Positions 1 through 64,000 of a stretch of DNA of 64,000 bases are shown here, piece after piece. The notes beneath the pieces were generated by a model that saw nothing but the letters and a program-made list of their open reading frames with translations, was not told where the DNA came from and ran no database searches. Source of the stretch: Phaeobacter sp. J2-8 (lineage in GTDB: Bacteria > Pseudomonadota > Alphaproteobacteria > Rhodobacterales > Rhodobacteraceae). The stretch lies in the NCBI RefSeq assembly GCF_022867865.1, contig NZ_JALIEC010000002.1, positions 1 through 64,000 on the forward strand, in the 5' to 3' direction. Positions within the stretch are counted from its first letter, which is position 1, and the number at the start of each line of letters is the position of its first letter. A program made the translations under genes and the position numbers.

Positions 1-650
1 GGGCGTGACCAGCGCCTCTGCGCCGCGTGGGGTCAATTGATAGACGCCGCGCGACACCCGTTCGAACCAGCCATAGTGATCGTCGGCCATGATCTGCGTT
101 GCTTTGGCCACGCCGGTGGTCTTGCGGATGTCGCCACATTTCGATGGCCCATGGCTGTTCAGATATTCCGCCAGCCGGATCGCATCCTGACGATAGGCGG
201 TGATCAGCGGCGAATTGCGCGCCGCGCCCCCAGATTTGGATCGCCCTCGCGCCGGGCAAATTCCCGCAGCAACCGGGTTTTGCGCGGCTTGTTCTGGCGC
301 GGTTGATAGGGCGCGGGTCGATATGCACCTCGGTATGATCATCGCTGAGCCGGACCGTGATCAACCCCAGTCCCAGCCGACGGCACAATGCCTTGTTTTC
401 CTTCAGGGCGCGTTGAAACCGTTTGCCGGTCAGACGCGGCACCGCGATATAGACCAAATCCGTAAGCGACTGGCGGGTGATCGCCTGATGAAACAGAAGT
501 CAGGGCAAATCCGGTTTTCAACTCGACAATCACCGGGTCGTCATCGCCTTTGATTGCGACGACATCTGCTGCGCCGATCTCGGCCTTGACCTCATAGCCC
601 TGTGCGACCAACAGCGCCTTCACGGCGGGATAGAGCGCGGTTTCCTTCAC
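1..650 (-). pseudogene. DUF2161 (PD-(D/E)XK-like) protein, partial and frameshifted
   Basis: The start is GTG (MKETALYPAVKALL) and the 3' end runs off the window. The N-terminal part has the nuclease-like core of DUF2161 proteins: GAADVVAIKG, then DPVIVELKTGF, i.e. a D...ExK pattern. Function is unknown; the fold suggests a nucleic-acid phosphodiesterase. The reading frame breaks three times: an extra base near 497, one base short in a G run near 317, and one base short in a C run near 229. When these are bridged the rest reads as continuous family-like protein (LFHQAITRQSLTDLVYIAVP, later IMADDHYGWFERVSRGVYQL). No in-frame stops occur inside the bridged segments, so the breaks may be sequencing errors. 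It starts 11 bases after the ybdK stop and is probably cotranscribed with it. Confidence 0.75.
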
Positions 651-661
651 CTGTCAGGCCC

Positions 662-1786
662 TCACAGATCGGCCTGAAAATCTTCGATCAGATGGGTCAC
701 CACGGCGCGCATCTGTGCTTCGCGGTCTGCGCCTGCGGCCTCTGCGGCCGCGCGCACCGCGCGTTGGCGCATCGAAGACGTGCCGCGATCCAGGATCGTG
801 CGCAGATGGGCGATTTCAGCGGTGCAATCCAGCGCCTCGGCATCCTCTGCCAAAAGCTCTATCAACTCGTCGATCAATTCGACCATTGGCACGATTTCGC
901 CGCGTCCGAAGTCAATCAAACCTTCTTCGACGCCGTATCGCTGGGCCCGCCACCGGTTTTCCGCGATCAGAAACCGATCATAAATCCGCCAGCGTTGGTT
1001 GCGGGTGCGCAGACGCCAAAGCATCCGGGTCAGACATTGAATGGTGGCGGCAAGCGCCAGCGTGTCTTCCAGGCGCGGACAGACATCACAGATCCGGGTT
1101 TCCAGCGTTGGAAAGCTGTGGCTGGGGCGCAGATCCCACCAGATCTTGGTGCTGTCTTCGATCAGCCCCAAATCCACCAGCGCCTTGACCGAACGCTGGT
1201 ACTCATCCCAGGAATTGAACTGTGGTGGCAATCCGGTGCGGGGCAGGTTGTCGAAGACGGAAATCCGGTAAGACGCCAGCCCGGTATCTTCGCCCTGCCA
1301 AAACGGCGAGGATGCGGAAAGCGCCAGCAGATGTGGCAGAAAATAACTGAGCTGCCCCAAAAGATCGGCGCGCAGGGCATCGTCGTTCAGCCCGACATGC
1401 ACATGCATCCCACAGATCAGCATCCGCCGCACCCCCCCCAGATCCTGGCGCAATTGGTTGTACCGTTCGCGATCCGTGTGATGCAGGGTCTTCCAATCCG
1501 CAAAGGGATGGCAGGAGGCGGCAATCGGGGCGGCATTATATTTTGCCGCGCATGTGGTGATTGTCCGCCGCAGATGGCGCAGATCGGCGCGGGCCTCGGC
1601 CACATTGCGGCATACACCGGTGCCGATTTCGATTTGGCATTGCAGGTATTCCGGGCTGACCTGATCGGCCAGCGCGGCCTTGCATTCCGCCATCAGTGTA
1701 TCTGGCACCTCGACCAACGCAAGACTGTCACAATCCACCAAAAGATATTCTTCTTCGATGCCAATGGTGAAATCCGGATCCGGCAT
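662..1786 (-). CDS. ybdK: YbdK-type carboxylate-amine ligase (glutamate-cysteine ligase GCS2 family)
   Basis: Encodes 374 residues. The ATG chosen gives [18 protein letters not shown], the family's N-terminal signature (GIEEEY), and is preceded by an AAAGAG ribosome-binding site; upstream in-frame codons do not look coding. Further family features are GMHVHVG around residue 125 and a conserved [14 protein letters not shown] stretch. Members of the GCS2 family ligate a carboxylate to an amine using ATP; E. coli YbdK has weak glutamate-cysteine ligase activity, but the true substrate in this group is not known. The gene heads a short unit with the DUF2161 gene. Confidence 0.9.
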
Positions 1787-1954
1787 GGCAGTCTCTTTCT
1801 TGTGGGTCGTGATGGTGTGGTTCGTGGTCTTGTGGTCCCGGGGGGCAATCAAAAAACCGGACGTCATGGATCATAGCGGCAAAAACGCGATTGCGGCAAT
1901 GCATCAACCCACAGCGTCCGGGAAATTTACCTGCGCAGAAATTGCAGCGCGGGG

Positions 1955-2281
1955 TTATTCCACCACAAGCGTGGCTTTCATCGCCGGATGGAATTTGCAG
2001 TGATAGTCGAACGCACCGGCGGTGGTCATCTCAAGCGATGCGGTTTCACCTTTGCGGAGGGTGCCGGTGCCAAATGCGCCGTTGTCGGCGGTGGCGGTAT
2101 GGGGGGCGCTGTCTTCGTTGGTGAACACCACCGTGTCACCGGCCGCCACGGTCAGGCTGGATGGCGAAAATGCGAACCCTTTGATGGAAACGTTATGTGT
2201 TGCGGCCTGGGCTGCGCCGGCCAAAGCCACGGGCACAGCTGCCAAACCCAAAAGGGCGGTACGTCTGGTAATCATATTCAT
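1955..2281 (-). CDS. Small periplasmic cupredoxin (plastocyanin/pseudoazurin-like)
   Basis: Encodes 108 residues. The N-terminus carries a twin-arginine-like signal (ITRRTALLGLA) with cleavage likely after AQA near residue 27, so the protein should be periplasmic. The single cupredoxin domain has the full type 1 copper set: His61 (APHTA), Cys95, His98 and Met101 (HCKFHPAM). The short spacing between Cys, His and Met resembles amicyanin/pseudoazurin-type proteins. It probably carries electrons, but no partner oxidase or dehydrogenase lies next to it. A GGAG ribosome-binding site lies 7 bases before the ATG. Confidence 0.9.
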   Translation of the reverse strand: MNMITRRTALLGLAAVPVALAGAAQAATHNVSIKGFAFSPSSLTVAAGDTVVFTNEDSAPHTATADNGAFGTGTLRKGETASLEMTTAGAFDYHCKFHPAMKATLVVE

Positions 2282-2419
2282 TTCAATGCTCCAATAAAGT
2301 GCCGGTCAACGATGCACTGGCATTGAAATCCGCGCAAGCGGCGTTGTGAATGCGGTTTGGGGGCAGGGTAACCCGGATCTGTTTCAGGCGCGTTTGGGGT
2401 TGGCCCACCCGCCGGGCGG

Positions 2420-2856
2420 CTAGCCCTGATTGGTGCCGGTGTCCCTGGTTTCAAAGACCTGTGGGTCACAGCCGGAAAATTCCACGGCACTTTCCCAGTC
2501 CCGGAAAACCCCGGCGGTCACGCCGGGAAAACGATCTATCAGCGATGAAAACATCCGGGCCATGCCATACGGCAGATCCTGCGGGGCCCAAAACGCCATC
2601 TTCATGTCGGTGCATTGTTCGTAAAACGCCGATCGCATCGAAATCGCCTGCATCATCTGGGCAAAGTTCAGGTCGATTTCCGCTAGCTGCGACAGGTCGC
2701 ACAGAATGTTCAAATCGGGCGTGTATTTCGGATTGCTATCAAATTCCTGACGCATCTTGTCGGACAGGCCAGATCGACCCGATTGAACAGCTCTATGGAC
2801 ACAACGCGCTCTTCTTCAAGTATCAAATAGCGAAACCCCACCGCGCTGCCCCCCAT
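2420..2856 (-). pseudogene. Conserved hypothetical protein with one frameshift
   Basis: No named domain is recognised. A reading frame starting at the ATG at 2856 (MGGSAVGFRYLILEEERVVS) runs to about 2766, where it joins the longer downstream frame (DKMRQEFDSNPKYTPDLNIL) if one base is added. Both parts look like one protein of about 144 residues, soluble and acidic, with motifs FYEQCTDMKMAFWAPQDLPY and FPGVTAGVFRDWESA. The overall form (a short strand-rich start, a middle segment with LNILCDLSQ, and a C-terminal helix) resembles small STAS/SpoIIAA-like regulatory proteins, but this is a guess. The break may be a sequencing error, as elsewhere in this window. Confidence 0.55.
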
Positions 2857-2988
2857 AAAAACCAAAAAATCGTTGATAGGTCAATTAACTTGATAAATCC
2901 CGTTTTCGGAAGCAAAAAACAACTCAGGGCCGCAGTTTACGCTGCGGCCCTGGATCACAATCTGGTGATGATCAACCTTGGGTTGGGA

Positions 2989-4488
2989 TTAATCCATGGC
3001 TTTGAAATTGAATTCGCCACCGTCCTTGATCCCCGAGAACCAGCGCGCGGTAACGGTTTTGGTCTTGGTATAGAAGCGGAAGGCATCAGGACCATATTGG
3101 TTCAAATCGCCAAAGGCCGATTTTTTCCAGCCACCAAAGGTGTGATAGGACAGCGGCACCGGAATGGGGAAGTTGATGCCAACCATACCCACATTCACCC
3201 GGTGGGCAAAGTCGCGTGCGGTATCACCATCGGCGGTATAGATTGCGGTGCCATTGCCGTAATCATTGTCAATGACAAGGTTCAGCGCGTCCTCATAGCT
3301 ATCGGCGCGCACCTGGGACAGAACCGGGCCAAAGATTTCTTCTTTGTAGATGTCCATATCCGGCGTCACATTGTCGAACAGCGACGGGCCACAGAAGAAG
3401 CCGTTTTCATATCCCTGAAGCTCGAAACCGCGACCGTCGATCACGAGGTTCGCACCCTGGTCCACGCCGCTGTTGATCAAACCTTCGATCCGCGCCTTGG
3501 ACTGGGCGGTGATCACAGGGCCATAATCCACGTCGTCGCCCGCAGTATAGGGGCCAACCTTCAGCTTTTCGACCCGGGGCACCAGCTTTTCGATCAGCGC
3601 ATCGGCGGTTTCCTTGCCCACGGGGACAGCAACCGAAATCGCCATGCAGCGTTCGCCGGCCGCACCATAGCCCGCACCAACCAATGCATCCGCAGCCTTG
3701 TCCAGATCGGCGTCCGGCATGATAATCATGTGGTTCTTGGCACCACCGAAACACTGGGCGCGTTTGCCATTGTTGGCGGCGCGGCCATAGATGTATTGGG
3801 CGATCGGTGTCGAGCCGACAAATCCAACAGCGGCGATTGTGTCGTTGTCGAGGATGGCATCGACAACCTCTTTGTCCCCGTTCACCACCTGCAACACGCC
3901 GTCGGGCAGACCGGCCTCTTTCAGCAGTTCCGCCAGCAGCAATGCGGTCGATGGCACGCGCTCGGACGGTTTCAGGATCATCGCATTGCCGCAGGCCAGC
4001 GCCGGCGCCATTTTCCACAGCGGGATCATCGCGGGAAAGTTGAACGGCGTAATACCGGCCACAACACCCAGCGGCTGACGCATGGAGTAAAGGTCAATGC
4101 CCGGACCGCCATTGTCGGTGAATTCACCTTTCAGCATGTTGGGCGCGCCCATGCAGACCTCGACAACCTCAAGCCCGCGTTGCACGTCGCCCTTGGCGTC
4201 GGGCAGGGTCTTGCCATGTTCACGGCTGACCAGTTCGGCCAGTTTGTCCATGTTTTCATTGATCAAGGCGCCGAACTTCATCATCACCCGCGCGCGACGC
4301 TGGGGGTTGGTGGCGCCCCATGCCTTTTGCGCTTCGGCCGCTTTGGCCACCGCATCGTCCAGTTCCGCTTTGCTCGACAGTTTGACCTGCGCCTGCACCT
4401 CGCCGGTGGCGGGGTTCATCACATCGGCGGTCCGTGTCGATGTGCTTTCGACAAAACTGCCGTTGATATAGTTCTTGATAACGTCCAT
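2989..4488 (-). CDS. mmsA: Methylmalonate-semialdehyde dehydrogenase (CoA-acylating)
   Basis: Encodes 499 residues, the usual length for MmsA. It oxidises methylmalonate or malonate semialdehyde to propionyl-CoA or acetyl-CoA in valine, inositol and beta-alanine breakdown. Visible features are ITPFNFPAMIPLWK near residue 146, the NAD-binding GSTPIA at 225, and the active-site Cys281 in GAAGERCMA. The ATG at 4488 is preceded by a GAGGAG ribosome-binding site; the longer upstream frame is not coding. It is transcribed away from a LysR gene about 100 bases upstream, which is a likely regulator. Lack of the aldehyde dehydrogenase general-base Glu is typical of this CoA-dependent subfamily. Confidence 0.95.
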   Translation of the reverse strand: MDVIKNYINGSFVESTSTRTADVMNPATGEVQAQVKLSSKAELDDAVAKAAEAQKAWGATNPQRRARVMMKFGALINENMDKLAELVSREHGKTLPDAKGDVQRGLEVVEVCMGAPNMLKGEFTDNGGPGIDLYSMRQPLGVVAGITPFNFPAMIPLWKMAPALACGNAMILKPSERVPSTALLLAELLKEAGLPDGVLQVVNGDKEVVDAILDNDTIAAVGFVGSTPIAQYIYGRAANNGKRAQCFGGAKNHMIIMPDADLDKAADALVGAGYGAAGERCMAISVAVPVGKETADALIEKLVPRVEKLKVGPYTAGDDVDYGPVITAQSKARIEGLINSGVDQGANLVIDGRGFELQGYENGFFCGPSLFDNVTPDMDIYKEEIFGPVLSQVRADSYEDALNLVIDNDYGNGTAIYTADGDTARDFAHRVNVGMVGINFPIPVPLSYHTFGGWKKSAFGDLNQYGPDAFRFYTKTKTVTARWFSGIKDGGEFNFKAMD

Positions 4489-4566
4489 CGGGGGCTCCTC
4501 GGGTTGAATTGCCCGCAGCATAGTCTTGCAAATTCGCCCAGAAAAGCGACAATGTTCCAAAAGCAT

Positions 4567-4582
4567 TTTGCATTTTTGCAAA
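4567..4582. promoter_or_regulatory. Candidate LysR operator between mmsA and its divergent regulator
   Basis: The inverted repeat TTTGCA-TTTT-TGCAAA sits in the 103-base divergent intergenic region, ten bases before the LysR GTG start. A further half-site, TTGCAAA, occurs at 4526-4532 nearer to mmsA. LysR-type regulators commonly bind a site of this form (T-N11-A) in such a region. The assignment to this regulator is inferred from position. Confidence 0.45.
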
Positions 4583-4591
4583 GGGGGCGCG

Positions 4592-5494
4592 GTGCAGTCT
4601 TGGGATGACATTCGGGTGTTTCTGGCGGTGGCGCGGCATGAAAGCCTCTCTGCGGCGGGGCGGGTGCTGCGGATTGATCCGGCCACGGTCGGGCGGCGTA
4701 TCACCCGGCTGGAACAGGACATGGGCCAGCCGCTGTTTGGGAAATCGCCCCAGGGCTATGCGCTGACCGATGCGGGCCAGAGGCTTCTGCCGCATGCGGA
4801 ACGGGCCGAGCAGGCCACGCAAGGGGCCGCCGAGGCGCTGGCGGGCGAGGCGGGTCGGCTTTCCGGTCAGATCCGCATTGGCGCGCCGGATGGCTGTGCC
4901 AATTTCCTGCTGCCGCGGGTCTGTGCCACAATTGCCCGCGACAACCCCGATCTGGAGATTCAGATCCTGTCACAGCCCCGGGTCGTGAACCTGTCCAAAC
5001 GCGAAGCTGACCTCGCCATATCGGTCAGCCCGCCGACAGCGGGGCGATTGACGGTGCAAAAAATCGCGGACTATCAACTGCATGTCGCAGCGGCCGAGAC
5101 CTATCTGGCGCAATGTCCACCGATCCAATCCCCCCAGGACCTGCGGGCCCATCGGGTGATCGGCTATATTTCGGACATGATTTTTGATCGCGAATTGGAT
5201 TACCTGTCGGACATGGGGTTGGATCAGGTGCATCTGGCGTCGAACTCGGTTTCGGTCCAGCTCAATTGGCTGCGTCAGGGCGGCGGGCTTGGCATCGTGC
5301 ATGATTTCGCGCTGCCCTATGCCCCGGAATTGCGCCGGGTTCTGGCATCAGAGATTTCCCTGTCCCGCGCGTTTTATCTGGTGCGACATGGCGATGACCG
5401 GCGGCTGGATCGGATGAACCGGTTTGCCGCGGCGCTGGTCGCCGGAATGCGTGCAGAAGTCGCGCGGCTGGAGGCACTTACACAATCGAATTGA
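4592..5494 (+). CDS. LysR-family transcriptional regulator, divergent to mmsA
   Basis: Encodes 300 residues. The start is a GTG preceded by AAGGGGG; it gives VQSWDDIRVFLAVARHESLS, the normal LysR N-terminus. The winged helix-turn-helix covers about residues 5-62 (AAGRVLRIDPATVGRRITRL), followed by the linker helix and a periplasmic-binding-protein-like effector domain starting near SGQIRIGAPDG. This type, with the effector domain beginning in RIGAPDG, often controls a neighbouring aldehyde dehydrogenase gene, so mmsA is the likely target. The inducer cannot be deduced. Confidence 0.88.
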   Translation: MQSWDDIRVFLAVARHESLSAAGRVLRIDPATVGRRITRLEQDMGQPLFGKSPQGYALTDAGQRLLPHAERAEQATQGAAEALAGEAGRLSGQIRIGAPDGCANFLLPRVCATIARDNPDLEIQILSQPRVVNLSKREADLAISVSPPTAGRLTVQKIADYQLHVAAAETYLAQCPPIQSPQDLRAHRVIGYISDMIFDRELDYLSDMGLDQVHLASNSVSVQLNWLRQGGGLGIVHDFALPYAPELRRVLASEISLSRAFYLVRHGDDRRLDRMNRFAAALVAGMRAEVARLEALTQSN

Positions 5495-5561
5495 AGGATT
5501 GCTTGACAGCAGAAGGACTTGCGGGAAAGCTGAAAGAAACGTGCAAGGCAAGGAGAGAAAA

Positions 5562-5999
5562 ATGCTGGTGCAGCAAATCCTGCAATCAAAGGGTGGATTT
5601 TCGGTCGAAACCGTGCCGCCGGGAATGCTGATTTCGGAAGCGGTGGCTATCCTTGCAGAAAAACGCATCGGGACGGTGATCATTTCCAAAGACGATGGAA
5701 AATCCGCGGCGGGCATCCTGTCGGAACGTGACATCGTGCGCGAATTGTCCAAAAGCGGCGCGGGCTGTCTGGACCAAACGGTGGCCGATCACATGACAAC
5801 AGAATTGCAGACCTGCACGCGTGATGAACAGGCCGACAGCGTTCTGTCCCGGATGACCGAGGGCCGTTTCCGCCACATGCCGGTGGTGGAAGACGGTGAA
5901 TTGGTCGGGCTGATTTCGCTTGGGGACGTGGTCAAGGCCCGCCTGAGCGAGCTGGCCATGGAAAAAGACGCGCTGGAGGGAATGATCATGGGGCATTAA
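5562..5999 (+). CDS. CBS-domain pair protein
   Basis: Encodes 145 residues made almost entirely of two CBS domains (about residues 10-65 and 78-135). The typical GTVIISKDDGK...GILSERDIVREL and FRHMPVVEDGELVGLISLGDVVK patterns are present. Stand-alone CBS pairs bind adenosine nucleotides and act as energy sensors for partner proteins; the partner is unknown. The ATG has a strong AAGGAGAG ribosome-binding site. It lies between the LysR gene and coaD on the same strand. Confidence 0.9.
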   Translation: MLVQQILQSKGGFSVETVPPGMLISEAVAILAEKRIGTVIISKDDGKSAAGILSERDIVRELSKSGAGCLDQTVADHMTTELQTCTRDEQADSVLSRMTEGRFRHMPVVEDGELVGLISLGDVVKARLSELAMEKDALEGMIMGH

Positions 6000-6102
6000 G
6001 CCCCATCCGCGCAACAATCTTTCGTCGCCGCTTGACAGCGGCAATGCTGTTGGGCAAGTGATCGGGGCAGACCCTTGATGACGCAAACCTCGGAATATTC
6101 TC

Positions 6103-6594
6103 ATGCGCATAGGCCTTTATCCCGGCACTTTTGACCCGATCACCGTTGGCCACATTGATATCATTCGGCGGGCCAGTGTGCTGGTGGATCGTTTGGTGAT
6201 CGGTGTGGCGATCAATCGCGACAAGGGGCCTTTGTTCGCGTTGGAAGAGCGTGTGGCGATGATCGAGGGCGAGACCAGAAAATTGTCGGAAACGATCGGA
6301 ACCGAAATCGTTGTGCATCCGTTCGAGAATCTGTTGATTGACTGCGCCCGCGATGTGGGGGCCGGGATGATCATCCGCGGTCTGCGCGCCGTGGCAGATT
6401 TCGAATATGAATATCAAATGGTCGGCATGAACCGGGCATTGGATGATTCCGTCGAAACCGTGTTTCTGATGGCCGAAGCCCGGCATCAGGCGATTGCGTC
6501 AAAGCTGGTCAAGGAAATCGCCCGGCTGGGCGGCGATGTGTCGAAATTTGTCACCCCGGCAGTAAATGATGCCCTGCGCACCCGATTTGATTGA
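6103..6594 (+). CDS. coaD: Phosphopantetheine adenylyltransferase
   Basis: Encodes 163 residues, the full family length. It transfers AMP to 4'-phosphopantetheine in the fourth step of coenzyme A synthesis. The nucleotidyltransferase (T/H)xGH signature is TVGH at residues 14-17 after GLYPGTFDP, and the second conserved block is present as IASKLVKEIARLGGDV near the C-terminus. The preceding Shine-Dalgarno sequence is weak (GGAATATTCTC). It ends the plus-strand run that begins with the LysR gene. Confidence 0.95.
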   Translation: MRIGLYPGTFDPITVGHIDIIRRASVLVDRLVIGVAINRDKGPLFALEERVAMIEGETRKLSETIGTEIVVHPFENLLIDCARDVGAGMIIRGLRAVADFEYEYQMVGMNRALDDSVETVFLMAEARHQAIASKLVKEIARLGGDVSKFVTPAVNDALRTRFD

Positions 6595-6675
6595 CCTGCG
6601 GTGACGTGGACATCTTTTTGATTTCATTTTGAGACAAAACGAAAATGACGGTTCCCGCTGTAAGGGAGCAAAGAA

Positions 6676-6700
6676 AAAGCCCCGCAATCTGCGGGGCTTT
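6676..6700. terminator. Bidirectional Rho-independent terminator between coaD and gap
   Basis: The palindrome AAAGCCCCGC-AATCT-GCGGGGCTTT has A-rich sequence on its left and T-rich sequence on its right. It sits between two convergent genes and can end both coaD and gap transcripts. Confidence 0.85.
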
Positions 6701-6740
6701 ATTGTTTCTTGGCGTTCTATATTGACGAAGCCGCGCCAGC

Positions 6741-7742
6741 TTAGATCAGCTTGCCCATCGCAACGGCGGTATCCGCCATCCGGTTCGAGAAGCCCCATTC
6801 GTTGTCATACCAGCTGAGGATACGCACCATTGTGCCGTCCATAACCTTGGTCTGGTCGCAGTGGAAGATCGACGAATGCGGATCGTGGTTGAAATCCGAG
6901 CTGACAAGCGGCTTGTCGGTATAACCCAGCACACCTTTGAGCGGGCCATCGGCAGCGGCGCGAATGGCGGCGTTGATTTCGTCAACCGTGGTCTCGCGCG
7001 CGGCTTCGAATGTCAGGTCCACAACCGATACATTCGGCGTCGGCACCCGGATTGCAACACCGTCAAGCTTGCCGTTCAATTCCGGCAGCACCAGACCCAC
7101 GGCCTTGGCCGCACCGGTCGAGGTCGGAATCATCGACAAAGCGGCGGCACGGGCGCGATAGAGATCCTTGTGCATCGTGTCCAGCGTCGGCTGGTCACCG
7201 GTGTAGCTGTAAATCGTGGTCATGAAACCTTTGGTAATACCAATGGTGTCGTTCAGAACCTTGGCCACAGGCGACAGGCAGTTTGTGGTGCAAGAGGCAT
7301 TCGACACAATCAGATCTTCGGCAGTCAACACATCGTGGTTCACACCGTAAACGATTGTCTTGTCAGCATCTTTCCCAGGAGCCGAGATCAAAACGCGGCT
7401 GGAGCCGTTTTCCAGATGGGCCTGGCATGCCTCTTTCGACGTGAAGATACCGGTGCATTCCAGCACCACATCGACGTCAGACCAAGGCAGATCAGCAGGG
7501 TTGCGTTCCGCTGTAACCTTGATCGGGCCACGACCGACATCAATCCAATCGTCACCGGTGGTGACTTCGACCGGGAACCGGCCATGCACACTATCGTATT
7601 GCAGCAAATGCGCGTTGGTTTCGACCGGACCAAGATCGTTGATCGCAATCACTTCAATGTCTGTGCGGCCCAATTCGATAATGCCGCGCAGCACGTTGCG
7701 ACCGATACGGCCAAATCCGTTAATGGCAACTTTGACAGCCAT
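6741..7742 (-). CDS. gap: Glyceraldehyde-3-phosphate dehydrogenase, type I, with His178 replaced by Tyr
   Basis: Encodes 333 residues. It converts glyceraldehyde 3-phosphate to 1,3-bisphosphoglycerate with NAD in glycolysis and gluconeogenesis. The N-terminal Rossmann motif is [10 protein letters not shown], the NAD-selecting Asp is in AINDLGP (residue 36), and the catalytic Cys151 is in SNASCTTNC. The catalytic base normally 27 residues later is His; here the sequence is MTTIYSY, so Tyr178 takes its place (codon TAC, one base from CAC). The second GAPDH in this window keeps MTTIHSY. Everything else is intact ([10 protein letters not shown] at the C-terminus). Either activity is greatly reduced or the base is a sequence error. 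Confidence 0.92.
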
Positions 7743-7852
7743 GTCATTCTCCCATGGTTCGGGCGCAGAAAAAGACGACAACGGGTCGCCCTGCGATTCC
7801 GGTTTCCGTTAACGCTAACAAACGTATCTTGCCGCAAAAGTCAATTGCCGCC

Positions 7853-7996
7853 TCAGCGCCAGAAGCTGAGCCATTCCAACAGATCGAGAAATTTTTTCGC
7901 AAGGAAAAGCGAATGCTCTGTGCCGAACAGGTAAAAATCCGCGCCAATAGCCGCCAAAAGAAAAACTGCGAGGTAAAGGGCGATGGTGTTGGTCAT
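7853..7996 (-). CDS. Small single-pass membrane protein between the two gap genes
   Basis: Encodes 47 residues: MTNTIALYLAVFLLAAIGAD, then FYLFGTEHSLFLAKKFLDLL and EWLSFWR. The first 22 residues form one transmembrane helix; the rest is an amphipathic segment ending in Trp-Arg. No domain is known. Similar small proteins are common beside gap in this bacterial family, from memory, which together with the clear hydrophobic pattern supports it as a real gene. Its role is unknown. Confidence 0.7.
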   Translation of the reverse strand: MTNTIALYLAVFLLAAIGADFYLFGTEHSLFLAKKFLDLLEWLSFWR

Positions 7997-8286
7997 GTCA
8001 GGCTCCGATTTGGCATGACCCTGCCGCAACCGGCCCGGCTGGGCAATGGCCAATCTGTGGTTGGTGAACGGCGGCGCAATGGGCGGCCGGTGCGGGCGCA
8101 ACAGAAGGCGCGCGCACTGTCGCTGGGGATTGGGGCCCCAAGCGACAACAGGATCATCGACCCTCAGGTTTCAGCGCTTGGCTGGACCTCCGCGCTACAT
8201 ACAATTCCCGCAGGCAACGGATCACCCGACACTTTGATCACCGAAAAACGGCCCCAAAAGACGATCAAGCCTTTCATCTGACCTTA

Positions 8287-8381
8287 AATATCCCGGGGGG
8301 TTTGGGGGGCTGGCCCCCCATCTGTCCTGTGGTTTGGGGGGCTGGCCCCCCATTTATCCGGCGGTTTGGGAGCTGGCGCTA
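8287..8381. repeat. Intergenic G/C stem-loop repeat, copy 1
   Basis: After the AAATATCCC core come two identical 21-base units (8301-8321 and 8333-8353), each a TTTGGGGGG...CCCCCCAT hairpin, and a third worn unit at 8364-8381. The same core and hairpin style recur at four other gene borders in this window. The surrounding 470-base gap otherwise holds only the gap2 terminator. Confidence 0.75.
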
Positions 8382-8405
8382 TCTGGCCCGCGGTGGCGGC
8401 ATCCC

Positions 8406-8438
8406 AAAAAAAATCGCCACGCGAAACCTGCGTGGCGA
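8406..8438 (-). terminator. Rho-independent terminator of the second gap gene
   Basis: On the minus strand the stem TCGCCACGC / GCGTGGCGA (8414-8438) is followed by eight U residues (8406-8413). It lies 28 bases after the stop of the upstream GAPDH gene. Confidence 0.88.
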
Positions 8439-8466
8439 CAATTCCGTCAAAAATCCCGGGATCACC

Positions 8467-9471
8467 TTAGTGCAGCAAACGCCCCATGGCGCCGGCCACA
8501 TCCGCCATCCGCACCGAGAAACCCCATTCATTGTCATACCAGGCCAGAACCCGCACCGTGCGTCCGCCAATGACCTTGGTCTGATCCGGGGCAAAGATCG
8601 AACTTTGCGTGGTGTGGTTGAAATCAATCGACACTTTCGGCTCGGGATCATAGCCCAGAACAGCGCCCATATGCCCAGCTGCCGCTTCGCGCACGATTTC
8701 ATTCACATCTTCCACCGTCACGTCTTTGCCGGCTTCGAAGGTCAAGTCCACGGCCGATACATTCGGCGTCGGCACGCGCATCGCGGTGCCGTCCAATTTG
8801 CCACGCAGGTTCGGCAAAACTTCTCCCAGCGCCTTGGCCGCACCGGTCGAGGTGGGGATGATCGCCATGGCGGCGGCACGTGCGCGATACAGGTCATTGT
8901 GACGGCGATCCAACGTGGGCTGATCGCCGGTGTAGCTGTGGATCGTGGTCATGATGCCGCGTTCAATGCCGATCGCCTCGTCCAGCACCTTGGCCAGCGG
9001 TGCCAGGCAATTGGTGGTGCAGGACCCGTTGGAAATGATCCGGTCTTCCGCCGTCATGTCACGGTGATTGACGCCATAGACCACCGTGCGCGCGACATTC
9101 TTGGCCGGGGCGGAAATCAGCACCGATTTCGCCCCCCGCGACAGATGCACATCCGCCTTCTTGCCATCGTTGAATTTGCCGGTGCATTCCAACACCACAT
9201 CACAGCCGGACCAATCCAGTTCCTGCGGATCATATGTCGAAAACATCTCCATCGGGCCACGGCCCAGATCCATGGTATTGCCTTTGACGGTGACCTCGCC
9301 GGGGAACCGGCCATGGATGCTGTCGTAGCGCAGAAGATGGGCAGAGGTCTCAATCGGGCCGGTGGCGTTGATCTTCATGACCTGAACGTCATTGCGCGCG
9401 CTTTCGGCAATATGTGCCAGGGTGCAGCGGCCAATCCGGCCAAATCCGTTGATTCCGATTGTGACTGTCAT
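8467..9471 (-). CDS. gap2: Glyceraldehyde-3-phosphate dehydrogenase, second copy
   Basis: Encodes 334 residues. Catalytic Cys151 (SNGSCTTNC) and His178 (MTTIHSY) are both present, unlike the neighbouring copy. The position after the second beta strand reads KINATGP, so the Asp that normally selects NAD over NADP (AINDLGP in the first copy) is Ala. This suggests relaxed or NADP-preferring cofactor use, as in anabolic GAPDH enzymes; that is inference. An erythrose-4-phosphate dehydrogenase role is a less likely alternative. The ATG at 9471 follows a weak AGGAGAC-type ribosome-binding site. Confidence 0.9.
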   Translation of the reverse strand: MTVTIGINGFGRIGRCTLAHIAESARNDVQVMKINATGPIETSAHLLRYDSIHGRFPGEVTVKGNTMDLGRGPMEMFSTYDPQELDWSGCDVVLECTGKFNDGKKADVHLSRGAKSVLISAPAKNVARTVVYGVNHRDMTAEDRIISNGSCTTNCLAPLAKVLDEAIGIERGIMTTIHSYTGDQPTLDRRHNDLYRARAAAMAIIPTSTGAAKALGEVLPNLRGKLDGTAMRVPTPNVSAVDLTFEAGKDVTVEDVNEIVREAAAGHMGAVLGYDPEPKVSIDFNHTTQSSIFAPDQTKVIGGRTVRVLAWYDNEWGFSVRMADVAGAMGRLLH

Positions 9472-9669
9472 CTGAAGTCTCCTGTTTGGCGTCGTGCGGG
9501 TGATACTGTGCGGGTGCAGCATCTCCAAGAGAAAGTTGAACATTTACAATATGATAGCGTTAACCGTTGCCCCGAAACGTCTGGTGGCGCTAACGCGTTT
9601 GCGCTATCGGTTGCTTGGTTGCGGTAACAGCGGCATGGCTTTTGTGTTTCGCGCCCTAGATCTTTGGAC

Positions 9670-10050
9670 ATGAAGAATCATTTTCCTGACTTAGCGGTGC
9701 TTTTGGGGCGCTTTCTGATCGCGTTGTTGTTCCTTGGCGGCGCGGTGCAAAAAGGCGGCAATCCGGATGCGGTCATTGGCTTGCTTGCTGCCTGGCATTG
9801 GCCGGGCTGGCTCGTCTGGCTGGCGTTGTTGTTCAACGCGCTGGCGGGGCTGGCGCTGATCCTCGGGGTCTGGGTGCGCTGCGTGGCGCTGTTGCTGGCC
9901 GGATATTGCGCGGTGACGTCCTTGTTTCACTTTCTGCCGGATGACCCATGGCAGATGACGATCTTTGTGAAAAACTGGGCCATTGCCGGTGGCTGTCTTG
10001 TGCTGGCGGCGCATGGGGCCGGGCGCTGGGCCTTGCAGCGCGACAACTGA
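9670..10050 (+). CDS. DoxX-family membrane protein
   Basis: Encodes 126 residues with four predicted transmembrane helices. The start LAVLLGRFLIALLFLGGAVQK and the closing KNWAIAGGCLVLAAHG are typical of DoxX/DoxD-like proteins. Members are linked to redox or sulfur chemistry in the membrane, but most are uncharacterised. A TTG two codons upstream is an alternative start. The DUF808 gene follows 37 bases later on the same strand. Confidence 0.85.
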   Translation: MKNHFPDLAVLLGRFLIALLFLGGAVQKGGNPDAVIGLLAAWHWPGWLVWLALLFNALAGLALILGVWVRCVALLLAGYCAVTSLFHFLPDDPWQMTIFVKNWAIAGGCLVLAAHGAGRWALQRDN

Positions 10051-10087
10051 TCTCTACAGTTCGGATCAAACAGACGGAGGGTCGAAG

Positions 10088-11044
10088 ATGAGTGGATTGC
10101 TGGCGCTGCTGGATGATGTGGCGGCGATTGCCAAGGTGGCGGCGGCCTCGGTCGACGATATCGCCGCGCAGGCGGCCAAGGCCGGGGCCAAGGCCGCGGG
10201 CGCAGTGATCGACGATGCGGCGGTGACGCCGAAATATGTGCATGGCTTTGAACCGGCGCGTGAGTTGCCGATTGTCTGGCGGATTGCGCGCGGCTCGCTG
10301 ATCAACAAATTGGTGTTTCTGCTGCCCGTTGGCCTGGCAATGGCAGAGTTCGCACCCTGGCTGATTGCACCGTTGCTGATGCTGGGCGGGGCCTACCTCT
10401 GTTTTGAGGGCGCGGAAAAGGTCGCACATGTTCTTGTGCCGCATGGTTCGGATCATGCCGGGCCGGAATCCGGTGATCCGGCCCATCTGGAAGAAGAAAA
10501 AGTGCGCGGCGCCATCAAAACTGATTTCATCCTCTCGGCTGAGATCATGACAATTGCCCTGGCCGCCATCCCGCAAAGCAGCTTTTGGATCGAAGCGGCC
10601 ACCTTGGCCACGGTCGCGGTAGGCATCACCCTGGCGGTCTATGGTGCGGTGGCGTTGATCGTAAAGGCCGATGACCTTGGGCTGTGGATGGCGGCGCGCG
10701 GGCGGCTGCGGGCGACGCGGCTCATGGGGCGCGGGATCGTTGCGGCGATGCCGGGGTTTCTGTCAGCTTTGATGGTGGTCGGCACGGCGGCCATGCTGTG
10801 GGTCGGCGGGTCGATCATCGTCCATGGCGCCGCGGAAATGGGCTGGCACGCACCGGAACATCTGATTCATGATTGGGCGGTGGCGCTGGCGCAATTCGGG
10901 CCAGCGACCTGGCAGGGCGCGATGGAATGGCTGGGCACGGCGGCGATTGATGGTCTGTTGGGGCTGGCGCTTGGGATCTTGTTGATGCCGGTTGTCACCA
11001 AAATGATTATGCCGCTTTGGACCTCTGTTCGCAAAAAGGGCTGA
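10088..11044 (+). CDS. DUF808 (YedI-like) inner-membrane protein
   Basis: Encodes 318 residues. The family start MSGLLALLDDVAAIAKVAAA and the pattern PKYVHGFEPARELPIVWRIA, GSLINKLVFLLPVGLA are clear matches to DUF808. Several transmembrane helices follow. No biochemical role is established. The ATG has a GGAGGG ribosome-binding site. A weak hairpin (GGGCTG...CAGCCC, 11038-11062) overlaps the stop codon and may end the transcript. Confidence 0.88.
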   Translation: MSGLLALLDDVAAIAKVAAASVDDIAAQAAKAGAKAAGAVIDDAAVTPKYVHGFEPARELPIVWRIARGSLINKLVFLLPVGLAMAEFAPWLIAPLLMLGGAYLCFEGAEKVAHVLVPHGSDHAGPESGDPAHLEEEKVRGAIKTDFILSAEIMTIALAAIPQSSFWIEAATLATVAVGITLAVYGAVALIVKADDLGLWMAARGRLRATRLMGRGIVAAMPGFLSALMVVGTAAMLWVGGSIIVHGAAEMGWHAPEHLIHDWAVALAQFGPATWQGAMEWLGTAAIDGLLGLALGILLMPVVTKMIMPLWTSVRKKG

Positions 11045-11076
11045 CCATTTTCCGGCCAGCCCTTCTTCTGTTCACA

Positions 11077-11174
11077 AATATCCCGGGGGTTTGGGGGCAG
11101 AGCCCCCATCTATCCTGCGGTTTGGGGCAGAGCGCCCATCGTTCTTGCGGTTTGTGGGGGCAGAGCGCCCCCAT
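11077..11174. repeat. Intergenic G/C stem-loop repeat, copy 2
   Basis: Three successive hairpins of G and C runs (from about 11090, 11121 and 11151) follow the AAATATCCCGGGGG core. The element fills the space between the convergent DUF808 and transketolase genes, so it may also work as a terminator. The left flank TTCTTCTGTTCA matches, in reverse, the flank of copy 4. Confidence 0.75.
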
Positions 11175-11177
11175 CGC

Positions 11178-13199
11178 TTACCCCAGAAGCTCTTTGACCT
11201 TGGCCACAGCCGCCGCCGCTGTGATGCCGAAATGCTCGAACAATTCACCAGCCGGGGCTGACGCGCCAAAGCCGGGCATGCCGATAAAGCCTGCCTTGGC
11301 TTCGCGGCCACGTTCGCCCAACAGCCAACGATCCCAGCCACCTTCGCGCACTGCGGCTTCGATGCCGACACGCACGGGGCCGCCGGGCAGAACCCGCTTG
11401 CGATAGGCTTCGTCCTGTGCGGCAAACAACTCCATACAAGGCATGGAGACCACGCGCACGCCGATCCCCTCGGCTTGCAGGATCTCGCGTGCCTCCATCG
11501 CCAGCGCCACTTCCGACCCGGTTGCGATCAGGATCGCCTCGCGCTTGCCTTCGGCATCGGCCAGAACATAGCCACCCTGGGCCACCATGTTCTTGGTCTT
11601 GTGCTCGGTCCGCAGCGTCGGCAGGCCCTGACGGGTCAGCGACAATACAGAGGGGGTCGCTTCTTGGGTCAATGCCACTTCCCAGGCCTCTGCGGTTTCC
11701 ACCGTGTCGGCGGGGCGGATCACCAATGTGTTCGGCGTGGCGCGCGAAATGGCCAGATGTTCCACCGGCTGGTGGGTTGGGCCGTCTTCGCCAAGCCCGA
11801 TGCTGTCATGGGTCATGACATAGACAACCGGCTGTTTCATCAACGCCGACAGGCGCATCGCAGGGCGGGCATAGTCGGTGAAACACATGAACGTGCCGCC
11901 ATAGGGGCGCACGCCGCCATGCAGCGCCATGCCGTTCATCGCCGAGGCCATACCATGTTCGCGGATGCCCCAATAGACATAACGCCCACCGCGGCTGTCG
12001 ACGTCAAACACGCCCATATCCCCGGATTTGGTGTTGTTCGATCCGGTCAAATCAGCAGAGCCGCCCACGGTTTCGGGCATGAGCGGGTTGATCAGCTCCA
12101 GCACCATTTCCGACGATTTGCGCGTCGCATATTTGGGTTTCTCGTCGCTGATCTGCTTCTTGAACGCCTTGATGGTCGCCGAAAGCTTGTTGGGCGCTTC
12201 ACCGGCCAGCTGGCGGGTGAATTCCTTTTGCTTGTTGCCGGGCGCGGCGGCAAAACGGGCCTCCCATGCCGCGCGCGTGTCGCTGCCGCGGCTGCCGATG
12301 GCCTCCCATGCGGATTTGATGGCGGCGGGCACTTCAAACGGGCCGGTAGTCCAACCATAGACCGCCTTCGCGGCGGCCATTTGATCCGCATCGGTCAAGG
12401 CGCCGTGACCCTTGGAGGTATCCTGGGCAGCGTGTCCCAGCGCGATATGGGTCTTGCAGGCAATCATCGACGGTTGTGCCGACTTTTTCGCGGCTGTGAT
12501 GGCTGCGTCGATCTCATCCGGGTTGTGACCGTCGATTTCCTGAACATGCCAGCCAGCGGCGGTGAAGCGCGCCACCTGATCTGTGCGGTCCGACAGCGAC
12601 ACCTTGCCATCAATGGTGATGTCATTGTTGTCCCAAAGCACGATCAGTTTCGACAGTTCGTGCCGTCCGGCGATGCCGATGGCCTCGTGGCTGACACCTT
12701 CCATCAGGCAGCCGTCGCCCGCGATCACATAGGTGTGGTGATCCACGATCTTGGCGCCAAAGCGCGCGCGCTGGATTTCTTCGGCCATGGCGAAACCGAC
12801 GGAATTGGCGATCCCCTGACCCAGCGGGCCAGTGGTGGTTTCGATGGCGGCGGCCAGGAAGTTTTCCGGGTGGCCGGCGGTCAGCGCGCCTTTTTGGCGG
12901 AAATTCTTGATCTGATCGAGGGTGATTTCGGCATCACCAACCAGATAGAGCAGGGAATACAGCAACATCGAACCGTGGCCGGCGGACAGGATAAACCGGT
13001 CGCGATCTGGCCAGGTCGGGTTGGCCGCATCAAATTTCATGTGTTTTTCAAACAGCACGGTTGCGACGTCTGCCATGCCGATCGGCATCCCCGAGTGGCC
13101 CGAATTTGCGGCATGGACCGCATCCAATGTCAGGGCCCGGATGGCCGCAGCTTTTGACCAGTGATCTGGGTGAGCAGATTTCAGCGCTTCGATGTCCAA
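11178..13199 (-). CDS. tkt: Transketolase (TTG start)
   Basis: Encodes 673 residues. It moves two-carbon units between sugar phosphates in the pentose phosphate pathway using thiamine diphosphate. Visible features are [18 protein letters not shown] near the N-terminus, the thiamine-diphosphate motif [13 protein letters not shown]...NND, and the transketolase signature around [13 protein letters not shown]. The start is TTG ([17 protein letters not shown]), the only start that matches the family N-terminus, with TAAGGA 9-10 bases before. The long upstream in-frame extension is not coding. Confidence 0.95.
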
Positions 13200-13422
13200 G
13201 GCGGTTTTCCTTATTAAATGCCATTGGCGTTTGCATAGCACCCCGGCAAAAGAGTTCAAGGCGGGGTGAACAGCGCCGTGTAAGTGCTTGATGTCAATGG
13301 GGGGCGCATTTTTCCACAGGGTTGGGTAAACTCGCCGGAAAGGACCGCGAAAAGCGATTCGCAGCAATTTGGGGCAGGCGCCGCGACATCGGACGCGACA
13401 ACAGGACAGAAAGGCAGAGCAT

Positions 13423-13992
13423 ATGGCCGATATTGAGGAGTTGCAGGGCAGGATTACCGCGGCACTTGAACGGATCTCAAAAGGGTTGGATCAGCTTCAC
13501 CCGGCGCCGGAAACAGACATTGATCCGGCCGAGGTCGCCGAGTTGCGCGCGAAACTGGCAGCAGCGGAAACCGCGGTTGCAGATGAAAAGCTGGCCGGAC
13601 AGCAGCGCGAAGAACGGATCAAGGCATTGCACAGCAAGCTGGAAGATGCGGAGGCCACGATGAAGGCCCGGCTTGATGCGCAATCCGAAGCCACAGCCCA
13701 GGTTGATCTGGAACTGCAGCGACTGCGCCGCGCCAATGAGCAATTGCGCGAAAACAATCGCGCGTTGCGCGATGCCAATGGTGCGGGGCTGACCGATCCG
13801 CATTTGATCAACACCTCGATGATTGCCGAGCTGGAGGCATTGAATGCCGACCGCGCCGCCGAAACGGCCGAAGCTGCCGCGATCGAGGCCGCGTTGAAAC
13901 AGCTTTTGCCGGGGGAAACGCTTGTCCCGAGTGAGCCGCAGGCATCCGGTGAAACAGCCATGGCAGATGACGCCGCAGGGGAGGATCAGTAA
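13423..13992 (+). CDS. Coiled-coil protein upstream of zapA
   Basis: Encodes 190 residues, nearly all charged and helical. Heptad-like Ala/Leu-rich segments run over about residues 35-165 ([40 protein letters not shown]), suggesting a long coiled coil with an acidic tail. No catalytic domain is present. It overlaps zapA by one base (TAATG), so the two are translationally coupled and it probably takes part in cell division, perhaps as a ZapB-like partner. That role is inferred only from structure and position. Confidence 0.82.
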
Positions 13993-14384
13993 TGCCCGAA
14001 GTGACCATTGAGATTGGCGGTCGGACCTTTGATGTGGCCTGTCAGGCGGGTGAGGAACATTTCCTTCAGGCCGCAGCGTCGATGCTGAACACCGAGGCAC
14101 GGGTGCTGTCGGATCAGATCGGACGTTTGCCAGAGGCACGCATGTTGCTGATGGCGGGTTTGATGCTGGCGGACAAAACCGCCGGGTTGGAAGATCAGGT
14201 GCGCGGCTTGCAGGATCAGCTTTCGGAAATGACCGCGGACCGCGATGCGCTGCGGGATCAACCGGCGCCGGAACGTGAACGGGTCGAGGTGCCAGTGGTG
14301 CCCGCAGTTGTGACCGAAACCCTGGCTGAACTGGCGGCACGGGCGGAATCGCTGGCCAGCGAAGTCGAAGAAAAGGCAGGCTAG
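13992..14384 (+). CDS. zapA: Cell division protein ZapA
   Basis: Encodes 130 residues. The N-terminal globular part (VTIEIGGRTFDVACQAGEE, LQAAASMLNTEARVLSDQIG) matches ZapA, which binds FtsZ and promotes bundling of Z-ring filaments; the second half is a coiled coil with a Glu-rich tail. In many proteobacteria 6S RNA lies beside zapA; I could not identify one with confidence in the 96 bases that follow. Confidence 0.88.
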   Translation: MPEVTIEIGGRTFDVACQAGEEHFLQAAASMLNTEARVLSDQIGRLPEARMLLMAGLMLADKTAGLEDQVRGLQDQLSEMTADRDALRDQPAPERERVEVPVVPAVVTETLAELAARAESLASEVEEKAG

Positions 14385-14395
14385 AACAAGCCCGG

Positions 14396-14440
14396 TAAAA
14401 ATAGATACGGTAGAAATAGATACGCGAGAAACAGATACGG
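14396..14440. repeat. Three tandem 15-base units after zapA
   Basis: Units are TAAAAATAGATACGG, TAGAAATAGATACGC and GAGAAACAGATACGG. They lie directly after the zapA stop and abut the terminator hairpin, so they would be part of the zapA 3' untranslated region. Confidence 0.7.
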
Positions 14441-14461
14441 GGTGGCTGCGCACCACCCCGT
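14437..14461. terminator. Hairpin between convergent zapA and grxD
   Basis: A perfect 9-bp stem, ACGGGGTGG / CCACCCCGT, with a 7-base loop sits between two convergent genes. The U-tract is poor on both sides, so this is probably a transcript end but not a textbook terminator. Confidence 0.55.
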
Positions 14462-14480
14462 GATTGCGATCTGCGGCGGC

Positions 14481-14843
14481 TTAGCCGTTTGCTTCGCGGA
14501 TCTTTTCAGCGGCGTCTTTGTCAAATGTCACGCCGTTGGTTTCGAACATGGTGTCCAGCTCGCCCGAAAGCGTCATTTCAGTGATGATGTCACAGCCGCC
14601 GACAAACTCGCCTTTGACATACAGCTGGGGAATGGTCGGCCAGTCAGAGAAATCCTTGATCCCCTGACGGATGCCATCATCGGCCAGGACATTCACGTCC
14701 TTGAAATCGACCCCCATGTAATTCAGCACACCCGCCACACGGCTGGAAAATCCGCATTGCGGCATTTCCTTGGTGCCCTTCATGAACAGCACCACGTCAT
14801 TGGCTGCAACGGTGTCCTGGATTTGGTCTTTGACGTCGGTCAT
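14481..14843 (-). CDS. grxD: Monothiol glutaredoxin (Grx4 type)
   Basis: Encodes 120 residues. The active site is the monothiol CGFS ([12 protein letters not shown]), followed by the conserved [19 protein letters not shown]. These proteins carry [2Fe-2S] clusters and work with BolA proteins in iron-sulfur delivery. A BolA-type gene lies two genes upstream in the same unit, and the start overlaps the preceding small gene by 4 bases (ATGA). Confidence 0.95.
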
Positions 14844-15079
14844 TTGCTTTTTCCCTTCGGAATGAAACGTTTGGCGTATTCCTGTGGATCGCGGGGCACT
14901 TTGGTTGTGTGGCTTTGGCCACCCAGACCCGAGGAATATTGTGTATGAAGAACATGGTAACCCGAGCCGGGTTCGCTGCCGCGCGTTTTGCCCTGGTCCG
15001 CCCGGATCGCGCGACGGGCCAACAACACTGTTACCCCGAAAATCGCCACCCCCAGCAGGGTCAAAAGCACCGCATCCAT
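14840..15079 (-). CDS. Small membrane-anchored protein between bolA and grxD
   Basis: Encodes 79 residues. One transmembrane helix occupies about residues 3-23 ([20 protein letters not shown]), followed by a basic, Gly/Ser-rich soluble part ending in [12 protein letters not shown]. No known domain. Its 4-base overlaps and 4-base gaps with grxD and the BolA gene suggest it belongs to the same iron-sulfur unit. Confidence 0.75.
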
Positions 15080-15083
15080 GGCG

Positions 15084-15314
15084 CTAGCCCGGTGCGCGCG
15101 TGGTCAGCGCCAGCGCGTGCAATTCACCACTGTCGAGCTTGGCCCGGATGGCGGCGTTCACGGCGCGTTGCTGTTGCACGCGGTTCATGCCGCGAAAGCT
15201 CTCGTCGATCACCTCGGCGGCAAAATGCTGGCCATCATCGCCCTGAACGATGATTTTGGCATCGGGAAAGGCATGACGGATCAGGCTTTCGATTTCGGTC
15301 GCATCAATTGGCAT
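15084..15314 (-). CDS. BolA/IbaG-family protein
   Basis: Encodes 76 residues. The domain has the family pattern IESLIRHAFPDAKIIVQGDD...FAAEVIDESFRGMNRVQQQR, with the conserved FxGxxxxxRxR-like region. It probably forms a cluster-bridged complex with the monothiol glutaredoxin encoded just downstream. Confidence 0.92.
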   Translation of the reverse strand: MPIDATEIESLIRHAFPDAKIIVQGDDGQHFAAEVIDESFRGMNRVQQQRAVNAAIRAKLDSGELHALALTTRAPG

Positions 15315-15380
15315 ATGGTGGTCCCTTGGAGTTTGGACAGAATTTAAGGTTGGGGCGGCGGGATGGCAAGTGGCCAGTGT

Positions 15381-16250
15381 TCACGGGCGCAGGAGCGTTG
15401 CGATGCCCCGGGTGGCAATCTTGTCGAGGTCTTCTGCGTAACGCTCTGACATGGCGCGCAATTCCGCGTCGTTCCACGGTTGAAACGGCGGATTTTCAGG
15501 GCCTTTGGGAAAGCGCGCCAGCGCATCTGCGGTCGTCTCTTTGGTTACCTGGCCTTGGCGGGCCAGAAATTCCAGCGCTGCGGCGGAAAAGCCGGGATTG
15601 GCGGCGCTGTCCTGCATTGTCACCTTGGCCGCGGCCGCGCCGATGCAATGGGTCAGGACAGCGGGCACCACGGCGGGATAATCCTCATACCGCCAAAGGA
15701 AAAGCGGTGTATCCCCAATGGCTTGTCGCAATCTCTTGACCAGTTTCCACCAGCTGAGCTGTGTCACGTCGGTCTGGCCCAGATAGTTGCGGAATGGGCG
15801 GAAAGCATGGCCTTTCATGTTTTCTTGCCAGGCCGAGACAAGGAAACTGTCGGGGCTGCGGATGGCCATGCCAACGCGGATGTCGTGGTCGGGAAACAAT
15901 TGCAGCACACGTTTCAGACGGCCGGGCGCGAATTTGTAGAATTGATTGTCATCCAGCCCCATGTCCGGGGCCAAAGTCGGGCTGACAATGTTTTCGTTCA
16001 TCAAAACGATGTCCGTTGCATCGCCCGCCTGTTTTGCCAAAAAGCCATCTGCCGCAAGCGCCAGAAGTGCGGGATCGGCGCGGCCCCGCAGCAGGTTGGA
16101 CAGCGGCAGGATATCCGCGCCGATTGGCATCGGGCCGATCACGCCAACCCCCTCGGGGGCCAGCGCCGCACGATTGGCCACCAACGAACGTTGCAGATGG
16201 GTCGAGGCGGTCTTGTGCGCGCCAATCAGAAAGGTAAGCCGCCGCGCCAT
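15381..16250 (-). CDS. Sulfotransferase-like P-loop protein
   Basis: Encodes 289 residues. The N-terminus MARRLTFLIGAHKTASTHLQ has the GxHKTAST loop that binds the 5'-phosphosulfate of PAPS in bacterial sulfotransferases, and IRSPDSFLVSAWQ matches the 3'-phosphate-binding segment (R...S). The acceptor cannot be told; such genes in marine bacteria often act on surface glycans. It starts 4 bases after purL, which implies cotranscription. Confidence 0.7.
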   Translation of the reverse strand: MARRLTFLIGAHKTASTHLQRSLVANRAALAPEGVGVIGPMPIGADILPLSNLLRGRADPALLALAADGFLAKQAGDATDIVLMNENIVSPTLAPDMGLDDNQFYKFAPGRLKRVLQLFPDHDIRVGMAIRSPDSFLVSAWQENMKGHAFRPFRNYLGQTDVTQLSWWKLVKRLRQAIGDTPLFLWRYEDYPAVVPAVLTHCIGAAAAKVTMQDSAANPGFSAAALEFLARQGQVTKETTADALARFPKGPENPPFQPWNDAELRAMSERYAEDLDKIATRGIATLLRP

Positions 16251-16254
16251 GCAC

Positions 16255-18414
16255 TTATGCGAACAGGGTGGGCAATGTGGCGCGCGACAGGGCGCGCAAA
16301 TCCGCAACCGGGGCCGAAGAGGCGCCGATGGTGATCTCGCTGCCGGTGAAACGCCCGACACTGGTCAATGTCACCTCGGCCTTGCCCGCAGCAATCATCA
16401 GCGCTTCGGCCTTGTCGAAACTACAGGCGATAAGGTAACGCGCCTGATCTTCGCCAAACAGCCGCGGCGTGTCGGTGACATCCAGCGTCAGGCCGACATC
16501 GCCAGCCTCGGCCAGATCATAGGCGGCCAGCACCATGCCGCCGTCGGAAATATCGGTGCAGGCGTCAATCCAGTCGCGATTGTCACGGATGAAATCCCCG
16601 GCGCGGCGCTCGGCGTCAAGATCAACATGCGGCGCATCGCCATCGGTGCGGTTAAACACCTCGGCCAGAAGGGCGGAACGGCCCAGATGGCCCTCGGCCT
16701 CGCCCAGCATCAAGAGCACATGCCCCTCGCGCGCGGTGCCGCAAATGGCCTGGTCCGCGTCTTCGATCAGACCCACCGCGCCAATGGTGGGGGTTGGCAG
16801 GATGCCGGTGCCGTCGGTTTCATTGTAAAGCGATACGTTGCCCGACACGATGGGCATGTCGAGTGCCTTGACCGCTTCGCCGATGCCCTTGATCGCGCCC
16901 ACGAACTGGCCCATGATTTCGGGTTTCTCGGGGTTGCCAAAGTTCATGTTGTCGGTGGTGGCCAATGGTTTGGCCCCGACAGCGGTGAGATTGCGATAGG
17001 CTTCTGCCACCGCTTGCTTGCCGCCCTCAAACGGGTTGGCGAACACATAGCGCGGCGTCACGTCAGAGGTGAAGGCCAGCGCCTTGGGCGTGCCATGCAC
17101 CCGGATGATACCAGCGCCAAGACCAGGAACGCGGATCGTGTCGGCCATCACCTGGCTGTCGTATTGTTCGAACACCCAGTTGCGGGCAGAATAGTTGGGC
17201 GAGGCAAGCAGCGCCTTCAGCCCGTCGATGCCATCAATTTCCGGCACATCGGCCAGCGCTTCGGCGGGCGGGGTTTCCACCCAGGGACGGTCATATTCCG
17301 GCGCGGTGGAGGCCAGTTGCGACAGCGGCAGATCGGCCTTGGTCTCGCCATTGTGTACGATCAGGAAACGATCCTCGGCAATGGTTTCGCCGACAATGGC
17401 AAAATCGAGATCCCATTTGTCAAAGACCGCCTTGGCCACTGCTTCCTTTTCCGGGCGCAGCACCATCAACATGCGTTCCTGGCTTTCCGACAGCATCATT
17501 TCATAGGCGGTCATGTTCTCTTCGCGCACTGGCACCAATTCAAGGTCAAGCCGGATGCCCAATTGCCCCTTATCGCCCATTTCAACGGCGGAACAGGTGA
17601 GGCCCGCCGCGCCCATGTCCTGAATGGAAATCACAGCGCCGGTTTGCATCAGCTCCAGCGTCGCCTCCATCAGGCGTTTTTCGGTGAAGGGATCGCCGAC
17701 CTGTACGGTGGGGCGCTTTTCCTCGATCGTGTCGTCAAATTCGGCGCTGGCCATGGTGGCGCCGCCGACGCCATCACGACCGGTTTTGGCACCGAGGTAG
17801 ACAACCGGCATACCGACGCCGGAGGCGGCGGAATAGAAAATCGCATCGGTGTCGGCCAGACCGGCGGCAAAGGCGTTCACAAGGCAGTTGCCGTTATACG
17901 CCGGATCAAAACGCAGCTCGCCGCCGACGGTGGGCACGCCGAAACAATTGCCGTAACCGCCCACGCCCTCGACCACGCCATTGACCAATTGTTTGGTCTT
18001 GGGGTGGGACACCTCGCCAAAGCTGAGAGAGTTCATTGCCGCAATCGGGCGGGCACCCATGGTGAACACATCGCGCAGGATACCACCGACGCCGGTGGCC
18101 GCGCCTTGGTAGGGTTCGATATAGGACGGGTGGTTGTGGCTTTCCATCTTGAAGACCACACATTGACCATCGCCGATATCGACGATCCCGGCGTTTTCCC
18201 CCGGGCCACAGATAACCTGTGGTCCTTCGGTCGGCAGGGTGCGCAGCCATTTCTTGGACGACTTGTAAGAACAATGCTCGTTCCACATGGCCGAAAAGAT
18301 GCCAAGCTCGGTAAAGCTGGGGGTGCGGCCGATGATGTCGAGAATGCGGTCGTATTCGTCCGGCTTCAGCCCATGTGATGCAATCAATTCGGGGGTGATG
18401 GCTGGCTCTTGCAT
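16255..18414 (-). CDS. purL: Phosphoribosylformylglycinamidine synthase subunit PurL
   Basis: Encodes 719 residues, the small PurL type that needs PurQ and PurS, neither of which is in the window. It catalyses the ATP-dependent fourth step of purine synthesis. Features are [19 protein letters not shown] near residue 43, [20 protein letters not shown]-like ATP-binding region, and [16 protein letters not shown] in the second half. The ATG at 18414 matches the family start; the long upstream extension is non-coding and includes the small-RNA region. Confidence 0.95.
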
Positions 18415-18684
18415 AGACGTTTGATCCCTGGGGCTGCGGTTTGGCCGGTGTTTACGCCATGGGCGTGCGCGGGGCAATGCGGGTTTCACCGCGCGATTTT
18501 GTCTCGGGCAGATTTGTTGGCCCATGCTGGGCAAGGGCAGCCCGGTCAAAACGGTTCCAGGCGGGCGATCAGACGGGCGTCCGGTTGGTGTATCGGTCAC
18601 CGGGGCCGGGTCGTGAAAATGGGGGACTGTCGGCAATATGCGCAGTGTCGCGGCGTTACGCAGACCTGCCAATGAATTGAGCGC

Positions 18685-18768
18685 AAAAAAAGGCCGAGCA
18701 CTAAGCTCGGCCGAAGTCCAACAGGGAGGTATGAAATTGTCCAAGCTTGCGCCGTTCAATTTCATAAA
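18685..18768 (-). ncRNA. Candidate trans-acting small RNA with anti-Shine-Dalgarno CCUCCC
   Basis: About 84 nt on the minus strand. Order: a 9-bp hairpin at the 5' end (ATGAAATTG / CAATTTCAT, 18731-18765), an unpaired CCUCCC (18724-18729), then an 8-bp terminator stem GGCCGAGC / GCTCGGCC (18692-18712) and seven U residues (18685-18691). An RpoH-type promoter sits at the right distance upstream. The design resembles alphaproteobacterial stress RNAs with CCUCC motifs (CcsR, cuckoo-type), though here the motif is between, not in, the loops. No DUF1127 gene precedes it. It also could be an orphan terminator of the LysR gene. Confidence 0.6.
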
Positions 18769-18774
18769 GCGGAA

Positions 18775-18801
18775 ATAATGGGCGAGGTGCGAACGATCAA
18801 G
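18775..18801 (-). promoter_or_regulatory. Candidate RpoH (heat-shock sigma) promoter for the small RNA
   Basis: Minus strand: CTTGAT, 13 bases, then CCCATTAT. This matches the sigma-32 pattern (CTTGAA, 11-16 bases, CCCCAT-T). The predicted start point is near 18768, a few bases before the first hairpin. Confidence 0.5.
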
Positions 18802-18910
18802 ACTTTTCATGTCGCGCATGCAGCATAGTTGATATGCGTTGCACGCATACCTCATTCATGAAGTGCCAAAATGATGAACATTCGCCCCGATCACGGGGGC
18901 GGCGGCAGGC

Positions 18911-19803
18911 CTATCCGCGCATCTGGCGGCGATGGGCGATAATCTCTTCCTGAACAAAGTCACGAAAGGCCGCGATCCGGCGCGATTGTCGCAATTCTTC
19001 GGGATAGGCAAGGAAAACAGGGATTTCGCTGCTTTCTTCGTCGTCCAGAACACGGACGACCGATGGGAAATCTTCGATGACATAATGCGGCAACACGCCG
19101 ATCCCCAGGTCGTTGAGCACGGCCTGAAGCACACCAAAGTAATTGTTCACGGTCAAGGTCGAGCGCACATCGTTGGTCAGCAGCATCTGAACAAAGCTTT
19201 GACCGGCACCAACCTGGGTGGAATGGTGCGCTGGCAGATCAATCTGTGGCTGGCCAGATCATCAAGCGACTTTGGTGTTCCGTATTTCGCCAGATAGGCG
19301 GGGGTCGCATAAAGCCGCATCCAGACGCTCATCAAGCGTTTGCGCACCAGATCGGCCTGGCTTGGTTCCTTCATGCGGATGGCGACATCGGCCTCGCGCA
19401 TGGGCAGATCCAGCACCCGTTCTTCCAGCATCAGGTCGATGTTGAGATCGGGGTATTTTTCATAAAGCTTCGCCAGACGCGGCGCCAACCAAAGCGAGCC
19501 AAAGCCGGTGGTCGTGGTCACCCGCAGGCTGCCAAACACCTCTTCTTCGCTGTCACGGATCCGCGCAGAGGCGGCATCCAGCCGTTTTGCCATCGACGAC
19601 GTCGCGTCGAACAACAATTCACCCTGCTCCGTTAGAATCAATCCGCGGGCATGGCGGTGGAACAGCGTCGTGTTCAGGCTTTCCTCAAGCGCGCGAATTT
19701 GACGCGACACCGCAGATTGCGACAGATGAAGTACATCCCCCGCATGCGTCAGGCTGCCGGCGTCCGCCACGGCGTGAAAGATTTTGAGTTTATCCCAATC
19801 CAT
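18911..19803 (-). pseudogene. LysR-family regulator with one frameshift, divergent to the indolepyruvate oxidoreductase gene
   Basis: The full span would encode about 297 residues. Start MDWDKLKIFHAVADAGSLTH with helix-turn-helix to about residue 60 (LSQSAVSRQIRALEE), then the effector domain. The frame breaks near 19217, where a G run (plus strand) is one base short; adding one base joins QRTIPP to QVGAGQSFVQMLLTNDVR and restores one continuous protein through EEIIAHRRQMRG. No other damage is seen. It probably controls the divergent gene starting 167 bases away. The downstream region holds a small-RNA candidate on the same strand. Confidence 0.75.
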
Positions 19804-19970
19804 ACCAATAACTTTCGTGTTGGTTGCGGCATAGTAATGCAAGAAATGTCTGTAAAGCATTGATGTGGCGCTAACATGGGAAAATTCCATAAATTTCCCT
19901 CGTAAGGTCAGTTATTATGACCTATTATCGCACTATATCAATGCACAGCCAGCCACCTTGGGAGGGGTCC

Positions 19971-22900
19971 ATGAGCGAGCAGAGAATTTCCCTGAATGAT
20001 AAATTCGACCTGACGAAATCGCCGGTGTTGTTGAACGGCACCCAGGCTTTGGTGCGGTTGATGCTGGCCCAAAAGGCGCGGGATGTGGCGGCAGGGCATT
20101 CGACGGCGGGCTATGTCACCGGCTATCGCGGCTCGCCTCTGGGGGCGGTGGATCTGCAAATGACCAAGGCCGCCAAATGGCTGGCCGGGTCGGATGTGAC
20201 GTTTAACCCCGGCCTGAACGAAGATCTGGCCGCCACCGCGCTTTGGGGCGCACAACAGGCGGAATTGCGGGGCGAAGGCAAGTTCGACGGTGTGTTCGGC
20301 ATGTGGTACGGCAAGGGCCCCGGCGTGGACCGGTCCGGCGACGTGATGCGCCACGCCAATATGGCGGGCACATCGGCGCTTGGCGGGGTGCTGATGGCGA
20401 TGGGCGACGATCATACCGGCGAAAGCTCGACCGTGCTGCACCAATCGGAATGGGCGCTTGTGGATGCCTATATGCCAGTGGTCAGCCCGGCGGGCGTGCA
20501 GGAAATCCTTGACTACGGTCTCTATGGCTTTGCTCTTTCGCGATTTTCCGGGCTTTGGGTTGGTCTGAAAACCATGAAGGATACAATCGAAACCACGGCC
20601 GTGGTCGATGGCGATCCCCATCGGTTGAATTTCGTTCTGCCAAAATTCGATATGCCCGAGGGCGGGTTGAACATCCGGTTGGGGGACACCCCCCATGCCC
20701 AGGAAACCCGGATGATTGACTACAAACGCTTTGCCGCCGAGGCATTTTCCCACGCCAACAAGATGGACAAACGCGTCTGGGGCAAGCCGGGGGCCAAGAT
20801 CGGTTTTGTGGCTGCGGGCAAGAACTGGCTTGATCTGCAACATGCGCTGGCGCTGCTTAATGTGACCGAGGCCGAGGCCGAGCGGCTGGGCATCACGACC
20901 TATAAGGTCGGCCAGACCTTTCCGCTGGATATGCAGGGGTTCCATGATTGGGCGGAAGACCTCGATCTGGTTGTGATCGTTGAAGAAAAACGCAAACTGA
21001 TCGAAGTGCAGGTCAAAGAAGCGATCTTTGACGACCGTCAGGGGCGCCGGGTGTATGGCTGGTACAAGGGCGGCGCTGGCGGGATGCATCGCGACGAGTT
21101 GTTTCCGACGCGCGGCGCGCTTGACCCGATCTGGATCGCCGAGAAACTGGGCAATATCCTGATCGAAGAAGGGCGCGGCACCGACGGCATTCGCGCCGGT
21201 CTGGCCGCGTTGAACGAGGCGCGCGCCGGTGACAATGCCAGCGAAATCGCGTCGCGACTGCCGTATTATTGCGCGGGCTGTCCGCATAACTCGTCCACCA
21301 AGGTGCCGGAAGGGTCGCGCGCCTATGCCGGGATTGGTTGTCACTATATGGTGCAATGGATGGACCGCGAAACCACCGGGTTCACCCATATGGGCGCCGA
21401 AGGGGCGAACTGGATCGGCGAGGCGCCGTTTTCCAAGACCGGCCATGTGTTCCAGAACCTCGGCGACGGGACGTACAACCACTCGGGCTCGCTTGCGATC
21501 CGGGCGGCTTTGGCGGCCGGGACCAATATCACCTATAAAATCCTTTATAACGACGCGGTTGCCATGACCGGCGGCCAGCCGAATGAAGGCGAGTTGTCGC
21601 CCTATCGTATCGTGAACGAGATCAAGGCGATGGGGGTGAAGGATATCTTTGTCGTCTATGACGAAAAAGAAGATGTTGACCTGAAGAAGTTCCCGCAAGG
21701 CATTGAAATAAAAGAACGTGCCGACATGGAATTGGTGCAGAAACAATGCCGCGAGATCAAGGGCGTGTCGGCCATCGTCTATATCCAGACCTGTGCCGCC
21801 GAAAAACGTCGTCGCCGCAAGCGCGGGCAATTCCCCGACCCGGACAAACGGGTGTTCATCAACAAAGACATCTGTGAGGGCTGTGGTGATTGCGGGGTGC
21901 AATCAAACTGTGTTGCCATCGTGCCGGAAGAGACCGAATTGGGCCGCAAGCGGGCGGTGGATCAATCGGCCTGTAACAAGGATTTCTCTTGTCTCAAAGG
22001 GTTTTGCCCGTCGTTCGTGACGGTCGAGGGCGCAACCGTGAAAAAGGGCGCGACCCAGGAATTGGACCTGCCGGATCTGCCTGAACCGGTCCTGCCGGCG
22101 ATTGACGGTACGTTCAATGTGGTGATCACCGGTGTCGGCGGCACCGGCGTTGTGACCATTGGCGCGGTAATGGCGCAAGCGGCGCAGCTGGACGGCAAAG
22201 GCGCCGGCATGATGGAAATGGCCGGTCTGGCGCAAAAGGGCGGCGCGGTGCATATCCATTGCCGTTTGGCCAACAAACCCGGTGATATTTCCGCCATTCG
22301 CGTCGCAACCGGCGAAATGGACACGCTGATCGGTGGTGATTTGGTGGTTTCTGCCGGGGCCAAGACCATCGGCCTGATGCGCACCGGGCGCACCGGCGGT
22401 GTGGTCAACAGCCACGAAATCATCACTGGGGATTTCACCCGAAATACCGAATTTTCCATTCCTTCCGACAGGTTGCAGCTTGCACTTGAGGCCCGGCTGA
22501 AAGACCGCGTGACGCTGTTCGATGCATCGGAACTGGCGCGGGCGGTGATGGGGATTCGATTTATTCCAACATGATCCTGTTCGGCGCGACCTGGCAAAAG
22601 GGGTTTGTGCCGCTGACCGAAGGGGCCATCATGACCGCAATCGAAATGAACGGTCAGGCAGTCGAACGCAACAAACGTGCCTTTGCCATTGGCCGTTGGG
22701 CGGCGCTGCACCCGGAAGAGGCCGACAAGCTGGGCCAGCCGAATGTGGTGGCCTTGCCGAAATCGCTGGAGGAAAAAATCGCGTTCCGCGCCGACCATCT
22801 TGTGGCTTATCAGGGCAAGGGGTTGGCCAGACGCTATACCAAACGTCTGGACGGGATCAGCGATCCGGAGCTGCGCGAAGCGGTGGCAATGGGGTATCAT

Positions 22901-23389
22901 AAGCTTCTGTCTTACAAGGACGAATACGAAGTTGCGCGGTTGATGCGTGACAGTCGCGACAAGGCCCGGGGCACGTTTGAGGGCGACTTCAAGATGACCT
23001 TCCATCTGGCGCCCCCAATCCTGAGCCGGATGGGATCGGATGGTCGCCCGGTGAAGCGGATGTTTGGCGAATGGCTTCTGGGCCCGATGAAGGTTTTGGC
23101 GCGGATGAAACGCCTGCGCGGCACGCCGCTGGATATTTTCGGCTATTCGGAAGAACGCCGGATGGAGCGGTCCCTGATCAAGCAATACGAGCGCGATTTG
23201 GACGAGGTGCTGGCGAAGCTAGACGCCAATACGCGTGATGCGATCATCGCGCTTGCCCGGCTGCCGCTTGATATTCGTGGTTTTGGCCCGGTCAAACAAA
23301 AGAACGAAGCCAAGGCCGCCAAACAGCGCGAAGCATTGCTGGCGGTGATCCGCAGCGGCGGGCCGGAAATGAAACGTGCGGCAGAGTAA
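19971..23389 (+). pseudogene. Indolepyruvate ferredoxin oxidoreductase, fused alpha-beta form, with one frameshift
   Basis: Bridged length is about 1,140 residues. This enzyme decarboxylates aryl pyruvates (and probably branched 2-oxoacids) to acyl-CoA, reducing ferredoxin. Domains: pyrimidine-binding thiamine domain (residues 1-250), a central thiamine-diphosphate domain (YYCAGCPHNSSTKVPEGSRA, then GDGTYNHSG), a Cys-rich 4Fe-4S segment (CEGCGDCGVQSNC), then the gamma-type domain (VVITGVGGTGVVTIG). Near 22551 a G run is one base short (VMG then should read DSIYSNMILFGATWQ), which splits the gene into two frames. The start MSEQRISLND has a GGAGGGG ribosome-binding site. The C-terminal part is intact, favouring a sequencing error. 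Confidence 0.85.
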
Positions 23390-23459
23390 CGTCGCAATTT
23401 ACTTGGAAGCTGGCCAAAAAGCGATGTAAGTAAGGAGAAAACCAAAAAAGGGTCATGCC

Positions 23460-24340
23460 ATGCCGAGCAAGCGGCAGGTCGCCAGTGACATCTCTTATGC
23501 CTATTCCGCGCAAACACGCGGCGGTCGGGCCATGATCCGATTGATGGAGAATGCCACCGGGCGACTGGGCCTGATCAAACGCGCCGACGGCTATGAAAAG
23601 GCCGTCGCGCAAGGCCAGAATTTTTGGCAGGTTATCGTAGAGCGTTACGGTCTGGGGCTGGATGTTGTTCAAGGGTCATTGGACAATATCCCCCAGAATG
23701 GACCGTTGATCGTGATTGCCAATCATCCCTATGGTATTCTGGATGGTTTGATGTTGGGCCATATCCTGTCGGTGGCGCGCGGCGATTTTCGCATTCTGGC
23801 GCACAAGATTTTCCGCAAGGCCGAAGAGCTGGACCGGATTATCCTGCCGGTGGACTTTTCCGAGACCAAAGATGCGGTCATGACCAATATCGAAACCCGC
23901 AAGACCGCGATGTCCTATTTGGCGGGGGGCGGCGCGATTGGCATCTTTCCCGGTGGAACGGTGTCGACGGCGACCAAACCGTTCAGCCAGGGCCGATGGA
24001 TCCCGGTTGGCGCACCTTTACTGCGCGGTTGATTGCCAAATCCGATGCGGCGGTGGTGCCGATCTATTTTGACGGCCATACCTCGCGGTTGTTTCAATTG
24101 GCCAGTCATATGCACAATACGTTGCGGATGGGGTTGTTGATTCAGGAATTCCGCCGCCGTGTGAATACGCCGGTGCGGGTGTCCATCGGCACCCCGATTG
24201 ATCGTGCGGAATTGAATGCGCGGGCCAAAGATGGCCGTGCCATGATGGATTATCTGCGTCAGGCCACGTATGAACTGTCGCCAACACCCTATGAATCCTA
24301 TGAATACGGGTTCGAGTTTGAGGAGCGGCACAGGTCGTAA
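23460..24340 (+). pseudogene. Lysophospholipid acyltransferase-family protein with one frameshift
   Basis: Bridged length is about 293 residues. The acyltransferase block is IVIANHPYGILDG (catalytic His and Asp, with the NHPxGxxDG variant seen in OlsA/hemolysin-like members) and a second block GIFPGGTVSTATKPF. Near 23993 a C run is one base short; adding it gives SQGPMDPGWRTFTARLIAKS and continues to the stop. It likely acylates a lysolipid such as a phosphatidate or ornithine-lipid precursor; the substrate is not determinable. It lies 6 bases before murI and 70 bases after the oxidoreductase. Confidence 0.75.
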
Positions 24341-24346
24341 ACGCGC

Positions 24347-25159
24347 ATGGCAGTTGGAATTTTTGACAGTGGACTGGGTGGTTTGACAGTATGGGAGGTG
24401 CTGGCGAACCGCCTGCCTGATGTGCCGTTTACCTATTATGCCGACAGCGCGCATGCGCCTTATGGCGTGCGCACCGCCGATGATATTCACGATCTGACCA
24501 AGGCTGCGGTGACGGCTCTTTGGGACAGTGGCTGTGATCTGGTGATCCTGGCCTGCAACACCGCCAGCGCGGCATCGTTGCGCCGCATGCAAGAGGCCGG
24601 TGTGCCGCATGGCAAACGCGTTCTGGGTGTTTTTGTGCCGATGATCGAGGCCCTGACCGAGCGGCAATGGGGCGATCAATCGCCCCCGCGTCAGGTGTCG
24701 TTGCAACATGTGGCGCTGTTTGCCACCCCGGCCACCGTGTCCAGCAGGGCGTTCCAGCGCGAACTGGCGTTTCGTGCCATTGGCGTCGATGTCGAGGCCC
24801 AGGCCTGTGGCGGCGTGGTGGATGCCATCGAAGAGGGTGATCTGATCCTGGCCGAGGCGCTGGTCCGCAGCCATGTTGATGCCCTGAAACGCAAGATGCC
24901 GACCCCCCAGGCGGCGGTGTTGGGCTGTACCCATTATCCGCTGCTGGAAGAGGTGTTTCAGGACGCGCTTGGCCCGGATGTCATGGTGTTCAGTCAGGCC
25001 AATATCGTGGCGGAAAGCCTGGCAGATTACCTGACACGCCATCCGCATATGATCGGCGGCGGTGCGGCCACGCAATTCCTGACCACCGGCGATCCGGCCA
25101 AGGTCAGCCAGGGGGCGACCCGGTTCCTGCGACGAAAGATAGATTTCCTCAAAGCCTGA
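24347..25159 (+). CDS. murI: Glutamate racemase
   Basis: Encodes 270 residues. It makes D-glutamate for peptidoglycan. The two catalytic cysteines are in [13 protein letters not shown] (about residue 72) and [12 protein letters not shown] (about residue 191); the N-terminal [12 protein letters not shown] is also typical. It begins 6 bases after the acyltransferase stop. Confidence 0.93.
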
Positions 25160-25239
25160 ATTCAGCCACATGCGTGATTTGCCCCTAGGAAGTGGGGGAT
25201 TGGCACGATATGTCCTCAATCCCGAGCGGGAGACCCAAA

Positions 25240-26268
25240 ATGACCAAGAAAATCGCCATTATCGGCGCGTCCGGCTATACTGGTGCCGAACTGGCCCGGA
25301 TTATTGCCACCCATCCAGAGTTGGAAATTGCCGCATTGGCCGCCGACCGTAAGGCCGGAATGAAAATGGCGGATGTGTTCCCACATCTGCGCCACATGGC
25401 GTTGCCCGATCTGGTCACCATTGGCGAGATTGATTTTTCGACCATCGACCTCTGTTTTTGCGCCTTGCCGCACAAGACCAGCCAGGAAGTGATCCGCGAC
25501 CTGCCGAAAAGCTTGAAGATCGTTGATCTGTCAGCGGATTTCCGGCTGCGCGATCCGGCGGATTATGAAAAATGGTACGGCAATCCCCATGCCGCCCTGG
25601 ATCAACAGGATGAGGCGGTTTACGGCCTGACCGAGTTTTATCGCGACCAGATTGCAACTGCGCGGCTGGTTGCCGGCACGGGCTGTAACGCCGCAACCGG
25701 GCAATTTGCCCTGCGGCCGCTGATTGCGGCCGGGGTTATTGGGCTGGATGACATCATCCTTGATATGAAATGCGCGGTGTCGGGCGCGGGCCGCAGCCTG
25801 AAGGAAAACCTGCTGCATGCCGAATTGAGCGAGGGCTACAATGCCTATGCCGTCGGTGGCACGCATCGGCATCTGGGTGAATTTGATCAGGAATTCAGCG
25901 CCTTGGCGGGCAGGGAGGTCAAGGTGCAATTCACCCCGCATCTGATGCCGGCCAACCGCGGTATCCTTGCCACCACCTATGTCAGTGGCGATGCGGCGCA
26001 GGTGCACGACACTTTTGTGCAGGCCTATGCCGATGAACCCTTCCTTGAGGTGCTGCCCTTTGGTCAAACCCCCAGCACCCATAATGTGCGCGGTTCGAAC
26101 TTTGTCCACGTCGGTGTGACCGGGGATCGGATTGCCGGGCGGGCGATCGTTATTGTCGCACTCGACAATTTGACCAAGGGTTCCTCTGGACAAGCCATTC
26201 AAAACGCCAATCTTATGTTGGGGATCGAGGAAACCGCCGGGCTGATGATGGCGCCGCTGTTTCCGTAA
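25240..26268 (+). CDS. argC: N-acetyl-gamma-glutamyl-phosphate reductase
   Basis: Encodes 342 residues. It reduces N-acetylglutamyl phosphate in arginine synthesis. The Rossmann motif is [15 protein letters not shown]; the active-site Cys lies in [15 protein letters not shown], and the conserved HRH segment is [13 protein letters not shown]. The ATG at 25240 is the family start. From memory, in Rhodobacter capsulatus argC adjoins cytochrome c biogenesis genes, and here ccmE follows 15 bases later. Confidence 0.94.
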
Positions 26269-26283
26269 CAGACGCGAGGCGAC

Positions 26284-26726
26284 ATGAAGAACCTGAAGAA
26301 GCAACGCCGTATTCAGATCGTTGCGGTTGCCGCCGTGGCACTGGCGCTGGCCACCGGGCTTATCGGTTATGCGATGAAGGACGGCATCAATTTCTTTCGC
26401 TCGCCAACCCAGGTGGTCGAAGACCCGCCGCGCGAATCAGAAGTGTTCCGCATCGGCGGTCTGGTCGAAGAAGGCTCTATCAGCATGGGCGGCGACAATC
26501 GCGTACAGTTCCGTGTGACCGATGGAAATGCGATTGTCCCGGTCAGCTATCAGGGATTTTGCCGGATCTCTTTGCCGAAAATCAGGGCATGGTCGGCACC
26601 GGAAACTACATCAACGGTGTCTTTGAAGCCTCTGAAATTCTTGCAAAACATGATGAAAAATACATGCCGCGCGAAGTGGTGGATGCCCTGAAGGAACAAG
26701 GCGTCTATCAAGAGCCCGAAGGATAA
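26284..26726 (+). pseudogene. ccmE: Cytochrome c-type biogenesis protein CcmE with one frameshift
   Basis: Bridged length is about 147 residues. CcmE is the periplasmic heme chaperone of system I cytochrome c maturation. An N-terminal transmembrane helix ([20 protein letters not shown]) precedes the OB-fold. Near 26554 the G run is one base short; adding it gives [20 protein letters not shown] and then [12 protein letters not shown], which contains the heme-binding His. The frame then runs to a stop. No ccmF or ccmH gene follows, although these normally come next in this bacterial group. Confidence 0.8.
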
Positions 26727-26815
26727 TCCCGGTTCGACCACCGAACGCCCAGATGAGCCGCCATTAACCGAAACGTCGCCAGATTTGCCGTGAACAACAG
26801 GCAAGTGAGGCGAAG

Positions 26816-27433
26816 ATGCTGCAACATTCTGTCCGGCAAATTGCCGATGAAATTGTCGCCCGCGAAGGCGGCTATGTGAATGATCCCGACGATCCCGGTG
26901 GCGCGACAAATCATGGTGTGACCATCCATACCATGCGCCGGTTGGGGCTGGATCTGGACGGCGATGGCGACGTCGATGTGCAGGACGTGCAAAAACTTGG
27001 CCGCGATCAGGCGGTGGATATCTTTGTCCGCCATTACTTTATCCGGCCCGGTATTTCGCAACTGCCGACCAGCATTCAGGCCAGTGTGTTTGACATGTAT
27101 GTCAACGCCGGCGCCAATGCGGTGAAAATCCTGCAACGGCTGTTGCGTGACATGGGCCATGACGTGGCGGTGGACGGCGCGATTGGACCCCAGACCGCTG
27201 CAGCGGCTGCGCAGGCCGAATTGAACGGCGCGCGTTACTTTGCGGATGCCTATGGGATTGCGCGGCGCAACTATTACTTTCGCCTCGCGGATCAGCGCCC
27301 CAACAGCCGCAAATTCGCCCGCACGCGCGCCGGGGGCAAAGGCGGCTGGATCAAACGGGCCGAGGAATTTGTCTCGCCACGGTATCACCTCAGTCAGACT
27401 GAATTTGAACGGCGGGTGGCGGCATGGCATTGA
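26816..27433 (+). CDS. GTA-type endolysin, N-acetylmuramidase (GH108)
   Basis: Encodes 205 residues. The N-terminus IADEIVAREGGYVNDPDDPG has the family's catalytic Glu17 and the GGATNHGVT pattern of the GH108 muramidase fold; the C-terminal half is the linked peptidoglycan-binding-3 segment. Residues 46-57 (DLDGDGDVDVQD) form an EF-hand/dockerin-like calcium loop inside the catalytic domain. No signal peptide, so release needs a holin. In Rhodobacter capsulatus a homologous endolysin-holin pair unlinked to the main cluster frees gene transfer agent particles, which is the likely role here. Confidence 0.85.
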   Translation: MLQHSVRQIADEIVAREGGYVNDPDDPGGATNHGVTIHTMRRLGLDLDGDGDVDVQDVQKLGRDQAVDIFVRHYFIRPGISQLPTSIQASVFDMYVNAGANAVKILQRLLRDMGHDVAVDGAIGPQTAAAAAQAELNGARYFADAYGIARRNYYFRLADQRPNSRKFARTRAGGKGGWIKRAEEFVSPRYHLSQTEFERRVAAWH

Positions 27434-27966
27434 TGGAACGGCTTTTGTCACTGGTGTTTGGCGGCGGGCGCAACGTGTTGGCCGAAACGGTCGAGGTGTT
27501 TCGCGAAAATGCCGAAAATGGCGCAGATCGCCAATCCGCGCTGCACACCGCCACTTTGGAACAATTCGGCAAGGAGTTCCGCGTCGTGCGCCGGGGCTGG
27601 TTCGATCGGCTGATGGATGCAGTCAATCGCTTGCCACGTCCGGCGCTGGCCTTGGGGACGCTGGGGCTTTTCGTGTCGGCGATGGTCGATCCGATCTGGT
27701 TTGCGGCGCGGATGCAGGGGATTGCGCTGGTGCCGGAACCGCTTTGGTGGCTTCTGGGCGCCATTGTCAGCTTCTACTTCGGGGCCCGCCATCAGGCCAA
27801 GGGCCAGGAATTCCGGCGCGAGTTGGCGCAAACCGTATCCCGGGTGCCGGATGTGGTGGAAAACCTGCGCCAGCTGGAAGATATGGCCGAGCCCGGAACT
27901 ATCGACAATGCCACGCCGCGGGATAGCAATCCAGCGCTGGAAGACTGGCGCCGCGCCGCAGCGTAA
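27424..27966 (+). CDS. GTA-associated holin-family protein
   Basis: Encodes 180 residues and overlaps the endolysin stop by 10 bases. Two hydrophobic segments (ALALGTLGLFVSAMVDPIWF; LWWLLGAIVSFYFGARH) are flanked by charged tails, and the protein begins GGRNVLAETVEVFRENAEN. It presumably makes the membrane lesion that lets the cytoplasmic muramidase reach the wall. The overlap supports cotranslation of the two lysis proteins. Confidence 0.82.
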   Translation: MALMERLLSLVFGGGRNVLAETVEVFRENAENGADRQSALHTATLEQFGKEFRVVRRGWFDRLMDAVNRLPRPALALGTLGLFVSAMVDPIWFAARMQGIALVPEPLWWLLGAIVSFYFGARHQAKGQEFRRELAQTVSRVPDVVENLRQLEDMAEPGTIDNATPRDSNPALEDWRRAAA

Positions 27967-28042
27967 CGCTGCGTTTTCTCTGGTCAGTCCCCGGCCTTTG
28001 CGCCAGTCTCGCCTCCGAATCCGGGACAAAGGGGCGCAGGCC

Positions 28043-28819
28043 ATGAAGTACGATACAATCACGCTGGAGATCGCCGATGACATTGCGGTTCTGACATTGA
28101 ACAGACCCGATGTGAAAAACGCGCTCAACACCCAAATGCGGGCTGAAATCCTCGATGCGGTACGCGCCTGCAGCGACAAGGCACGTGCATTGGTGATGAC
28201 GGGCGCGGGCACATCGTTCTGTTCCGGTCAGGACCTTGGCGACGCGCGTTCTGCGGCGGCGATGGACCTGGAGCGGGTGCTGCGCGACGAATATGTGCCC
28301 ATGCTGCGGGCGATCTACGATTGCCCGATCCCGACCATCAGCGCCGTTAACGGTGCGGCGGCGGGTGCAGGGGCCAATCTGGCACTGGCGGCGGATGTGG
28401 TGATTGCCTCCGAAAGCGCGTTTTTCCTTCAGGCCTTTACCCGTATCGGTCTGATCCCTGATGCTGGCGGCACCTATTGGCTGCCTCGGCAAATGGGCAC
28501 GGCCAAGGCCATGGGCGCGGCTTTGTTCGCGGACAAGATCACCGCCACGCAGGCCAGCGACTGGGGCATGATCTGGGAGGCTGTTGCAGACGACGCCTTT
28601 GCCGATCATTGGCGGGCCCGCGCATTGCATCTGGCCAAAGGTCCGGGTGCCGCCTATGCCCATCTGAAACAGGCGATCCGGGGCTCGTTTGACAATACTC
28701 TGGACGAACAATTGCTGCTCGAAGCGCGCCTGCAAGGCAAATGCGGCAAGACCCGCGACTTCAAGGAAGGCGTGTTGGCCTTTATGGAAAAACGCCCGGC
28801 GGAATACGAAGGCCGCTGA
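28043..28819 (+). CDS. Enoyl-CoA hydratase/isomerase family protein
   Basis: Encodes 258 residues of the crotonase fold. Oxyanion-hole elements are GTSFCSGQDLGDA and NGAAAGAGANLALAAD. The sequence after AFTRIGLIPDAGGTYWLPRQ is that of PaaG-like isomerases/hydratases, so a role in phenylacetate-type or fatty-acid breakdown is possible, but no pathway genes adjoin. The start chosen is MKYDTITLEI. Confidence 0.85.
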   Translation: MKYDTITLEIADDIAVLTLNRPDVKNALNTQMRAEILDAVRACSDKARALVMTGAGTSFCSGQDLGDARSAAAMDLERVLRDEYVPMLRAIYDCPIPTISAVNGAAAGAGANLALAADVVIASESAFFLQAFTRIGLIPDAGGTYWLPRQMGTAKAMGAALFADKITATQASDWGMIWEAVADDAFADHWRARALHLAKGPGAAYAHLKQAIRGSFDNTLDEQLLLEARLQGKCGKTRDFKEGVLAFMEKRPAEYEGR

Positions 28820-28850
28820 GTGCGCTCTGGGCTATCAGCTTCATCTGACT

Positions 28851-28887
28851 AAAAATATCCCGGGGGTCCGGGGGCAGCGCCCCCGGG
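28851..28887. repeat. Intergenic G/C stem-loop repeat, copy 3
   Basis: AAAAATATCCCGGGGG is followed by one hairpin (CCGGGGGC...GCCCCCGG). It separates the convergent enoyl-CoA hydratase and methyltransferase genes. Confidence 0.7.
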
Positions 28888-28897
28888 TTCCGTGACG

Positions 28898-29959
28898 TCA
28901 GGCGCGACGGCGGCGTCCACCGCTGCGCCCGCTACGGCCACGGCCTTCCTGACCGGCTTTCACCGGCAGTTTGTTGGCCGCAATCCAGGCCCCGCCATGG
29001 GCATCATTGTCGGTCAGAAGATTGGCGGCGCGGATCGCCTCCATCTCGCTGCCGGGACGGGCCTGCATCGACCCCAGCCCAAACAACGTCACAAAGGTCT
29101 CGTCGTCGATTTCCGCAGGCAGGATGATGCCGGCAGCTTCGACTTCGGCCTTTTTCGCTGCAATCCTGGCTTGTGTCACGGGCATCGCCACCGGGTTCAT
29201 GATCGCACTGGTCATGCCGGCGCCCATGGCCATCGGCAGAAACGCATTGTTGATGCCGTGGCGGTTGGGCAGCCCAAAAGAGATGTTTGACGCGCCACAG
29301 GTGGTGTTCACGCCCAGCTCATCGCGCAAACGACGCACCAGGGTGAAAACCTGTTTGCCTGCGGTTGCCATGGCCCCAATCGGCATCACCAGCGGGTCGA
29401 CCACGATGTCATGGGCCGGAATGCCGAAATCGGCGGCGCGTTCGACGATCTTCTTGGCCACGGCAAAACGCACATCCGGGTCTTCGGAAATCCCGGTGTC
29501 GTCATTGGAAATGGCCACCACGGGCACATTGTATTTCTTCACCAGCGGCAGCACGAATTCCAGCCGCTCTTCTTCGCCGGTTACGGAATTCAGCAGCGGG
29601 CGGCCTTCGCAGACCTTCAATCCGGCCTCAAGCGCCGCAGGCACAGAGCTGTCGATGCAGAGCGGCACGTCAACCAGCCCCTGAACCATTTCCAGGATCT
29701 TGGTCATCAGCGGCGGTTCGGTTTCATTCGGATTCGGGTTGGAGTTGTAGACAACGCCGGCATTGATATCGAGGATATTTGCCCCGGCGGCGACCTGTGC
29801 CAGCGCGTCTTTTTCCACGGTTGAAAAATCGCCCGCTTCAAGCTCTGCTGCCAGTTTCTTGCGTCCGGTCGGGTTGATACGCTCGCCGATCACACAGAAC
29901 GGTTCGTCAAATCCGATGACGGCGGTTTTGGTTTTTGACTCGACAATCGTGCGGGTCAT
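28898..29959 (-). CDS. Methyltetrahydrofolate:corrinoid methyltransferase (pterin-binding, MetH-middle-domain type)
   Basis: Encodes 353 residues with one pterin-binding TIM barrel: CVIGERINPTGRKKLAAELE, ILDINAGV, and a final basic Gly/Arg tail (GRGRSGRSGGRRRRA). It should pass a methyl group from methyl-tetrahydrofolate to a corrinoid protein. In Phaeobacter a methionine synthase split into separate proteins has been described, and this matches the folate part; the corrinoid and homocysteine parts are not in this window. It is followed, with 4-base overlap, by a HAD gene and then metF, so a one-carbon unit is clear. Confidence 0.82.
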   Translation of the reverse strand: MTRTIVESKTKTAVIGFDEPFCVIGERINPTGRKKLAAELEAGDFSTVEKDALAQVAAGANILDINAGVVYNSNPNPNETEPPLMTKILEMVQGLVDVPLCIDSSVPAALEAGLKVCEGRPLLNSVTGEEERLEFVLPLVKKYNVPVVAISNDDTGISEDPDVRFAVAKKIVERAADFGIPAHDIVVDPLVMPIGAMATAGKQVFTLVRRLRDELGVNTTCGASNISFGLPNRHGINNAFLPMAMGAGMTSAIMNPVAMPVTQARIAAKKAEVEAAGIILPAEIDDETFVTLFGLGSMQARPGSEMEAIRAANLLTDNDAHGGAWIAANKLPVKAGQEGRGRSGRSGGRRRRA

Positions 29960-30615
29960 ATCAATGCTCCTGTAAGGCGCGCCAGAATGGCCGGCAGCGC
30001 GGGATCGGTGAAATCTTGCAAGGTCTCGAAGGCGCCAGCCTGGCGCAGGGTCTCGTCGTCCAGCGCGGAGCGGATGCCGACGCTATAAGCGCCAGAGGCC
30101 CGCGCCGCACGCATCCCCGATGGGCTGTCCTCGAATGCGATGGCACTGCTGGGCGAAACGCCAAGTTGCCGCATCGCTTCGATATAGGGGTAGGGGTCGG
30201 GTTTGCCGCGCGGGCATTCCTCGCCAATCACGATCACGTCGAAGTATTGGCGCAGGCCAATTGCATCCAGCATCGCCTCGGCGTTCAGCCGCATGGCGTT
30301 GGTCACGATCGCCCGTGGCCAGTCATTTGCAACCGCCTCTTTCACCAATGCGGTCACACCGGGCATCGCCGGATAGGGGCGCGGCAGACGGTCGCGAAAC
30401 TGGGCCTCTTTCCAGTCGCTCAATCCCTGTGGGTCCGGTTCATCCGGCAGAAAATCCGCGTAGATGTCGACGTTCAGCCGCCCATGCATATCGCGCATAT
30501 AGCCTTCGTCGGTCAGATCCATGCCGCGCGACGCCCAAAGTTCCTTGTAGACCTGAATATGGATTGGGTCGGAATTCAACATCGTCCCATCAAGATCGAA
30601 AAGCAGCGTCGGCAT
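29956..30615 (-). CDS. HAD-family phosphatase (beta-phosphoglucomutase-like)
   Basis: Encodes 219 residues. Motif I is FDLDGTMLNSD (nucleophile Asp), the second conserved Thr lies in IVTNAMRLNAEAM, and motif IV is GVSPSSAIAFEDSPSGMRAA, with a small helical cap in between. The substrate is a small phosphate ester. It overlaps the methyltransferase start by 4 bases and follows metF by 8, so it belongs to that unit, possibly in repair of a damaged cofactor; that is inference. Confidence 0.85.
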   Translation of the reverse strand: MPTLLFDLDGTMLNSDPIHIQVYKELWASRGMDLTDEGYMRDMHGRLNVDIYADFLPDEPDPQGLSDWKEAQFRDRLPRPYPAMPGVTALVKEAVANDWPRAIVTNAMRLNAEAMLDAIGLRQYFDVIVIGEECPRGKPDPYPYIEAMRQLGVSPSSAIAFEDSPSGMRAARASGAYSVGIRSALDDETLRQAGAFETLQDFTDPALPAILARLTGALI

Positions 30616-30623
30616 GTTATTCC

Positions 30624-31553
30624 TCAGTCCCCGGTCACGGGTTTGCTGGCGTTGCCGCCATGGTTCGTGGCCCATTCAGAACTTGCCGTGATCCCGCCCA
30701 GCGGGAAAAAATGCAAGGCCTCGACGTTAAAGTCGGGATGGGCCGCCTTGTGATTGGCGAGGTCGGTGATCACATCCATCGGCGCATAAGGCAAGAGCAG
30801 CTTGGTCACATCCATCGCCCGTTTCTGCAAAACCTTCAACGACGGTCCCACGCCACAGGCAATGGCGAATTTGATCAGGGTCTGCAATTTGGCTGGACCG
30901 GCCACACCGACATGGATCGGCAGGGTGATACCGGCGGCGCGCACCCCATCGGCCCAGGCAATGATCGGCGCCGCTTCAAATGCAAATTGCGTCACCAGCG
31001 CCATATCGGCATCGGTGGTTTCGCTGAATTTGTTTTTCCAACGCAGGGCGGCTTCGACATTGGCGTTAGAGCCGTCAAGGTCGATGTCGCGGTTGCCTTC
31101 GGGGTGGCCCGCCACATGCAGCCGTTTGAACCCGGCGCGGTCAAACAATCCGGTTTCCAGAAGCTGCATGGAATTGTCGAAATCCCCCTGCGGCTCCTTC
31201 ACGCCACCGGCCAGCAAGAGCGCCTGGTTCACACCAGCCTCGCCCTGATACATGGCGATCCAGTTTTCCAACGTGGCGCGGTCCCGAATGATGCGGGCGG
31301 GGAAATGCGGCATGACCGTAAAGCCATCATTGGCCAAACGGCGGGCGGTGGCCACCATGTCGTCGATGGGGGTGCCGTCGATATGGGCGATATAGACGCG
31401 GGTGCCCGGCGCCAGGAGGTCGCGGAAATCGCTGATCTTTTGCGCGGTGCGCGGCATGACCTCGATCGAATAGCCATCAATGAAATCGGCAACCACCGGC
31501 GAAGAGGTGGCGATCATCGGTGTGTCACGCCGTTTGAAGTTCAACAAAGCCAT
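30624..31553 (-). CDS. metF: Methylenetetrahydrofolate reductase
   Basis: Encodes 309 residues. The barrel pattern SIEVMPRTAQKISDFRDLL and the later PLLPYAPMDVITDLANH match the MTHFR family, which reduces methylene- to methyl-tetrahydrofolate. It is shorter and more divergent than E. coli MetF but lies next to a methyl-tetrahydrofolate-consuming enzyme, so it is its most likely supplier. Confidence 0.8.
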   Translation of the reverse strand: MALLNFKRRDTPMIATSSPVVADFIDGYSIEVMPRTAQKISDFRDLLAPGTRVYIAHIDGTPIDDMVATARRLANDGFTVMPHFPARIIRDRATLENWIAMYQGEAGVNQALLLAGGVKEPQGDFDNSMQLLETGLFDRAGFKRLHVAGHPEGNRDIDLDGSNANVEAALRWKNKFSETTDADMALVTQFAFEAAPIIAWADGVRAAGITLPIHVGVAGPAKLQTLIKFAIACGVGPSLKVLQKRAMDVTKLLLPYAPMDVITDLANHKAAHPDFNVEALHFFPLGGITASSEWATNHGGNASKPVTGD

Positions 31554-31605
31554 TGCGGCCCCCCTTATGGTGCGCAGGGTACTGCGTCTGCGCGACAGCC
31601 GGGTC

Positions 31606-31902
31606 TCAGGCCCAGCCATCATTGGCAATCAGGGTCTTTATCCGATCCTGATCATATTCACCGTCCAGTCGCGCGGCCTCGGCCTTTGCGACATCTGCGG
31701 CGTCTCCGTCGACCGGGTAAGGGGGGGCTTTGCGCCATTCGGCCAGATAGGCATCGGTGTCGGCGGCGCCGACCTTCATTGCGGCACGGTCAATGGCCTG
31801 TTCGAAACGTTCGGGCAGCGGCACCTTGGCGGCGCGGCGGCCTTTGCCAACGATGACCTGGGCCGGAATGTCCCGCCAGTAAACCACTGTCACATCAGCC
31901 AT
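31606..31902 (-). CDS. Small protein of the virulence-factor (PF13769-like) family
   Basis: Encodes 98 residues. The start MADVTVVYWRDIPAQVIVGK and the block RAAKVPLPERFEQAIDRAAMK match the short domain named virulence factor, which has no proven function. It is first in the four-gene one-carbon unit and may serve folate-corrinoid methyl transfer. Its 5' leader contains a hairpin about 20-40 bases upstream of the ATG (31925-31941). Confidence 0.75.
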   Translation of the reverse strand: MADVTVVYWRDIPAQVIVGKGRRAAKVPLPERFEQAIDRAAMKVGAADTDAYLAEWRKAPPYPVDGDAADVAKAEAARLDGEYDQDRIKTLIANDGWA

Positions 31903-32221
31903 TTGATTCCCCTTTTCCGATAATCCCTGAATAAGTCAGGGGGGATTTGCGCCACGTTCCAATTTCGACCGAACACCGCTGATCCGCGACCTCGGTTTGG
32001 CCCAATGGACGATTTCGCATGGATAGGCGGTTGCGATCCGCGAAGGAACCCAAGGCGCAGCTCATAATATTCATGCAGAACATGAGTGTGGCTCATGTCG
32101 GGTGGTAAAAGGGTCTGTGCGATCTGTCACAAAGAATTAAGGCCAGACCCAGATGGCCGCTTGCACGCCAGCAGGGTCGTGCCTATCCTCAAAGGCAACA
32201 CGATACTCGGAGGGCGTTACA
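31903..32221. other. 319-base gene-free divergent region
   Basis: No coding sequence is convincing here. The stretch holds the hairpin CCCTGA-ATAAG-TCAGGG (31925-31941) in the leader of the minus-strand gene and presumably divergent promoters for it and for ppx. I could not assign a riboswitch or operator. Confidence 0.5.
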
Positions 32222-33334
32222 ATGGCGTCCAGGCGTCCCAAAGGTGCGGGCGCTTTCCCGAAACCGGTAGAGAGCCCCGCGCCACGACCGCCCGCTCCGG
32301 ACGCGCTTTATGCTGCGCTGGATTTGGGCACGAACAGTTGCCGCATGTTGATTGCCCAGCCAAAGGGCAGTCAGTTCCATGTGGTCGATAGTTTCTCCAA
32401 ATCCGTGCAACTCGGGTCTGGGCTGGAACGATCCGGACGGTTGAGCCGCGCCTCTATCGGGCGCACGGTTCAGGCGATGCGAATCTGCGGCCAGAAGCTG
32501 CGGCGGCATAAGGTGCAGAACATGCGTCTTGTGGCGACAGAGGCCTGTCGCCGCGCCAAAAACGCCCGCGATCTGGTGAAATATGTCCAACGCGAAACCG
32601 GGCTTCAGCTTGAGATTATTGAACCGGAAGAAGAAGCGCGGCTAGCCGTGATTTCCTGTGCGCCGCTGGTCAGCACCAAGACCGATCAATTGCTGGTGGT
32701 GGATATTGGCGGCGGTTCGACCGAATTGGTGTGGATTGATTTGTCGGCGGTGCCCAATCAGGACCGACCGCGCGCGATCATGCGGCTGCACACCGGGTTT
32801 CAGAATGCCGGCAGCCCGTTTCCGGTGGCGCGGGTGGTGGATTGGATTTCCGTGCCGCTTGGCGTTGCCACCCTGCGCGACCAATTCAACGATGTCGAAG
32901 ACGATGCGGCGCGCTATGCGTTGATGTCGTGGTTCTTTGAGGAAAACCTCGCTGATTTTGCGCCGTACAAGGATGTGCAGGCGCGGGAGGGTTTTCAGAT
33001 TGTCGGCACCTCTGGCACTGTGACCACGGTGGCCGCCAGCCATTTGGGGTTGAAGCGCTATGACCGGACCAAGGTGGATGGTCTGCGGATGAGTTCGGAT
33101 CAGATCGACAAGGTGATCAACCAATATCTGGAGTTGGGCCCGGAGGGGCGGCGCAAAGATCCGCGGATCGGGCAGGATCGTCAGGCGCTGATCATGTCAG
33201 GGGCGGCGATTTTGCAGGCGTTGTTGCGGTCCTGGCCGACGGATCGGCTGTCGGTGGCGGATCGGGGTTTGCGTGAGGGGCTGCTTTATGCGCAGATGTC
33301 GGCGCATGGGGTGTTGGAAGACGGGCCGTATTGA
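32222..33334 (+). CDS. ppx: Exopolyphosphatase/guanosine pentaphosphatase family protein
   Basis: Encodes 370 residues. The actin-fold motifs are LDLGTNSCRMLIAQ (phosphate 1) and VVDIGGGSTELVWID; a third block, IVGTSGTVTTVAASH, is also present. The enzyme releases phosphate from polyphosphate or converts pppGpp to ppGpp. The ATG has a GGAGGGCG ribosome-binding site. It precedes rlmE, an order common in this group. Confidence 0.9.
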   Translation: MASRRPKGAGAFPKPVESPAPRPPAPDALYAALDLGTNSCRMLIAQPKGSQFHVVDSFSKSVQLGSGLERSGRLSRASIGRTVQAMRICGQKLRRHKVQNMRLVATEACRRAKNARDLVKYVQRETGLQLEIIEPEEEARLAVISCAPLVSTKTDQLLVVDIGGGSTELVWIDLSAVPNQDRPRAIMRLHTGFQNAGSPFPVARVVDWISVPLGVATLRDQFNDVEDDAARYALMSWFFEENLADFAPYKDVQAREGFQIVGTSGTVTTVAASHLGLKRYDRTKVDGLRMSSDQIDKVINQYLELGPEGRRKDPRIGQDRQALIMSGAAILQALLRSWPTDRLSVADRGLREGLLYAQMSAHGVLEDGPY

Positions 33335-33391
33335 GATTTCCACCGCAGTTTGATACTGCGCCGCTTTGACAATGAGCGCTCTGCGCGCTTT

Positions 33392-33474
33392 AGGAGCCCT
33401 TCGGGCGGAGTTTGGGGGCGTTGCCCCCGTCGCGCAAGCGCGACTCCCCCAGGATATTTTTGAACAGAAGAAGC
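33392..33474. repeat. Intergenic G/C stem-loop repeat, copy 4
   Basis: Present in the reverse orientation: GGGGGCGTTGCCCCC and CGCGCAAGCGCG hairpins, then CCCCCAGGATATTTTTGAAC and AGAAGAAG. It fills the ppx-rlmE gap, and the AGAAG end may supply the ribosome-binding site of rlmE. Confidence 0.7.
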
Positions 33475-33489
33475 ATCGAGGGCGACGTA

Positions 33490-34242
33490 ATGGCCAAGAA
33501 ACCCACAGGAAAGTCGCCCACGGGCAAGAATACATCCGGGCGCGGGCAGCGTGATTTGACGGTCAAGGTCAAGACCGCGCGCGGGCGCACCCTGTCTTCG
33601 ACCCGTTGGTTGCAACGGCAATTGAACGATCCTTATGTCAAACGCGCCCAGACCGAGGGATACCGGGGGCGTGCGGCGTTCAAGATCCTTGAGCTGGACG
33701 AGAAATATCGGTTTTTGGTGCCGGGCGCCCGGGTTGTCGATCTGGGCTGTGCGCCGGGGGGATGGTGTCAGGTGGCGGTGAAGCGCATCAATGCGCTTGG
33801 CGAACGCTCAGGCAAGGCGGTTGGCACGATCCTCGGGATTGATTTGCAGGAGATCGAGCCGATTGCCGGGGCGGAATTGCATGTGCTCGATTTTCTGGAT
33901 GAGGGTGCGGATGATCAGGTCAAGGCCTGGTTGGGCGGCAAGGCGGATGTGGTGATGTCCGACATGGCGGCGTCGTCGTCCGGGCACAAACAGACCGACC
34001 ATTTGCGCATCATGCATCTGTGTGAAACTGCGGCCTATTTCGCATTTGACGTGCTGGACGAGGGCGGCACATTTGTGGCCAAGGTTCTGGCTGGCGGTGC
34101 CGAGGGCGATTTGCAGAAGCTGTTGAAGCAGAATTTCACCAAGGTGGTGAATGTGAAACCGCCCAGTTCGCGCGCGGATTCCAGCGAAAAATTTGTTGTC
34201 GCCACCGGATTTCGGGGCGGCACAGGGACATCTGACATTTAG
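33490..34242 (+). CDS. rlmE: 23S rRNA 2'-O-methyltransferase RlmE (FtsJ)
   Basis: Encodes 250 residues. The SAM motif is [16 protein letters not shown], and the catalytic Lys residues are in the K-D-K-E pattern ([26 protein letters not shown]). It methylates U2552 in 23S rRNA. The start [14 protein letters not shown] gives a basic, Gly/Ser-rich tail before the domain. Confidence 0.93.
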
Positions 34243-34320
34243 CGGTGACATCCGACATCCAGAGGATTTGTCAAAGCTTGAACGAGAAAGGCCTGCCGGG
34301 TGTGAGAGCGGGGCCGGCCT

Positions 34321-34364
34321 TTGGCTGTGGAGAAACGCGCAGTTGGCTGTGGAGAAACGCGCAG
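34321..34364. repeat. Perfect 22-base tandem duplication after rlmE
   Basis: The unit begins TTGGCTGTGGAGAAACGCGC and occurs twice directly in tandem (34321-34342, 34343-34364), with no difference. It lies in the 127-base space between rlmE and a tiny opposite-strand gene. Confidence 0.85.
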
Positions 34365-34369
34365 GCGGA

Positions 34370-34453
34370 TCAGTCTTCTTCTGGTGCCAGGATGACACGG
34401 AAGATCACACAATCCAATGCGGCCATCACCGCGAGACCAAGCAGAACGATCAT
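34370..34453 (-). CDS. 27-residue membrane microprotein (candidate)
   Basis: Reads MIVLLGLAVMAALDCVIFRV, then ILAPEED. One hydrophobic helix of about 20 residues with an Asp-Cys pair in it, then an acidic tail. A GAGGGA ribosome-binding site stands 7 bases before the ATG. No family is recognised. It could serve as a small regulatory subunit of a membrane protein, but no partner is evident. Confidence 0.5.
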   Translation of the reverse strand: MIVLLGLAVMAALDCVIFRVILAPEED

Positions 34454-34637
34454 CAAAATTCCCTCGTTTGACAGTGAGGGTAGGTTAGATTTTCGCCGCA
34501 TTCCTGACAAGGTTTACGCCGAATTGTGGCGAAATTTCAGCATCTTGTCCTCTGATCTTTGCGTGACGGGAAAAGGTTGGCCATAAGGCGTCTGATTGCC
34601 GCGAAATTGGAAACAGCCGGTGGATGGAATGTGGCGG

Positions 34638-34668
34638 AAACGTGGCGACGGCGATTGTCGCCACGTTT
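34638..34668. terminator. Terminator hairpin after icd
   Basis: A perfect 12-bp stem, AAACGTGGCGAC / GTCGCCACGTTT, with a 7-base loop begins only a few bases after the icd stop. The outer AAA/TTT lets it act in both directions. Confidence 0.75.
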
Positions 34669-34671
34669 GAT

Positions 34672-35886
34672 TCAGCCCTTGAGCGCCTTGTTGAGGTTTT
34701 CGTCGATCTTTTCCAGGAACCCCATGGTGGTCAGCCATTTTTGATCCGGTCCGACAAGAAGCGCCAGATCCTTGGTCATATGGCCGCTTTCCACTGTGTC
34801 GATGATCACCCGTTCCAATGTTTCGGCAAAGGCGCGCAATGCGACGTTTTCGTCCAGCTTCGCGCGGTGTTTCAACGCGCCGGTCCAGGCATAGATCGAG
34901 GCAATGGAATTGGTTGACGTGCTTTCGCCTGCCTGGTGTTGGCGATAGTGGCGGGTGACGGTGCCATGGGCGGCCTCGGCCTCGACGATCTTGCCATCGG
35001 GGGTCATCAGCTGCGAGGTCATCAGGCCAAGCGAGCCATAGCCCTGGGCCACGGTATCGGATTGCACGTCGCCGTCATAGTTCTTGCAGGCCCAGACAAA
35101 GCCGCCGTTCCATTTCAGCGCACAGGCCACCATGTCGTCGATCAGCCGGTGTTCGTACCAGATGCCCTTTTCCTTGAATTTGGCTTCGAACTCCTCTTCG
35201 AAGACCTGCTGGAACAGATCCTTGAACCGACCGTCATAGGCCTTGAGGATGGTGTTTTTGGTCGACAGATACACCGGCCAACCGAGGTTGAGGCCGTAGT
35301 TGAGCGAGGCGCGGGCGAAATCAATGATCGACGCATCGAGGTTGTACATGCCCATGGCGACGCCGGCGCCGGGGGCGTCGAACATTTCCTCTTCGATCAC
35401 GGTGCCGTCGGCGCCTTCGAATTTGATCGTCAGCTTGCCGGGGCCGGGATAGCGGAAGTTCGTCGCCTTGTACTGATCACCAAAGGCATGGCGCCCGACC
35501 ACGATCGGCCGGGTCCAGCCGGGCACAAGCCGGGGCACGTTGCGGCAGATGATCGGCGCGCGGAACACCACGCCACCCAGAATGTTGCGGATGGTGCCAT
35601 TGGGCGAGGGGTACATGCGTTTGAGGCCAAATTCCTCGACCCGCTGTTCGTCCGGGGTGATGGTGGCGCATTTCACGCCGACGCCGACCTCCTGGATCTT
35701 GTGAGCGGCGTCGAATGTGATCTGGTCATCGGTGCGGTCGCGCTCTTCGATGCCCAGATCATAATAGAGCAGATCCACATCAAGGTAGGGGGTGATCAGT
35801 TTCTTTTTGATGAAGTCCCACATGATGCGGGTCATCTCGTCACCGTCGAGTTCGACGATGGGATTGTCTACTTTGATCTTGGTCAT
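34672..35886 (-). CDS. icd: NADP-dependent isocitrate dehydrogenase
   Basis: Encodes 404 residues, the eukaryote-like dimeric type II form found in alphaproteobacteria. It oxidises isocitrate to 2-oxoglutarate. Features: [20 protein letters not shown], the substrate segment [12 protein letters not shown], and the Mg-binding YDGDVQSD. The ATG gives [17 protein letters not shown]; the frame extends further upstream but a family start is at this site. Confidence 0.95.
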
Positions 35887-35994
35887 CGGGGCCTCATTGA
35901 GTTGGGTCACGGAATTCGGCGTCTTGGGTCATTGCTAGCGCATAACCCACCCTCAGCGAAACATTGTATACTGATGTATGCCGTTTTTCCGCAC

Positions 35995-37224
35995 CTAGGC
36001 GGCCGCATCTTTCGCTTGAGTGTCGCGCATTTCAGCACGCCGCAGGAAGACCATCAAAATTGTGCCAATCGAGGCAAAGACCAACACCCCCAAGATCAGC
36101 GGCGTTGGCGTGCCGTCAAAGGCAAGCCCGACCGGCACCGCCAGCGCCACCGAAATCACCGTCGACACCGCACCAATGACGCTTGCGGCCAGCCCGGCGA
36201 TATGACCCACCGGTTCCATCGCCAGCGCATTCAGATTGCCCAGACACATACCGGTCTGAAAAAACACGCCGATTTGCCAGATGACAAAGATTGAAAAATG
36301 CAGTGTTTCGCCCAGCGGCATTTGCATCAGGATCACCGCCACCGATGACAGGCCGACCTGAACCAACAGGGTCAGGGTCACCAGAAACCGCATGCCCAGT
36401 TTCAGCACCAAAGCGGAGTTCAGGAAACCGGATGTCCCGGCGACCAATGCGATGAAGCCGAACCACAGGTGAAAGGTCGCCCCGTGGTCAAAGGCCTGAT
36501 CAAACACCTGTTGCGTGCTGGACAGGACCGAAAACAACATCGCCGCGACAAAGGATTGCGCCGCGATGCCAATGACCACGGCACGGTTGGTCATGATTTC
36601 GGCTGTGCCGCGCTTCAGGGCGCCAAGGGTCAAGGGCCTGCGGTGCTCGACCGGCAGCGGTTCCGGCAAGCGCAGGTGCATCCAAAGTGTCGATGCAAGG
36701 CAGAACACGACAAACATCAAGAAAACGGCGCGCCAGCCTGCCCAGGAAATCAAGAGCGCCCCGATGGTCGGTGCAAAGGCCGGGATCAGGGTGAAGATGA
36801 TCATCACAAAGGACATCAAACGCGCCATTTCACGGCCCGCATAGAGATCGCGGACAATCGCCAGCGTGACAATCCGCGGGCCTGCGGCCCCAAGCCCCTG
36901 GATCACACGGGCATAGATCGCCATTTCCAGCGTCTGTGCCTGCCAGGCCAACAGCGCCCCAAGGATATAGATTGCCCCCCCGGCCACAATCACCGGCTTG
37001 CGTCCGAACCGATCGGACAAAGGCCCGGCAAACAGCGTGCCGATCCCCATGCCAAAGATGAAAGAGGTCACAATCAACTGGGCACGGTTGGGATTGTCGG
37101 GACTCAGCTCTGCGGCGATCTGCGCCATGGCGGGCAACATGGCGTCGACGGCCAGCGCAATTGTTGCCACCAGAATTGCCATCATGGCGACAAATTCAAC
37201 TTGGGAAATGCGTTGACCGGGCAT
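35995..37224 (-). CDS. Bcr/CflA-type multidrug MFS transporter
   Basis: Encodes 409 residues with 12 predicted transmembrane helices. The MFS signature between helices 2 and 3 is GPLSDRFGRKPVIV, and motif C-like IQGLGAAGPRIVTLAIVRDL follows, typical of Bcr/CflA drug:proton antiporters. The ATG at 37224 has an AGGTG ribosome-binding site; a GTG two codons earlier is possible. Confidence 0.87.
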   Translation of the reverse strand: MPGQRISQVEFVAMMAILVATIALAVDAMLPAMAQIAAELSPDNPNRAQLIVTSFIFGMGIGTLFAGPLSDRFGRKPVIVAGGAIYILGALLAWQAQTLEMAIYARVIQGLGAAGPRIVTLAIVRDLYAGREMARLMSFVMIIFTLIPAFAPTIGALLISWAGWRAVFLMFVVFCLASTLWMHLRLPEPLPVEHRRPLTLGALKRGTAEIMTNRAVVIGIAAQSFVAAMLFSVLSSTQQVFDQAFDHGATFHLWFGFIALVAGTSGFLNSALVLKLGMRFLVTLTLLVQVGLSSVAVILMQMPLGETLHFSIFVIWQIGVFFQTGMCLGNLNALAMEPVGHIAGLAASVIGAVSTVISVALAVPVGLAFDGTPTPLILGVLVFASIGTILMVFLRRAEMRDTQAKDAAA

Positions 37225-37354
37225 GCACACACCTATGTGACGCGCCGCTTCTGCGGGCGTGTGGGGGGTGGTGTGGGGCTATTTCAGGCAGAGCAGCGGG
37301 TCAAGGAATAGATGATTGTGCGAAAATGCACCATTAATCGCGCTATGCGTGAAA

Positions 37355-37717
37355 CTATCGGCGCGATTCGGCCTTGCCGCTTGGGGTGTCGGTGTTGGCG
37401 GGCGTGTTGTTTTTATGGCCAAGCTGCGCCATCAGCCACTCTGTATGTTCATTGCGTTTGCGCAGGGCAAACTGGCCAAATTGCTGAATTGTTACCGCAA
37501 AAACCCCGAGACCGAGGAAAATGAATACAGTTGTTCCTATTTTTCCCAGCGCCGTGGCGGGCACCAGGCTGCCGTAGCCGACGGTCGACAGGGTCACCAC
37601 GGTGAAGAAATAGGAATCCAACCACGACCAGCCTTCGGCAAACCGAAAAAACACCGTGCCGGCCACCACCAATCCGGCCAGGGTGACCACCAGTGTCAAA
37701 ATGCGCAGCGGATGCAT
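37355..37717 (-). CDS. Two-helix potassium channel
   Basis: Encodes 120 residues: helix 1 (LTLVVTLAGLVVAGTVFF), pore loop with selectivity filter TLSTVGYGSLVP, helix 2 (IFLGLGVFAVTIQQFGQF), and a short hydrophilic tail. The TVGYG sequence marks K+ selectivity. There is no RCK or nucleotide-binding domain, so gating is not apparent. Confidence 0.88.
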   Translation of the reverse strand: MHPLRILTLVVTLAGLVVAGTVFFRFAEGWSWLDSYFFTVVTLSTVGYGSLVPATALGKIGTTVFIFLGLGVFAVTIQQFGQFALRKRNEHTEWLMAQLGHKNNTPANTDTPSGKAESRR

Positions 37718-37736
37718 CTGGTTTCGGCTCCTGGCG

Positions 37737-38372
37737 TTAGCTGGATTGGCCCTTCAATTCTGCAATCACCTGGGCCCAAAGCTCGGGCGGTTGGGCGCCG
37801 GGCACCGCATGTTTGCCATCAACAACAAAGGTCGGCACGCTGTTGACGCCCATTTCGCGCGCCGCCTTGTCGCGGTCCTGAATGTCCTGAATATCGCTGT
37901 CACTTTGCAACAGGCGCATCACAACCGAAGCATCCATTCCCAACCCGTCTGAAATATCGCCCAGGGTGTCATGGTCGCCAATGTCGCGGCCATCGACGAA
38001 ATAGGCCTTGAACAAGGCCGAAACCATCGCAGTTTGCCGACCTTCGATCCCCGCCCAATGGATCAGCCGATGCGCATCGACGGTGTTCGGCGTGGTCTGG
38101 ATCGCATCCAGATTGATGACCAGACCGGCCTTTTCCGCATGTTGCTGAACTGGCAGATAGGCTTGAACCGCGCCGTCCTTGCCGCCGAATTTACCTTCCA
38201 GATAGGCGCGGCGATCCATGCCGCCCCGGGGCATGTCGGGGTTCAGCTGAAAGGGATGCCATTCAATGGTAAAGGGATGATCCGGCGCCGATTCCAGCGC
38301 GCGATCAAGATAGGATTTGCCGATATAGCACCACGGGCAGATCGGATCAGAGATAATGTCGAGTTTGGTCAT
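37737..38372 (-). CDS. DsbA-family oxidoreductase (FrnE-like)
   Basis: Encodes 211 residues. The thioredoxin-fold active site is SDPICPWCYIG (CPWC) and the cis-Pro loop is MGVNSVPTFVVDG. Lacking a signal peptide, it acts in the cytoplasm as a disulfide oxidoreductase/isomerase or a HCCA isomerase-like protein. The K+ channel gene follows 19 bases later on the same strand. Confidence 0.88.
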   Translation of the reverse strand: MTKLDIISDPICPWCYIGKSYLDRALESAPDHPFTIEWHPFQLNPDMPRGGMDRRAYLEGKFGGKDGAVQAYLPVQQHAEKAGLVINLDAIQTTPNTVDAHRLIHWAGIEGRQTAMVSALFKAYFVDGRDIGDHDTLGDISDGLGMDASVVMRLLQSDSDIQDIQDRDKAAREMGVNSVPTFVVDGKHAVPGAQPPELWAQVIAELKGQSS

Positions 38373-38465
38373 GCGGATCTGCCTTTGGCTGAATTTGCTG
38401 CGGTGTAACAGGGTGATGCGCCAAAGGCGAGAGGGGCCTGTCGTCGCGGTGCGGTCGATCGCGGA

Positions 38466-39998
38466 TCAGGGCTGTTTTGGGGCGCTGAATCCCTGACGCA
38501 GGGCGCGCCGGGACAGTTTGCCGTTTGGACCGGTGGGCAATTGCGCCATGCGGCGGAACAGACGTGGTTGTTTGTACCGCGCCAGAACCGTTTCGGACCG
38601 GGCTTTCAGCGCCGCGTCAAGATCCCGGTCGGCAGTATAAAACGCCGCAATGACAAATGTGTCCGGCTTGATTTCGACATCTGTCACCGCAATCGCCTGT
38701 AGCCCCGGCAGGTCGTGCAATGCCTGTTCCACCTCTTGCGGGGACACCCGGAAACCGCCGGCGTTCATCATGTCATCCGCCCGACCAAGGTAGGCGATTT
38801 GACCGTCATCCGCCATTTGGCCAAGATCGCCGGTATGAAACCAGCCGTCAAACCGTTTGCGCGCGGTGGCTTCGGGGGCGTTCAGATATTCCAGCATCAG
38901 ACCGGGGTCGCTGTCGGCGATACAGATTTCGCCCGGCGTGCCCAGCGGCAGGGTTTTGCCATCGCTGCGAATGGCAATGTGGCGGCCTGTCTGTGGGCGG
39001 CCCAACATGCCGGGGCGGGCGGGATTGGCGGGGCTGGACGAGATGAAGGTGGAACATTCCGACATGCCGTAGGCTTCGTAAATCTCGGTGTTGGTGGCGG
39101 CGTGCCATGCGCGGCGCAGACCCTCGGGCAGCTTTTCACCCGCCGCAAGCGCATGCCGCAGATCGGGCAATGCGGGCAAGGGCGCGGCCAGAAGTTTGCG
39201 GAACACCCCCGGTGCGGCGGCAAACAGGGTTGCGCGGTGCCGGGCCAGCAGATGTGGCAGTTGGTCAGGGGACAGCGACGCCATGGGAATAAGCGCCGTG
39301 GCCCCAGCCGCCCAAGGATCAAGCAACCCGGTGCCAAGCGTGAACGTCCAATTGAAGGCCCCGGCATGGCAAAGCCGATCGCTGGGCCGCAGGTCGTACC
39401 ACCCCCGGACCATCATCTGGCGCGCCCAGACCGCGCGATGGGCATGTACCACCGCCCGCGGCGTGCCGGAGGTGCCAGAGGTAAAGACGATATAGGCCGG
39501 TCGATTGGCATCGCCGATGGCATATTCGGCGGGCGGCAGGGTGGTCATCTCCTGCAACTCGGTGACCGGGATCACCGGCACATCGCTTTCGGCGCAGGCC
39601 ACCACGGGATCGCGCAGGATCAGCGCCGGGTTCAGGATTTCGATGATCTTGGCGGTTTCGTGTTCGGACAATTGTGCCGCCGTGGGCACCGGCACCAAAC
39701 CGGCGCAGATACACCCCAGATAAGCCAGCGGAAAATCCGGCGTATTGCCCAGCCGCAGCAACACCCGGTCGTCGGCTGTCAGCCCCTTTGCCAACAGCCC
39801 CGTCGCAATGCCGCGCACGGCATTTTCAAGGCGCGCAAAGCTCCAACTTTGTGTGCCATCGGGCGCCACCAGCACCAAGGCATCCTTGTCAGGGGTGCGC
39901 GCCGCATGGCGCAACACAAATTGCGCAAGATTGAAATCCGCCGGGCAGGGTGGCGGCGGGCCTTGATTGAACAGGCTGATTTTGGCGGCATCGGGCAT
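38466..39998 (-). CDS. AMP-forming acyl-CoA synthetase / benzoate-CoA ligase-like
   Basis: Encodes about 510 residues. Motifs in order: the ATP loop YIVFTSGTSGTPRAVVH, YGMSECSTF, GWFHTGDLG, and the C-terminal catalytic Lys in GPNGKLSRRAL. It activates a carboxylate, probably aromatic or short-chain, to a CoA thioester; substrate unknown. The upstream XRE-cupin gene is divergent and 92 bases away, so it may be regulated by that protein. Starts at 40016 and 40031 are alternatives. Confidence 0.85.
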   Translation of the reverse strand: MPDAAKISLFNQGPPPPCPADFNLAQFVLRHAARTPDKDALVLVAPDGTQSWSFARLENAVRGIATGLLAKGLTADDRVLLRLGNTPDFPLAYLGCICAGLVPVPTAAQLSEHETAKIIEILNPALILRDPVVACAESDVPVIPVTELQEMTTLPPAEYAIGDANRPAYIVFTSGTSGTPRAVVHAHRAVWARQMMVRGWYDLRPSDRLCHAGAFNWTFTLGTGLLDPWAAGATALIPMASLSPDQLPHLLARHRATLFAAAPGVFRKLLAAPLPALPDLRHALAAGEKLPEGLRRAWHAATNTEIYEAYGMSECSTFISSSPANPARPGMLGRPQTGRHIAIRSDGKTLPLGTPGEICIADSDPGLMLEYLNAPEATARKRFDGWFHTGDLGQMADDGQIAYLGRADDMMNAGGFRVSPQEVEQALHDLPGLQAIAVTDVEIKPDTFVIAAFYTADRDLDAALKARSETVLARYKQPRLFRRMAQLPTGPNGKLSRRALRQGFSAPKQP

Positions 39999-40090
39999 AG
40001 CGGTGTTCCGGGACATAAGGCCAACAGACATGGGCGTAGGCACTGCAAGGCCCAGTTGCAAGACCATGCAGCTCTGCTTATAGGATGGTT

Positions 40091-40717
40091 ATGACCAAGT
40101 CCGAAAATGCAAAATTGATCCGTATCGCCCGGGACAAGAGCGAGGACCCGGTGCATACCGAGCCGCTTGACCTTGGTGAACGGGTCCGTGAATTGCGCAA
40201 GGGCCATGGTTGGACGCTGGAACAGGCGGCAACCAAGGCCGGGCTGGCACGGTCGACCCTGTCGAAGATCGAAAACGGTCAGATGTCACCGACCTATGAC
40301 GCGTTGAAAAAGCTGGCCTTGGGGCTGGGAATTTCGATCCCGCAATTGTTCACGGCGCCCCAGAATGAGCGGGTCAATGGCCGGATGTCGGTCACCCGCT
40401 CTGGCGAAGGTGCCGCACAGGCGACAATCACCTACGAACATGAACTTCTGGCCGAGGGGCTGACCAAAAAGCAGATGTTGCCCTATCGCGCGCGGATCAG
40501 GGCCCGCTCGATGGAGGAATTCGACGGTTGGATTCGCCATGATGGCGAGGAATTTCTGTATGTCCTCACCGGGGTTATCAAGCTTTTTACCGAGTTTTAT
40601 GAGCCGATCGAAATGCGCCGGGGCGACAGCGCCTATTACGACGCAACCATGGGCCATAACGTGATCTCAACCAGTCAGGATGATGCAACCATCCTCTGGG
40701 TGACATCGCTGACCTGA
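40091..40717 (+). CDS. XRE-family regulator with cupin sensor domain
   Basis: Encodes 208 residues. The helix-turn-helix is LDLGERVRELRKGHGWTLEQ to about residue 82 (KLALGLGISIPQL), followed by a cupin barrel (EFDGWIRHDGEEFLYVLTG...YDATMGHNVIS). Such proteins sense a small ligand in the cupin. It lies divergent to the AMP-forming ligase, which may be its target. An in-frame ATG at 40085 is also possible. Confidence 0.87.
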   Translation: MTKSENAKLIRIARDKSEDPVHTEPLDLGERVRELRKGHGWTLEQAATKAGLARSTLSKIENGQMSPTYDALKKLALGLGISIPQLFTAPQNERVNGRMSVTRSGEGAAQATITYEHELLAEGLTKKQMLPYRARIRARSMEEFDGWIRHDGEEFLYVLTGVIKLFTEFYEPIEMRRGDSAYYDATMGHNVISTSQDDATILWVTSLT

Positions 40718-40748
40718 TCCAACCCGTACAACACCCGAAATGCGGCCG

Positions 40749-40982
40749 CTAATGTGCGTCCATTTCCGTGGCTTGCCGTGCAAGGCTTTGGATATAGATC
40801 CAATCCTTCAGCTCTTCTTCGGCCTCCAGATCCGTCAGGTCGTGTTGACGCGCCAGATGTTCGGCCATCGCTTCGGGCGGGATGGGGGGCGATGACAGCG
40901 CCGTTTCGTCGATATGCGGGAACCGGCGTTTCAGGTGCCGCAAAGCCCGCCCCCAATCACGTGTCATGTCCGTCCAGTTCAT
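40749..40982 (-). CDS. Small conserved hypothetical protein
   Basis: Encodes 77 residues: MNWTDMTRDWGRALRHLKRR, then a Pro-rich turn, then a helical acidic part (HLARQHDLTDLEAEEELKDW). No cysteines or membrane segments. It is convergent to the regulator gene and about 30 bases from its stop. Function unknown. Confidence 0.65.
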   Translation of the reverse strand: MNWTDMTRDWGRALRHLKRRFPHIDETALSSPPIPPEAMAEHLARQHDLTDLEAEEELKDWIYIQSLARQATEMDAH

Positions 40983-41116
40983 ATTGTATTCCTCCGCATT
41001 CAGGCGTCCCATTTCGCCCCGACATTCACCTTCCAGGGCAAGTGTCACAAAAAGCTTAAAATGCTTTGGCCGGTTCTGTCAGCAAAATAATGTGAAGAGG
41101 TCGCGAAGACGCGAAA

Positions 41117-41137
41117 ACACCGCCGAAACGGCGGTGT
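41117..41137 (-). terminator. Terminator after the small lipoprotein genes
   Basis: The 8-bp stem ACACCGCC / GGCGGTGT has a GAAAC loop (plus strand); on the minus strand it is followed by UUUUC. It is about 70 bases downstream of the second lipoprotein stop. Confidence 0.6.
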
Positions 41138-41208
41138 CACGTTGTTGATGTGATGGGGTCCGTCACGCCGCCGGGGAACACAGGTTCCTCGGGGCGCGAA
41201 CTGGAAAA

Positions 41209-41331
41209 TCAAAGCAAGGCGGCGCGCGCCGCGATCTTGGCGGCCTTGACCGGCAGTTTTGTCGCCTTGCGCACCGGGCTGCAGGCGGTGACCAATCCAA
41301 TCACCGCGCAGAGCGCAATCAGGCGCTTCAC
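41209..41331 (-). CDS. Second small lipoprotein, translationally coupled to the entericidin
   Basis: Encodes 40 residues: MKRLIALCAVIGLVTACSPV followed by a Lys/Ala-rich tail (RKATKLPVKAAKIAARAALL). Lipobox VTAC predicts a lipid-anchored mature peptide of about 24 residues that is strongly basic. The GTG start overlaps the preceding entericidin stop (TTGTGA). No family name is known to me. Confidence 0.7.
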   Translation of the reverse strand: MKRLIALCAVIGLVTACSPVRKATKLPVKAAKIAARAALL

Positions 41332-41450
41332 AACATGCCCTTGACGCTTCGGGCACCATCACTGATGTCGCGGCCGACGCCCTCGACCGTGTTGCAGGCG
41401 GCCAATGTTGTCAGGGCCGCCATCAATGTCACCAGACAAAACGCACGCAT
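41328..41450 (-). CDS. ecnAB: Entericidin A/B-family lipoprotein
   Basis: Encodes 40 residues: MRAFCLVTLMAALTTLAACN with lipobox (LAAC), then TVEGVGRDISDGARSVKGML. The mature part NTVEGVGRDI is the entericidin pattern; these small lipoproteins were described as a stress-related toxin/antidote pair in enterobacteria. A GAGGAG ribosome-binding site stands before the ATG, 3 bases after the upstream gene. Confidence 0.82.
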   Translation of the reverse strand: MRAFCLVTLMAALTTLAACNTVEGVGRDISDGARSVKGML

Positions 41451-41452
41451 GT

Positions 41453-43270
41453 TCACTCCTCTTCGTACCACCAGACATCCGGTTGCCAGCCGATCCAGTC
41501 GCCGTACATCGGAATGTGGTCGGGGTATTTCAACTCTTTCGCATGTGCAACACGCGAGATGTTGAATTGATAGATCGGGATCACGTATCGCCCGGTGGTC
41601 AGCACCCGGTCCAGCGCCCGCACCGCCGCAACGAAATCTTCGCGGCTTTCGGAATTGACCAGCTTGTCGATCATCGCTTCGGCCGCGGGCGAGGCCATGC
41701 CCATCCAGTTCTTGGTGCCCGGCTCGGTCACACCGTCCGCCCCCCAATAGAGCCGCTGTTCATTGCCGGGGCTGAGCGAGACACCAACCCGGTAATAGGT
41801 CATGCCGAAATTGTAATTGTTGGTGCGTTCCTTGTATTGCGCGTTGTCGACGGTGGTGACCGTCGGAAAAATGCCAAGCCGTTCAAGAGCTTGGGTGTAA
41901 AGGTCGATGATCGACTGGTTTTCCGACGACCCCTGGCTCAACAGGATTTCAAAGGTGAAGGCGGTGCCATTGGCATCCTTCATCTGGCCGTCCTGTACGG
42001 TCCAGCCGGCCTGTTCAAAAAGGTCCATCGCGGCTGCAATGTTCTTGCGATTGCGAGCAGAGCCATCAGCGACGGGCAGGGCATAGCCCTCAAGCGCGCC
42101 GGGCAAAAGATCATCGGCATAGGGTTCAAGAAAGTCGCGCACCCGTCCGCTGGCGGGGCCGTCCTGCATGCCCAATACCGAATTCGAGAAGTAGGAGGTG
42201 ATGCGCGGTTGTTCGCCACCGGTCAGGGTTTCGTTGATGAATTCAAAGTTGAAGGCATGGATCAAGGCATCACGCACCCGCCAATCCTTGAACTGATCCA
42301 AACGCGTGTTCATCACGAAACCGGTGATCCCGCTGGCGCGGCGATGCGGAATGATGGATTTCACCACGTCGCCGCGGGTCACGGCAGGAAAGTCATATTG
42401 GCTGTCCCATTTCCCGGCATTGAATTCGCGGTTGGTATTCACCTCTCCGGCTTTGAAAGCCTCAAACGCGACGGTGCTGTCGCCATAAAACTCCATTCGA
42501 ATCTCGTCGAGCACATTGGTGCCCCGGCGGAATGGCACATCCTTGCCCCAATAATCGGGATTGCGTTTCAACGACAGGAAACGACCCGGTTCAAAATCGG
42601 AAATCACATAAGGCGCGCTGGTGATCGGGATGTCATCCAGACCGGAATTGGCAAAATCCTTGCCGTCCCATTGCGCCTTTTTCAAAATCGGACGCATGCC
42701 GACCAATAGCGCAAGTTCACGGTCATCGGTATTGAAGGTAAAGCGTACTTTGCCCGGGCCGGTCTGTTCCATACGGTCGATTTTCGACCACAACCCGTGA
42801 TACCGCGGATGGCCAATCGTGCCGAGCGTTTCATAAGACCACATCACGTCTTCCACCGTGACCGGGCTGCCATCGGAAAATTCGGCGGCGGGATTGAGCG
42901 TGAATTCCGCCCATTGCCAATTCGGTCCGACCTCTATCGATTCGGCCAAAACCCCGTAAAGCGTGAATGGCTCATCCCAACTGCGGCCCATCAAACTTTC
43001 ATAAGCGATGAAACGTAATTGCCACGGTGCGGTGCCTTTGGGGACCTGTGGATTGAGGCTGTCGAAGCCACCGGTTTCACCCGTCACGATCCGCCCGCCG
43101 GTGGGGGCATCCGGGTTGGCATAGGGCAGGTGCGCAAAATCTTGGGGTAGGGCGGGATCGCCATACATAGCTATGCCATGCTGCGGTTCGGCCGATGCAA
43201 ATCCCATGGTTGCAATCAGCGCCAAACTGGCGCCCAAAGTTGCAATTGGGTGGAAAAAAATTGGACGCAT
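41453..43270 (-). CDS. Peptide/oligosaccharide ABC transporter substrate-binding protein (YejA-like)
   Basis: Encodes about 605 residues. A signal peptide (LGASLALIATMGFASA) precedes the SBP_bac_5 fold. Long YejA-type proteins bind peptides; the pattern AYESLMGRSWDEPFTLYGVL is typical. No permease or ATPase gene adjoins, so its transporter is encoded elsewhere. The ATG at 43270, with AGGAGA about 10 bases before, is preferred to one 33 bases upstream. Confidence 0.87.
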   Translation of the reverse strand: MRPIFFHPIATLGASLALIATMGFASAEPQHGIAMYGDPALPQDFAHLPYANPDAPTGGRIVTGETGGFDSLNPQVPKGTAPWQLRFIAYESLMGRSWDEPFTLYGVLAESIEVGPNWQWAEFTLNPAAEFSDGSPVTVEDVMWSYETLGTIGHPRYHGLWSKIDRMEQTGPGKVRFTFNTDDRELALLVGMRPILKKAQWDGKDFANSGLDDIPITSAPYVISDFEPGRFLSLKRNPDYWGKDVPFRRGTNVLDEIRMEFYGDSTVAFEAFKAGEVNTNREFNAGKWDSQYDFPAVTRGDVVKSIIPHRRASGITGFVMNTRLDQFKDWRVRDALIHAFNFEFINETLTGGEQPRITSYFSNSVLGMQDGPASGRVRDFLEPYADDLLPGALEGYALPVADGSARNRKNIAAAMDLFEQAGWTVQDGQMKDANGTAFTFEILLSQGSSENQSIIDLYTQALERLGIFPTVTTVDNAQYKERTNNYNFGMTYYRVGVSLSPGNEQRLYWGADGVTEPGTKNWMGMASPAAEAMIDKLVNSESREDFVAAVRALDRVLTTGRYVIPIYQFNISRVAHAKELKYPDHIPMYGDWIGWQPDVWWYEEE

Positions 43271-43350
43271 TTGGGCAACAATCTCCTGAATGCCTTGTAT
43301 CATTGGATTTGGAGCGTAGCGGTGGATTTCTGCCTTTTCAAACTTTTAGC

Positions 43351-43379
43351 TTGGATGCGGGCGCAAGATTGCTTATAAA
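43351..43379 (+). promoter_or_regulatory. Sigma-70-type promoter for a candidate small RNA
   Basis: TTGGAT, 17 bases, TATAAA. The spacing is ideal, and no open reading frame with a ribosome-binding site follows before the terminator. The expected start point is about 43386-43388. Confidence 0.6.
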
Positions 43380-43386
43380 GGGGGCA

Positions 43387-43460
43387 CTGCTCGATAGGTT
43401 TCTTGCCTGTATGAAACCTGCCTCAATAACTTAACCCCGGCTTCGTGCCGGGGTTTTTTT
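43387..43460 (+). ncRNA. Candidate small RNA, 74 nt
   Basis: Order: a 7-bp hairpin AGGTTTC / GAAACCT with a 10-base loop (43396-43419), an unpaired GCCTCAATAACTTA linker, and an 8-bp terminator stem ACCCCGGC / GCCGGGGT with a short TTCG-type loop and seven T residues (43434-43460). It follows a near-ideal promoter and lies between the divergent YejA-like and bdhA genes. It does not match any RNA family I recognise. A leader terminating before bdhA is the main alternative. Confidence 0.6.
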
Positions 43461-43591
43461 GTGCATATAGCCTGCCGTTCCCCGGATGACCCGAAACCTT
43501 ATTGTGATCAGCGCGCGGCATGGGGTCTTGGCCTTTTGCAGTTGCAGCGATTAGGCTGCAGTGCAAAATCGGCAAGCACGAAGGAGCTATC

Positions 43592-44365
43592 ATGTCGCTC
43601 AAAGGCAAAACCGCAGTTATCACAGGATCGAATTCCGGGATTGGTCTCGGCGTCGCCCAGGAGTTGGCGCGTGCGGGGGCGGATGTGGTTCTGAATTCAT
43701 TCACCGACCGGGACGAGGATCACGCCCTGGCCGCCGAAATTGCCAAGGAGTTTGGCGTCACGGCGCGTTACATTCAGGCCGACATGTCAAAGGGCGACGA
43801 ATGCCGTGCCTTGATTGAAAAGGCGGGGGTCTGCGATATTCTGGTGAACAACGCCGGCATCCAGCATGTGGCGCCGATTGATGAATTTCCGGTGGCGAAA
43901 TGGGATGCGATCATTGCGATCAACATGTCGTCGGCGTTTCACACCATGGCAGCGGCGCTGCCGGGGATGCGGGCGCGGGGTTGGGGCCGGGTGGTCAATG
44001 TCGCCAGTGCACATGGATTGACGGCCTCACCGTTCAAATCGGCCTATGTCGCGGCCAAACACGGCGTTGTCGGCATGACCAAGACCGTCGCGTTGGAAAC
44101 CGCGCAAGAGCCGATCACCGCAAATGCGATTTGTCCCGGTTACGTGCTGACACCCCTGGTCGAGGCACAGATCCCGGACACGATGAAAGAATATGACATG
44201 AGCCGCGAAGACGTGATCAAGAATGTCATGCTGACGCGCCAACCCTCGAAAGAGTTCGCCACGGTCGAACAGATCGGCGGCACGGCGGTGTTCCTGTGTT
44301 CCGACGCTGCGGCACAGATCACCGGCACGACCATCAGCGTCGATGGCGGCTGGACCGCGCTTTAA
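43592..44365 (+). CDS. bdhA: D-3-hydroxybutyrate dehydrogenase
   Basis: Encodes 257 residues of the classical SDR fold. Cofactor motif TGSNSGIGLGVA; catalytic Ser in VNVASAHG, Tyr and Lys in YVAAKHG. The substrate-binding region around HGLTASPFKSAYVAAKH and KEYDMSREDVIKNVMLTRQP match 3-hydroxybutyrate dehydrogenases, which supply acetoacetate from stored PHB. The ATG has an AAGGAG ribosome-binding site. Confidence 0.92.
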   Translation: MSLKGKTAVITGSNSGIGLGVAQELARAGADVVLNSFTDRDEDHALAAEIAKEFGVTARYIQADMSKGDECRALIEKAGVCDILVNNAGIQHVAPIDEFPVAKWDAIIAINMSSAFHTMAAALPGMRARGWGRVVNVASAHGLTASPFKSAYVAAKHGVVGMTKTVALETAQEPITANAICPGYVLTPLVEAQIPDTMKEYDMSREDVIKNVMLTRQPSKEFATVEQIGGTAVFLCSDAAAQITGTTISVDGGWTAL

Positions 44366-44392
44366 ACTCTGTTCGGCGGAGGCAGGAACCAG

Positions 44393-44452
44393 AGGGGGGC
44401 TAGCCCCCCGACCTGCGGTCGCCCCCCAGCGTATTTTAAAAAGAGAAGAAGG
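44393..44452. repeat. Intergenic G/C stem-loop repeat, copy 5
   Basis: GGGGGGCTAGCCCCCC and a second hairpin are followed by CCCCCAGCGTATTTTAAAAA and AGAAGAAG, as in copy 4. The AGAAGAAGGA end precedes the TTG start of the patatin gene. Confidence 0.65.
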
Positions 44453-44461
44453 ACTGGCGCC

Positions 44462-45501
44462 TTGCCTGAGACTGTACGGATCAATCTGGCCCTGCAGGGC
44501 GGCGGGGCGCATGGTGCCTTTACCTGGGGCGCCTTGGATCGGCTGTTGGCCGAAGACTGGATCGAGATTGGCGGTATTTCCGGCACCTCGGCCGGGGCGT
44601 TGAATGCTGCGGCCCTGAAATCGGGTTGGGTGGCCGGGGGGCGCGAAGGTGCGCGCCTGGCGCTGACAGAGCTATGGGGCAAGGTCAGCGGGCTGGGCGA
44701 TATGCGCATCCCCGCCTGGATGGAGGGCTTTGTGCCAGCGCCCCTCATTGCCGCGCGTGCGTTGGAAATGTCGCCGATGTTTGTCATGGCGGACACGATG
44801 AGCCGTGTGATGTCGCCCTATGCCTATGGCCCGTTTTACCGCAATCCGCTGGATGACATTGTGCGCGGGTTTGACTTTGGCCGGGTGTGTGACACCAACC
44901 ATGGGCCGGAGCTCTTTATCTGTGCGACGCGGGTGCGCGATGGCAAGGTGCAGGTGTTTTCCGGCGAGACGCTTTCGCCACAGGTGATTTTGGCCTCGGC
45001 CTGTTTGCCGACGCTGTTTCAGGCGGTGGACATCACCGACGCCGATGGCACGACAGAGGCCTATTGGGACGGTGGCTATACCGGCAATCCGGCCTTGTTT
45101 CCGCTGTTTGATCAGCGGTTGCCAGATGACATTGTCATCATCAACATCAACCCGCTGGAGCGCGACACAGTGCCAAAGTCGGCACAGGACATTCAGAACC
45201 GCATCAATGAAATCAGTTTCAATTCGTCGCTGTTGCGCGAATTGCGGGCCATCGACTTTGTCCAGCGGCTGATATCGCAGGGCAAGGTGCAAGAAGGCAG
45301 CATGAAAATCCCCGTCTTCATATGGTGGCGGATGACGGGTTGATGAATGATCTGAACGTGGCAACGAAAACCGTGCCGCTGCCTTCGGTAATTGGCCAGC
45401 TACATACAGCGGGCGCGGCGGCGGTCGAGACGTTTCTGGCCGAGTTCGGCGATGATCTGGGGCGGCGTCAGACACTGACACTGCGGGATATGTTTGCCTG
45501 A
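44462..45501 (+). pseudogene. Patatin-like phospholipase with one frameshift (TTG start)
   Basis: Bridged length is about 346 residues. The oxyanion loop is LQGGGAHGAFTW, the nucleophile Ser is in GISGTSAGALNA, and the catalytic Asp is in YWDGGYTGNPALF. The start is TTG with AGAAGGA about 12 bases before. Near 45307 an A run is one base short; adding it gives SMKNPRLHMVADDGLMNDLN and a long C-terminal part ending TLTLRDMFA. Without it the protein stops early at position 293. It releases fatty acids from lipids or acyl-CoA esters. Confidence 0.8.
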
Positions 45502-45570
45502 CACGGGGTGCTGGTTACCTGACATCTGTTACCGGTCTTACCGGTCACAGGTGGGGCAATTCCCGGCGGG

Positions 45571-46302
45571 TCAATGTTTCGGCGGCTTGGTGGGATCCTG
45601 GCCGTTGGGATAGACCAGACCGGCGGAAATCACCAATTTGGCCGCCTGTTCCACCGTCATATCCAATTCGATCACGTCTTCCTCTGGGAAAAACAACAAA
45701 AACCCAGAGGTGGGGTTCGGTGTGGTGGGGACAAAGACCGACATCAATTTGCCGGATGTTTCCGCCCGCACCGCTATTTCGCCCTTGGCGGTGGTCGACA
45801 CAAAGCCGATCGCCCAGACGCCTTTGCGCGGATATTGGATCAGACAGGCCTTTTCGAACGAACGGTCTTCTTGGTTGAATACCGTTTCGGCGATCTGTTT
45901 CACGCCGGAATAGATCGAGCGTACCACCGGCACGCGGTCGACCAAACTCTCGGCGAAACGGACCATGGACCGGCCGATCAACCCCTTGGCAATCCAACCG
46001 ACCAACAGGGTGAACAGCAAGAAGACAATGACGCCGACGCCGCGCACGTTCACCCGGATCCAATTCGGATCGGTCGGGCCCTCATTTCCCAGGAATCGGT
46101 TCAGAAGCTGCTCTGGCTGATAGGAATTCGGCACAAACGGCCACACCACGCCATCAACCCAGCCGATCACCGTCCAGATCAACCAAACGGTCAGCCCGAC
46201 CGGCGCAATCACCACAATCCCGGTCAGGAAAGAGGCGCGCAGGCTGGCAACCCATCCGGTGCGTGGCCGAGGGGCCGGGTCTTCGTCAAAGGGTGTGGTC
46301 AT
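45571..46302 (-). CDS. DUF502 membrane protein
   Basis: Encodes 243 residues. The N-terminus has a transmembrane helix (FLTGIVVIAPVGLTVWLIWT), and a second follows (GVGVIVFLLFTLLVGWIAKG), then a soluble beta-rich domain with IPYPRKGVWAIGFVSTTAKGE-like DUF502 sequence. Function unknown; plant homologues are called LIKE COV. Confidence 0.88.
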   Translation of the reverse strand: MTTPFDEDPAPRPRTGWVASLRASFLTGIVVIAPVGLTVWLIWTVIGWVDGVVWPFVPNSYQPEQLLNRFLGNEGPTDPNWIRVNVRGVGVIVFLLFTLLVGWIAKGLIGRSMVRFAESLVDRVPVVRSIYSGVKQIAETVFNQEDRSFEKACLIQYPRKGVWAIGFVSTTAKGEIAVRAETSGKLMSVFVPTTPNPTSGFLLFFPEEDVIELDMTVEQAAKLVISAGLVYPNGQDPTKPPKH

Positions 46303-46420
46303 CGCGGCGTCAATTCCCTGGGCGGCGCAGGCCTTTGTGGCTGGGTCCGACCGCTAAGCTAGGTAGTTCCATGGCCAACCTCAATGGGTTGGCATGGCTT
46401 TCATACGAGCAACCCGTGAA

Positions 46421-47335
46421 TTAGCTCTGTTGGCTGCTTAGTTCGCAGGCGATTTCGGCGGCAAGGCGGGCATTGTTGCGCACAAGCGCGATATTTGCGG
46501 TCAGCGACCGGCCATCGCTCAGCTCGAAAATCCGTTGCAGCAGATAGGGCGTGACATCCTTGCCCGCGATGCCATGTGTTTCGGCGTCTTGCAGGGCACG
46601 CTGGATGAAGGGATCAATCTCGCTGCGCGGGATCTCTGCCTCTGCGGGAATCGGATTGGCGACCAATTGCCCGCCCGTCAGCCCCAGCGCCCGCCGCATA
46701 AGATGTGCGCGTGCAATGGTGGCGGCATCCTCCATCCGCAAGGGGGCGCGATAGGCCGAGGTCGCCGACCAGAACGCCGGAAAGGCATCCTGACCATAGG
46801 CAATGACCGGCACGCCCAGGGTTTCCAGCACTTCCAGCGTTTTGGACAGATCTAGGATCGCCTTGGCGCCGGCGGCCACAACGGTGACCGGGGTGCGCGA
46901 CATTTCCTGCAGGTCGGCAGAGATGTCGAAGCTTTGCTCTGCGCCACGGTGGACACCGCCGATGCCGCCGGTGGCAAAGACATCGATGCCGGCCAAAGCC
47001 GCGCCGATCATTGTCGCCGCCACCGTCGTGGCGCCGGTGCCGCCGGTCGCCAGACAGGCCGCCATATCGGCGCGCGACAGTTTTGCCGCGCCTTTGGTCT
47101 GGGCCAGGGCGGTCAATTGCGCATCATCAAGACCAATGCACAGCGTGCCGTCCATCACGGCGATGGTTGCAGGCACCGCACCGTTGTCGCGGATCACATC
47201 CTCGACCCCGCGCGCCATCTCGAGGTTTTGCGGAAACGGCATGCCGTGGGTGATGATCGTGCTTTCCAACGCGACCAGGGGTTTGCCAATCTCGCGGGCC
47301 TCGGCCACTTCGGGGGAATAGCGGATGTCAATCAT
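46421..47335 (-). CDS. psuG: Pseudouridine-5'-phosphate glycosidase
   Basis: Encodes 304 residues. It splits pseudouridine 5'-phosphate into uracil and ribose 5-phosphate. The family pattern is clear: VALESTIITHGMPFPQNLEM, TIAVMDGTLCIGL, ATGGIGGVHRG, and FATGGIGG. It overlaps the PfkB-type kinase upstream by 8 bases, which makes a two-step pseudouridine breakdown pathway. Confidence 0.93.
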   Translation of the reverse strand: MIDIRYSPEVAEAREIGKPLVALESTIITHGMPFPQNLEMARGVEDVIRDNGAVPATIAVMDGTLCIGLDDAQLTALAQTKGAAKLSRADMAACLATGGTGATTVAATMIGAALAGIDVFATGGIGGVHRGAEQSFDISADLQEMSRTPVTVVAAGAKAILDLSKTLEVLETLGVPVIAYGQDAFPAFWSATSAYRAPLRMEDAATIARAHLMRRALGLTGGQLVANPIPAEAEIPRSEIDPFIQRALQDAETHGIAGKDVTPYLLQRIFELSDGRSLTANIALVRNNARLAAEIACELSSQQS

Positions 47336-48215
47336 GTGGGGTCTCTCCGGATACATAACGGGCAGCAGCGGTCAGCGCCCGGTCAAGCGCGTCGGCGCGG
47401 GGCAGGCCGCTGGCCTCGGCCGCCATATGGGCGGCCATGAAAGTGTCGCCCGCACCGGTGACACGGGTCACCAGAACCTGCGGGGGGCGATGGGTGAATG
47501 CGCCCTGTGCATCAATGTCGGCGCAGGGGCCACCGCCATCGGTGACCAAGGCACGTTTCGCGCCACGCGCCACCAGACCGGCGGCGGCGGATTCCGCATC
47601 GCCAAATTCGGTCTGGCACAGGATGCCGGCCTCTTCGCGATTGACGTACAGCACAGCACCGGGGCGGGTGACAAAGGGCATCAGCCGCTCGGCCTTGCCC
47701 GGGGACGCCGGTGCCACCCGCAGATCTGCTGCGGCAAAGACCGGGTCGCGGGAAATCTTGCCCAACAGGTGCTCTGTCAAATTGCCATCCAGCGCGATCA
47801 AACCGGAATAGGGCGCCGCGGCGCTGCCAAGACGGCCATCAACCAGCGGGCGCAGGATCTTGTCATCTGCGGCCTCAAGCGAATGGGCATCCGCAATCGC
47901 GGCAATCAGCCCGTTCGCGCCTTCGACGGCCATATAACGGTCGGTCGGCAAATCATCAGAGCGATAGATCCATTGGCAATCCAATCCCAAATCGCCACAT
48001 TCCGCGATCAACACGTCGCCCAGGACATCCCGGCCCACGGCGCTCAGCAACGCGGGGCGCATTCCGAAACGCGCCAGCGTCATTGCAATGTTCAGCGCAA
48101 CACCGCCGGGGATCTGACTGATCCGGCCGGGCACATCCGATCCAACACGCATGACCGAGGCAGACCGCCCGATCACATCCCAAAGCACAGAGCCAATACA
48201 AAGAACGTTCACCAT
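47328..48215 (-). CDS. psuK: Pseudouridine kinase (PfkB family)
   Basis: Encodes 295 residues. The PfkB signature 1 is PGGVALNIAMTLARFG and signature 2, with the catalytic Asp, is VTRVTGAGDTFMAAHMAAE. It phosphorylates pseudouridine for the overlapping glycosidase. Substrate is assigned from this neighbour. The ATG at 48215 is the family start. Confidence 0.88.
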   Translation of the reverse strand: MVNVLCIGSVLWDVIGRSASVMRVGSDVPGRISQIPGGVALNIAMTLARFGMRPALLSAVGRDVLGDVLIAECGDLGLDCQWIYRSDDLPTDRYMAVEGANGLIAAIADAHSLEAADDKILRPLVDGRLGSAAAPYSGLIALDGNLTEHLLGKISRDPVFAAADLRVAPASPGKAERLMPFVTRPGAVLYVNREEAGILCQTEFGDAESAAAGLVARGAKRALVTDGGGPCADIDAQGAFTHRPPQVLVTRVTGAGDTFMAAHMAAEASGLPRADALDRALTAAARYVSGETPHD

Positions 48216-48323
48216 GCGGCCCTTTTGGCGTGAAACTTTTTTGCCTGCAAGCCGTAGCTTGTAGTTGTAACCGAGGCGTATCATGGCAAGCTGCGCCCAC
48301 ATCCAACGCGAGGGAGACGCGGA

Positions 48324-49439
48324 ATGATCCGTCTAATGGCAACAGTAATGACGTTTATGGCTGGGCTGGTCGCCGGGGCGACCCAGGCACATGAGGTCAT
48401 GCCCACCATTGCCGACCTGAGCATATCAGATGGGGCGGCAGTGTTGGAATTGCGCCTGAATGCCGAGGCATTTGCCGCCGGTGTCGATCTGGACGGGCTG
48501 GAGGATACGGATACCACCGATCGTTCTGCGGCATATGATGCGTTGCGCGCATTGCCGCCCGAAGAAATGGCCACACGCATGGCACCGGTCGCTGCGCGTA
48601 TCGCGCGCGAAATTCAGCTGTTGAATGGCGATGCATCTGTGGTCTTGACGGTAGAGGATCTGGCAATCGGGGAATTGGGCAATGTGGACTTTGCCCGCGA
48701 AAGCAGCCTGACATTGCGCGGCGCGCTGGACGCGCCTCAGGCGGCACTTGTTCTGAATTGGCCAGAGGGCTATGGCACGCTGGTCTTGCGTCAAATCGGA
48801 CCGGAAGATCCCTATACCGGCATTATCGAAGGTGGCGGCACAAGCGGTGCGATCCATCCCGCCGGGGGCGATGCCAAATCGGGATTTGGGGTTTTTGCCG
48901 AATATATTCCGGTGGGTTTCGATCATATCCTGCCAAAAGGGCTGGATCATATCCTGTTTGTTCTGGGGCTGTTTTTCCTGACAACCCAGCTTGGCCCATT
49001 GTTGTGGCAGATCACGGCCTTTACCGCCGCTCATACGGTAACTTTGGCGCTGGGGGCGCTGGGGATTGTGTCGGTGCCGGGCTATATCGTCGAACCGATT
49101 ATCGCCGCATCCATCGTTTATGTCGCTGTCGAGAATATACTTTCCCCGAAAATGCACGCCTGGCGTCCGGTGGTCGTCTTCTGTTTCGGGCTTTTGCATG
49201 GTCTGGGGTTTGCCAGCGTTCTGGGCGAATTCGGATTGCCCGAGGGGCAGTTCATTCCGGCGCTGCTGGGCTTTAATGTCGGGGTCGAACTGGGCCAGTT
49301 GACGGTGATTGCGCTGGCCTTCCTGGCGGTGGGGCTGTGGTTCGGGCGCAAGTCGTTCTATCGGCCCTATATTGCGGTCCCGGCCTCTGTCGTGATCGCC
49401 ATGGTCGGGGCATATTGGTGTGTTGAGCGGGTGATCTGA
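48324..49439 (+). CDS. HupE/UreJ-type membrane protein
   Basis: Encodes 371 residues. A signal peptide (MATVMTFMAGLVAGATQAHE) precedes a periplasmic domain of about 170 residues; the C-terminal half has the HupE/UreJ pattern (GFDHILPKGLDHILFVLGLF, AHTVTLALGAL, LHGLGFASVLGEFG) with six helices. Relatives act in nickel or cobalt supply, but no hydrogenase or urease is near, so metal and role are open. Confidence 0.85.
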   Translation: MIRLMATVMTFMAGLVAGATQAHEVMPTIADLSISDGAAVLELRLNAEAFAAGVDLDGLEDTDTTDRSAAYDALRALPPEEMATRMAPVAARIAREIQLLNGDASVVLTVEDLAIGELGNVDFARESSLTLRGALDAPQAALVLNWPEGYGTLVLRQIGPEDPYTGIIEGGGTSGAIHPAGGDAKSGFGVFAEYIPVGFDHILPKGLDHILFVLGLFFLTTQLGPLLWQITAFTAAHTVTLALGALGIVSVPGYIVEPIIAASIVYVAVENILSPKMHAWRPVVVFCFGLLHGLGFASVLGEFGLPEGQFIPALLGFNVGVELGQLTVIALAFLAVGLWFGRKSFYRPYIAVPASVVIAMVGAYWCVERVI

Positions 49440-49477
49440 GCCTGTCAGACCCCCAGCACAATGGAATTGGCCGCCCC

Positions 49478-50260
49478 TCAGGCGGCCAGTTCAACCCAGA
49501 CCGGAACGTGGTCCGATGGTTTTTCCCGACCGCGAATGGCGCTGTCGATCTGGCAATCGACCAGCATATCGGCGCAATCCGGTGTCAGCAGGAAATGGTC
49601 AATGCGAATGCCGTTATTGCGCTGCCAGGCACCGGCCTGATAGTCCCAGAACGAATAATGCTCGGGCTGGCTATTGCGGGCACGGAACGCTTCTGTGAAT
49701 CCCAAATTGACGATCCGACGGAAAGCCGCGCGGCTTTCAGGTCGAAAAAGCGCATCCTCTGTCCATTGCTGGGGGCTGGCTGCATCTTCTGATTGCGGAA
49801 TGATGTTGAAGTCACCCGTAATAAGTGCGGGCATTTCAGTGCACATCAGCTGCCCTGCACGATGGTGCAGGCGTTCCATCCAGGCCAGTTTATAGTCGTA
49901 TTTCGGACCCGGCACCGGGTTGCCATTCGGAAGATACAGCCCGCATAGCCGAATGGCCTGGCTGTCGCCCATAACGGTGGCCTCGATCCAGCGGGCCTGT
50001 TCGTCACTGTCGTCGCCGGGCAGGCCGCGAGTGACGTCTTCCAGTGGTAAACGCGATAGAATCGCGACGCCGTTGAAACTTTTTTGCCCATGGGTTTCAA
50101 CGATATACCCCATATCCTCAAAGTGTTCGCGCGGAAATGCATCATCAATTGATTTGATTTCCTGTAGAATGGCCACATCCGGCGCGGCTTCTTTCAGCCA
50201 ATCGGTCAAGGCGCCAATGCGCGCTTTAATGCCATTAATGTTGAATGTCGCAATCTTCAT
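49478..50260 (-). CDS. xth: Exodeoxyribonuclease III
   Basis: Encodes 260 residues. AP-endonuclease fold with MKIATFNINGIKARIGALTD, LQEIKS (metal-binding Glu), ALITGDFNI and the C-terminal SDHVPVWVEL. It removes 3' damage and cuts abasic sites in DNA repair. The ATG is preceded by GAGGACGC. Confidence 0.93.
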   Translation of the reverse strand: MKIATFNINGIKARIGALTDWLKEAAPDVAILQEIKSIDDAFPREHFEDMGYIVETHGQKSFNGVAILSRLPLEDVTRGLPGDDSDEQARWIEATVMGDSQAIRLCGLYLPNGNPVPGPKYDYKLAWMERLHHRAGQLMCTEMPALITGDFNIIPQSEDAASPQQWTEDALFRPESRAAFRRIVNLGFTEAFRARNSQPEHYSFWDYQAGAWQRNNGIRIDHFLLTPDCADMLVDCQIDSAIRGREKPSDHVPVWVELAA

Positions 50261-50452
50261 AGCGTCCTCCATTGGCACCGACGTAGCCTTAGGAATGGGG
50301 CGGGGACAAGCGAAAATATTTACCAAACGATTGGTCGATTCGGGCCGGTTTCTGGATTCAACCCGCTTTTTTCGGGGATTGAATGCCGCGCAATATATTT
50401 GTGCGAAGTATGTTTTCGTTTTTATTCACAGGTAACTGCATACCATATCTTG

Positions 50453-50475
50453 TGTGGATAACTGACTTATCCACA
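50453..50475. promoter_or_regulatory. Inverted pair of perfect DnaA-box sequences
   Basis: TGTGGATAA, five bases, TTATCCACA: two exact consensus DnaA boxes facing each other, forming a 23-bp palindrome. A third box-like TTATTCACA (one mismatch) is at 50422-50430. AT-rich sequence follows (50477-50500). The site is about 90 bases before the small peptide gene. It could be a DnaA-dependent control or titration site, or a palindromic operator of another factor that resembles the DnaA box. Confidence 0.6.
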
Positions 50476-50560
50476 AGCTATAGTTGAAATTAATATTGAA
50501 ATGCCCGGTTAAGAGGAGAATTCTGATTGCGGTACTGATGCCGATAACCAGGAGAAAATC

Positions 50561-50734
50561 ATGCTGGCACTTGTTCAAGAAACAGTTAACGAAACCCAAA
50601 CCGAAGAGCTGGTCATCGAGACCACAGAGATCGCAACAGGCGATCACGTCGACACAATGATGTGCTGCTCGGTTGACGATGGCACCGACATGTTTGGCGG
50701 TGACCAGGTCCAAGCGATGATGTGCTGCTCGTAA
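50561..50734 (+). CDS. Cys-rich double-repeat peptide, candidate modified-peptide precursor
   Basis: Encodes 57 residues; a perfectly placed AGGAG ribosome-binding site is 7 bases before the ATG. Residues 1-28 are acidic, with about seven Glu (VQETVNETQTEELVIETTE), like a leader. The C-terminal part holds two repeats, GDHVDTMMCCS and GDQVQAMMCCS, separated by VDDGTDMFG; the second ends the protein. All four Cys lie in the two CCS motifs. No signal peptide or transmembrane segment. The pattern (acidic leader, repeated Cys-rich core at the C-terminus) is that of a RiPP precursor. I do not recognise the family. Confidence 0.75.
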   Translation: MLALVQETVNETQTEELVIETTEIATGDHVDTMMCCSVDDGTDMFGGDQVQAMMCCS

Positions 50735-50794
50735 GAGCGCCATCGTCCTAACGCCCGGGCCGGGCGCATTTCAGACATTCCGGAGGACCAAGTG

Positions 50795-51889
50795 ATGTCG
50801 AACGTTGTCTATTTGAATGTGCCCGGCCCCAAGGAACGCGGAGCGGCGCGCACTGGCGCGCTGGTCCGCGCCTTTGCCCGCCACCGGCGTGGCCCCGAAG
50901 ATGTGTTCTGGCTGAAGGAAAACGCCGAACTTCTGAACATCCTCGAAAATACCGGCCAGGACCTGCCCGAAATGTGGATGGAACCCTATGCGGCGTTCTA
51001 TGCAAACGCGGGCGAGAAATTGGCCTTTTTCCCACAATATTACCGGTTCATTCTGTCCCTGACGCTCGACCTCGAGGCGTTGGGAATGGCGGGTGATCAG
51101 GCCAAATCGCTTTGTGCCTGGGCTGTTCGCCAGGATCTTGCGGGGTATGAAACCTCGGATATTCAGCGTCTGGAGGCATTTCGCCTGATGCAGCGACGCG
51201 GATTTGATCCATTACAGGACAAAGGTGCCGCAGAAGCGCGTCTACGTGACTTTATTTCGCGTCCAGAACGCTTTGCATTGCCCAATAAGAAGGCTGCTTT
51301 TGAGCTGACGCATATCGTATTCTACCTGTCAGAATACGGTCGGAAATCGCCAGAGCTCGGCCAGAACGAATTGCGCGCATTGGAAAATGCAGGAATTTTG
51401 GCGTTTTTGGACGGAAACCTTGATCTTCTTGCTGAGGTTTGTGTCGCAATGCGCTATGCAGGGCACAACCCTTCCGGTATCTGGGAAGATTGGGTCGCGC
51501 AAAAGATGAACGAGATCGAGGTGACAGACATGGGTGAGGGCACCCCCCAACAGATCCCGATGGCCGATTGCTATCACGAGTTTCTGACGTCTTCCTGGCT
51601 GGCCGGGACGCGCGACGAAACGCTGTTTGCGCAGGTTCCGCCGCATGGCAAAACCGCCAGCCTTGGCTTTCAGCGTCCGAATGCCCGGCGCGGCGCGTTG
51701 CGGGAAATCTCGGTTCAACTTTACCGGATGGGGGACGAGCGGCGCGACGTTTGGGGCGCGATGCGCAACCGGATAGATGCCGCCCTTACCGATCCGGCCC
51801 GCCATCGCCTGGCACAGGCCGAAGCCTCGACCCGGCAATTTGATGCGTTTTTCGAAGATTTCGCCCGCGCCCGCAGGATCAGCGCATGA
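50795..51889 (+). CDS. Unknown helical protein beside the repeat peptide (putative maturation protein)
   Basis: Encodes 364 residues, predicted mostly helical and soluble. No catalytic domain is recognised. Distinct motifs: ELTHIVFYLSEYG (170-182), DLLAEVCVAMRYAG (210-223) and CYHEFLTSSWLAG (259-271). His173, Glu214, His261 and Glu262 could bind metal. The LTHxxFY motif recalls proteins of unknown function (DUF6895/DUF6902-type), from memory only. The ATG, with GGAGG 8 bases before, follows the peptide gene by 60 bases; it overlaps the transporter gene by 4. A role in modifying the peptide is inferred from position. Confidence 0.75.
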   Translation: MSNVVYLNVPGPKERGAARTGALVRAFARHRRGPEDVFWLKENAELLNILENTGQDLPEMWMEPYAAFYANAGEKLAFFPQYYRFILSLTLDLEALGMAGDQAKSLCAWAVRQDLAGYETSDIQRLEAFRLMQRRGFDPLQDKGAAEARLRDFISRPERFALPNKKAAFELTHIVFYLSEYGRKSPELGQNELRALENAGILAFLDGNLDLLAEVCVAMRYAGHNPSGIWEDWVAQKMNEIEVTDMGEGTPQQIPMADCYHEFLTSSWLAGTRDETLFAQVPPHGKTASLGFQRPNARRGALREISVQLYRMGDERRDVWGAMRNRIDAALTDPARHRLAQAEASTRQFDAFFEDFARARRISA

Positions 51890-52839
51890 ACCATGTCGCC
51901 TGGCGCATATCGCTACCGATGCTCAGCACCGTGCTGGTTGTGGCCTATACTTTGTTGATCACCTGTTCGGATGCGATCACAAAATACCTGGCGCAAAGCT
52001 ACAAGGCACCACAATTGCTGTGCATTGTTGCGCTTTTGATTGTGGTGATGTCGCTGGGAAGTGGCCGGATTCAGGGCAACAAGGGTAGCCTGCGCACCTC
52101 TTGTCCCGGGGCAATGGCCTGGCGGGCGGGGCTGACGGTTCTGGCGACGGTCATGTTCTTTAACGCACTGGCCACATTGGTATTTGCCGAGGTTTTTGTC
52201 TTCATCGCGCTGGTGCCTTTGTTGTCGGCGATGATGTCGGGTCCGATCCTGGGCGAACATGTGCGATTGTCGGCCTGGATTGCGCTTGGCCTCGGGTTTG
52301 TTGGCGTGTTGTTCATGGTGGACATCAGCCTGTCGGGGATCAGTAAGGGCCATATCTGTGCCTTTGTCGGATCGGTCTCCGGTACGGCGTCGATTGTTCT
52401 GGCGCGGTATATTGGCCGCCGCGAGGACAATTCGCTTGCACAGGTGTTCTATCCCCAAGCGGCGGTCTTTTTGTCGATGCTGATTTTGGCACCATTTGGC
52501 TGGCAGCCGATGTCGCTGTTTGATCTGGCTTTGTCGGCGGCCTGTGCGGTGGTGTTGTTTTCTGCGCGGCTGCTCTTGGTGATCGCATTACGGCATTTGG
52601 CGGCCTATGTGGTGACACCGTTGATGAACCTTCAGTTCGTCTGGATGGTGTTGATTGGTCTGGTCTTTTTCAACGAGGTCCCGGCGTTCAGCACGTTTGT
52701 CGGGGCGGTGGTTGTGATGGTTTCCGGCCTCTATCTGGCGCTGGACAAGGACAGCGGCGCACGGTCGCTTGGCGCCACAGCGCCAGATCGCACAGCCGAT
52801 GCACCGGACGCCCGCCTGCGGCTACGCACCCAAAGCTAG
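51886..52839 (+). CDS. EamA/DMT-family transporter
   Basis: Encodes 317 residues with about ten transmembrane helices in two EamA halves. It starts MNHVAWRISLPMLSTVLVVA and ends in a polar Asp/Arg tail. DMT transporters usually export small metabolites such as amino acids, dipeptides or cofactors. It overlaps the preceding unknown gene by 4 bases (ATGA), so it is co-expressed with it and may export the product of this locus. Confidence 0.87.
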   Translation: MNHVAWRISLPMLSTVLVVAYTLLITCSDAITKYLAQSYKAPQLLCIVALLIVVMSLGSGRIQGNKGSLRTSCPGAMAWRAGLTVLATVMFFNALATLVFAEVFVFIALVPLLSAMMSGPILGEHVRLSAWIALGLGFVGVLFMVDISLSGISKGHICAFVGSVSGTASIVLARYIGRREDNSLAQVFYPQAAVFLSMLILAPFGWQPMSLFDLALSAACAVVLFSARLLLVIALRHLAAYVVTPLMNLQFVWMVLIGLVFFNEVPAFSTFVGAVVVMVSGLYLALDKDSGARSLGATAPDRTADAPDARLRLRTQS

Positions 52840-52881
52840 TCCGTGCATTCCAGCCGGTAAGCCCGGCTGGAGAGATTTGAT

Positions 52882-53205
52882 TCAAATCGAAAACGACGTG
52901 CCGCAGCCGCAGGAGGCGGTGGCATTGGGGTTTTCGATCACGAACCGCGCCCCGATCAATTCTTCGCTGAAATCAATGACCGCCGAGGCCAAAAACGGCA
53001 GCGATACCGCGTCGACCACCACTTTTTCACCATTGCTTTCCAGCACCAGATCGTCGGTTTCGGCGCTGTCGAGACGAATATCGTACTGAAATCCCGAACA
53101 TCCGCCGCCCTCGACAGCCACGCGAAGCGCCTTGCCCGCAGCGGCGGCACCAATTTCCGACAACCGTTCAAACGCACGTTCGGTCACTTTCGGCGGCAAT
53201 TGCAT
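52882..53205 (-). CDS. erpA: A-type iron-sulfur cluster carrier (ErpA/IscA family)
   Basis: Encodes 107 residues. The three cluster-binding cysteines are in EGGGCSGFQYDI and TASCGCGTSFSI, as in HesB/IscA/ErpA. It hands [2Fe-2S] or [4Fe-4S] clusters to apoproteins. The start is MQLPPKVTERAFERLSEIGA. It is divergent to dgt, the usual order in this bacterial group. Confidence 0.93.
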   Translation of the reverse strand: MQLPPKVTERAFERLSEIGAAAAGKALRVAVEGGGCSGFQYDIRLDSAETDDLVLESNGEKVVVDAVSLPFLASAVIDFSEELIGARFVIENPNATASCGCGTSFSI

Positions 53206-53308
53206 CACATATCTCCGGTATTTAGGTGATTTCGCCAGCATTGGGCGGTTTTCACATGTCTCGGAGTACAATATAGAAACCCGGCACGCCATCAGCAAGG
53301 AGCCAGCG

Positions 53309-54457
53309 ATGCATGCCCCATATGCATCCCGTCCGGATCAATCGCGCGGGAGGCTTGTTTCAGAATTCGAAAGCCATTTTCGTTCGTGTTTTCAACGGGA
53401 TAGAGATCGAATTATTCATTCGAGCGCCTTTCGCAGATTGAAACACAAGACCCAGGTTTTTGTCGAACATGAGGGCGATTATTATCGCACCCGTCTGACC
53501 CATTCCATTGAGGTCGCTCAGGTGGCCCGCACCATTGCGGGCGCTTTGGGGCTTAACCAGGAGCTGACCGAGGCCGTGGCCCTGGCGCATGACCTTGGCC
53601 ATACGCCATTTGGCCATACCGGCGAGGATGTGCTGGATGAACTGATGGCGCCTTATGGTGGCTTTGATCACAATGCCCAGGCGCTGCGCATCGTCACCTC
53701 GCTTGAACTGCATTACGCCGAATTTGACGGGTTGAACCTGACCTGGGAAACCCTTGAAGCGATTGCAAAACATAATGGTCCGGTCTTGGGCGAACTGCCT
53801 TGGGCTTTGACGGAATACAACCGATTCCACGATCTGGAATTGCACACACACGCCAGCGCCGAAGCCCAGGTTGCGGCCATTTCCGATGACGTCGCTTATA
53901 ACAACCATGATCTGCATGACGGTCTGCGGGCCTGCCTGTTCAGCGAAGACGACATTTGCCATCTGCCGATTGTTGGACCGGCCTTTGCCGTGGTCGACCG
54001 CAAGTATCCGGGGCTGGAGAAAAATCGTAGACGCCACGAAGGGTTGCGCCGGGTTTTTGGTGTGATGGTCGAAGACGTGATAGACACATCGCGCCAGCTT
54101 TTGGACGAATGTGGCGCGACATCGGCCCAAGGGATCCGTGATTTGCCGACACCGGTTATCCGGTTTTCAGATGCGCTGTGGCAGGATTTGCAACTGATCC
54201 GCAGCTTTTTGTTTGAACGCATGTACCGCGCGCCGGACGTGATGAAAGTCCGCGAAGAGGTGGGCCAGGCGGTGCAGGATCTGTTTGCGATCTATATGAA
54301 GTCGCCGGAACATCTGCCATTGGCCTGGCAGGCGGCCCTGGCGGAAAACCCCGAAGATATGGTGCTGCGGGCGCGCTGCGTGTCGGATTACATCGCCGGC
54401 ATGACCGACCGCTTTGCCCTGCAATCGCAACGCCAAATGGGCGCGATCCGGGATTAA
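53309..54457 (+). CDS. dgt: Deoxyguanosinetriphosphate triphosphohydrolase-like protein
   Basis: Encodes 382 residues, the short Dgt-like type. The HD metal site is in RLTHSIEVAQVARTIA and ALAHDLGHTPFGHTGED (HD motif), with the further Asp in ISDDVAYNNHDLHDG. It hydrolyses dNTPs to nucleoside and tripolyphosphate. The ATG chosen has AAGGAG before it. Confidence 0.92.
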   Translation: MHAPYASRPDQSRGRLVSEFESHFRSCFQRDRDRIIHSSAFRRLKHKTQVFVEHEGDYYRTRLTHSIEVAQVARTIAGALGLNQELTEAVALAHDLGHTPFGHTGEDVLDELMAPYGGFDHNAQALRIVTSLELHYAEFDGLNLTWETLEAIAKHNGPVLGELPWALTEYNRFHDLELHTHASAEAQVAAISDDVAYNNHDLHDGLRACLFSEDDICHLPIVGPAFAVVDRKYPGLEKNRRRHEGLRRVFGVMVEDVIDTSRQLLDECGATSAQGIRDLPTPVIRFSDALWQDLQLIRSFLFERMYRAPDVMKVREEVGQAVQDLFAIYMKSPEHLPLAWQAALAENPEDMVLRARCVSDYIAGMTDRFALQSQRQMGAIRD

Positions 54458-54535
54458 CTTCGTCACAAAAGCGACGGTTGTTTTGTCTAGCAAATTGAAC
54501 GTAAATATTAGGTGATTATTTCTGTAGGTCATTTC

Positions 54536-55171
54536 GTGGTCAAATCTGCCCTTTTTCCCGGAAAGAATTGCCTCGTGATCGGGGCGGCGCACCCCATCGG
54601 GCGGGCGATGTGCCTGCGTCTGGTTGATCAGGGCGGATTTGTGATTGCCGTCGATTTTGACGAAGACGCGGTACAGGACCTGGCCAGCCTGCGGTCAGAC
54701 CGGATTGCGCCGCTGGCGATGTCATTGGCGGATTGTGACGGGCTGGATCATCTGGCCGCGCATTGGGCGGATGACCCGTTGCATGTCTTGGTGATGGCGC
54801 AGGCCTTGAATGGCGCGGCGGATCTTGGCGCGACGTTGACGTCGATTGAACACACAACCAAAAGCCTGGCCTCGGCGCTTGCGGCTTCGGATGGTGCGGC
54901 ATTGGTGCTGTTTGCCGTCCCGGACGAGGGCGGCAAGGCCAGTGGGCGCGCGGCGGCGGCGGCCCTGGCAACATTGACGGGCGATCTGGCGGCGACCGGT
55001 GTGCGGATCAATGCGCTGATGCTGCATTCCGCTGCCCTGCAAAGCGGGGCGTTCGATCAGATTTGCACCACGGCAATGATGATGGCCTTGCCCATGGCGC
55101 GTGCGGTCAGTGGCTCTGTGCTGCCGGTGGGGCGGCATGGCCTCAGGCTGAATGCATCGCCTGCGGAATGA
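54536..55171 (+). CDS. Degenerate short-chain dehydrogenase-like protein
   Basis: Encodes about 211 residues (start at GTG preceded by AGG; an earlier GTG at 54512 has no ribosome-binding site). The Rossmann start is NCLVIGAAHPIGRAMCLRLV, but the catalytic Tyr-x-x-x-Lys of active SDR enzymes is absent; that region reads SGRAAAAALATL. It ends in PVGRHGLRLNASPAE. It may be an inactive or non-catalytic member; the gene sits between dgt and argS. Confidence 0.7.
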   Translation: MVKSALFPGKNCLVIGAAHPIGRAMCLRLVDQGGFVIAVDFDEDAVQDLASLRSDRIAPLAMSLADCDGLDHLAAHWADDPLHVLVMAQALNGAADLGATLTSIEHTTKSLASALAASDGAALVLFAVPDEGGKASGRAAAAALATLTGDLAATGVRINALMLHSAALQSGAFDQICTTAMMMALPMARAVSGSVLPVGRHGLRLNASPAE

Positions 55172-55290
55172 CCGGCCCCGAATGCTTGTTCCCGAATGAC
55201 CGTTTCGGAATGACTGCTCCGGCGTGGCCAGCTTGGATTGACTGAGGCGCGCGGCGTGATACACCGCCATTCAGCACAAAGGACCAAAAA

Positions 55291-57036
55291 ATGAACCTGT
55301 TTTCCGACCTGCGCGGCTGCGTCATTGCCGCGCTTGAACAGATGCAATCCGAAGGCGCGCTGGCGCAGGATCTGGACTTCACCAATGTGACGGTGGAACC
55401 GCCGCGTGATCCGCTGCACGGCGATATGGCCACCAATGCCGCGATGGTACTGGCCAAACACGCCCGTCAGAAGCCGCGTGATATTGCCGAGGCCCTGGCC
55501 GAAAAGCTGCGCGCAGATGACCGGATTACAGCGGCGGATGTTGCGGGACCGGGTTTCTTGAACATGCGTTTGGCGCCTGCAATCTGGCAGGGCGTGGTTG
55601 CTGCGACCTTGGCCCAGGGCACGGCGTTTGGCCAGTCAAAAATGGGGCAGGGTCGGCGGATCAACGTGGAATACGTCAGCGCCAATCCCACGGGCCCGTT
55701 GCATGTCGGCCACACACGCGGCGCGGTTTTCGGTGATGCGCTGGCCAGTTTGCTGGCCTATTCCGGCCATGATGTGACCCGTGAATATTACATCAACGAT
55801 GGCGGTGCGCAGGTCGATGTGCTCGCCCGGTCAGTTTATTTGCGCTACCTGGAGGCCCATGGTCAGGAGGTCGCATTCGAGGACGGCACCTATCCCGGTG
55901 ACTATCTGATCCCGGTCGGCGAGGCGCTGAAGGAAAAGGTCGGCGACGACTACCTCGACAAGGGCGAGCAATACTGGCTCACCGATGTGCGTGAATTCGC
56001 CACCGAAAAGATGATGGATCTGATCCGCCATGACCTCGCGCTGTTGGGCGTCGAGATGGATGTGTTTTATTCAGAGAAGTCGCTCTACGGCACCGGCCGG
56101 ATCGAAGCCGCCATTCAGGAGCTGGACGACAAGGGCCTGATCTATGAGGGGGTGTTGGAGCCGCCAAAAGGCAAGAAGCCCGAAGATTGGGAACCGCGCG
56201 AACAGACCCTTTTCAAATCCACCGAACATGGCGATGATGTCGACCGTCCGGTCAAGAAATCCGATGGGGCATGGACCTATTTCGCGCCCGACATCGCATA
56301 TCATTATGATAAGGTTTCCAGAGGCTTCGACGGCCTGATTGATGTGTTTGGTGCGGATCACGGCGGCTATGTCAAACGGATGAAGGCGGCTGTGTCTGCG
56401 CTGTCCGATGGCAAGACGCCATTGGATATCAAGCTGACGCAGCTGGTCAAATTGTACAAAAACGGCCAGCCGTTCAAAATGTCCAAGCGGGCCGGAACCT
56501 TTGTCACGCTGGCCGATGTGGTCGAACAGGTTGGCCCCGATGTGACCCGGTTTGTGATGCTGACGCGCAAGAATGATGCGCCCTTGGATTTCGATTTTGA
56601 CAAGGTGCTGGAACAATCGCGCGAGAACCCGGTTTTCTATGTGCAATATGCCAACGCCCGGGTGCATTCGGTGCTGCGCAAGGCGCGGGATGCGGGGTTG
56701 GATGTGTCCGACGCGGCATTGCAGGGCGCGGATCTGGGCCGCAACGGGCATGAAGCCGAATTGGCCGTGGCCAAAAAACTGGCCGAATGGCCCCGGTTGA
56801 TCGAAATTGCCGCCCGCACGCATGAGCCGCATCGCGTGGCATTCTATCTCTATGAACTCGCTGGTGAATTCCACACATTGTGGAACCGGGGCAACGAAGT
56901 GCCGGAGCTGCGGTTTTTGCAGGATGGCGATGATGCCGCAAGTTTGGCAAAAATTGCACTGGCGCGGTCTGTGTCGGTTGTTATTTCCGCCGGTCTTGGT
57001 ATCTTGGGTGTGACCCCAGTGGAAGAGATGCGCTAA
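55291..57036 (+). CDS. argS: Arginyl-tRNA synthetase
   Basis: Encodes 581 residues. Class I signatures: [13 protein letters not shown] (HIGH) and the KMSK-like [13 protein letters not shown]; the N-terminal Add-1 domain and C-terminal DALR anticodon domain are both present. It charges tRNA-Arg. The ATG with an AAAGGAC ribosome-binding site matches the family start. Confidence 0.96.
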
Positions 57037-57113
57037 GACACTCTCTCTGCCGGGCATAGAGCAGACAAATGGCACACCCGGTGGCACGTATCACCGGGGG
57101 CAGAGAGGCGAAA

Positions 57114-58505
57114 ATGGCAGATGTTCAATGGTCCGGCACTCCTGTGGGGTACGGCAGAGACGACACATATCATTCATCCAATCCGCAATCTGCGGGACCA
57201 CAGGGGCAAACCCACCAGGCGCATTCTGGCCCGGAGCCGTTTGACCCGGGTCAATATGGCCAGGGTCAATATGGTCGGGGCCAATACGATCAGCACGCCC
57301 TGAATCAGGGACATTATGGCCAGGACCAATCAGAGACTGGTGAGCCGGGCGCGCCTCAGGCCGATCTGGCCCAGTCCGGCAAGGGCATGGGTGGCTATGT
57401 CAATGTGGCGGGCGCGGTTGTGTCGCTGGCGCTTCTGGTTGGGGTCGGTGTTTGGGGCTATCAGCTTCTGGTGCGTGATGTGACCGGTGTGCCGGTTGTG
57501 CGTGCCTCGGATGGACCATGGCGCGTTGCACCCGAAGATCCCGGCGGCAGCCGTGCCGATCATCAGGGGCTGGCCGTGAATGAAGTTGCCGGTCTTGGCA
57601 CGGCCTCTGGTCCGGTGGAACAGGTCGCGCTGGCGCCCAATTCCGTCGGGCTTCAGGACGAAGATGTGGCCAGCTTGAAACTCAATACGCTGTCGACCCG
57701 CGAGGGCGGCGCCGCAATGCCGACCATGGCCAGCAGCCGCGCGACCTTTGGTGCCTCGGACCAGGGTGTGACCCAGCGCAATTTTGTGCCGGGGTCGGTA
57801 ACTCCAAGTGCCGTGACAACGGGTGGCGTGACGCAAACCTCGGTGACACCGCGCGGGGTCACCCCGCGGAATGTGCCCGTGGCGGTCAATCCCCTGCCTG
57901 CGCCGACCAATACGGCGGGCGGCATCATGACCAACCGGGTGGACACCAGCGGCCAGCGGCAACCGATTTCCAATGCCACCATTCAGGCATTGGCGGATCA
58001 AATCGCAGCCGATGTAAAGCCCTTTGGCACCACGACGACGCCAACGACCCCCGCGCCGATGGTTGTGGCCTCGGTCAAGCCGATCGAAACCGCCGTTTCC
58101 ACAATCGACGGCCCCGGTGTGCGCCGGTCCTTGCGTCCGCGCACGCGCCCGTCGCAATTGGTGAAAACCTCGCTGGCCTCGCCGGTGGCGGCGGCCCCGA
58201 CTGCGCAAGCCGCAACAGCCACAACCGCCGAAATCAATGCCGCGACCCTTCCCGCAGGTACACGTTTGGTGCAATTGGGCGCCTATGACAGCGCCGCGAT
58301 TGCGCAATCGGAATGGGGCCGGATTTCCGGCCGCTTCAATAGCTTTTTCGATGGCAAAAGCCGCGTGATCCAACGGGCGGAAAGCGGCGGGCGCACCTTC
58401 TACCGGCTGCGTGCGCATGGGTTTGACGATCTGGCGGATGCCCGTCGCTTCTGTGCCGCACTGGTGGCGGAACGGACCGATTGTATTCCGGTCATCACCA
58501 AATGA
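57114..58505 (+). CDS. SPOR-domain cell-division/envelope protein
   Basis: Encodes 463 residues. The cytoplasmic N-terminus has Gly/Gln/Tyr repeats (GQYGQGQYGRGQYDQ, residues 46-60), followed by one transmembrane helix (about 96-119). A long Thr/Pro/Val-rich periplasmic linker contains the repeats SVTPSAVTTGGVTQTSVTPR-like. The C-terminal SPOR domain (about residues 385-460, ending RRFCAALVAERTDCIPVIT) binds septal denuded peptidoglycan. Its stop overlaps the nagZ start by 4 bases. Confidence 0.85.
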   Translation: MADVQWSGTPVGYGRDDTYHSSNPQSAGPQGQTHQAHSGPEPFDPGQYGQGQYGRGQYDQHALNQGHYGQDQSETGEPGAPQADLAQSGKGMGGYVNVAGAVVSLALLVGVGVWGYQLLVRDVTGVPVVRASDGPWRVAPEDPGGSRADHQGLAVNEVAGLGTASGPVEQVALAPNSVGLQDEDVASLKLNTLSTREGGAAMPTMASSRATFGASDQGVTQRNFVPGSVTPSAVTTGGVTQTSVTPRGVTPRNVPVAVNPLPAPTNTAGGIMTNRVDTSGQRQPISNATIQALADQIAADVKPFGTTTTPTTPAPMVVASVKPIETAVSTIDGPGVRRSLRPRTRPSQLVKTSLASPVAAAPTAQAATATTAEINAATLPAGTRLVQLGAYDSAAIAQSEWGRISGRFNSFFDGKSRVIQRAESGGRTFYRLRAHGFDDLADARRFCAALVAERTDCIPVITK

Positions 58506-59500
58506 CAGCCCGCGCCGCGATATTCGCCCCGCGCGGGACGAAACTGACCGGTGCGGAAAAAGCGTTTTTTCGTGAGGCCGATCCTTGGGGGTTTATCCTT
58601 TTTGCCCGCAATATCGGCTCCGCAGATCAAATCCGGGCTCTTTGTGCGGATTTGCGCGATACCTTGGGCCGCGATGCGCCGATCCTGATTGATCAGGAGG
58701 GCGGTCGCGTCCAACGCATTTTGCCGCCGCTTGCAACCCGCTGGAAACCGCCGCTGGACGATGTGATCCGGCTGGGGGACAAGGCCGATCGCGGCATGTA
58801 TCTGCGCGCACGGATCATTGCCGCAGAATTGCGCAGTTTCGGCATTGATGTGAATTGCATCCCGACGCTTGATGTGGCGGATGAATTCACCCACCGTTTT
58901 CTGCGCAACCGCTGTTATGGCGAAACCCCGGATCAGGTCACAACAGTTGGGCGTGCGGTGGCCACGGGCCTGCTTGAGGGCGGGGTGTTGCCGGTGGTGA
59001 AACACATGCCGGGCCATGGTCGGGGCAGGGTGGACAGCCATCTGGAACTGCCGTTCACTCAGGCGCGGGTCGACGAATTGCGCAGCGTGGATTTCGTGCC
59101 ATTTTCGGCTTTGGCCGATCTGCCGCTGGGCATGACAGCCCATATGATATTCGAGGCCGTGGACCCCTATTTCCCCGCGACGCAATCCGGAGCGATGATC
59201 AATCTGATCCGCGAGGAACTGGGCTTTGCCGGGCTTCTGATGACCGACGATATTTCGATGCAGGCGCTCAGCGGCACGCCCGGTGAACGCGCCAGCGCGG
59301 CGATGGCGGCGGGCTGTGATGTGGTGTTGCATTGCAACGGCGATCTGACGGAAATGGCCCAGGTGGCAGAGGCCGCCGGCACATTGGGCGAGGGGGCCGC
59401 ACTGCGCGCCTCGGCGGCGCTTGCCCTGCGCGATGGGACCAGCGAGGTTGACACCAAAGAGCTGCAAGCGCAGTTTGAGATGCTGTTGGCCGGACCGTAA
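58502..59500 (+). CDS. nagZ: Beta-N-acetylhexosaminidase (glycoside hydrolase family 3)
   Basis: Encodes 332 residues. The GH3 signature is KHMPGHGRGRVDSHLELP, with general acid/base His-Asp dyad; IDQEGGRVQR is the family's N-terminal motif, and the nucleophile Asp is in LLMTDDISM. It removes N-acetylglucosamine from muropeptides in peptidoglycan recycling. ATG overlaps the SPOR gene stop. Confidence 0.94.
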   Translation: MTARAAIFAPRGTKLTGAEKAFFREADPWGFILFARNIGSADQIRALCADLRDTLGRDAPILIDQEGGRVQRILPPLATRWKPPLDDVIRLGDKADRGMYLRARIIAAELRSFGIDVNCIPTLDVADEFTHRFLRNRCYGETPDQVTTVGRAVATGLLEGGVLPVVKHMPGHGRGRVDSHLELPFTQARVDELRSVDFVPFSALADLPLGMTAHMIFEAVDPYFPATQSGAMINLIREELGFAGLLMTDDISMQALSGTPGERASAAMAAGCDVVLHCNGDLTEMAQVAEAAGTLGEGAALRASAALALRDGTSEVDTKELQAQFEMLLAGP

Positions 59501-59505
59501 GGCAC

Positions 59506-60315
59506 ATGAACGACACGATCCCCTTTGATAACGATCCTCTGCCACAGGCGGAGCCGCAAAGCGTGGCTGACCGTCTTGCGGCGGAGGCATTGATCGTTGA
59601 TGTTGATGGTTTCGAGGGGCCGCTGGATCTGTTGTTGACGCTGTCGCGTACGCAGAAAGTCGATTTGCGCAAGATCTCGGTGCTCGATCTGGCGCGGCAA
59701 TACCTTGGCTTTGTTGAAAAAGCCAAAGAACTTCGAATCGAATTGGCGGCGGATTATTTGGTGATGGCGGCCTGGCTCGCCTTTCTGAAATCCCGCCTGC
59801 TGCTGCCGCCCGATCCAACCGAAGACGGCCCCTCTGGCGAGGATCTGGCCGCGCATCTGGCGTTTCAGCTGGAGCGGCTTCAGGCGATGCGCAATGCGGC
59901 AGCCCAGTTGATGGCGCGCAACCGGTTGGGGCGCGATATCTTTGTCCGTGGTTTGCCGGAAACCGTGGAACGGGTGAAATCGGTCACCTATACCGCGACA
60001 TTGTTGGACCTGATGCAGGGGTATGCCCGCATCCGCACCCGCGATGAATTCCGCCCCTTTGTGATGGACCGCGAATCCGTGTTCACCATGGAGCAGGCGC
60101 TGGAACGCATGCGCGGTTTGATCGGATTTGCCGGGGCATGGACCGACATTTCGGTCTATCTGCCTGAGGGCTGGGACAACGATCCGGTGCGCCGACGCTC
60201 TGCCACGGCGGCGACCTTTGCGGCCTCGTTGCAATTGGTCAAAGAGGGCAAGGCCGAGCTGCGCCAACCGGGGACATTTGAGGCGATCGAGCTGCGCCGG
60301 ATCACGGAAGACTAG
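59506..60315 (+). CDS. scpA: Segregation and condensation protein A
   Basis: Encodes 269 residues. ScpA (kleisin) bridges the SMC heads with ScpB. The N-terminal region VDVDGFEGPLDLLLTLSRTQ and KVDLRKISVLDLARQYL are typical, and the C-terminal part carries the winged-helix domain. It begins 5 bases after nagZ and its stop directly abuts scpB. Confidence 0.93.
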   Translation: MNDTIPFDNDPLPQAEPQSVADRLAAEALIVDVDGFEGPLDLLLTLSRTQKVDLRKISVLDLARQYLGFVEKAKELRIELAADYLVMAAWLAFLKSRLLLPPDPTEDGPSGEDLAAHLAFQLERLQAMRNAAAQLMARNRLGRDIFVRGLPETVERVKSVTYTATLLDLMQGYARIRTRDEFRPFVMDRESVFTMEQALERMRGLIGFAGAWTDISVYLPEGWDNDPVRRRSATAATFAASLQLVKEGKAELRQPGTFEAIELRRITED

Positions 60316-60978
60316 ATGAACGACAACGCAGAACATATTGGCAAAGAGGAGAAAAGCCTCTTTGCGGCCCCGCCCATGGGCGAACAGGAACGTATGGTCG
60401 AAGCGGTGCTTTTTGCCAGCGCCGAACCGGTTACGGTGCGCGATCTTGAGGCCCGGATGCCACATGGCTGTGACGCGGCAGAGGCGCTGGTGCATCTGCG
60501 CAAACGCTATGAAGGGCGCGGCGTGCGGGTGATGCGCGTTGGCGATGCCTGGGCGATGCGCACGGCGGCCGATCTGTCGTTTCTGATGCAGAAAGAGACC
60601 GTCGAAACCCGGAAATTGTCGCGCGCCGCCATCGAAACACTGGCAATCATCGCCTATCATCAACCGGTGACCCGCGCCGAGATCGAGGAAATTCGCGGTG
60701 TCGCGGTGTCACGCGGCACGGTGGACCAATTGCTTGAGATGGAGTGGATCCGCTTTGGCCGCCGCCGGATGACGCCGGGGCGACCGGTGACATTTGTGGT
60801 GACAGAGACATTCCTGGATCATTTCGGGTTGGAAAACGCCCGCGATTTGCCGGGGCTCAAAGAGCTGCGTCAGGCCGGATTGCTGGAGAATCGACCGCTG
60901 CCTGGCACGCCGCAATTTGGCGATGGCGAAGACGAACCAGAAGCGGATGCAGGCCAAAGCGAGTTGTTCGAGGATTAA
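60316..60978 (+). CDS. scpB: Segregation and condensation protein B
   Basis: Encodes 220 residues. Two winged-helix domains (MVEAVLFASAEPVTVRDLEA; TLAIIAYHQPVTRAEIEEIR, GVAVSRGTVDQLLEMEWIR) and an acidic C-terminal tail. It forms the condensin complex with SMC and ScpA. Starts right after the scpA stop. Confidence 0.93.
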   Translation: MNDNAEHIGKEEKSLFAAPPMGEQERMVEAVLFASAEPVTVRDLEARMPHGCDAAEALVHLRKRYEGRGVRVMRVGDAWAMRTAADLSFLMQKETVETRKLSRAAIETLAIIAYHQPVTRAEIEEIRGVAVSRGTVDQLLEMEWIRFGRRRMTPGRPVTFVVTETFLDHFGLENARDLPGLKELRQAGLLENRPLPGTPQFGDGEDEPEADAGQSELFED

Positions 60979-61065
60979 CCTTCACGCGCCCAGACTGCAT
61001 CGCTTTCCAAAAAATTCATGATTGGCCCTTATAATGCGCGTCAAAAAGCACAGGAGAGCAGGGCG

Positions 61066-61377
61066 ATGAATTCCAACCAACTGATCAACATGGTGATGCG
61101 TCTGTTTTTGCGCAAAGCAGTGAGCAAAGGCATCGACGCCGGGATTGACCGGTTTTCCAAAGGCCGTGAGGGGCGAAAAGAGCCAGCAGAGAAGCCGGAT
61201 CAACATCACGCGATGGATGCGCAAGACACCGAACATGCGGCGCCTTCGCCCCAGTCGTCTGACGCGCCCCAGTCCAAGGAAGAGGTGCGCAAGGCCCGGC
61301 AAGAAAAACAGCAGATTCGCCAGGCGCGGCAGGCCAAACAGGCCATTCGTGCCGCCCGACGCGCATCGCGGATGTAG
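61066..61377 (+). CDS. Small charged hypothetical protein after scpB
   Basis: Encodes 103 residues: MNSNQLINMVMRLFLRKAVS, then a hydrophilic Glu/Gln/Pro middle, then a basic coiled-coil-like end (RQEKQQIRQARQAKQAIRAA). No transmembrane segment. Similar proteins accompany scpB in related bacteria, as I recall. A GGAGAGCA ribosome-binding site precedes the ATG. Function unknown. Confidence 0.75.
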   Translation: MNSNQLINMVMRLFLRKAVSKGIDAGIDRFSKGREGRKEPAEKPDQHHAMDAQDTEHAAPSPQSSDAPQSKEEVRKARQEKQQIRQARQAKQAIRAARRASRM

Positions 61378-61389
61378 TGGTAATTCGCC

Positions 61390-62460
61390 CTAGCGGAAGT
61401 GTTTGGACAGCTTCAAACCCTGTCCCTGGTAGTTGGATTTCAGCCCGTCACCATAAAGCACATCTGGTCGGGTGCTCATCCGTTCATAGACCAAGCGTCC
61501 CACGATCTGGCCGTGTTCCAGCACAAAAGGCGCTTCGTGACACCGGACCTCCAGCACGCCGCGCGCACCAGCCCCACCAGCGGCGTCATGGCCGAAACCG
61601 GGATCGAAGAAGCCGGCGTAATGGACGCGAAATTCGCCAACCATGGCGATATAGGGGGCCATTTCTGCGGCGTAATCCGGCGGGATATGCACGGCTTCGC
61701 GACTGACAAGGATGTAGAACGCACCGGGGTCCAGAATCAATTGTCCGGCGTCGCTGTGCAATTCTTCCCAGAATTCGCTGGGCTCGTATTGCCCGATTTT
61801 GTCGAGGTCGATCACCCCGGTATGGGGCTTGGCGCGATAGCCTACCAAGGTTCCCGACGCGGGCTTTAGATCGACCGAAAACCCAAGTCCGGCATCAATT
61901 ACCGCAGCACTGTCGACCAAGGGTGTGGCGTCATGCAACGCGCGCAGTGCCACGTCATCAAGCACCGCCTGACCACGGCGAAAACGGATCTGGTTCAGCC
62001 GCATGCCCGGCCGCACCAATACGGAAAAGGAGCGCGGGCAAATCTCTGCGAACAGCGGCCCGTCGTACCCGTCGGGGATACGGTCGAATTCCGTGCCTTG
62101 ATCGGTGATTGTACGGGTCAACAGATCGAGCCGCCCGGTCGAGCTTTTGGCATTGGCCACGGCCTGGACCCCGGCGGGCAGTGCCAGTGATTCCATCAAA
62201 GGCACCACATATACCGCGCCTTTTTCCAGCACGGCGCCCTGGCTCAGATCAATGCGATGCATTTCGAATTCGCTCAGCCGGTCCGCCACGCTGCGGCCCT
62301 TGCCGGTGAGAAAAGAAGCGCGCACACGATAGGCCACGGAGCCAAGCCGCAGGTCAAGACTGGCGGGTTGAATCTGGGCATCAATGATTTCTGGCGTGCC
62401 TTGCAGGGCACCGCTGGAAATCAGATCGCGAATTTGCTGGCTGGCAAGAACACCGGTCAT
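61390..62460 (-). CDS. dcd: 2'-deoxycytidine 5'-triphosphate deaminase, long form
   Basis: Encodes 356 residues, about twice the E. coli Dcd length; both halves resemble the dUTPase/DCD fold. The start MTGVLASQQIRDLISSGALQ and the second-half stretch GFFDPGFGHDAAGG carry family sequence. It converts dCTP to dUTP for thymidylate synthesis. Convergent with the small gene after scpB. Confidence 0.9.
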   Translation of the reverse strand: MTGVLASQQIRDLISSGALQGTPEIIDAQIQPASLDLRLGSVAYRVRASFLTGKGRSVADRLSEFEMHRIDLSQGAVLEKGAVYVVPLMESLALPAGVQAVANAKSSTGRLDLLTRTITDQGTEFDRIPDGYDGPLFAEICPRSFSVLVRPGMRLNQIRFRRGQAVLDDVALRALHDATPLVDSAAVIDAGLGFSVDLKPASGTLVGYRAKPHTGVIDLDKIGQYEPSEFWEELHSDAGQLILDPGAFYILVSREAVHIPPDYAAEMAPYIAMVGEFRVHYAGFFDPGFGHDAAGGAGARGVLEVRCHEAPFVLEHGQIVGRLVYERMSTRPDVLYGDGLKSNYQGQGLKLSKHFR

Positions 62461-62532
62461 ACTGGCCCTCCGGGGCAGGGTTTCAGGTGACGCGCCACAC
62501 AGAGGTGGTCATCTTGGGGGAGGAGTAAATGG

Positions 62533-62606
62533 TCGGGCTAGCAGGACTCGAACCTGCGACCTTCCGTCCCCCAGACGGACGCGCTACCAGGCTGCGCCAT
62601 AGCCCG
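62533..62606 (-). tRNA. tRNA-Pro (GGG anticodon)
   Basis: Folds as a full cloverleaf on the minus strand: acceptor CGGGCTA / TAGCCCG plus discriminator A, D arm GCGC...GCGC, anticodon arm TCCGT-CTGGGGG-ACGGA with anticodon GGG, and a T arm GCAGG-TTCGAGT-CCTGC. CCA is not encoded in the 74 bases given. It lies between the MerR-type gene and dcd. Confidence 0.95.
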
Positions 62607-62767
62607 ACTGGAGTGTCTTCTTACCGGTTTTGGGCGGGGGGGCAAGAGCAAACTTTGACGAATTTCGCGACACAGTCGATTGCGGAAAATAAACTTTGGA
62701 AATTGCCCGTGGTTCCGCCCGTTTCCGGGCGGTTTCAGGTCAGATCTTGGCGAATTACTGTTTTGAA

Positions 62768-64000
62768 TCAGCGCGCGGCCTGGCTCATCCGGCGGTGATG
62801 GGCACGCACCCGAATGATCAGGGTTTCCACCTGTTCCGCCGAGAGGCCCAGTTCGCGGGTCTTTGCATCGGTCAACAGGGTCAGAAGGCCGGGATCGGCG
62901 TGAATGTCGTGATCCGAGGGGTCGGGCGGCGTGACGATATTTGCCGGCTTTGGACCATCCGCCGCGGTATCGGACGGAATGGTGTCGGCAGATGCGACTT
63001 CGGGTTCGGGGGTGACCTCTGGCTCGATGTCATCACCGTCACGTTCAGCGACGTCAGAGATGGGCTCTGGTTTCGCTGGCGGCGTAAGGGGGGCAGCACG
63101 GGCAGCACTGGGCCAGAATCGGCTTGCTCGGTGGCCTCGGAGGTGGGTTCGAAATCGGTCTCTAAATCGGCCTCAAGGTCGGCTTCGGCCAAAACCTCAG
63201 GTTCGTCAGGCGGAGCTTCAGAAGTGTGAGCTTCACCAGCGGGCAGAGCCTCTGCGGCGCTCTCTGATTCTGGAGCAGTGTCCTCTTCGGCCAGCCGTTC
63301 GGACAGCGGTTTCTGAACGAAATCCGGCAAATCATCAGCGGCCGCGTTTACAGTTGCAGGTTCAGATTCAGATTCTGGGGCAACCGGTTGATCAGGCTCC
63401 GAAAATTCGCTTTCCAAGGGGGCGGAAGCCGCCGAAGACGCGTCTGTTTGTGCGGTCTCTGGCTCCGGCTCAACCGCTTTCGGTTCATGATCAATTGGAT
63501 CACTTTCAACCGGCTCCTCGGTCGAAGACGCGTCTTCCTCTGCCACAAGCTGCGCCTCTGGCTCTGCAACCAAATCCTCCAGCGGCAGATCATCGGTTTG
63601 CTCTGCCGTGGCGGGTGGGCCTGAGGGAGCAAAAAAATTGTCCTGGTCTTCGTCATCGGTGTCGTCGAACAAATCGGCGATCGTCGCGTCCTGGCGACCA
63701 GAGGGGGCAGTTTGTTTTGTCGTCTCGACAGCCTGCTCCGGGGTCTCATCGACTGGCTGCGCCGTTTCGACAGCGGGCGCGTCGTCAGAGCCGCGTTCGG
63801 CAAATTCCAGCACCTGACCAGTGGTCGGCTCTGGCGGGGGCATTGGCGATGCAAGCGTGGCGTCGACGGTGACCGGCGGCTCGATAATCTTTGAGAGATC
63901 CTCGTCCAGCGGCGGCGACATCGCGGCGACATGTTTGATGCCCTGTTCGCGCAGGATTTTCTGCACGCCCTTGATGGTCATGCCATCGTCGTGCAACAGT
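62768..64000 (-). pseudogene. MerR-family regulator with acidic disordered extension, partial and frameshifted
   Basis: The N-terminal DNA-binding domain lies beyond the window; the visible start LHDDGMTIKGVQKILREQGI is the end of a MerR helix-turn-helix unit. Then come about 250 residues of Glu/Ala/Pro/Asp-rich, likely disordered sequence. Near 63090 a G run is one base short; adding it gives LPPLTPPAKPEPISDVAERD and a conserved end (LSAEQVETLIIRVRAHHRRM) to the stop at 62768. In related genomes a similar MerR gene follows ihfA, from memory; those genes would lie to the right. The acidic extension far exceeds the usual MerR length. Confidence 0.75.

Follow-up and report, generated by a model that had tools for sequence, protein, structure and literature searches.

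A repeat peptide and a DUF6902 protein as a putative compact multi-core RiPP pathway in Rhodobacteraceae

The window analysed here is a stretch of 64,000 nucleotides (bases 1-64000 within a 728,766-base contig). It contains a locus that we read as a compact multi-core RiPP pathway, the enzyme of which most likely epimerises residues of the peptide cores; as a whole, this reading seems to us the probable one. Its parts differ in strength. That the enzyme, a DUF6902 protein, acts on and modifies the repeat peptide encoded directly upstream is very probable, while for epimerisation of core residues as the reaction itself we consider the evidence evenly poised.

Layout of the locus

The open reading frames of the peptide, the 364-aa protein and an EamA transporter run in the same direction with short spacing, according to the ORF list of the window, and are bordered by two genes of a conserved chromosomal site.

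49478..50266, minus strand: exonuclease III-like gene (PF03372), which we take to be xthA; left border of the conserved site, outside the system
50550..50555, plus strand: Shine-Dalgarno-like AGGAGA, 5' of the precursor gene (direct sequence reading)
50561..50734, plus strand: precursor peptide gene (ORF), 57 aa, with an acidic leader-like half and two repeat units
50639..50671, plus strand: repeat unit 1, GDHVDTMMCCS, core MMCCS at 50657-50671 (8/11 identity to unit 2)
50699..50731, plus strand: repeat unit 2, GDQVQAMMCCS, core MMCCS at 50717-50731, at the protein end (8/11 identity to unit 1)
50782..50786, plus strand: Shine-Dalgarno-like GGAGG, 5' of the enzyme gene (direct sequence reading)
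50795..51889, plus strand: DUF6902 protein, 364 aa, putative core-modifying enzyme (PF21843, E 4.8e-134; PF21836, E 1.5e-20)
51886..52839, plus strand: EamA-family transporter, putative exporter (Pfam PF00892, E 2.3e-12)
52882..53208, minus strand: Fe-S biosynthesis protein gene (PF01521), presumably erpA/hesB-like; right border of the site, outside the system

An earlier note on this DNA had pointed out two 11-residue repeats in the peptide, and these are real: none of 20000 shuffles of the peptide reaches the 8/11 identity of the two units. All four cysteines indeed lie within the repeats, but the last one is not at the C-terminus, as had been stated; it is penultimate, and the protein ends in CCS. 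The 60-base gap between the stop codon of the peptide and the start of the 364-aa gene (ATG at 50795, with a GTG one codon before) and the 4-base overlap of the transporter gene with the latter (51886 vs 51889) were both recovered. The 57-aa peptide has no family match in Pfam or NCBIfam, and the PADLOC models for anti-phage defence gave 0 families for the three locus proteins. Among the ten flanking proteins (45574-58502) there is neither a lasso cyclase (Asn-synthetase-like) nor a leader peptidase, and a radical SAM family was found neither in these ten nor in the DUF6902 protein.

Precursor arrays occur together with DUF6902

When the 57-aa peptide was used as sole query, only its nearest relative gave a convincing match. 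Since a single-peptide search performs so poorly, arrays were instead read upstream of DUF6902 genes, which occur in 68 of 248 genomes of the same family, the window's genome counted. The ORFs found there are built of tandem units, as for example in GEGTQMFSSGSAPTASADATT. In a named genome collection, 360 matched stretches encode a DUF6902 relative, and the best 80 of these 360, which were kept as loci, have upstream arrays as in the family genomes. A script counted two or more units in 145 of 148 loci (68 + 80, partly overlapping); of the three loci that fell short, L122 has two units by eye and L208 offers only 85 bases upstream, while in L127 no repeat units are visible upstream by eye.

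A repeat profile was built from two-unit segments, with 48 of 77 extracted segments used in the alignment, and searched over the same 248 genomes at a cut-off of E<=0.01, where it matched 69 of them. The earlier note had proposed checking whether homologues of the peptide always sit beside homologues of the 364-residue protein, and this came out almost without exception: 67 of the 68 DUF6902 genomes match (weakest E 3.5e-5) against 0 of the 180 genomes without DUF6902 at E<=1e-4. Two weaker matches among these 180 (E 0.0012 and 0.005) are about what chance would give at the cut-off of 0.01. The positive matches are partly circular, because the segments were taken from DUF6902 loci; the 180 negatives provide a fair test. 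The sole DUF6902 genome without a match is G039, which carries locus L127; its homologue is 29% identical and is devoid of the TH..FY and YH motifs. Peptides standing alone in most genomes, the outcome that would have spoken against a RiPP, were looked for in the 248 genomes and did not show up.

The variable repeat number that had been expected alongside consistent co-occurrence is likewise present: in the relatives a precursor has between 2 and 20 units, each roughly 20 residues long, and 589 of 695 unit spacings equal 20 or 21 residues. Some precursors have extra 8-residue copies such as VQMFTSGL. Where two or more units were counted (121 distinct precursors), the protein ends with its last core in 89. 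The precursor in the window, with two units and Met replacing Phe, is an unusual form. An encoded precursor is thus present, which in the relatives has 2-20 nearly uniform cores following an N-terminal stretch that we infer to be a leader, and it is linked to, and co-occurs with, the gene of an enzyme for which a modifying role is predicted. The RiPP-like layout recognised in the earlier note is strongly supported by this co-occurrence and by the unit numbers; the modification itself stays a prediction.

DUF6902 had no match in plasmid or phage collections. The best 80 of the 360 records have Rhodobacteraceae, Rhodobacterales or related titles, among them Ruegeria, Shimia, Roseovarius, Marivita and Phaeobacter, and two are titled merely Alphaproteobacteria.

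A five-residue core, constrained within arrays and variable between species

The relatives carry five-residue cores such as FSSGS, FTSGL, FTTSM, FTSWS and MMCCS, and the peptide, as read from its arrays, is a multi-core precursor. The constraint on the units was assessed by comparing the codons of all unit pairs within one precursor (121 distinct precursors, 816 units). The units were chosen by G at position -6, D/E/A/G/N/H/Q at -5 and F/Y/M at 0, the rest being ignored, a choice that by itself fixes or restricts positions -6, -5 and 0. At core positions +1 to +4, only 12, 10, 17 and 14% of the codon differences are nonsynonymous, compared with 74-89% at the spacer positions -8, -7 and +7 to +12; positions +5 and +6 fall in between, at 39 and 26%. 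Weighting per precursor gives the same picture, with 12-20% at core +1 to +4 vs 80-92% in the spacer. Between 40 and 52% of the unit pairs differ synonymously at core +1 to +4, which shows that recent duplication alone does not account for the copies. These codon patterns indicate that selection holds the core product nearly identical within one precursor. A share of the units was counted twice, one residue apart (19 of 695 spacings equal 1), which adds false core differences and therefore biases the comparison against the observed core constraint. The 11-residue repeat noted earlier is therefore real as a repeat, but its constrained core comprises about five residues, not 11.

For 85 of 121 precursors, all counted units agree in the last four core residues. 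At least two units depart in 11 of the 121, and four of these precursors truly mix two cores: FSSGS and FSTSC in L087, L170 and L188 (the last from Ruegeria pomeroyi), and FTSGS and FTTSA in L214. Most of the other departures look like units counted one residue off or isolated aberrant units.

Between species the core changes often. There are 35 main core types among 119 enzymes, and on a quick 119-tip DUF6902 tree, in which 40 of 116 inner branches are open and from which L102, L119, L127, duplicates and unit-less rows were excluded, the main core changes at least 52 times; counted by position, the minimum is 22 changes at the fourth, 22 at the fifth and 14 at the third. The sister pair L073 (FTSGS in 7/7 units) and L151 (FSSGS in 6/6 units) shows that an entire array can differ between close relatives. 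Of 862 units, 803 begin the core with Phe and 843 have Ser, Thr or Cys as the third core residue, counts that are circular to the extent that the units were picked by the core itself. As the third residue is mostly Ser or Thr in the relatives, the cysteines emphasised in the earlier note are present in the cores of the window but are not essential.

The DUF6902 protein and its DUF6895 relatives

The 364-residue protein had been described as unknown, which is correct in that no function is named for it, but it can be classified: it is a DUF6902 protein and also matches DUF6895 (PF21836) with 74.2 bits vs a cut-off of 23.8 over residues 29-229, about 200 of its 364 residues. By this conserved-domain match (E 1.5e-20), DUF6902 is a branch of the DUF6895 superfamily. 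For the proteins of the locus, no nucleotide-, SAM-, flavin- or Fe-S-binding family matched in Pfam or NCBIfam. DUF6895 includes a reported lasso-peptide epimerase, known here from a title cited in a review (PMC13352647); parts 1 and 2 of the 5 parts of the lasso section of that review do not describe it. The chemistry of DUF6902, as a member of the same superfamily, may therefore be epimerisation, rather than the wholly new modification chemistry that had been suggested.

Conserved residues were read from two alignments: a more diverse set of 39 of the 68 family-genome proteins, and a set of 78 rows consisting of the window's protein and 77 of the 80 loci, with L147 and L160 (no start codon at the match) and L189 (stop or N inside) left out. 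Invariant in the 78 rows are, among others, R31, E42, N43, E119, D122, R125, R149, H173, D210, E214, D258, Y260 and H261. Five of these, H173, D210, E214, Y260 and H261, are conserved at 90% or more in the 39-row set and align with the same letters in 8/8 DUF6895 proteins, and we infer from this conservation that they could be catalytic.

The AlphaFold2 model, computed with 77 relatives, is almost wholly helical (mean pLDDT 93, pTM 0.92). Foldseek found no significant structural relative for it (best E 0.14), and a search of solved structures by sequence gave nothing below E 2. Drimenol synthase appeared among the Foldseek matches with a TM by query of 0.41 and E 0.22, and complement C3b much weaker. 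An alpha/alpha toroid fold, at which these two matches hint, is not claimed for DUF6902. The rows nearest to the window's enzyme in the tree are L135 (Rhodobacteraceae bacterium M0601), L136 (Marinovum algicola) and L061, the latter from the same-genus genome G099.

Eight DUF6895 loci were compared, from the genomes G625, G696, G850 and G250 and from plasmids of Pseudalkalibacillus, two Streptomyces and Kitasatospora; matches in G281, G300, G405, G598 and G608 are below the Pfam cut-off and lie outside the eight. These proteins come from other families and phyla, and DUF6895 was met in Pseudomonadota, Bacillota and Actinomycetota, while the best 80 of 360 DUF6902 records carry titles of Rhodobacteraceae type or of Alphaproteobacteria. 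The motifs YH and D(L/V)..E are present in 8/8 and TH in 7/8, with SH in the remaining one, so that (T/S)H..F, D(L/V)..E and YH are common to both families; an Arg shortly N-terminal to the place of E127 is found in 7/8.

A short precursor-like ORF lies directly upstream in 7/8 of these loci, the Streptomyces fungicidicus locus having none in this position. The seven ORFs have no Pfam or NCBIfam match above the cut-off. They align with each other: most share a leader around G(I/L)(I/V/L)(D/N), and the core has W followed by F/Y/H and V/I/L. Two of the seven have two units. DUF6895 precursors combine a long leader with one or two units, and their cores resemble GPWFVLAG or DWTFVSPNYVYKG, whereas those of DUF6902 consist of five-residue cores in arrays. 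The substrates of DUF6895 and DUF6902 look dissimilar.

Comparison with known peptide systems

In the epipeptides (YydF/EpeX of Bacillus subtilis), epimerisation is the sole modification according to PMC7026026, and YydF, WYFVKSKENRWILGSGH, contains D-residues at one V and one I. Its core WYFV..WIL resembles some DUF6895 cores by eye, a lead that would favour epimerisation for the superfamily; the five-residue DUF6902 cores are unlike YydF. The epipeptide epimerase is a radical SAM enzyme, a kind absent from the ten proteins flanking the window's locus. MslH, a lasso peptide epimerase cited in PMC13352647, is comparable in being a dedicated peptide epimerase, and the cited title describes a metal-dependent acid/base enzyme, hence not one of the radical SAM kind. 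MslH acts on a lasso peptide, however, and a lasso cyclase or peptidase is missing from the ten flanking proteins.

Several cores per precursor are also known from the microviridins, which differ in having a distributive peptide cyclase (PMC5934393), and from fungal repeat precursors, which differ in being processed by the Kex2 protease (PMC7329392). The DUF6902 arrays differ from both in carrying as many as 20 cores, each about five residues long, and in lacking a linked protease.

Proposed pathway and alternatives

In the pathway that we propose, the precursor would consist of an N-terminal leader-like part and tandem units, each comprising a recognition stretch G-D/E-x-x-x-M/L/A, a five-residue core (F/Y/M and four residues, usually x-S/T/C-x-x) and a spacer that often begins with A-P or G-P. 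The DUF6902 protein would act on each core and, most likely, turn one or more of its residues into D-amino acids by epimerisation. The reaction would proceed by acid-base catalysis, in a helical pocket whose lining includes the motifs THxxFYxx(D/E)(Y/F)G, DLxxE and YH. Cellular proteases would then release the cores, and EamA, where present, would export the product. The catalytic site, the cleavage and the export are predictions, and export and processing are the weakest part of the scheme. The lack of a linked protease, the 16 of 68 loci devoid of EamA, the arrays with two cores, the want of a significant Foldseek relative, the unusual form of the window's own precursor, the DUF6895 match over part of the protein and the dissimilar substrates of the two families all count against it. 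The gene pair probably makes tiny modified peptides that differ by species. More speculatively, the product could be a species-specific secreted signal or competitor, as suggested by the near-identity within arrays together with the change between species.

The same RiPP layout could serve another chemistry, in which the side chain of the third core residue (Ser/Thr/Cys) is modified by dehydration, acylation, oxidation or cyclisation, replacing epimerisation. We regard this as a serious though clearly less probable reading. The strong preference for these residues at the third position and for Phe at the first speaks for it, with the above caveat that the units were selected by their cores, and so do the divergence of DUF6902 and the difference of its precursors from those of DUF6895. 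On the other hand, Asn or Ala takes the third position in single species (FTNWC, YIAGL), no nucleotide-, SAM-, flavin- or Fe-S-binding family matched, and the only activity found reported for the superfamily, in the title cited by PMC13352647, is epimerisation.

It is improbable, in our view, that the system is not a RiPP pathway at all and that DUF6902 is a binding protein or regulator, with the repeat protein as a multivalent ligand, decoy or scaffold that undergoes no covalent change. All-helical proteins are able to bind short linear motifs, a linked protease is lacking, the exporter is optional, and the weak Foldseek matches include the peptide-binding helical repeats of karyopherin alpha and ZYG11B, although with poor scores. 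Yet the dense set of polar residues invariant in the 78 rows (E42, N43, E119, D122, R125, R149, H173, D210, E214, D258 and H261) resembles an active site, and the sister family DUF6895 has a reported enzyme, at least by the cited title. A bound motif would also be unlikely to change often and nevertheless stay near-uniform within arrays, although four arrays do mix cores. A metal-binding or structural repeat protein with functional Cys pairs, as the MMCCS cores of the window might suggest, is very improbable and is largely refuted by the relatives: the close ones have MMCAS, MMCVS and MMSCS, and most of the main cores listed are free of Cys.

Novelty and meaning

DUF6902 was not found by name in the literature searched, and DUF6895 was named in one paper. 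Searches on Rhodobacteraceae or Roseobacter repeat RiPPs, on epimerases and on core strings returned no description of the system among the matches listed, with supplements and most subscription papers lying outside this literature. It is possible, but in its full extent rather unlikely, that we are dealing with a new multi-core RiPP class in Rhodobacteraceae, with secreted products of about five residues containing D-residues, a helical non-radical-SAM epimerase and arrays whose sequence switches as species diverge. If so, many marine bacteria would make species-specific short modified peptides from a precursor for which neither Pfam nor NCBIfam has a model, and the DUF6895 precursors would join them in one ancient peptide-epimerase superfamily across at least three phyla. 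Switching of the array sequence with species divergence is what would be expected of pheromones or self-recognition signals, and it would be a case in which to test how a secreted signal can change yet keep its function. For the study of a peptide-modifying enzyme for which no cofactor-binding family matched, the precursors would be ready-made substrate arrays with up to 20 cores.

Exporter, processing and chromosomal site

EamA is linked in 52 of 68 DUF6902 loci; a contig end truncates one of the 16 loci that lack it. For the 15 other EamA-less genomes no close EamA copy was found elsewhere (at most 34% identity among the matches listed), and in 11 of these 15 erpA follows directly after the enzyme gene. 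A protease gene linked to the locus was not found. With EamA optional and no protease linked, the constant part of the system is the peptide and the enzyme, and other genes must often provide for export and proteolysis. A conserved attenuator hairpin between the precursor and enzyme genes was considered and is not general, as only 12 of 62 intergenic stretches have z < -2 (mean z -0.78, n=62; +0.49 for the window's own stretch).

The cassette occupies a conserved chromosomal site. Among the 64 loci whose upstream sequence extends for 1.7 kb or more, 63 have exonuclease III adjoining on the same side; downstream, 58 of 68 loci carry an erpA-like gene within 5 kb. Twenty genomes without DUF6902 were sampled from the better-scoring part of the erpA list, and 16 of them show the same order of exonuclease III and erpA, with a gap of 36 to 145 bases in six and of 505 to 3317 in ten; the larger gaps contain no DUF6902, just unrelated-looking ORFs. 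This distribution fits either an old chromosomal cassette with repeated loss or its exchange by recombination at one site.

Variation in precursor arrays and the intergenic stretch

In five loci (L081, L086, L159, L168 and L076), which show this feature of some species, additional 8-residue copies of the core (VQMFTSGL, TALFTSGS, VELFSSCS) accompany the 20-residue units of the precursor, and these short copies may mark the minimal processed unit. Four other loci (L087, L170, L188 and L214) carry two cores within one precursor array, the pairs being FSSGS with FSTSC and FTSGS with FTTSA; such mixed-core precursors are perhaps caught in the middle of a switch, or else are the source of two products.

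Long hairpins occur in the stretch separating the precursor from the enzyme gene at L097, L110, L112 and L121, in two of these together with a run of T, and the window has no long hairpin in this stretch. The hairpins of these relatives could possibly set an excess of precursor.

Short ORFs beside DUF6895 genes

A short ORF lies immediately upstream of the DUF6895 gene at seven loci from Pseudomonadota, Bacillota and Actinomycetota (L225, L226, L227, L131, L231, L232 and L234), annotated, if at all, as a hypothetical protein. The common leader SGLID... and cores consisting of W plus F/Y-V point to an apparent second precursor family. DUF6895 was also matched above the cut-off (E 9e-10) at L228 in G242, a genome of the window's own bacterial family without a DUF6902 match, and inspection of this locus revealed no clear gene at the match.

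The cassette site and neighboring window genes

At L127 in genome G039, a divergent DUF6902 homologue occupies the same site as the other cassettes. It lacks the TH..FY and YH motifs, no repeat peptide was found at this locus, and the gene has the appearance of a copy that has decayed or taken on another role. The interval from exonuclease III to erpA is a variable site in genomes without DUF6902 (L265-L284), being almost empty in 6 of 16 and containing other ORFs in the remainder.

Elsewhere in the window lie two adjacent genes:
46421-48302, minus strand, Indigoidine_A-like gene and pfkB-family gene
We take the former to be PsuG and the two to be an ordinary pseudouridine-breakdown pair.
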